Shown in pieces: positions 1 to 21,717 of a stretch of DNA of 21,717 nt (position 1 is the first letter of the stretch; each line of letters begins with the position of its first letter). This DNA is from a virus. Both the position numbers and the translations under genes were made by a program. The notes beneath the pieces were generated by a model. It was not told the origin of the DNA. It did not search any database and was given only the letters and a program-made list of their open reading frames with translations. The stretch spans positions 1 through 21,717 of IMG/VR virus record IMGVR_UViG_3300024294_000076, one strand, 5' to 3'.

Positions 1-90
1 TTCGGCATCGAAGTTGAAGACGAAGATATGATGGGACTAGTAACAATTCAAGATGTGTTAGACTACGCAATAAAAACAAAAAATCAATAA
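1..90 (+). CDS. Acyl carrier protein, C-terminal part (5' end outside window)
   Basis: The window opens inside an open frame of 29 residues ending in TAA at 88-90. The visible residues start FGIEVEDEDM and continue with VTIQDVLDYA. They match the second half of acyl carrier protein: the helix II/III stretch with acidic residues after F-x-I-E, then the Thr-x-x-D-x-x-x-Y helix IV typical of ACP. ACP carries growing acyl chains on a phosphopantetheine attached to the Ser of a DSL motif, which would lie just upstream and cannot be seen. The tRNA cluster begins 8 bases after the stop. The call rests on pattern recognition over a short stretch, but a ketoacyl-ACP synthase about 19 kb downstream on the same genome supports it. 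Confidence 0.75.
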   Translation, partial: FGIEVEDEDMMGLVTIQDVLDYAIKTKNQ

Positions 91-98
91 AAGAATTA

Positions 99-175
99 GG
101 TCCCTTAGCTCAGCTGGATAGAGCAAGTGCCTTCTAAGCACTAGGTCGTAGGTTCGAGTCCTACAGGGTCCGCCA
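99..175 (+). tRNA. tRNA-Arg (anticodon TCT), CCA encoded
   Basis: A 77-base cloverleaf. The acceptor stem is GGTCCCT with AGGGTCC (one T-T mismatch), discriminator G and an encoded CCA. The D-arm is TAGCTCAGCTGGATAGAGC, the anticodon loop is CTTCTAA between AGTGC and GCACT, and the T-arm is GTAGG-TTCGAGT-CCTAC. It closely resembles the bacterial tRNA-Arg(UCU) layout, which reads AGA/AGG codons favoured by AT-rich phages. Confidence 0.93.
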
Positions 176-183
176 GAATAAGT

Positions 184-259
184 ACTCCTCTAGCTCAATG
201 GTTAGAGCAGAACGCTCATAACGTTTTGGTTACAGGTTCGAGTCCTGTGGGGAGTACCA
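184..259 (+). tRNA. tRNA with CAT anticodon, probably tRNA-Ile2 (k2C) rather than Met
   Basis: A 76-base cloverleaf with acceptor ACTCCTC/GGGGAGT, discriminator A and encoded CCA. The anticodon loop is CTCATAA and the T-arm ACAGG-TTCGAGT-CCTGT. The D-loop (CAATGGTTAGAGCAG) and the TTTGGT variable segment look more like bacterial and T4 tRNA-Ile2 (CAU, lysidine-modified to read AUA) than elongator Met. The identity call depends on that resemblance; the gene itself is clear. Confidence 0.88.
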
Positions 260-268
260 AGAATAAGT

Positions 269-354
269 GCCCTCTTGGTGGAATGGTAGACACAAGAGAC
301 TTAAAATCTCTCGCTGATAACAGCGTCCCGGTTCAAGTCCGGGAGAGGGTACCA
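269..354 (+). tRNA. tRNA-Leu (anticodon TAA)
   Basis: An 86-base class II tRNA with acceptor GCCCTCT/AGAGGGT, discriminator A and CCA. The anticodon stem is AGAGA/TCTCT with loop CTTAAAA (anticodon TAA). The long variable arm is CGCTGATAACAGCG and the T-arm CCCGG-TTCAAGT-CCGGG. It reads UUA/UUG, common in AT-rich phage genes. Confidence 0.93.
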
Positions 355-359
355 AATGA

Positions 360-434
360 TGGAACGTAGCATAATGGTAATGCATCGCTTTTTGGTAGCG
401 TAGAGTATAGGTTCGAGTCCTATCGTTCCAGCCA
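360..434 (+). tRNA. tRNA-Gln (anticodon TTG)
   Basis: A 75-base tRNA with acceptor TGGAACG/CGTTCCA, discriminator G and CCA. The anticodon loop is TTTTGGT (TTG) on a stem of four good pairs and one T-T mismatch. The T-arm is TATAGG-TTCGAGT-CCTATC. The U1-A72 pair is typical of bacterial tRNA-Gln. Confidence 0.9.
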
Positions 435-464
435 ATAATAAAAAAAAACAATAGAGGTGTAGCT

Positions 465-647
465 ATGCTAGAAGAAGAAACTGATACTGCAACAATCGTT
501 CCTAAACCAAGTCGAGCAACTAGACTTAAACGGTCTATAGCCGCTAGAATTAGGCGAAGAAAAGTTAAACAGCTTAAAGTTATTCGTCAAACCAAAATTG
601 ATAAAGAGGCAAAAGAAAGAGTTTTATCCAAATTAAATTTAGAATAG
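465..647 (+). CDS. Small basic protein of unknown function
   Basis: 60 residues. I do not recognise the family. The N-terminus is acidic (MLEEETD) and the rest strongly basic, with an Arg/Lys run RIRRRKVKQLK near residues 28-38 and a predicted helical C-terminus. A Shine-Dalgarno-like AGAGGTG lies 6 bases before the ATG. It follows the tRNA cluster directly, so it may be co-transcribed with it. The charge pattern suggests binding to nucleic acid, but that is inference. Confidence 0.6.
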   Translation: MLEEETDTATIVPKPSRATRLKRSIAARIRRRKVKQLKVIRQTKIDKEAKERVLSKLNLE

Positions 648-650
648 TAC

Positions 651-679
651 TGTACGTCAGTAACGAATCATTGTATAAA
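651..679 (+). promoter_or_regulatory. Putative promoter with GAATC in the spacer
   Basis: The -10-like TATAAA at 674-679 has a weak -35 (TGTACG) 17 bases upstream and the element CGAATC at 664-669. The element, the -10 and the following leader through the ribosome binding site are almost identical to those upstream of 1059, where the -35 is a perfect TTGACA. Confidence 0.5.
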
Positions 680-703
680 GAGTGTATAGTTAGTTAAAGG
701 AGA
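662..703 (+). repeat. Direct repeat copy 1: promoter core, leader and RBS
   Basis: This 42-base block matches 1011-1052 at 40 of 42 positions by eye. It spans the CGAATC element, TATAAAG, the leader GTATAGTTAGTTAA and the AGGAGA ribosome binding site, and precedes the ORF at 711. Confidence 0.85.
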
Positions 704-710
704 AAACGCT

Positions 711-872
711 ATGTCACAAGGAATGATTGTTTACGCTATTGCCGCCGTTATCTTGGGCATCACTTTCATGGCACTAGGTGATTTAGTACTTGGTACACTT
801 ATTGCATTGTGTGGTCCGCTTTGGTTGACCATTCAAGAAAATACAGATACAAATAATGAGGATGATGACTAA
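711..872 (+). CDS. Small membrane protein
   Basis: 53 residues, unrecognised. The start follows a strong AAAGGAG site. Two hydrophobic stretches (about residues 4-21 and 24-40, containing VYAIAAVILGITFMAL and GTLIALCGPLWLTI) suggest two short membrane segments. They are followed by a polar acidic tail ending NNEDDD, likely cytoplasmic. Its stop overlaps the start of the next membrane protein (TAATG), so the two are translationally coupled. The role is unknown; small phage membrane proteins of this kind can be host-takeover or exclusion factors. Confidence 0.65.
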   Translation: MSQGMIVYAIAAVILGITFMALGDLVLGTLIALCGPLWLTIQENTDTNNEDDD

Positions 873-1003
873 TGGAAATGTTAATCAAAGTAATGTTTGC
901 GTTTTTCTTCGGACTAGGTTGTGCCGCAATGTTGTCAATGTTAATGGGTGTGCTGTGGATGTGGTGGGATATGTTTCTTGGTAAAGGATCAAAAAAGGGT
1001 TGA
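872..1003 (+). CDS. Very small membrane protein
   Basis: 43 residues, unrecognised. Its ATG overlaps the TAA of the preceding gene. Almost the whole protein is hydrophobic (residues 4-34, rich in Met, Phe, Trp and Leu), followed by a basic tail KGSKKG, as expected for one membrane pass with a cytoplasmic C-terminus. The TGA stop lies inside the -35 box of the next promoter (TTGACA at 1000-1005), an extreme example of packing. Confidence 0.6.
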   Translation: MEMLIKVMFAFFFGLGCAAMLSMLMGVLWMWWDMFLGKGSKKG

Positions 1004-1028
1004 CATTCACAACGAATCGTTGTATAAA
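1000..1028 (+). promoter_or_regulatory. Consensus sigma70-type promoter with GAATC spacer element
   Basis: TTGACA at 1000-1005, a 17-base spacer and TATAAA at 1023-1028. The spacer holds CGAATC with its G 9 bases before the -10. It drives the gene at 1059 and lies inside the end of the preceding coding region. Confidence 0.8.
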
Positions 1029-1052
1029 GAATGTATAGTTAGTTAAAGGAGA
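1011..1052 (+). repeat. Direct repeat copy 2: promoter core, leader and RBS
   Basis: Near-identical partner of 662-703 (40 of 42 positions by eye). Both copies sit directly in front of short genes. Confidence 0.85.
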
Positions 1053-1058
1053 ATCACT

Positions 1059-1262
1059 ATGAACATTAATATTACAAGTTTATCAGACATTGAAATCGGA
1101 GGAATTGATATGAATGATTATCCAGACTTCTGTGATGCGTATGTCGAGTATGCCGAAAAGGCTGATGGTACTCCATTAACTGATGCTGAAATTAATGCAC
1201 TGAACGAGTGTGAAGATACCCATGCATATGTTAATGAAAATGCTTATTCAAGTTTATTTTAA
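1059..1262 (+). CDS. Small acidic conserved-type phage protein
   Basis: 67 residues with a good AAAGGAGA site and a consensus promoter. The motif DIEIGGIDMNDYPDFCDAYV resembles a recurrent small protein of marine and T4-like phages, but I know no function for it. It is strongly acidic and has two Cys (about residues 25 and 51). Its dedicated promoter suggests early or middle expression and a regulatory or host-interaction role (inference). Confidence 0.65.
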   Translation: MNINITSLSDIEIGGIDMNDYPDFCDAYVEYAEKADGTPLTDAEINALNECEDTHAYVNENAYSSLF

Positions 1263-1269
1263 TAAGCCC

Positions 1270-1298
1270 TTGACATATACATCATAATATAGTATATT
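1270..1298 (+). promoter_or_regulatory. Sigma70-type promoter
   Basis: CTTGACA with TTGACA at 1270-1275, a 17-base spacer and TATATT at 1293-1298, directly after the stop of the 1059 gene. It drives the gene at 1327. GATTC (1321-1325) occurs in the leader between the RBS and the start codon. Confidence 0.75.
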
Positions 1299-1326
1299 AA
1301 GTATATCAGATATGAGGAGTGATTCG

Positions 1327-1518
1327 ATGACGTTTAATACATTTATGAATAACCTCTGGGATTGCAAAGATGTCTTTGTTCCCAAACTTGGTGAAATCGT
1401 TAGCACACGTGTTAAGTATGGCACTGATATTCAGGTTATGTGTGAAGACACGTCAGGCGAAATCACCCTCATAGATGGTACTGAACTATACGAGAGGTAT
1501 CCCAACCTCTTTGCATGA
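1327..1518 (+). CDS. Small hypothetical protein
   Basis: 63 residues, unrecognised. I chose the ATG at 1327 because GAGGAG (1314-1319) is spaced 7 bases before it; the in-frame ATG at 1312 overlaps that site and has none of its own. Residues 20-45 look like beta strands (VPKLGEIVSTRVKYG, then IQVMCED) and the C-terminus is short and helical. The tRNA-Leu gene follows 6 bases after the stop, so mRNA and tRNA may share a transcript. Confidence 0.6.
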   Translation: MTFNTFMNNLWDCKDVFVPKLGEIVSTRVKYGTDIQVMCEDTSGEITLIDGTELYERYPNLFA

Positions 1519-1524
1519 ATAACA

Positions 1525-1609
1525 GCGGATATGGTGAAATTGGTAGACACGCAGGTTTTAGGTACCTGTGCTTTACAGCGTGGGGGTTCAAGTCCCTCTA
1601 TCCGCACCA
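1525..1609 (+). tRNA. tRNA-Leu (anticodon TAG)
   Basis: An 85-base class II tRNA with acceptor GCGGATA/TATCCGC, discriminator A and encoded CCA. The anticodon stem is CAGGT/ACCTG with loop TTTAGGT region (TAG). The long variable arm is TGCTTTACAGCG and the T-arm GGGGG-TTCAAGT-CCCTC. It resembles bacterial tRNA-Leu(UAG). It is a second phage leucine tRNA, separated from the main cluster by four small genes. Confidence 0.92.
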
Positions 1610-1622
1610 AAACTATTTACTT

Positions 1623-1711
1623 ATGCCGTTCTGGGTGCGCTTGGAATTACTGCAATAATTCCATAACCTGTTGCAGCAGGGAGTTAGGGTTCGAGTCCCT
1701 TAAGCGGTATT
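1623..1711 (+). ncRNA. tRNA-like element, no regular anticodon arm and no CCA
   Basis: The ends can pair as a 7-bp acceptor (ATGCCGT with GCGGTAT, including two G-T pairs). A T-arm core GGG-TTCGAGT-CCC sits where expected. In between there is no normal D-arm. Instead there is an 8-bp perfect hairpin TGGAATTA (1642-1649) / TAATTCCA (1656-1663) with loop CTGCAA, and TTGCAG at 1671-1676 is complementary to that whole loop. It could be a degenerate tRNA, a tRNA with an odd fold, or part of a structured RNA with a pseudoknot. I do not call it a working tRNA. Confidence 0.45.
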
Positions 1712-1891
1712 AGTAAATGGTTTTTCACTCGACGGAGTGAGATCGTGGTGACTGAAGCGATGTCGGGAGACGGCATCAAGGTACCAGAGAAGAGACTTAG
1801 CGGTCTGGGTTAGCGCCTGCATCTGGGTAGAGAGATAATTGCACGAGTCTTCTTGCTCTCTCTTGGTGGTAATAAGTAAGTCCACCCCACA
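1712..1891 (+). ncRNA. Candidate structured RNA next to the tRNAs
   Basis: This stretch has no convincing gene but holds five successive inverted repeats: TCACTC/GAGTGA (1725-1740), GATGTC/GGCATC (1759-1777), CCAGA/TCTGG (1784-1808), AGAGAGA/TCTCTCT (1829-1863) and GGTGG/CCACC (1865-1886). It looks more GC-rich than the surroundings, a common mark of structured RNA in an AT-rich genome. T4 is known to encode stable RNAs (species C and D) of unclear function beside its tRNA cluster, so a similar RNA is plausible. The ends are not defined and no terminator was found inside. Confidence 0.45.
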
Positions 1892-1899
1892 CATAAATA
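1892..1899 (+). promoter_or_regulatory. Late-type promoter motif (CATAAATA)
   Basis: CATAAATA differs by one base from the T4 late promoter core TATAAATA and lies 35 bases before the start at 1934. The T4 motif is recognised by the phage sigma gp55; use here is inferred. Confidence 0.45.
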
Positions 1900-1933
1900 A
1901 CTCTATAAGACAACACAAACGAGGGATACAACA

Positions 1934-2155
1934 ATGTTTACAGCAATCGTTTTAGTATGCTTAAGTGGTGAAGATATAGTAAGAGACAACTGCTTTACAT
2001 ATACAAATGAAGTTCTTTGGAACACCGAAGACCAGTGTAAGACAGCAGTCATGGCTGGAATAAAAGAAAACGTATTTACTTTTGAAGATACAGCCAATAG
2101 ATCATGGGGACCAGCAAGCTTTAACTGTGTACCATGGAAAGTGAAGAGCATTTAG
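1934..2155 (+). CDS. Small Cys-containing protein with hydrophobic N-terminus
   Basis: 73 residues, function unknown. The start follows GAGGGA at a usable distance. The first 11 residues (MFTAIVLVCLS) are hydrophobic but lack a basic n-region, so export is uncertain. Four Cys at residues 9, 20, 35 and 65, with patterns such as DNCFTYTNE and EDQCKTAV, resemble small marine-phage proteins with conserved Cys. The CATAAATA motif upstream suggests late expression. It stands alone, bounded by the candidate RNA and by the convergent minus-strand operon. Confidence 0.6.
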   Translation: MFTAIVLVCLSGEDIVRDNCFTYTNEVLWNTEDQCKTAVMAGIKENVFTFEDTANRSWGPASFNCVPWKVKSI

Positions 2156-2172
2156 CTCTCCACTATTTTTTT
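2145..2172 (+). terminator. Weak intrinsic terminator between convergent units
   Basis: AGAGC-ATTTA-GCTCT (2145-2159) overlaps the stop codon at 2153-2155. Seven T at 2166-2172 follow after a 6-base gap. The short stem and the gap make it weak. Confidence 0.4.
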
Positions 2173-2177
2173 ATTTA

Positions 2178-2618
2178 CTAGTAATCATCATCTTTTTTAG
2201 ATGCCTTTTTACTATAAGCATTAGCACCAAAGAACGCTGCTACTAAGCCAGCAATCGCTACAAAATATGTAGGCGCAATATCACCGATTAGTTGTGCGGC
2301 ATCTTCTACACCAAAGAGTGATGTAGCAAGAATAAGAATAGGATATAGTAGCATACCCCAAAGAGCAAACCATGCCATTGCACGAATTTGGTCTTCTTTA
2401 GCATCTTCATTCTCACGCATTTTTTTCTTATGTTCCCATTCTGCAATCTCTTTTGCTCGGGACATTTCTTCGTCTGTGATAATACCATCGCCATCTGTAT
2501 CTAGATGTGCGTAAATGGAATCAGCTTCCATTATTTTAGGTGTTTCATTAACTTTCTTTTCCGCCATTGGTTTAGTCTCCTCCAAGTCTGCGTCTTTTAA
2601 AAAATCATCGTTAGACAT
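2178..2618 (-). CDS. EF-hand membrane protein
   Basis: 146 residues. Residues 40-51 (DTDGDGIITDEE) form a canonical EF-hand loop: Asp at positions 1, 3 and 5, Gly at 6, Ile at 8, Glu at 12. That predicts Ca2+ binding by the N-terminal domain. After a charged helix (52-79) come two hydrophobic segments, about 80-102 and 117-136, then a polar tail KKASKKDDDY. Similar EF-hand plus two-TM proteins occur in marine T4-like phages without known function. It is the last gene of the minus-strand operon. The ATG has an AAGG site formed by the end of the preceding gene. A role in the envelope, such as signalling or a pore, is inference. Confidence 0.75.
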   Translation of the reverse strand: MSNDDFLKDADLEETKPMAEKKVNETPKIMEADSIYAHLDTDGDGIITDEEMSRAKEIAEWEHKKKMRENEDAKEDQIRAMAWFALWGMLLYPILILATSLFGVEDAAQLIGDIAPTYFVAIAGLVAAFFGANAYSKKASKKDDDY

Positions 2619-2620
2619 AA

Positions 2621-2779
2621 TTAACCTTTTTTAACCATAGTCCATGCGCCCCAAGCGATAGCGATACCTGCGGCAATCTTAGCTAGTGGTGCCATAAAAA
2701 GAATCATAAGACCAAGAGCAATTAACATTCCTCCATCCCATGTTGTTCTTTCTACTAATCTTTTCTTAATCCATTTCAT
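2621..2779 (-). CDS. Small membrane protein
   Basis: 52 residues, unrecognised. The ATG at 2779 has a strong AGGAGA site, and its first bases overlap the TGA of the upstream gene (ATGA). A basic N-terminus (MKWIKKRLVER) is followed by a long hydrophobic stretch (about residues 17-48: GMLILALG-like, then AGIAIAWGAW) and a short KKG end. It has one or two membrane passes. It sits among other small membrane proteins, so a lysis (holin-like) or membrane-remodelling role is possible but not shown. Confidence 0.6.
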   Translation of the reverse strand: MKWIKKRLVERTTWDGGMLIALGLMILFMAPLAKIAAGIAIAWGAWTMVKKG

Positions 2780-3063
2780 TTCTTTCTCCTATTAGATTCT
2801 AATTGATGTATTCTCTTTTCCAATTCATCAATTTTATTTGTAACTCGAGGATATCGTTTGCGCCATGCTTCTGGGTCATCTTGCAACCACTCCCAACCAA
2901 ATTTGTCTGTTAAATAATTTAGACTTCTATCGAATTTAGCCATGAGCCATAAAGCCATGTTCGTGTTTCTAAACCATGCTAAAAATGCGGCACCAAATAT
3001 AGAGCCAGCAATTGCTGTGTAAATCCACAGAGTATCGCCAAACATTCTTGTTAGCATTTCCAT
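2776..3063 (-). CDS. Membrane protein with C-terminal coiled coil
   Basis: 95 residues from the ATG at 3063, which has a perfect GGAGG 5 bases upstream; the in-frame ATG 12 bases earlier overlaps that site and is unlikely. Residues 12-32 (TLWIYTAIAGSIFGAAFLAW) form a membrane segment. A Trp-rich middle (DKFGWEWLQDDPEAWRK) and a coiled-coil tail (IDELEKRIHQLESNRRKK) follow. Function unknown. Its RBS lies in the stop region of the preceding gene, giving tight coupling. Confidence 0.65.
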   Translation of the reverse strand: MEMLTRMFGDTLWIYTAIAGSIFGAAFLAWFRNTNMALWLMAKFDRSLNYLTDKFGWEWLQDDPEAWRKRYPRVTNKIDELEKRIHQLESNRRKK

Positions 3064-3064
3064 G

Positions 3065-3271
3065 TTAACCTCCAAACGTGCTTACTATGCTAGGGCCAAA
3101 CGAAGTTGCCACCCATGCTAGTACGCCAACTGCGCCAAGACCGACTATAACCCATTTCATTTTGAAGTCATCTACTTTCATAGTCATACCAATCAATTCT
3201 GTATTCATTATGCGAATGCTTAAATCGAAAGTTCCTTCTGGCGTATCTTCGTCTTTTAATGAAGTACTCAA
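3065..3271 (-). CDS. Single-pass membrane protein, TTG start
   Basis: 68 residues, unrecognised. No ATG fits; TTG at 3271 is preceded by AGGAG with 7 bases of spacing, and its first base is one after the stop of the lipase gene. The N-terminal 40 residues are polar (many Asp, Thr, Met), followed by one membrane helix (about 41-60: VIVGLGAVGVLAWVATSF). It resembles the other small membrane proteins of this operon in size and position. Confidence 0.6.
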   Translation of the reverse strand: MSTSLKDEDTPEGTFDLSIRIMNTELIGMTMKVDDFKMKWVIVGLGAVGVLAWVATSFGPSIVSTFGG

Positions 3272-3272
3272 T

Positions 3273-3998
3273 TTAATTCTCCTTATTTTCTGTGTATTTG
3301 ATATAATGGTTCATGCCGTGATCATATGCACCATCAAATGGCATACCCTTTTTCAAGGCTCTCCAACGTCCACGAAATTTATCTTTTACTCTTTGCCATT
3401 TTGACATGTTTCTTATTTGACCAAAGTAATTGATATATCTTGGCTTACAAGTATGTCTATACCCAAGAAATGCGGGTGGTACACTTGTAACAAGATCATT
3501 GTTGTTTACATGACGATAATGTGGAATATTTTTAAGAGACTTACAAAACTTACGTGTTCCAACTCTAGGTGAACCATAAGTGTAGAGTGCATCTGCGACT
3601 TCGTTAAGTCTACTAGCAGCGATAGTTGCCATTGCTCCGCCTAGAGAATGACCACAAATTAAAAATGTTTTATCGTCTGCATATTTTAGAACGAACTGTA
3701 GTTCATCCCATAGTTTGTCGATTTCTACTTGAAACCCGTTGTGAACCCAACCACCTTCTTGGGCTTTGTCAGGTAGAGCGTTCAAGTCAGCTTTAATATC
3801 TGAGAATTCGCCTGGTTCTGTGCCTCTAAAGCACAATACAAACTCTTCATCATTCCAGACTGCATGGCATTGTGCGCCATCGTCTTCCATGAATATATGA
3901 TTATCATATCCTAATTTTTGATATTCAGAATATGCTTCTTCTTGGTCTAAGTAGGCTAATCCAGCCGCCTTGGCCATTTTATGACAGTTGTGTATCAT
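3273..3998 (-). CDS. Class 3 lipase (alpha/beta hydrolase)
   Basis: 241 residues. The nucleophile elbow GHSLGG is at 116-121 (Ser118), after the typical strand TFLIC. The oxyanion-side motif CFRGT is at 56-60, Asp168 lies in NNNDLVTSVPP, and a C-terminal His (H227 in DHGM, or H231) completes a Ser-Asp-His triad. The YTYGSPRVG block at 139-147 is a lipase_3 signature. The family hydrolyses acylglycerol or phospholipid ester bonds. No signal peptide is visible, so it may act inside the host until lysis. An AAAGGAAAGG site precedes the ATG. It sits in the operon of exported and membrane proteins, which suggests work on host membranes late in infection (inference). Confidence 0.85.
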   Translation of the reverse strand: MIHNCHKMAKAAGLAYLDQEEAYSEYQKLGYDNHIFMEDDGAQCHAVWNDEEFVLCFRGTEPGEFSDIKADLNALPDKAQEGGWVHNGFQVEIDKLWDELQFVLKYADDKTFLICGHSLGGAMATIAASRLNEVADALYTYGSPRVGTRKFCKSLKNIPHYRHVNNNDLVTSVPPAFLGYRHTCKPRYINYFGQIRNMSKWQRVKDKFRGRWRALKKGMPFDGAYDHGMNHYIKYTENKEN

Positions 3999-4042
3999 GA
4001 CCTTTCCTTTGTTGTTGCCATGATGTAGAATTCAATTTGTTA

Positions 4043-4597
4043 TTATTCTGCTAGTGGGTTGTCTAGTGCTTCTTGTATCTTTTCGTTCATATCACTTTCA
4101 AGAGTTCTCATGTCTTCTTCCAAACGATTTTCTGTCGTTCTCATTGTGTCTCTTACATCTTTTTCTGTTTCACGATTTAAAGATTCGACTTCACGTATAC
4201 TACTAGTAACATCTTTTTGAAGTACGTTCATTTCATTACGTACACCCTCTAACGCTGTATCGATAGATGCTTGCGTATTCTTAGTACGATTTTCACTCTC
4301 ATCTACCTTATCTTCCATACGATCTATACTACCCTCAAGCTTTAATATATCATCTTTCAACCCAGATTTAATATCCCTTGTGTAGTCTATAGCCTCATCT
4401 AACTTTGTTTCAATCACATCATTACGAGCTGCTATAGCATCAGTGTCAATGTTTTGAATAATCTCTTTCATGTCCATATAATCTTTATAGATTTCAAAGC
4501 CACCCCAGGCAGCACCACCTAGTGTTGATAACGCAGTAAGAAGTGCAAACATCTTACCACCACTAAATTTTAATCCACCAAACTCTACTTCAGCCAT
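4043..4597 (-). CDS. Membrane-anchored coiled-coil protein
   Basis: 184 residues. After a short N-terminus (MAEVEFGGLKFSGGK), residues 16-35 are hydrophobic (FALLTALSTLGGAAWGGF) and form one membrane segment. Residues from about 40 to 175 are heptad-rich and charged, a long coiled coil. The N-terminal motif resembles a conserved protein of marine T4-like phages. Topology with a periplasmic coiled coil would be like an inner-membrane spanin, but no spanin motif is recognised. The start has GGGGAG and overlaps the previous stop as TAATG. Confidence 0.7.
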   Translation of the reverse strand: MAEVEFGGLKFSGGKMFALLTALSTLGGAAWGGFEIYKDYMDMKEIIQNIDTDAIAARNDVIETKLDEAIDYTRDIKSGLKDDILKLEGSIDRMEDKVDESENRTKNTQASIDTALEGVRNEMNVLQKDVTSSIREVESLNRETEKDVRDTMRTTENRLEEDMRTLESDMNEKIQEALDNPLAE

Positions 4598-4923
4598 TAT
4601 TTCTCCCCTCCAAAGGGTATGTTTATTCCTAGAACTACGCCAGGTTTTCCGTCGTAACCTGGCATAAGAAACCAGTTTTTATATTTTAATCTAGCTATGG
4701 GTCTAAAAAACTCTTTACCAGAATACCCAGTTGCTAATCCAACATCTATATAATCACCTAAAAGTAGTCCATTAAATATGCTAACTGAGCCTTCACTATT
4801 GACTACAACACTTCCAATATAACTCTCATTAGTACATGAGATGTTGGGATGTATTTCATTATACTCCCTACCAAAGCCCATATGAGACGTTAAAGCTAGT
4901 GCAGCTATGCACGTTAATTCCAA
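4597..4923 (-). CDS. Putative envelope protein with beta-strand pattern, TTG start
   Basis: 108 residues. TTG at 4923 is the best start, with AGGAG 7 bases upstream. The N-terminus (about residues 2-14) is hydrophobic and may be a weak export signal. Residues 60-106 show alternating aromatic and small residues (VGLATGYSG, then RPIARLKYKNWFLMPGYDG and VVLGINIPF), typical of beta strands in a small barrel. Similar proteins occur in T4-like phages without assigned function. Its RBS lies in the loop of an inverted repeat (4922-4952) whose arm touches the start codon, so translation may be structure-controlled. Confidence 0.6.
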   Translation of the reverse strand: MELTCIAALALTSHMGFGREYNEIHPNISCTNESYIGSVVVNSEGSVSIFNGLLLGDYIDVGLATGYSGKEFFRPIARLKYKNWFLMPGYDGKPGVVLGINIPFGGEK

Positions 4924-4952
4924 TATTCTTCTCCTAATATAACTAGAATATT
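4922..4952 (-). promoter_or_regulatory. Inverted repeat enclosing RBS and start of the 4597-4923 gene
   Basis: AATATTC (4922-4928) and GAATATT (4946-4952) are perfect 7-base arms. On the minus strand the 17-base loop holds the AGGAG site, and one arm overlaps the TTG start codon. It could limit translation; stability is low because the arms are AT-rich. Confidence 0.35.
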
Positions 4953-4967
4953 AGAAGTAGACCTTTT

Positions 4968-5390
4968 TTAGTTTTCGAATTGCAACTGTCTTAGTTGTTG
5001 TAATTCTCTTTCTAACTTCATTACTTCTAGTCGTTTTTTCTGTAGTTCTAACTCATATAAATCATTACAATTAATTCTAGCTTTAGGCCTTGCACCTAGT
5101 GGAATAGTAATTCTTGCATACACACCAACATCACCAGGTCTACTCGAATCATTAAATGAGTTATTCATAGTATCATATTGACCTTTTTGTATGATACCAG
5201 TTACTCCAACCTCCATTGAAGTAGCCGATCCAATAGCATTAGCACAATCTAATTCACCGGCTCTAAACCTATCTTGTTGATAGCTTTGCGGTAACCCAGG
5301 TATAGCTAAGTTTAAAGAACTTGAATCGGCAAAGGCAATACTCACTGCAAATATTTGACACGTACTCAATAATATTAATCTTCTAAACAT
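4968..5390 (-). CDS. Exported protein with C-terminal coiled coil
   Basis: 140 residues. Residues 1-21 are a clear signal peptide (MFRR, hydrophobic core, SIAFA cleavage). The mature part has two Cys (C49 in ELDCANAI and C108 in RINCNDLYE) that could form a disulfide, beta-rich motifs (VGVTGII, DVGVYARITIPLG) and a coiled coil at about 110-140. The pattern recurs in marine T4-like phages, function unknown. It would act in the periplasm or envelope. The spacing to neighbours is short, consistent with one transcript. The ATG has only a weak GTGAG site. Confidence 0.7.
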   Translation of the reverse strand: MFRRLILLSTCQIFAVSIAFADSSSLNLAIPGLPQSYQQDRFRAGELDCANAIGSATSMEVGVTGIIQKGQYDTMNNSFNDSSRPGDVGVYARITIPLGARPKARINCNDLYELELQKKRLEVMKLERELQQLRQLQFEN

Positions 5391-5402
5391 TACGATCTCA
5401 CT

Positions 5403-5789
5403 CTACTTATCTAATTTTGAACATATCCTAGAAGCTATGACAGACAATTCTTTTTCATCATTATCATCTTTAATCAATTTTGACCTAGTACACACATAGA
5501 CTGCTTTATCTTTATCTTTGCTTCTAATGTATACGTCAAATGATTTTCTCTCTAAATAGTTCACTGTTAAAATTCTAGCTGAGGCAGCAAATGGTATTTT
5601 ATTCCATTCTTTATCAAACACCTCAATCTCATAATATGTAACATCTTCTCTTCTATTGAAAAGCATCATTGTTACAACACTTACTGCGTCTATATGTGAC
5701 GTTCTTAATTTAGGGTATGTTGGCGTTAACTCATGAGCCGAAGCTGTCGAACCTAACGCCAACATTAACATAATGAAAAATACTCTCAT
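5403..5789 (-). CDS. Exported protein resembling a PapD-type chaperone N-domain
   Basis: 128 residues with a signal peptide (residues 1-18, cleavage after TASA). The mature part is predicted as beta strands. VVTMMLFNRREDVTYYEIEV and LTVNYLERKSFDVYIRSK mimic the N-terminal Ig-like domain of pilus chaperones, where a strand is followed by a buried basic site and a LEPG-like turn. There is no second domain, so it is about half the usual chaperone length. Two Cys (about C100 and C123) are possible disulfide partners. The start overlaps the stop of the pilin-like gene (TAATG), as expected for coupled partners. The chaperone reading is a weak-similarity inference. Confidence 0.55.
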   Translation of the reverse strand: MRVFFIMLMLALGSTASAHELTPTYPKLRTSHIDAVSVVTMMLFNRREDVTYYEIEVFDKEWNKIPFAASARILTVNYLERKSFDVYIRSKDKDKAVYVCTRSKLIKDDNDEKELSVIASRICSKLDK

Positions 5790-6298
5790 TAGTTAGCGAT
5801 ACATTCTGCAACTACAACTGTAGTATAAGTACCAGCCGGTAATGATTTAGTATTTCCGTAAGCTGCTGTTGAATCTACGGTAAACCAAGTTGTTCCCGCC
5901 GCAGTCAGATTGAATTCTGTTACATTATTATATGTAACTTTGTTTGATTCATAATCAGACATAGCTGTATCACCAACTTCTTTTACAGTAGTAGCACCTG
6001 TCCAAGTTACAGAATCGTTTAGACTTGGGCTAGACGAAAATGAATCTGGATGAGATATTTTCGCTGTATAGTAAGCTGCTTGTGCAACATCATAACGAAT
6101 GATTGGTTTTACCCCACCAGCACTTGGTTCAGTACTTAGTTGGTGTGGTGTTGGTGAACCGTACACACCTGCTCTATCTGTAAAAATAGAACATTTAGAT
6201 TGTACAGTACCCGTGATAGGCACTTCTTGTGATGCTGCTAGTGCGGATCCTGTGGTAGCTGCTGCAGCAATTAGTATAATAGCTTTTATGTTCGCCAT
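5789..6298 (-). CDS. Exported pilin-like / spore-coat-U-like beta protein
   Basis: 169 residues. Residues 1-21 form a signal peptide ending SALA. The mature protein begins with VPITGTVQSKC, has Cys36 near the start and Cys166 near the end, and closes with PAGTYTTVVVAEC. That order (G-T-V..C at the N-terminus and a L-P-A-G-x-Y strand at the end) resembles fimbrial subunits and SCPU-domain proteins secreted by chaperone-usher systems. No usher gene is in this window. The gene is directly upstream of the PapD-like gene. A GGAG site precedes the ATG. It may be an exported surface protein or a virion decoration with an Ig-like fold. Confidence 0.6.
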   Translation of the reverse strand: MANIKAIILIAAAATTGSALAASQEVPITGTVQSKCSIFTDRAGVYGSPTPHQLSTEPSAGGVKPIIRYDVAQAAYYTAKISHPDSFSSSPSLNDSVTWTGATTVKEVGDTAMSDYESNKVTYNNVTEFNLTAAGTTWFTVDSTAAYGNTKSLPAGTYTTVVVAECIAN

Positions 6299-6316
6299 TT
6301 TAGTTTCTCCACTAAT

Positions 6317-7213
6317 TTAGTTTCGGTATTGTGAGCGTACCATCTCTCTATGAACTTCGTCACGTCCTAGGTTACTTAACGCTCTTGCATTATCAGGTAA
6401 GTCACTATCTTGTAAGGTAATCGTTTCTTCATAAACTCCGCCAGGAATTATTGCATTAGTATATACTTCAAATTGAGGTATAGTTGAAAGCTGGCTAATA
6501 ATATCACTTTGCCTAGCACCATCTATAAACCCCTCAATATCTACATTCTTGTTTAGCATTTCGATTGGATCTAGCTCTTTTGCTTTATCCTCTTCGCTTT
6601 TAGCTTGTTCTTTTTCTTCTTCAGTCTCTTCGTCAACCTCAGTCTCTCTATTAAGATTTAGTTGAACCCATTCATCATAATATGGATCATTAACATCTGG
6701 TTCACGATCCAGTAAACCTCTTTCTTTTAGCCAGTCATATAGAGCAGATTCATAACCAGGACATTCCGGGTTTGCTATCACTATATAACACGGGTCAAAC
6801 CTATATGTATAATATACACTTGGGTCTTGAACAGTACCAAAGCCTGTTGTTGCTATAGACCCTTCACCAAAAAGTTCTGCCGGTAGATTACTAAGAGGTA
6901 CTGACTTATTTATTGTAGCGCCAGGTAATTGACTCCAATCATCTGTCTCTCTAAACATATATTCATTAGCAGTACCCAATTTTCTATTTTGTATTGTTAC
7001 TGTAAAGTCATCATTCGCATTTTTTTGAACTGTATATCTATATAAAACACTACCGATTGTTATTCCAGCTTCAGGTGGTAAAACGTCAGCCATGTTCCAA
7101 ACTGGACCATTCGATGCTGCATTATTTGTTGTTCCGCCTACCGTATCACAATAAGAGTAAGAGGAAAAGCCCACCGATAATACTGCCGCCAATAAAGGTA
7201 CTCTTATTTTCAT
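6317..7213 (-). CDS. Large exported protein of unknown function
   Basis: 298 residues with a signal peptide (about 1-22, MKIRVPLLAAVLSVGF). The central part has a Cys pair (FDPCYIVIANPECPGYE), reminiscent of a conserved marine-phage secreted protein. A very acidic stretch (about 195-220, ETEVDEETEEEKEQ) is followed by a C-terminal domain rich in polar residues. I do not recognise the fold. Its first 68 bases overlap the end of the upstream gene in another frame, and the start has only a weak site, so translation is probably coupled. An envelope or periplasmic role follows from the signal peptide only. Confidence 0.7.
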   Translation of the reverse strand: MKIRVPLLAAVLSVGFSSYSYCDTVGGTTNNAASNGPVWNMADVLPPEAGITIGSVLYRYTVQKNANDDFTVTIQNRKLGTANEYMFRETDDWSQLPGATINKSVPLSNLPAELFGEGSIATTGFGTVQDPSVYYTYRFDPCYIVIANPECPGYESALYDWLKERGLLDREPDVNDPYYDEWVQLNLNRETEVDEETEEEKEQAKSEEDKAKELDPIEMLNKNVDIEGFIDGARQSDIISQLSTIPQFEVYTNAIIPGGVYEETITLQDSDLPDNARALSNLGRDEVHREMVRSQYRN

Positions 7214-7712
7214 CGCTTATACGCCTGTTTCTTGCTTCTGGTTGTTGTTCAGGATTTTCTTCCCATGCTAGTTTAGCTGCTTGACCAATCATGCCATCAT
7301 ATGGGCATGGTGTGCCTGCTTGCATCATTGCTCTAAAGACCCTAGGATCCTGGCACATGACTGACACGGCTGCCACTTTCATTCCCATATCATATAAAGT
7401 TTTTGCGTTTTTTAATTTTTCACAGTTCATATCCCTTACAGCCTTACCCGCCGAGATCCCTAGAATTTGGGTCTGTACCGCCCCTGATACTCCTACAGTA
7501 CATAAATCAGAATTAGCTGAGTTTATATTTGGGGAAATAGCAGATGGTGGTGGGGATTTTACTGTGGTTTCTGACTTAGCATCACTTGTTACTGAACTTG
7601 TAGTAGTTGATTCTGTTACAATTGCATTACTATTGAGTGTTGCAGTATCTTCTGCTATCGAAGCAGTTGCAAATACAAGGCCAAAAATGACCAAAGTGAT
7701 TCTTTTAAACAT
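7146..7712 (-). CDS. Exported protein with C-terminal membrane anchor
   Basis: 188 residues, first gene of the minus-strand operon. A signal peptide (1-20, cleavage SIA) is followed by a Ser/Thr-rich linker with SPPPSAISP. A conserved-looking core holds TVGVSGAVQTQILGISAGKAV, four Cys and the block GTPCPYDGMIGQ; then comes a C-terminal hydrophobic segment (about 173-188, IGGSIIGGLFLLLLL). The core resembles a protein found in T4-like cyanophages, with no function known to me. The topology is periplasmic, anchored at the C-terminus. A CATAAATA late motif lies 37 bases upstream of its start. Confidence 0.75.
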   Translation of the reverse strand: MFKRITLVIFGLVFATASIAEDTATLNSNAIVTESTTTSSVTSDAKSETTVKSPPPSAISPNINSANSDLCTVGVSGAVQTQILGISAGKAVRDMNCEKLKNAKTLYDMGMKVAAVSVMCQDPRVFRAMMQAGTPCPYDGMIGQAAKLAWEENPEQQPEARNRRISDENKSTFIGGSIIGGLFLLLLL

Positions 7713-7748
7713 ATCTTATCCACCTATATTAGTATAATTTCACTCTTA

Positions 7749-7756
7749 TATTTATG
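7749..7756 (-). promoter_or_regulatory. Late-type promoter motif for the minus-strand operon
   Basis: On the minus strand this reads CATAAATA, one base off the T4 late core, 37 bases before the start at 7712. It is the only promoter-like signal seen for the whole 7712-2178 gene run. Confidence 0.5.
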
Positions 7757-7777
7757 AAAATAAAGACCTTATTCCTC

Positions 7778-7791
7778 TTGATTCGAATCAA
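7778..7791. promoter_or_regulatory. Perfect 14-bp palindrome overlapping a -35 box
   Basis: TTGATTCGAATCAA is a perfect palindrome and contains two GANTC sites (GATTC and GAATC). Its left half is the -35-like TTGATT of the plus-strand promoter. It looks like an operator for a dimeric regulator in the divergent region. Confidence 0.5.
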
Positions 7792-7806
7792 AAAGTATGA
7801 TATATA
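7778..7806 (+). promoter_or_regulatory. Putative promoter for the plus-strand small genes
   Basis: TTGATT at 7778-7783, a 17-base spacer and TATATA at 7801-7806, 40 bases before the ATG at 7846. The -35 lies in the palindrome. Confidence 0.55.
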
Positions 7807-7845
7807 TAAATGTACATATTCCTGTAATTGAGAACGAAGCAACGC

Positions 7846-8025
7846 ATGTTAAAACCAACTCATTCTTGTTGTACGAACTCAAAGCTTGAAAGAAGAAAGA
7901 CTGTGCTAACTATAGACGATCTTAGGTTTGATGTAGTTATAGTTTATTGTAAGAGTTGTGGTGTTGTAAGACCAAGTGGCTCTACAATTTTCGATGGTAG
8001 TAAAACAAATGAGGTGGAAGTTTGA
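7846..8025 (+). CDS. Small Cys-rich, zinc-ribbon-like protein
   Basis: 59 residues from the ATG at 7846; a TTG 18 bases earlier has no ribosome binding site. Two Cys pairs, CC at residues 8-9 (HSCCTN) and CKSC at about 36-39, with two strands between them (LTIDDLRFDVVIVY), suggest a small zinc-binding fold. I do not recognise the family. It is the first plus-strand gene after the divergent promoter region, so early expression is likely. It overlaps the next gene by 4 bases. Confidence 0.6.
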   Translation: MLKPTHSCCTNSKLERRKTVLTIDDLRFDVVIVYCKSCGVVRPSGSTIFDGSKTNEVEV

Positions 8026-8255
8026 TACACACAATAGAAGATATGATGCGTAGAATTGATGTAATGAAAGACAAAGCTATAGAGTTGCATCGTATTAGGA
8101 ATCAATATAGCGAACTAAGTGGTAAAACTTACGATAAAGTTATTGCGAAGGCCTTGTTAGAAGATATACAAGGAATGGCAGCCGGTATTGCGAATGATAC
8201 ACAAGGTGATGAGATTAGAACTGAAATGGAATATAAAGGAAGAAATTATGAATAA
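8022..8255 (+). CDS. Small helical protein, TTG start
   Basis: 77 residues, unrecognised. TTG at 8022 overlaps the previous TGA and has GAGGTGG a few bases upstream; an ATG at 8043 is an alternative without a clear site. The sequence is mostly alpha-helical, with basic residues in the first third (MMRRIDVMKDKAIELHRIRN) and an acidic end. It belongs to a run of overlapping small genes. Confidence 0.6.
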   Translation: MIHTIEDMMRRIDVMKDKAIELHRIRNQYSELSGKTYDKVIAKALLEDIQGMAAGIANDTQGDEIRTEMEYKGRNYE

Positions 8256-8445
8256 AGTAAAAGTTACAGCCAATCTAAAGTTAAAAACTTATAATGTTAG
8301 AGTACCTGGAATGAAAACTGTTGATGTTGTAGATGCACGTAACTTTGGTGTGTCTTCATCTGGTGCTTTAGTTTTTAAAGGTAATGATGATGCGGCACTC
8401 AAAGCATACAACTCAGATGAGTGGTTTGAAGTATGGCAAGTGTAA
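8248..8445 (+). CDS. Small hypothetical protein
   Basis: 65 residues from the ATG at 8248, which has AAAGGAAG just upstream; longer forms in frame lack a site. The start overlaps the stop of the preceding gene. The N-terminal half looks like beta strands (KVKVTANLKLKTYNVRV), the C-terminus ends in DEWFEVWQV. Function unknown. Confidence 0.6.
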   Translation: MNKVKVTANLKLKTYNVRVPGMKTVDVVDARNFGVSSSGALVFKGNDDAALKAYNSDEWFEVWQV

Positions 8446-8454
8446 AAATAACAC

Positions 8455-8483
8455 TTGACATTCATTATAATGTATGATAATAT
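8455..8483 (+). promoter_or_regulatory. Sigma70-type promoter
   Basis: CTTGACA (TTGACA 8455-8460), a 17-base spacer and TAATAT at 8478-8483. It opens the unit starting at 8514. It has no GANTC. Confidence 0.78.
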
Positions 8484-8513
8484 ACACACTATTACAATTA
8501 ACTTGGAGTAAAA

Positions 8514-8882
8514 ATGATTAATAAAGATGAACAATATGTAGCAGTTACAGCAGTGGCTACTTTTAAACACCGTTATGTTATTCCAATGAGTGAACTTCAA
8601 GCAAGCAATCCCGATGTACCAGCTGAAGCATCTTGGGCACTTGACGCAGTTACAATGAATGAAGTTGAAGAGTTTAGTCAAAAGTTTTTGGGTGAACATA
8701 TCGTTGATGCTCAAGTCATGGACCAAGAGCAAATCTTGCAACTCTTTGATGGCGATAACGACTATTTAAAATCTTGGTCTACAGATCAAAAGTTACAACA
8801 TATTCATCGTTGTTGGGTTAATGTTGAAGAAGGTACCACATCTAGTCGGGCTAATGAGAAATTAAATGTCTCAGAAACGTGA
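8514..8882 (+). CDS. Conserved-type phage protein of unknown function
   Basis: 122 residues. TTGGAG lies 7 bases before the ATG. The beginning (QYVAVTAVATFKHRYVIPM) reads as two beta strands, similar to small phage proteins that start with an antiparallel pair; the rest is helical and acidic with several Trp. I cannot assign a function. It is the first gene of a unit running through 10943, and overlaps the next gene by 17 bases. Confidence 0.6.
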   Translation: MINKDEQYVAVTAVATFKHRYVIPMSELQASNPDVPAEASWALDAVTMNEVEEFSQKFLGEHIVDAQVMDQEQILQLFDGDNDYLKSWSTDQKLQHIHRCWVNVEEGTTSSRANEKLNVSET

Positions 8883-9051
8883 GTCTTACCATGACTTTAT
8901 GGGTCGTAAAATGCGTGAAGAAGACGCTAAGATTATGACTGACGAACAAATGATTGAGCGTTTAAGATCACATGCCCATTGGACAGTTCAAAAGCCGTGG
9001 GCAGATATTGCGAATAGATTAGAAGAACTTAGTAACAAGGAGAAAACGTGA
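8866..9051 (+). CDS. Small charged hypothetical protein
   Basis: 61 residues. The start lies inside the end of the preceding gene. It is rich in Lys, Arg and Glu and probably all helical (FMGRKMREEDAKIMTDEQM). A HAHWTVQKPWADIANRLEEL stretch near the C-terminus is the most distinctive part. No family recognised. Confidence 0.55.
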   Translation: MSQKRESYHDFMGRKMREEDAKIMTDEQMIERLRSHAHWTVQKPWADIANRLEELSNKEKT

Positions 9052-9309
9052 ATGGGTAATAGATCCACTGGTAAGAATTATACGTCAAAGGGTGAGCGTC
9101 GAAGTTCGATTAGCACACCTAACAAAGACTCGGGCCAACGTGTTTTGAATCAAATGAGGGCTTTAGAACAAGGTAAAGATGTAGTTTTTACTATTGAGAA
9201 CCCAAATAAAAATGAAACCAATCGCAAGTTCATTAAGCAACGTGTGTCTGGTAGAGAATGGGTTAAGAGGCATCAAAGCTTTAGATTAGCGGGTGGCCCA
9301 AGTGATTAA
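9052..9309 (+). CDS. Small basic hypothetical protein
   Basis: 85 residues. The ATG follows the previous stop immediately and has AAGGAG upstream. The N-terminus is basic and disordered-looking (GNRSTGKNYTSKGERRSS), followed by a helical part (RVLNQMRALEQGKDVVFTIE) and a C-terminal basic segment with KQRVSGREWVKR. A nucleic-acid-binding role is possible; similar proteins occur in T4-like marine phages without assigned function. Confidence 0.6.
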   Translation: MGNRSTGKNYTSKGERRSSISTPNKDSGQRVLNQMRALEQGKDVVFTIENPNKNETNRKFIKQRVSGREWVKRHQSFRLAGGPSD

Positions 9310-9550
9310 AATATATGGTACTCAAAATTGTTCATATTGCAAACAAGCAAAAGATGTAGCTGAAAGCTACGACTTGCCATATGAGTACATAGATTTACAC
9401 GAAGGTGATAATATGAATATTTTTCAGAAAAAGTTTCCAGGTGTTCGAACAGTACCACAAATTGTTTGGTACGAGAAGCATGTTGGCGGCTTTACTGAAT
9501 TTTTGCAAGAAATAGAGGACACTAGAACTTATGGAGATGGAAGTGTATAA
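9302..9550 (+). CDS. Glutaredoxin
   Basis: 82 residues from GTG at 9302 (an in-frame GTG at 9293 is an alternative). The redox motif CSYC is at residues 10-13 after the first strand (IKIYGTQN), the cis-proline motif TVPQIV near residue 53, and a Gly-Gly near 62 follow the glutaredoxin fold in order. Length matches phage glutaredoxins such as T4 NrdC. Glutaredoxin supplies electrons to ribonucleotide reductase for dNTP synthesis. It overlaps the neighbouring gene on each side by a few bases, within the unit started at 8455. Confidence 0.88.
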   Translation: MIKIYGTQNCSYCKQAKDVAESYDLPYEYIDLHEGDNMNIFQKKFPGVRTVPQIVWYEKHVGGFTEFLQEIEDTRTYGDGSV

Positions 9551-9821
9551 TAAAAATCAAATCAAAGAAATTCTTTTAAATGAAGTAGTTAGCTTATCTT
9601 TTGAGAAGAAAGATGGCTCAATTCGTGAAATGACTGCTACACTAATCGCAGATCAATTACCAGTTGTTGATGCAGCTGCGTCAAAAGAGAAACCACTAAA
9701 TAACAAAAAGAGCGACTCATCTATTGCTGTATGGGACGTTGATAAAAAGGCTTGGCGTTCATTCCGTTGGGATAGCTTAAAGACATTTAAGAACGTTGCC
9801 GCAAAGGTGGAGACAGGGTAA
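9543..9821 (+). CDS. DUF2693 / WYL_2-type protein (SH3-like fold)
   Basis: 92 residues from GTG at 9543 (GGAG 6 bases upstream); an in-frame ATG at 9531 is an alternative. The start (NKNQIKEILLNEVVSLSFEKKDGSIREM) followed by a polar linker and the end AVWDVDKKAWRSFRWDSLKTF match the layout of the small phage family called DUF2693 or WYL_2: a beta strand pair after an N-terminal helix and a terminal W-R-S-F-R. Its biochemical role is unknown; a regulatory or nucleic-acid-binding role is usually guessed. Confidence 0.72.
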   Translation: MYNKNQIKEILLNEVVSLSFEKKDGSIREMTATLIADQLPVVDAAASKEKPLNNKKSDSSIAVWDVDKKAWRSFRWDSLKTFKNVAAKVETG

Positions 9822-10069
9822 TGAATAAATTAGAAGCTTATACAATGCTTCAAAACAATAACGAAAACACCATTCACTGTGAAGTGGGTGGTGACCTTCG
9901 TGTTTACAATCGTGTATCAGTAGATGTTACTGATCCAACTGTTGAATACGATTCTTTAACTACGCCGTTTCTTTATGTTATAAAAGATAATGCAATTGAC
10001 AACGTGCAAAGAATTACTTGGAAAACTATTAAAAGTGTAAATGGAGTACGTTACATACATGCTAAATGA
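9821..10069 (+). CDS. Small hypothetical protein
   Basis: 82 residues. The ATG overlaps the preceding TAA (TAATG) and has GGAG upstream. Predicted mostly beta (NTIHCEVGGDLRVYNRVSVDV, FLYVIKDN, ITWKTIKSV). Its ending, a strand with W-x-T-I-K, resembles the end of the neighbouring WYL_2-type protein, so they may share a fold, but that is weak. No function assigned. Confidence 0.58.
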   Translation: MNKLEAYTMLQNNNENTIHCEVGGDLRVYNRVSVDVTDPTVEYDSLTTPFLYVIKDNAIDNVQRITWKTIKSVNGVRYIHAK

Positions 10070-10943
10070 TGAAAAGATTATTGATGGAATTAATCCAGAT
10101 ATTTTAAAAGATGTTCAAGTACTAAGAAACTTTAAAGAAGATTTAGATCCTAAGAAGAAAAAAGTCTTTGTTGTAGATACTTTGCCAAACGATCCTGAGG
10201 TCTTACCACTCAAAGAAAAGTGGAAAGTCTTTGATAAAATTGTGTTCAAAAGTTTTTTACAAAAGACATTGTTTAATACTTACTTCGAAATTCCATACTC
10301 AGCTGGTACTGTGATTAGAGATAGCGTTACACCTATTAAAGCACATAAGAAAAATAAAGATACAGTAAATATTGTATATCATGCTGAGCCATATGTTGGT
10401 TTAGATTTAGTTTATATTGCATTTAGAACACTTGCCGCAGATTACGAGAACTTAAGACTAGATATCTACACTGCAAATGGTGAATATGTTTGGGATGAAA
10501 ATGATGAGACGTTTTCAGAGTTATTCAGACTTATAAATGAACATCCGCAAATAACTAATTATGGTCGCAAGTCTCCCAAAGAAATCAGAGATGGTTTAGA
10601 GAATGCAAATATTTTTGTTGCACCAGGCACTATAATGCAAGCAACAAACGAAAGACTACTAGAGGCAATGAGTGCAGGTTTGATCTGTGTACATTCTTCT
10701 CATGGCGCTTTACCTGAACTTGGTATGAATTTAACGTACATGTATGAATATACAGAAGACAAACAGCAACATTTAAACATGTTACACCATCATCTTAAGA
10801 GTGCTATCGAAAGTGTATTGCATCCCAACAAAGATTTGCAAAATAATCTAGAACTGCAAAAAAACATCATTGATACCCTACATGATATCAATTATAAAAG
10901 CAAAGAATGGGAAAAAATGTTTAAAGGCCTCTTGACAACGTAA
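10041..10943 (+). CDS. Glycosyltransferase (GT-B type)
   Basis: 300 residues. The C-terminal half carries the typical GT-B donor-site pattern: KSPKEIRDGLENANIFVAPG (around 180-200), then NERLLEAMSAGLICVHSSHGALPEL (about 207-231), where the E-x-x-x-A-M-S-A-G glutamate and Gly/Ala stretch mark the nucleotide-sugar site of GT4-like enzymes. NIVYHAEPYVGLDLVYIAF near 113-131 is the hinge region. Similar genes are frequent in marine T4-like phages, where they may modify DNA bases, virion proteins or host surface glycans; the acceptor cannot be told. The ATG at 10041 lacks a clear site; ATG 10059 is an alternative. The start overlaps the previous gene. Confidence 0.78.
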   Translation: MEYVTYMLNDEKIIDGINPDILKDVQVLRNFKEDLDPKKKKVFVVDTLPNDPEVLPLKEKWKVFDKIVFKSFLQKTLFNTYFEIPYSAGTVIRDSVTPIKAHKKNKDTVNIVYHAEPYVGLDLVYIAFRTLAADYENLRLDIYTANGEYVWDENDETFSELFRLINEHPQITNYGRKSPKEIRDGLENANIFVAPGTIMQATNERLLEAMSAGLICVHSSHGALPELGMNLTYMYEYTEDKQQHLNMLHHHLKSAIESVLHPNKDLQNNLELQKNIIDTLHDINYKSKEWEKMFKGLLTT

Positions 10944-10960
10944 AATAGTAATGCTAATAT
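10932..10960 (+). promoter_or_regulatory. Sigma70-type promoter
   Basis: CTTGACA (TTGACA 10932-10937), a 17-base spacer and TAATAT at 10955-10960. It starts within the end of the glycosyltransferase gene and drives 11001. GATTC occurs just downstream (10972-10976). Confidence 0.78.
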
Positions 10961-11000
10961 AGTTATGAAATGATTCGTTAATTATGAAGAGGTGGTCCTA

Positions 11001-12167
11001 ATGGCACGTACATCTACTAAGCGTAAGACTAAAAAAATGGTTTCTTCTCGTAGAGGTAGCAACGCTACTCGTATTACAGAAGAAAAGCATATCGGTTACG
11101 AGACTACCGATTGGTCTAATCAGACAGAAGAAAAAGTTCTAGAGACACTTCGTCACTATGGCTATTTCTATGACCATAAGAAAGATGGGCATAAGTGGGC
11201 TAGTGAGTTTGTCAAAAAGAACTACACTAAGCAAGAGTATGCTAACTTTCGTGCTGCAGAAGCTTGGCGTTGCCCAATGACTGTCTGTGGTTTGTGTCGG
11301 ATGCTACTCAATGGTGCTACCTTTGATGAAAGGCGTATGTCTTGGATTAAAGAGCATATTCAAAAAACAATTGCTATTGGTTCAGGTCGAAAGACAGAAG
11401 AAACTGAAGATAGTAATGTAGTGTCTATTCGCAAGAGAACACCTGCGGATATAGTCAAAGAAAAGACTGCAGAGTTTATTGCGGGTATTGAAGAAGCAAT
11501 TGACAGCATAGAAGAGTTGTCAATCTTCAACTTGCTTCAAACGAATGATGCGCCTTACATCACAGCAAAGGCTGTAGCAGACTTCTATACTCCTCTACAA
11601 AAAGAGTTAGAAGAACTTATTAGTCGTAAACCTAAGAAACCAACTGACGATTACGAACAGTTGGTCGAGGGTTATGCTCATATGAGTAAGAAAGAGCAAA
11701 AGACCTTTTTCAAATACATTAGTGAAGTTGTCACTGATGCCGAGAAGTATATGGCTTCGAAGAAAGCTACTCGTAAAATTCGTACTAAAAAGCCTGTTAC
11801 GATTTCGCAACAAGTGCGTAAAGTCAAGTACATGGCTCACAGCTCAGAGTATCAAGTCACAAGTATGACACCCGATAATATTATTGGGGCATCGATGGTC
11901 TGGCTATTCAATGTCAAAACTCGAAACCTAACACGTATCGAATCAACTGCTACAGTTGGTTTGGGAGTCAAAGGGACTACTATCATCAATATAGATGAAG
12001 GTAAGTGTGAGAAGAAGAAGCTCCGTAAGCCAGAAGAGTTTATAGCTACGACTGCTAAAACGACCAAGGCTAAGATGAATAAGGAGTACAACTCTATGAA
12101 GACCAAGGGTCGTAATTCGAATGGCAGAATAAATGCAGACACCATTATACTAAAGGTGTTTAAATGA
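11001..12167 (+). CDS. Conserved marine T4-like phage protein, unknown function
   Basis: 388 residues from the ATG at 11001; GAGGTGG precedes it, and an in-frame GTG at 10992 overlaps that site. The N-terminus is basic (MARTSTKRKTKKMVSSRRG) with N-A-T-R-I-T following. A Cys-rich centre MTVCGLCRMLLNGATFDER sits near residues 93-111, with charged helices and a beta-rich C-terminal half (YQVTSMTPDNIIGASMVWLF, then TTIINIDEGK). I recall this layout from T4-like cyanophages, always as hypothetical. The basic N-terminus suggests nucleic-acid contact (inference). The start of the next gene overlaps by 4 bases. Confidence 0.72.
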   Translation: MARTSTKRKTKKMVSSRRGSNATRITEEKHIGYETTDWSNQTEEKVLETLRHYGYFYDHKKDGHKWASEFVKKNYTKQEYANFRAAEAWRCPMTVCGLCRMLLNGATFDERRMSWIKEHIQKTIAIGSGRKTEETEDSNVVSIRKRTPADIVKEKTAEFIAGIEEAIDSIEELSIFNLLQTNDAPYITAKAVADFYTPLQKELEELISRKPKKPTDDYEQLVEGYAHMSKKEQKTFFKYISEVVTDAEKYMASKKATRKIRTKKPVTISQQVRKVKYMAHSSEYQVTSMTPDNIIGASMVWLFNVKTRNLTRIESTATVGLGVKGTTIINIDEGKCEKKKLRKPEEFIATTAKTTKAKMNKEYNSMKTKGRNSNGRINADTIILKVFK

Positions 12168-12499
12168 GTGAGATAATAGACTTGAATAGTTATAGGGTCA
12201 AGAGAGAAGAACAGAAGTTCGAAGAGATTGTTCTCGACAATGATACGTTAGAAGACTCTATCAATATCATTTCGACAACAGCAGCGATTGATATCTCTAT
12301 GATGCTAGAAGAGTTTGGTTACAATGTTACAGATAATGCTAGAGCCCACGACTTGATGATGGTAATCGAATCGGTTAGGGCACTTGCGTTTCGTTCAGCT
12401 AGTAAAAGATATCCTTTGCACGAAGTATCTGAAAAAATGTTTGACTTCGAAGATGAAGAAGATTTTAAGTACAGTCTACTGGCAGAAGAAGACGAATAA
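12164..12499 (+). CDS. Acidic conserved-type phage protein
   Basis: 111 residues. The start ATGA overlaps the preceding stop. It opens MSEIIDLNSYRVKREEQKF, a phrasing common to small regulator-like phage proteins, and is helical and acidic, ending DEEDFKYSLLAEEDE. A stretch LEEFGYNVTDNARAHDLMMV is typical of a conserved family in marine T4-like phages. No function is known to me; translational coupling to the 388-residue protein suggests they work together. Confidence 0.6.
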   Translation: MSEIIDLNSYRVKREEQKFEEIVLDNDTLEDSINIISTTAAIDISMMLEEFGYNVTDNARAHDLMMVIESVRALAFRSASKRYPLHEVSEKMFDFEDEEDFKYSLLAEEDE

Positions 12500-12513
12500 A
12501 GACGAATTAGCCC

Positions 12514-12542
12514 TTGACAAACCGATCTAACATCTGTACAAT
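12514..12542 (+). promoter_or_regulatory. Sigma70-type promoter
   Basis: CTTGACA (TTGACA 12514-12519), a 17-base spacer and TACAAT at 12537-12542, right after the previous stop. It drives the RNase H unit. Confidence 0.75.
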
Positions 12543-12573
12543 ATATACATTATGGATAGATAAGGAGTAAATT

Positions 12574-13428
12574 ATGATTCTAGTTGATTTGAATCAGGTC
12601 ATGATTTCTAATATGATGATGCAGATTGGAAATCATAAGAACGCACAAATAGATGTGTTTATGCTTAGGCATATGATACTGAATACGTTAAGAGCTAACC
12701 GCAAAAAGTTTAACCAAGAGTTTGGTGAACTAGTGATTGCTTGTGATGATAAGAATTATTGGAGACGCAAATCGTTTCCGTATTACAAAGCAAATCGAAA
12801 GAAGAGCCGTGATGAGTCTGAGTTAGATTGGTCTGCGATCTTTAATGCTCTTAATACAATACGAGAAGAGTTGAAAACATTCTTCCCATACAAAGTTATT
12901 CAGATTGATACAGCCGAAGCAGATGATATCATTGGTACTATTGTTCACAATGAAGGTACTTTGTTAAACAATGGGTCTGAACAGATTTTGATTTTGTCTG
13001 GTGATAAAGATTATATTCAACTTCACACATATGCTAACGTGAAGCAATATGATCCTACACGTAAGCGTTGGATTAAACACTCGTCTCCCGAAAAGTTTTT
13101 GTATGAGCATATCATCAAAGGCGACTCTGGTGATGGTGTACCGAATATTCTTTCGGCTGATAATTGTCTTGTTGTTGGTGAACGTCAACGACCAGTTACA
13201 AAGAAAAGGCTTGCGGAATGGGACAACATAAATAATATGCAAGAAGAAGTTAAGCGTAACTATATGCGTAATAAATCATTGATCGATCTAACAGAAATAC
13301 CTGCAAACATTAAAGAGCAGATTATGGATAAGTGGTTAGATGTAAATGAAAAAGATCGCTCTCAGTTGTTTAACTACTTCATTAAGAATAAACTAAAAAA
13401 TCTTATGGAAGTAATATCGGAGTTTTAA
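12574..13428 (+). CDS. rnh: T4-type RNase H (5'-3' exonuclease, FEN-like)
   Basis: 284 residues, close to T4 RNase H (305). The FEN/5'-nuclease acidic residues are all visible: Asp5 in VDLNQV, Asp58/59 in ACDDKNYWRR, Glu115-Asp117-Asp118 in EADDIIG, Asp144 and Asp146 in SGDKDYIQL, and Asp184/Asp187 in GDSGDGVPN, the last followed by the H3TH region that binds DNA. This enzyme removes RNA primers from the lagging strand in phage replication. The RBS is AAGGAG and the gene has its own promoter. It is followed by small conserved phage genes. Confidence 0.92.
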   Translation: MILVDLNQVMISNMMMQIGNHKNAQIDVFMLRHMILNTLRANRKKFNQEFGELVIACDDKNYWRRKSFPYYKANRKKSRDESELDWSAIFNALNTIREELKTFFPYKVIQIDTAEADDIIGTIVHNEGTLLNNGSEQILILSGDKDYIQLHTYANVKQYDPTRKRWIKHSSPEKFLYEHIIKGDSGDGVPNILSADNCLVVGERQRPVTKKRLAEWDNINNMQEEVKRNYMRNKSLIDLTEIPANIKEQIMDKWLDVNEKDRSQLFNYFIKNKLKNLMEVISEF

Positions 13429-13429
13429 A

Positions 13430-13864
13430 TTGGGTATAACGTTATCATTATCAGAAATCGTGAATAAAGCATGTGCGTTAAAAACGAAATCTGAAAAAAT
13501 AGAATGGCTTCAGGCACATGATTCCCATTCTTTAAAAAATCTTTTAGTACTTATGTACGACAAAGAGCGGTTTCAGTTTGACTTACCTGACACCGCACCG
13601 CCATATCAACCTTCGGAGTATCCAGACTCTCAAGGTATGTTATACAAAGAACTTCGAAAGATGAAGTACTTTCTAGCAGGTTCAGAAATGAATATCACTA
13701 GAGTTAGACGTGAGCAACTATTCATTCAGATGCTTGAGTCGATTGATAAGCATGATGCAATTCTTCTATGTAAAGTTATTGCGCAGAAACCAATGAAAGG
13801 TTTAACAAAAGCTGTTATCAATACAGCATTTGGTAATATCATCAGAGGCAAAGTAGAGAGTTAA
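13430..13864 (+). CDS. DUF6433-like conserved phage protein, TTG start
   Basis: 144 residues. TTG at 13430 has CGGAG upstream. The order SEIVNKACALKTKSEKIEWL, a long helix, DTAPPYQPSEYPDSQGMLYKELRK, then RRREQLFIQMLESID-like and GLTKAVINTAF matches a family conserved across T4-like phages that I know as DUF6433. It is probably all helical and without known activity. It often accompanies replication genes, which agrees with its place after RNase H. Confidence 0.72.
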   Translation: MGITLSLSEIVNKACALKTKSEKIEWLQAHDSHSLKNLLVLMYDKERFQFDLPDTAPPYQPSEYPDSQGMLYKELRKMKYFLAGSEMNITRVRREQLFIQMLESIDKHDAILLCKVIAQKPMKGLTKAVINTAFGNIIRGKVES

Positions 13865-13866
13865 CA

Positions 13867-14040
13867 ATGTCTAAAAATCGTAAGTCTTTTAAAGATTGGT
13901 ATGAAGAAGATGATTGGAGTGATCCTTCAAAAGACACAACTTTTAAGAAGCGTGACGGTAAACGTTACGATACAAAAAAGAAAGCTATTCAAAAGGCTCG
14001 TAAACAAAAAGCCAAAACAAAGAATAGTTTTTTCACTTAG
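13867..14040 (+). CDS. Small basic protein
   Basis: 57 residues, starting 2 bases after the previous stop with GAGAG upstream. An acidic patch (WYEEDDWSDPSKD, 11-23) precedes a very basic tail (KKRDGKRYDTKKKAIQKA and further Lys/Arg). Likely nucleic-acid binding; the family is not recognised, though similar short basic proteins occur at this place in T4-like marine phages. Confidence 0.62.
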   Translation: MSKNRKSFKDWYEEDDWSDPSKDTTFKKRDGKRYDTKKKAIQKARKQKAKTKNSFFT

Positions 14041-14043
14041 CCC

Positions 14044-14072
14044 TTGACTTTCTCTGCGAATCATACTATATT
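14044..14072 (+). promoter_or_regulatory. Sigma70-type promoter with GAATC spacer element
   Basis: CTTGACT (TTGACT 14044-14049), a 17-base spacer and TATATT at 14067-14072. CGAATC lies in the spacer, its G exactly 9 bases before the -10. It drives the HAD gene at 14102. Confidence 0.78.
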
Positions 14073-14101
14073 AATAATGAACTTAAGAGAAAGATTTATA
14101 T

Positions 14102-14680
14102 ATGATGAAAAATAAAGTGATACTAACAGATTGTGACGGCGTACTCCTAGATTGGGAGTATGCTTTCCATTCTTGGATGTGGCGTCACGACTACGTAAAA
14201 GTAAACAACGATGTTTACGATATGGCAGTTGCCTATGATATGGATAAACATGAAATCAAACGGTTGATTCGTATGTTTAACGAGAGTGCCGCTATTCGTA
14301 AGCTACCCCCTCTTCGGGATGCTATCAAATATGTTAAGAAGCTTCATGAAGAACATGGGTTCATCTTTCATGCAATCACTAGCTTGAGCAAAGATCAATA
14401 TGCTCAACATCTTCGGACTAAGAACCTTCGGGAGTTGTTCGGTGAAACTGCTTTTGAGAAGTATGTGTATCTTGACACTGGTGAAGATAAAGATGAAGTT
14501 CTTAGCGAATACTATGGCACAGATTGTGTCTGGGTAGAAGATAAGCCCGAGAACGCTATCGAAGGGCTAAAGAATAACCTTAACTCTATTCTCATGACAC
14601 ATAGTCACAACGATGACTTTGAGCATGAAGATGTAACCAAAGTAAGTTCTTGGAAAGAAATCTACGAACTACTTGTATAA
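14102..14680 (+). CDS. HAD-superfamily phosphatase (5'-nucleotidase-like)
   Basis: 192 residues. HAD motif I is TDCDGVLLDW (nucleophile Asp10, acid Asp12), motif II is the Ser/Thr of FHAITSLS near residue 94, and motif IV is WVEDKPENA near 149-156. An Arg/Lys-rich helical cap lies between motifs I and II (22-65). The layout resembles phage deoxyribonucleotidase-like enzymes that hydrolyse nucleoside monophosphates, which would fit nucleotide recycling, but the substrate cannot be told. A GAGAAAG site precedes the ATG (a second ATG follows directly). The gene has its own promoter, and a strong terminator follows. Confidence 0.8.
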   Translation: MMKNKVILTDCDGVLLDWEYAFHSWMWRHDYVKVNNDVYDMAVAYDMDKHEIKRLIRMFNESAAIRKLPPLRDAIKYVKKLHEEHGFIFHAITSLSKDQYAQHLRTKNLRELFGETAFEKYVYLDTGEDKDEVLSEYYGTDCVWVEDKPENAIEGLKNNLNSILMTHSHNDDFEHEDVTKVSSWKEIYELLV

Positions 14681-14683
14681 ATA
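14676..14683 (+). promoter_or_regulatory. Late-type promoter motif (TATAAATA)
   Basis: An exact T4 late core TATAAATA overlaps the stop of the HAD gene (TAA). It is followed by a 7-bp hairpin (14681-14698) and a terminator. A late transcript would have to read through that terminator to reach the gene at 14749, so its use is uncertain. Confidence 0.45.
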
Positions 14684-14703
14684 CCATTGTGATGGTATCA
14701 GAG

Positions 14704-14728
14704 GGCGATCCATTGGGTCGCCTTTTTT
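14704..14728 (+). terminator. Intrinsic terminator
   Basis: GGCGATC-CATTG-GGTCGCC is a 7-bp stem (one G-T) followed by TTTTTT at 14723-14728. A second hairpin, ATACCAT-TGTG-ATGGTAT, stands directly upstream (14681-14698). It ends the HAD unit. Confidence 0.85.
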
Positions 14729-14748
14729 ATAATATATAGGAGAATATA

Positions 14749-14997
14749 ATGCCGACTTATAACTTTCGGAACACCGAGACCGGTGAAGAAACAGAACTAT
14801 TGATGAAGATGTCTGAACTAGATGAGTTCAAAAAAGAGAATCCGCATCTACAACAGTTCTTAACTAAGGGTCCAGCTTTTGGTGACTCAATGCGAATGGG
14901 TATTCGAAAAACAGACGATGGCTTTAATTCATTACTTAAACATATCAAAAAAGGAAATTCAAAAGGCTTTACCGAATCAACAATTAAAACTAGATAA
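14749..14997 (+). CDS. FmdB-like N-terminal protein without the zinc cysteines
   Basis: 82 residues. MPTYNFRNTETGEETELLMKMSELDEFKKENP follows the pattern of FmdB/CxxC zinc-ribbon proteins, M-P-x-Y-x-F then a Gly turn, but no Cys is present, so no zinc site. The C-terminal half is basic (KHIKKGNSKGFTES). Homologues in marine T4-like phages are of unknown or virion-related role. The site AGGAGA precedes the ATG. It lies between a TATAAATA motif with terminator and PhoH. Confidence 0.6.
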   Translation: MPTYNFRNTETGEETELLMKMSELDEFKKENPHLQQFLTKGPAFGDSMRMGIRKTDDGFNSLLKHIKKGNSKGFTESTIKTR

Positions 14998-15018
14998 TAA
15001 TTATATGAAGGGAAATAA

Positions 15019-15771
15019 ATGCCTGCCAACCAAAAAAGGCTGACGAAGAAGCAGCGTAGGATTTTGAAGCAACAAGGAATTTTAGGAGAGAATAACGTAC
15101 TAACAGTAAACTTTGGTGTTGATCACTCAATCAAACCAATGACGGACAATCAAAGAGTAGCATTTGAATCTTGGAAAAACGGATACAACTTAATGCTACA
15201 TGGAATTGCTGGTACTGGTAAAACGTTCTTAGCCCTATTCTTCGCTTTAAAAGAAGTCACTCAACAAAGCCCAAGTTATAAAAAGGTTTATATAATCAGG
15301 TCTACTGTTCCAACTAGAAACCAAGGATTTCTACCAGGAAGTCAGAGACAAAAAGAAGCAGTATACGAAGAACCTTATCATGAGATTTCGACTAAGATAT
15401 TCAATAGAGTTGACTCATATGAAATACTAAAGCAAAAAGGTTTGCTAGAGTTTAGGTCTACTTCTTTTTTACGTGGTGTTACTTTAGATGATTGTATTAT
15501 TGTTGTAGACGAAGTTCAAAATATGAGTGATGGTGAATTGCATACCATCATGACTAGAGTTGGTGAAAATAGTAAAATTATTTTCTGCGGAGACGTAAAG
15601 CAAGATGATTTGACTAGTGAACGATACAATGAGGAATCAGGGTTGAAAGACTTCTTAAAAGTTATTGCTTCAATGAATGCATTTAAATTCGTAGAGTTCC
15701 AGATAGAAGATATCGTAAGAAGTAAATTAGTCAAGTCATACATTATAGCAAGGGATAAACTAGGGTTATGA
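15019..15771 (+). CDS. phoH: PhoH-like P-loop ATPase
   Basis: 250 residues. Walker A GIAGTGKT is at 62-69; Walker B IIVVDEVQN follows at 160-168 with D164 and E165. The PhoH-type signatures TDNQRVAFE (42-50), RSTVPTRNQGFLPG (94-107) and GDVKQDDL with a later RS/K patch follow in order. PhoH is widespread in marine phages; its role in phosphate stress is unproven and RNA helicase-type activity is suggested for relatives. The ATG follows GAAGGG. It overlaps the next gene by 4 bases. Confidence 0.93.
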   Translation: MPANQKRLTKKQRRILKQQGILGENNVLTVNFGVDHSIKPMTDNQRVAFESWKNGYNLMLHGIAGTGKTFLALFFALKEVTQQSPSYKKVYIIRSTVPTRNQGFLPGSQRQKEAVYEEPYHEISTKIFNRVDSYEILKQKGLLEFRSTSFLRGVTLDDCIIVVDEVQNMSDGELHTIMTRVGENSKIIFCGDVKQDDLTSERYNEESGLKDFLKVIASMNAFKFVEFQIEDIVRSKLVKSYIIARDKLGL

Positions 15772-15935
15772 AATCGTACACAAGCCATGTAATCGAAACA
15801 GAAGATGGTGAACTAGCAATAGAACTCCCAACAGAGATGCTAAACCAAATGGGTTGGGTAGAAGAAACTATACTAGAGTGGTTGATTGAGCCAGAGAAAG
15901 TAATCATAAAGGAAGTTAAAGATGGCGGCAGCTAG
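15768..15935 (+). CDS. AbrB/MazE-like small DNA-binding-type protein
   Basis: 55 residues, starting in the stop of PhoH (ATGA). The order TSHVIETEDGELAIELP, EMLNQMGW, ETILEWLI, EKVIIKEV matches the SpoVT-AbrB/MazE swapped-hairpin fold: strand, glycine turn, helix with LGW-like motif, then two strands. Such proteins are dimers that bind DNA and often repress transcription or act as antitoxins, but no toxin gene is next to it. Its end overlaps the start of the PAAR gene by 14 bases. Confidence 0.65.
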   Translation: MKSYTSHVIETEDGELAIELPTEMLNQMGWVEETILEWLIEPEKVIIKEVKDGGS

Positions 15936-16185
15936 TTATGACTTAGATACAGCAGGTGGTGATTTAATCGCTAGTTCATCCTCAACTAAATTCGATGGTC
16001 AAAAAGTGGTGTTGAATGGTGATTCAGTTGCGCCTCATGGTGATCCGCCTCATGGTCCTGCTCCACCAACTATAAGTGCATCACAAAGTACTTTCATTGT
16101 TGAAGGTAAAGCTGTCGTACAAGCGGGCGATAGTGCTTCTTGTGGTCACACTGCATCAGGCTCAACGACCGTTATTATAGGTTAA
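15922..16185 (+). CDS. PAAR-domain spike tip protein
   Basis: 87 residues. PAAR proteins cap the central spike of contractile tails and hold a metal with three His and one Cys; His39, His44, Cys74 and His76 (APHGDPPHGPAPP and SASCGHTASG) fit this exactly. The Gly/Pro/Ser turns and the repeating strands fit the small cone fold. T4 gp5.4 (97 residues) is the equivalent tip. RBS AAGGAAG precedes the ATG. Its presence shows a myovirus-type contractile tail. A TATAAATA motif follows directly, before the fibre-like gene. Confidence 0.85.
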   Translation: MAAASYDLDTAGGDLIASSSSTKFDGQKVVLNGDSVAPHGDPPHGPAPPTISASQSTFIVEGKAVVQAGDSASCGHTASGSTTVIIG

Positions 16186-16193
16186 TATAAATA
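16186..16193 (+). promoter_or_regulatory. Late-type promoter motif (TATAAATA)
   Basis: An exact T4 late core, 30 bases before the start at 16223, one base after the stop of the PAAR gene. Good position and context (virion genes follow). Confidence 0.65.
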
Positions 16194-16222
16194 CAAGAAA
16201 CGACTAGTCACAGGGGATTAAG

Positions 16223-16915
16223 ATGGCAATCACATTAAGAAGCACCAAAGGGGCTCCTTTAACAACGTTAGAATTGGATGGCAATTTTAGCGATCTAAAC
16301 ACACGTGTAACTGACATTGAAGACAATGGTGGTGGCGGTGGTGGAGTAAACTTTACTACTGGAACTGGTCTTGCTTTAAGTGTAACTGATGTTCTTTCTC
16401 ATGCAGATACGTCTAATCAACTTAGTGTTACTGGCACTGGTCGTACTGTTATTCAAGATATTAGCGTGGACGCATTTGGTCATGTTACATTCCTTGATAG
16501 CATTGACTTAGATAGCTCTTTTATTAGATTAGATTCTAATAACACAGTATCTGCTGATATTACTATGTCAAGTAATACATTAACCGCTTCTTCGGTTATC
16601 ACTGATAATCTTACAGTAAATACTAGCGCAAATGTTACTGGCACTATAACTGCTACAAACTTTACATCTAGTGGTGTTGGCACACCTACAATTAACTCTA
16701 GTACTAATATTGTCCTTGATGCAACAAATGCAGTTGTGATTAATTCGTCCCCTATACGACTTAACTCATACACGACTGTAGAGGCAAATGTAGTTGCTGG
16801 TGTTGCTGGCGATATGATTTACGTTTCTGATGGTAATAGCGGTAGCCCTTGTGTTGCTATTAGTGATGGCTCTAACTGGAAAGTTATTTCTCTTGGAGCA
16901 AATATTTCGTCTTAA
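16223..16915 (+). CDS. Fibre-like virion protein
   Basis: 230 residues. The N-terminus LRSTKGAPLTTLELDGNFSD resembles a recurrent N-terminal block of marine phage tail fibre proteins and precedes a GGGGGG linker (about 36-41). The body (about 50-190) is rich in Thr, Ser, Asn and Val, with repeating short strands as in beta-helical or fibrous domains. The C-terminus DMIYVSDGNSGSPCVAISDG followed by W-K-V looks like a capping beta-knob. It is likely a tail fibre or virion decoration protein, preceded by a late-type motif and GGGG-containing RBS. Confidence 0.72.
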   Translation: MAITLRSTKGAPLTTLELDGNFSDLNTRVTDIEDNGGGGGGVNFTTGTGLALSVTDVLSHADTSNQLSVTGTGRTVIQDISVDAFGHVTFLDSIDLDSSFIRLDSNNTVSADITMSSNTLTASSVITDNLTVNTSANVTGTITATNFTSSGVGTPTINSSTNIVLDATNAVVINSSPIRLNSYTTVEANVVAGVAGDMIYVSDGNSGSPCVAISDGSNWKVISLGANISS

Positions 16916-16925
16916 GGATAAGTAA

Positions 16926-18554
16926 ATGGAACAAGAATACATCGTAGCTCTACACAGAAATGTTGATGTAGAACAATTTCACCTAGAGATGATCGAAGAA
17001 ACTGGTGGTGGCGTAATACCAACTAGAGAAGTTTCTGTTGCGAATCAAAGAACTAATTCAAAGCGTCAATTCAATTATATGCTAACAGGCGAAGAAGTTG
17101 ATTGGTTGTCGAAAGACGAAAGAGTTTATGGTGTAACATTAAAAGATGATCCGATGAGAACAATTTCGGTTGATTCTATTCGTGAATTTAATTACGAAAA
17201 AAAAGTTAACGTAGTTAATACATCTTCTAATTGGGGTCTAGTTAGATCAAACAAAGTTGCTAATCCGTTTAATGGTGCAGGCGATCTATCACAAAACGAT
17301 AACCAATATGATTATGTCTTAGACGGCACTGGCGTTGATGTAGTGATTATGGACACTGGTATTCAAGTAGACCACCCAGAGTTCGAAGATAAGAATGGTG
17401 TTAGTAGAGTACAACAAATTGATTGGCCTACAGCATCTGGACTTACTGGTCTATCTCAACCCGCAAACTTCTATACAGATACAAACGGACATGGAACACA
17501 TGTAGCTGCCACTGCCGTTGGTAAAACATATGGATGGGCTTCTGAAGCACATGTGTTTAGCATGAAACTAAATCTAGGTGGTAATGGTATCACTGATGGG
17601 TTTGATATTCCAGATGCTTTTGATCTTATGTTAGGTTGGCACAATGCAAAGACAAATGGAAGACCAACTGTAATAAACATGAGTTGGAGTACGCAAAGTG
17701 TATTTTTACCAACTGAGTGGAAGCTAGAAGCATTTGTACATAGAAATGTAAATTATTATTGGAATATTAATTTTACCTCTAGAGCCGCTGTTTATGAAAA
17801 TGTAGGTCTACTAGATTCCACAGTTATAGGTCGACCAAATAATCAAATCATAATGCCATCAAGGGTTGCTTCCTATGATGTGAGTGTTGAAGAATTGAGT
17901 GATGCTGGTTGTCTTTGTTTTGTATCAGCAGGCAATATGCCAGTTAAGCATGATGTACCTACTGGCGTTGATTATGATAACCGAGTAATCATGGAATACA
18001 TTGGAACAACTAACTCTAACTTTACAAATGGCAATAACTACTTTGCCAATTATCATAGAGGCGGAAGTCCATTTAGCGAAGATGCTTTATCAGTAAGTAA
18101 CCTTGATAGTAATCTTAATAATAACTCAGAAGAGCAAATAGCACAAATGTCTGTTAGAGGACCTGCTATTTCAATGCTTGCTCCTGGTACGAACATCATT
18201 TCTGCTTGGGGTGAAGGTACTAATTATGAAGACACGTCACCTGACCAAGTTGTGACATACCCATTTGATAGTAACTTTAAAACAGTGATGGCAAGTGGTA
18301 CATCAATGTCATCTCCTCAAGTTGCTGGCTTGGCCGCAGTGTATTGGAGTCTCGAACCTACTATTAATAATTTAGAATTAAAAAACAAATTAGAGCTTGA
18401 CGCAAGCAAAGATTTGGTGTATAATACAGCATTAGATAACGAATATGACAATCTAAGAACTTTGTTAGGTACACCGAATAGAATCCTCTATAACAGATAC
18501 TCTAGCAACACGCCAGGTTCTTTTAATAGTGTAGGAAATGCAAACTTCGAATAA
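16926..18554 (+). CDS. Subtilisin-family serine protease (virion-type, S8)
   Basis: 542 residues. The catalytic triad is complete: Asp143 in IMDTGIQVDHPEF, His189 in NGHGTHVA, Ser460 in ASGTSMSSPQVAG, and the oxyanion Asn337 in SAGN. Residues 1-75 resemble an I9-type propeptide (YIVALHRNVDVEQFH), so it may be made as a zymogen. Between the His and the Ser there is an unusually long insertion region. No signal peptide, so it acts inside the cell or in the particle. It follows the fibre-like gene with a gap of 10 bases and overlaps the nuclease gene by 1. Similar proteases are known among marine T4-like phage virion proteins. Confidence 0.9.
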   Translation: MEQEYIVALHRNVDVEQFHLEMIEETGGGVIPTREVSVANQRTNSKRQFNYMLTGEEVDWLSKDERVYGVTLKDDPMRTISVDSIREFNYEKKVNVVNTSSNWGLVRSNKVANPFNGAGDLSQNDNQYDYVLDGTGVDVVIMDTGIQVDHPEFEDKNGVSRVQQIDWPTASGLTGLSQPANFYTDTNGHGTHVAATAVGKTYGWASEAHVFSMKLNLGGNGITDGFDIPDAFDLMLGWHNAKTNGRPTVINMSWSTQSVFLPTEWKLEAFVHRNVNYYWNINFTSRAAVYENVGLLDSTVIGRPNNQIIMPSRVASYDVSVEELSDAGCLCFVSAGNMPVKHDVPTGVDYDNRVIMEYIGTTNSNFTNGNNYFANYHRGGSPFSEDALSVSNLDSNLNNNSEEQIAQMSVRGPAISMLAPGTNIISAWGEGTNYEDTSPDQVVTYPFDSNFKTVMASGTSMSSPQVAGLAAVYWSLEPTINNLELKNKLELDASKDLVYNTALDNEYDNLRTLLGTPNRILYNRYSSNTPGSFNSVGNANFE

Positions 18555-19219
18555 TGTTTAAACATGTTAATATGGAAGCTCTACCAGAGCTTGACTGTGA
18601 GACTTTACCAACAGGTCGAACTTACATCACCCCAGAAGGTAACAAATATCCTTCTATTACAACAGTACTCTCTCTTCTTAGTAAAGATGGTATTCTTGCT
18701 TGGAGAAAACGTGTAGGTGAAGAGACTGCTAATAAGATTAGTACTCAAGCTGCCACACGTGGTACAGCAGTGCATCAACTCGCCGAAGACTATCTAAACA
18801 ATAAAGAAGATTGGTCTAAGGGTGCAATGCCTGCAAACTTATTCTCTTTTAATCAAATCAAACCAATACTAGATAAACGTGTTACTAATATTTGGGCGCA
18901 AGAAGTCCCATTGTATAGTGACAAGTTTATGATTGCTGGTCGTGTAGATTGTATTGCTGAGTTTGATGGCGAACTAACTATTATCGATTTTAAAACATCA
19001 CGTAAGCCAAAGAAAGAAGAGTGGGTTCAAAATTACTTTATTCAAGCTTCGTTCTATGCTGCAGCATTTTATGAAAGAACTGGAATATCAATTAAAAAGT
19101 TTGCTATCGTAATTACAGTTGATGGTAGTGAACCACAAGTGTTTACTGGTAACACATTTAAATATCTTCAAAAATTATATGACGTAAGACAAAGGTTTAT
19201 TGCAGAGCGAGGTATATGA
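18554..19219 (+). CDS. PD-(D/E)XK exonuclease (RecB/Cas4-like)
   Basis: 221 residues. The motif order is clear: conserved His74 in GTAVHQLAEDY, then RVDCIAEFDGELTIIDFKTSR, with Asp132, Asp145 and Lys147 as the D-...-D-x-K core. KPKKEEWVQNYFIQASFYAAAFYE is the helix with the Q-x-x-x-Y pattern of RecB-family nucleases. It likely works in phage DNA replication or recombination, or degrades host DNA. The start overlaps the protease stop (TAATG) and its stop overlaps the ketoacyl synthase start. Confidence 0.85.
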   Translation: MFKHVNMEALPELDCETLPTGRTYITPEGNKYPSITTVLSLLSKDGILAWRKRVGEETANKISTQAATRGTAVHQLAEDYLNNKEDWSKGAMPANLFSFNQIKPILDKRVTNIWAQEVPLYSDKFMIAGRVDCIAEFDGELTIIDFKTSRKPKKEEWVQNYFIQASFYAAAFYERTGISIKKFAIVITVDGSEPQVFTGNTFKYLQKLYDVRQRFIAERGI

Positions 19220-20385
19220 TGCAACCGATATATGTAGTTGGTTTTGGTATGGTCGATGGGTTGGGTTATGACTACAACACCTGTTGGGATAAAATGATTG
19301 ATGATAATAACTACACTAGTGATATACCAGAAATGGTTGAGCAAGATTATAAAATCAATAAAGGTATGCCAGTCAACTTAGATGAACTTGTTCTACAAGA
19401 CAATCTTCCGTTAAAGATAAGACCTTCTTTCTCAAACTCTCAAATGTTAGGATTTCATTCGACTAAAAGAGCGATTGAAATGGCTGGTCTACCTCATAGC
19501 AAAAATGTTTCTATAGTCTTTTCAAGTGTCTCAAATGATATTGAGATGGGTGTAGATATGTTGAATAGAGTACACAACAGTAAGAGAGTTCTTGTAAGGC
19601 GTCTTGTCAATCGCATTCCTGAAATGACTTCTTCGCACCTCTCATCTCTATATGGCTTCATGGGAAATACTGTTGGGCTACAAGCATCTTGTGCGACCGG
19701 ACTGGCTTCTATAGACTATGGTATGTATGAAGCACAAGAAAGTGACTATGTGATTGTAGGTGGCTCTGATGCGGGTTGTTGTAACCTTGCTGTTAAATAC
19801 TTTAATCAACTAGGCGCTATCGCAAATCACTCAGCACCGTTTGATGAAAATCGAGCGGGCTTTCTTATGGGAGAAGGTGGCGCTACTCTTGTTCTTATGA
19901 GAGAAGAGATGGTAGAGAAATACAAAGTTAGACCTATCGCTAGACTTTACCCTATGGGGAAATCTAATGATGCTGTTGAAATGACTTCGCCCGCATCTGA
20001 TGGACGTGGTGCTACTATTGCTATCGGTAAAGCATTACAACACGTAGATAGCGTAGACGCAGTAAATGCTCATGCCACATCAACTCCAGTAGGTGATGAA
20101 ATCGAATATAACACTATTGTTAACTCAATAGGCGAAGTGCCTATCTGGGCACCCAAGAGTAAAATTGGTCATACACTTGCAACCGCTGGTGTGATAGAAA
20201 CAATCTACTCTATCCTTTCTATGAATAGAGGAGTAATACCTCACATTCACAATCTTGAAACTTGTACATTTGATGATAAGAACTTACTAGTACGAGAGAA
20301 TATGTTTAAACCAGCTAAAAGAATGTTGAATAATTCTTTTGGGTTTGGTGGAAAAAATATGGCTCAAGTAATAGAAATCTGCTGA
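19216..20385 (+). CDS. Beta-ketoacyl-ACP synthase (FabF/FabB-like thiolase fold)
   Basis: 389 residues, near the usual 400-410 of FabF. The active-site Cys159 stands in LQASCATGLASI, His286 in NAHATSTPVGDE, Lys314 and His319 in PKSKIGHTLATAG, and the Gly-rich loop NNSFGFGGKN (372-381) closes the C-terminus. All catalytic residues of a condensing enzyme are present, so it should join an acyl thioester with malonyl-ACP by decarboxylation. The partner ACP may be the one ending at base 90. FabF in bacteria elongates fatty acids; a phage copy may change membrane lipids or make a special acyl product. It overlaps the nuclease gene by 4 bases, so it is part of that transcript. The best-matching subfamily cannot be told here. 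Confidence 0.88.
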   Translation: MMQPIYVVGFGMVDGLGYDYNTCWDKMIDDNNYTSDIPEMVEQDYKINKGMPVNLDELVLQDNLPLKIRPSFSNSQMLGFHSTKRAIEMAGLPHSKNVSIVFSSVSNDIEMGVDMLNRVHNSKRVLVRRLVNRIPEMTSSHLSSLYGFMGNTVGLQASCATGLASIDYGMYEAQESDYVIVGGSDAGCCNLAVKYFNQLGAIANHSAPFDENRAGFLMGEGGATLVLMREEMVEKYKVRPIARLYPMGKSNDAVEMTSPASDGRGATIAIGKALQHVDSVDAVNAHATSTPVGDEIEYNTIVNSIGEVPIWAPKSKIGHTLATAGVIETIYSILSMNRGVIPHIHNLETCTFDDKNLLVRENMFKPAKRMLNNSFGFGGKNMAQVIEIC

Positions 20386-20392
20386 ATACCTC

Positions 20393-20421
20393 TTGACATT
20401 ACCCGAATCATATACTATATT
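20393..20421 (+). promoter_or_regulatory. Sigma70-type promoter with GAATC spacer element
   Basis: CTTGACA (TTGACA 20393-20398), a 17-base spacer and TATATT at 20416-20421. CGAATC lies in the spacer, its G 11 bases before the -10. It drives 20453. Confidence 0.78.
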
Positions 20422-20452
20422 ATAAGAGTAACAAGAGAGAAAGAGAATCACT

Positions 20453-20656
20453 ATGTTTAATATGTTCACAGATGCCGGTAATCAAAAAGTTTCAGAAATC
20501 GTTGCTCAAGCAAAGCAATTATGTGACGTTAACGAAGGTTCTATTGAACTAGTTTATAAGTGGGCTTTAAACGAATTAGCCGCTCTTTCAAGTAATGTTG
20601 ATTTCGAAGAAGCCGAAGACACTGAAGTTAGAGAAAGTGTTTTAAGCGCAATTTAA
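20453..20656 (+). CDS. Small acidic helical protein
   Basis: 67 residues, unrecognised. It has its own promoter and a GAGAAAGAGAATCACT leader, with the ATG about 10 bases after AGAGAAAGAG. Almost all helix (KVSEIVAQAKQLCDVNEGSIELVYKW...), the last 20 residues very acidic. It ends 3 bases before the next promoter. Confidence 0.6.
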   Translation: MFNMFTDAGNQKVSEIVAQAKQLCDVNEGSIELVYKWALNELAALSSNVDFEEAEDTEVRESVLSAI

Positions 20657-20659
20657 CCC

Positions 20660-20688
20660 TTGACATTCATTGCGAATCACTATAGATT
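20660..20688 (+). promoter_or_regulatory. Sigma70-type promoter with GAATC spacer element
   Basis: CTTGACA (TTGACA 20660-20665), a 17-base spacer and TAGATT at 20683-20688. CGAATC in the spacer has its G 9 bases before the -10. It drives 20719. Confidence 0.72.
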
Positions 20689-20718
20689 AATAATGTAACA
20701 AGATGAAAGAGGTGCCTA

Positions 20719-21153
20719 ATGGCCTATATGAACCAAGATAAAAAGAAATCAATGATGCCCCAGATTAAAGCTGTTCTTAAAAAGTACGATATGAAGGGTA
20801 GCGTAAGTGTTAATAATCATAGCACTTTAGTTGTCAGTCTCAAGTCTGGTTCGTTAGACTTAATCGCTGCCGCCAATAAGTACAATGAAAAAATTTGTGA
20901 GTGGCGTGGTTGGGCACGTTCAACTATTAGCGATTATTATCAAATCAATCCTTATCACTGTGTAGATAACATGCGTGAAATTGAAGAAGAAAAGATTGCT
21001 GACTTCTATGAGGAATTGCTTGGTGCTATGAACGGCGTTGGTTCTAAATATAGTAACCACGATAACAGTGACATTCAAACCGATTATTTTGATGTGGGTT
21101 GGTATGTTGACGTTAACGCTGGTATATGGAATAAGCCTTATGTATGTAATTAA
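20719..21153 (+). CDS. Conserved phage/plasmid-type protein of unknown function
   Basis: 144 residues. The start has GAAAGAGGTG. The layout MAYMNQDKKKSMMPQIKAVLKKY, NNHSTLVVSLKSG, then INPYH and the C-terminal DNSDIQTDYFDVGWYVDVNAG with GIWNKPYVCN is one I know from many phages and some plasmids, always hypothetical. It is probably an alpha/beta protein with the conserved aspartate-tyrosine patch at the end. No activity can be given. The start of the next gene overlaps its end. Confidence 0.68.
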   Translation: MAYMNQDKKKSMMPQIKAVLKKYDMKGSVSVNNHSTLVVSLKSGSLDLIAAANKYNEKICEWRGWARSTISDYYQINPYHCVDNMREIEEEKIADFYEELLGAMNGVGSKYSNHDNSDIQTDYFDVGWYVDVNAGIWNKPYVCN

Positions 21154-21325
21154 AGACATGAGTGGAGAGGTCATTGCTTTGGCCTCTCGTTTAGAAGATA
21201 CCTATGCTTGGTCAGGAACTAAGCTTAATAATATGACATATGATGTAGAGGAGTGGAATAATGCAAAAGACAACTTATTGGAAAGTGGGAGCGCAATCGA
21301 GACTTCAAAGAAAGTCGAAAGCTGA
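21140..21325 (+). CDS. Small hypothetical protein
   Basis: 61 residues from the ATG at 21140 (upstream in-frame starts lie inside the previous gene and give an unrelated hydrophobic N-terminus). It overlaps the previous gene by 14 bases and the next by 65. Sequence MYVIKDMSGEVIALASRLEDTYAW, then polar helix. A weak GGAATAAG site precedes. Function unknown. Confidence 0.55.
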   Translation: MYVIKDMSGEVIALASRLEDTYAWSGTKLNNMTYDVEEWNNAKDNLLESGSAIETSKKVES

Positions 21326-21479
21326 TACGATAAAGCCTTTTCCACTTGGTTCAAAAGTTCGATCTGATGCGGAACAAGGTTATGAAGATATGACCACTTT
21401 TTTAGAACTTAGTAAAATCTATACTGATCATATCGCTGCTAGTAATAATGAATTCATGAAAGGGTCTAAAAATGGTTGA
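21261..21479 (+). CDS. Small basic hypothetical protein
   Basis: 72 residues. A strong AGGAG site precedes the ATG at 21261, inside the preceding gene. The first half is basic (QSRLQRKSKADTIKPF), the second helical. The large overlap with its neighbour in another frame is unusual, but the RBS and the continuing run of genes support it. No family recognised. Confidence 0.55.
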   Translation: MQKTTYWKVGAQSRLQRKSKADTIKPFPLGSKVRSDAEQGYEDMTTFLELSKIYTDHIAASNNEFMKGSKNG

Positions 21480-21630
21480 TGACGTGATTGATATCCAAAC
21501 ACTTGAAGGTGCAATTATCGCCTTTAAAGAAGGTGCCAGTGATGAGAAGCGTATGGCGCTCTATTCACTTGAGCGTATGCTTGAACGTAAAACCCAAATG
21601 CTTGAAGAACTAGAAAAGCAAGCTGCTTAA
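21472..21630 (+). CDS. Small helical protein
   Basis: 52 residues, start overlapping the previous stop by 8 bases. It reads as two helices: the first with GAIIAFKEGASDEKRMAL, the second a coiled-coil-like LERMLERKTQMLEELEKQ. The TAA overlaps the next ATG (TAATG). Function unknown. Confidence 0.6.
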   Translation: MVDDVIDIQTLEGAIIAFKEGASDEKRMALYSLERMLERKTQMLEELEKQAA

Positions 21631-21717
21631 TGTTTAGTAATGAAATTGAATGGGATCATACCGTGACTACTGTATTAGATGAAACTGGTCAATATACTGA
21701 TGTTGAATTGGTTATTG
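21630..21717 (+). CDS. Conserved phage protein, N-terminal part (3' end outside window)
   Basis: 29 visible residues opening MFSNEIEWDHTVTTVLDETG and continuing with YTDVELVI. The block T-V-T-T-V-L-D-E-T-G-x-x-x-D-V is a well-known start of a small protein family in T4-like phages with no assigned function. It is translationally coupled to the gene before it. Confidence 0.6.
   Translation, partial: MFSNEIEWDHTVTTVLDETGQYTDVELVI

Follow-up and report, generated by a model that had tools for sequence, protein, structure and literature searches.

The DNA analysed here, termed the window, is a 21,717-base fragment from IMG/VR (IMGVR_UViG_3300024294_000076) that carries genes for a T4-type RNase H, PhoH, a PD-(D/E)XK exonuclease, PAAR, and a subtilase, together with five tRNAs. 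The T4 RNase H C-terminal domain and the block of PhoH and exonuclease, as T4 core genes, place it among the T4-like phages, and its RNase H is 55% identical to those of Sinorhizobium phages of the T4 superfamily. Independent assemblies reproduce the region: L083 is 99.96% identical to positions 1421–10657, and L003 and L127 share ~90% DNA identity with the window, flanks included, and are colinear with it through a gene encoding a ketoacyl-ACP synthase (KAS). Sampling of the window phage extends to ~59 kb, a part of its genome. The features discussed below are collected in Table 1.

Table 1. Positions of the KAS and acyl carrier protein (ACP) genes and of other features in the window and in related viral contigs (window positions unless a locus is named).
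Feature	Position	Strand	Remarks
ACP, C-terminal 29 codons and stop	1..90	+	DSL serine upstream of base 1
Class 3 lipase	3273-3998	-	PF01764, 9e-20
Gene run	4043-7712	-	several signal-peptide-like starts
PD-(D/E)XK exonuclease	18554..19219	+	phrog_298; directly upstream of KAS
KAS, 389 aa, FabF fold	19216..20385	+	ATG to TGA; C159 nucleophile, H286, H319, K314, gate 375-FGFGG-379
Promoter-like TTGACA-17-TATATT	20393..20421	+	just 3' of KAS; consensus match only, site number about that in shuffles
Full ACP, 84 aa (G066)	L116:1492-1746	-	DLDSLDLLE; PF00550, 3.6e-13
Cupredoxin (G066)	L125:318-734	-	PF00127; pseudoazurin-like by eye
DoxX-family protein (G066)	L125:1-318	-	
Dps/ferritin-like protein (G066)	L124:11163-11597	-	
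Heme oxygenase (G001)	L127:2453-3028	-	PF01126, 2e-19
Ferredoxin-dependent bilin reductase (G001)	L127:1756-2487	-	PF05996, 4e-17
Phosphate-permease-like membrane protein (G001)	L126:12477-13448	-	by eye; no Pfam match
Porin-like outer-membrane protein (G001)	L127:585-1388	-	by eye; no Pfam match
Curli-like set (G075, ~107-111 kb)	L130:9411-13351	+	CsgF 1.5e-11; CsgG 5.7e-50; curlin-repeat proteins (best 1.7e-12); FecR-domain protein
Second phage ACP type and neighbours	L117:10-1728	+	

The first-pass annotation had placed a 389-residue KAS here, and the open reading frame is exact. Both Pfam domains, ketoacyl-synt (PF00109, 1.2e-24) and Ketoacyl-synt_C (PF02801, 7.9e-22), score above their curated cut-offs and follow one another in the order of the KAS I/II superfamily, with its thiolase-like fold. 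Comparison with solved FabF-type KAS by phmmer gave E-values down to 1.6e-37, and the structure predicted by AlphaFold2 from a 51-row alignment (pLDDT 91.9, pTM 0.94) matched solved FabF structures in Foldseek with TM scores of 0.93–0.95. Aligned with E. coli FabF and FabB, residues C159, H286, K314, H319, and F377-G378-G379 stand in invariant columns, and the enzyme keeps the Cys-His-His triad, the structural Lys, and the GFGG gate of the superfamily; the four catalytic residues named beforehand are as described. The presence of the Cys also rules out a chain-length factor.

Two further marine contigs carry the gene, with identities of 93% (L002/L127) and 89% (L003), and in both it lies, as in the window, with the exonuclease on one side and g20453/g20719 on the other. 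Its GC3 lies inside the range of the neighbouring genes, and comparison of the window and L127 copies (Nei-Gojobori style) gave a dN/dS of ~0.06, indicating purifying selection between phage copies. With the two further contigs, this ratio marks the KAS, as judged from its sequence, as a functional phage gene; the first-pass view that it is not a relic is upheld, and a pseudogene or dead enzyme is ruled out by the intact active site together with the same ratio. Because the exonuclease stop and the start of the KAS overlap (ATGATG), co-translation of the two is probable, and this overlap and the promoter-like site after the KAS most likely place the KAS in the exonuclease transcription unit, of which the promoter-like site is the likely boundary.

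Several neighbouring genes deserve mention in their own right. The class 3 lipase recurs at 58–73% identity in ~30 related viral contigs, most of them without a KAS. The minus-strand gene run beside it is common to many related contigs, and its genes that were tested against Pfam gave no convincing match. In the phage contig G075, the region that corresponds to this run of exported proteins holds a curli-like set, and the window genes may possibly form a parallel system for secretion or a surface fibre. G001, a relative that carries the KAS, has a heme oxygenase adjoining a ferredoxin-dependent bilin reductase; the pair is similar to the hemO-pcyX/pcyA cassette of aquatic phages (PMC11480375) and ties that cassette to the present phage group; the same contig carries a phosphate-permease-like and a porin-like protein.

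The KAS is strongly divergent from its cellular relatives. The best full-length identity was ~34% across 289 alphaproteobacterial genomes and ~31% in plasmids, and, among the matches listed, the best cellular ones were housekeeping-type alphaproteobacterial FabFs. With that housekeeping FabF (KAS II; TIGR03150, PRK07314), it shares the fold, both Pfam domains, the Cys-His-Lys-His residues, and the GFGG gate, but it is 26–34% identical, has a changed GIGG pocket loop, and is phage-borne with an ACP of its own. As a FabF equivalog it is rejected by 201.5 bits against the TIGR03150 cut-off of 493.75; at no more than 34% full-length identity and so far under this cut-off, the KAS is, in sequence terms, an orphan. 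A NodE-type KAS is likewise rejected (24% identity to NodE, with the ACP 19 kb off and not adjacent), as is a type II PKS KS-alpha/KS-beta (PRK07103, 121 bits against a cut-off of 445, the record containing no second KS). A tree of 99 KAS, built by a quick method without bootstrap, put it inside none of the starred sets, on an end branch of 4.61. Of 45 columns with a conservation of at least 95%, it deviates at 15, and in the near-invariant GIGG loop G110 is replaced by D114 and G111 by M115 (I-G-G to V-D-M); the basic K123/R124 are retained where FabF has its ACP-docking patch. From the roles established for E. coli FabF, we take the loop to lie near the acyl pocket and the K123/R124 position to serve ACP docking, and the changed loop suggests an altered chain specificity. 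The enzyme is best described as a putative member of the KAS I/II superfamily that stands outside all named subfamilies tested and is paired with a phage ACP.

No close KAS was found in 50,697 GenBank phage records, which bears out the first-pass remark that such enzymes are rare in T4-like phages. All 28 tblastn matches were less than 60% identical (24–36% among the matches listed), and they include one annotated case that is a host mnmC-fabB region and one record that is a Salmonella genome. The KAS fold also occurs in uncultured phages, as in the BFVD viral models A0A8S5QDX3 and A0A6J7X0R1, at 17–21% identity to the window KAS.

The first 90 bases of the window translate to FGIEVEDEDMMGLVTIQDVLDYAIKTKNQ followed by a stop. 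This peptide matches C-terminal positions 62–88 of 93 in phrog_5934, 'acyl carrier protein', weakly (E 0.005), and 24 of its 29 residues match those of a full-length ACP in the close relative G066, in agreement with the first-pass reading of the window start as the C-terminal part of an ACP. The window being a 21,717-base fragment, the ACP serine falls off its end; it can be seen in G066, which covers most of positions 444–10117 at 84–96% DNA identity (the lipase is 99% identical) and has the complete gene, with a PF00550 domain and the DSL serine. The serine that had been sought upstream of base 1 is thus present in the full gene of this relative. Searches of GenBank phages with the 29-residue fragment and with the full ACP returned nothing meaningful. 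Near the ACP, G066 also encodes a cupredoxin, a DoxX-family protein, and a Dps/ferritin-like protein.

In the window, the two genes lie 19 kb apart, from the ACP end at 90 to the KAS at 19216, and do not form an operon. Both are absent from the syntenic sister records, where no family match was found: in G005–G007, small ORFs and an HD-like protein follow the exonuclease in place of the KAS, and a Gly-rich protein adjoining the u465 gene fills the ACP site of G006 and G060, the amidase-like gene on the far side of the site being visible in G060 as well. A second pairing is found in a sister lineage, whose lipase is 70% identical to that of the window and whose 221-kb member G075 has the same RNase H/PhoH/exonuclease block. 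Its KAS (412 aa, 8 contigs) is 20–23% identical to the window KAS, 45% to S. meliloti NodE, and 35% to E. coli FabF; close to NodE and within a NodE-containing clade, it is of the NodE type. It groups with three alphaproteobacterial KAS (SH-aLRT 99), and each of these nearest bacterial kin (57–58%) lies inside an LpxD-like acyltransferase/ACP/KAS triplet, the LpxD domain scoring 27.5 bits, just below its cut-off. An ACP-like gene with a DSM serine is located ~19.5 kb upstream of the sister KAS on the same strand in all four contigs that reach the expected place (G049, G050, G075, and G079); G076, G077, G078, and G080 end short of this site and are excluded from the count. The order and spacing of ACP and KAS are alike in the two lineages, but the intervening genes differ, so the equal spacing may be a coincidence. 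Orthology of the two phage ACPs, considered because both lie ~2 kb from an EF-hand gene, gained no support from their sequences. Co-occurrence of KAS and ACP in related phages, anticipated by the first-pass annotation, is therefore seen in the window phage and, with an unrelated KAS, in the sister lineage.

ACP genes also occur singly in other viruses. G064 has a sister-type ACP and no KAS within 40 kb downstream, and six other viral contigs have an ACP and no KAS; in three of these, a holo-ACP synthase-like gene is a neighbour. On L145, L146, and L147 (around positions 4.6–6.4 kb), the ACP adjoins such a gene (phmmer 1e-6 to 6e-8), again with no KAS. The second phage ACP type, on L117, adjoins proteins that by eye are glycosyltransferase-like and 2OG-Fe(II) oxygenase-like (the oxygenase-like ORF has no Pfam match), which hints at a glycan-modifying cluster.

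The first-pass annotation had also proposed looking for other fab or pks genes, and none turned up in the viral loci. Searches by phmmer with E. coli FabH, FabD, FabG, FabZ, FabI, PlsX, and LpxA found none at E 0.01 in ~1.96 Mb of viral sequence, including the whole of G075, and a complete FAS II set (FabD, FabG, FabZ, FabI) is lacking from the viral loci; with ~59 kb of the window phage covered, the absence of fab genes is firm for G075 and provisional for the window phage. Likewise, no acyltransferase was recognised in the phages, the window phage being covered to the same extent. The lack of FabD, FabG, FabZ, FabI, and FabH points to a two-part module that depends on the host.

ACPs in T4-like phages are already known, and, as far as open-access papers show, the divergent KAS alongside the ACP is the new part; the open-access literature yielded no report of a T4-like phage that keeps a divergent KAS together with an ACP. 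The cyanophages P-HM1 and P-HM2 carry an ACP and a holo-ACP synthase (PMC3037559). Both are marine and T4-like and, in common with the present group, encode an ACP together with an S8 peptidase and a terminal quinol oxidase, but they have no KAS, their ACP is of 158 aa and sits in a tail-gene block, and they have their own PPTase. Predicted roseobacter prophages have fabG-acpP-fabF (PMC8224337), that is, also a KAS and an ACP, but adjacent and in bacterial operon order, while the present pair is divergent, separated, and without fabG. Virome surveys list fabF, acpP, and fabG as viral genes (PMC10653327).

We tentatively propose, as a reading that may well be correct, that the KAS and ACP constitute a dedicated phage acyl-elongation module making a special chain, perhaps for the cell envelope. 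The host holo-ACP synthase (AcpS) would load the phage ACP with phosphopantetheine, and malonyl-ACP would be supplied by host FabD. An acyl chain would be transferred onto Cys159 of the KAS, followed by a decarboxylative Claisen condensation by His286, His319, and Lys314, preferably on the phage ACP, and each cycle would be finished by host FabG, FabZ, and FabI. The product, a chain of a length or kind not normal for the host, would stay on the phage ACP and pass to an acyltransferase modifying the envelope (LPS/lipid A, a surface glycan, or phospholipid). In this scheme, we infer the formation of holo-ACP, the activity, the partner specificity, the product, the target, and the benefit.

Rhizobial NodE/NodF are a dedicated KAS and ACP for a special acyl chain. 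By analogy, the phage pair would likewise be a two-part module leaning on host FAS II, although its genes are not adjacent and no Nod-like glycan pathway was seen; we favour the view that it works like NodE/NodF but is built from a different KAS. Since the window KAS is so distant from NodE, the link to envelope acyl chains rests on the sister lineage. There, the strongest single hint to the target, an indirect one, is that the bacterial family of the sister KAS adjoins an LpxD-like acyltransferase. Those alphaproteobacterial triplets (L319–L321) contain the nearest cellular kin of the sister KAS and a dedicated ACP, but the window KAS is not close to them and no LpxA-like acyltransferase was detected in the phages. 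That the sister lineage has a pair of this kind, built on an unrelated KAS, suggests synthesis of a particular acyl chain by these viruses inside the cells they infect.

The main rival to a dedicated module is bulk lipid supply, in which the KAS would replace or boost host FabF/FabB and the ACP add carrier, keeping up fatty-acid supply or membrane fluidity during host shutdown without a special product. The FabF fold with its full active site and the housekeeping FabFs among the best cellular matches listed are consistent with it, and published accounts list fabF/fabG/fabZ and acpP among viral auxiliary genes with a link to lipid synthesis (PMC8224337; PMC10653327). However, an enzyme of bulk fatty-acid synthesis is expected to be host-like, which fits poorly with the altered conserved columns and a branch of ~4.6 changes per site, and the sister-lineage KAS resembles NodE rather than housekeeping FabF; we regard bulk supply as possible but doubtful. 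It is quite unlikely that, instead of serving the envelope, the pair yields a small acylated metabolite or attaches acyl groups to a protein or nucleic acid (for signalling, superinfection control, or a phage component). Dedicated carriers do so elsewhere, one example being IacP, a dedicated ACP that has been connected with the acylation of a secretion translocon (PMC5279801), and the ACPs of P-HM1 and L142 are located among tail genes, but no acyltransferase, thioesterase, or synthetase partner was seen near the KAS or ACP, and the window lipase is kept in many phages that lack a KAS.

A further alternative treats the KAS and ACP as unrelated acquisitions, the ACP filling another ACP-dependent role and the KAS using no ACP but the host's or acting as a decarboxylase. 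The 19 kb between the genes and the many phages with an ACP and no KAS, among them P-HM1 and P-HM2, which have just the ACP and a PPTase, would accord with this, but the joint presence and joint absence across the clade and its syntenic sisters, and the second pairing with an unrelated KAS in four of four testable contigs, make it very unlikely. Host contamination or chimeric assembly is effectively refuted: at least one KAS match in the GenBank phage records is clearly host sequence, but the exonuclease-g20453/g20719 slot is common to three independent contigs at ~90% DNA identity, and the cellular genes found reach at most 34% full-length identity to the KAS.

Returning to the dedicated acyl-elongation module, a bolder and rather unlikely form of it is that phages of the present group have, at least twice and independently, equipped an ACP with a KAS, and that the phage-specific chain rewrites host surface lipids such as lipid A or a surface glycan. 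If so, it would be, to our knowledge, the first viral dedicated acyl-elongation module. Most metabolic genes of phages have to do with photosynthesis, nucleotides, or phosphate. A KAS that is both conserved and divergent, accompanied by its own carrier and put together again in a sister lineage with an unrelated enzyme, would show phages dictating acyl-chain chemistry, a matter of relevance to membrane remodelling, receptor masking, and the lipids that infected marine bacteria contain.
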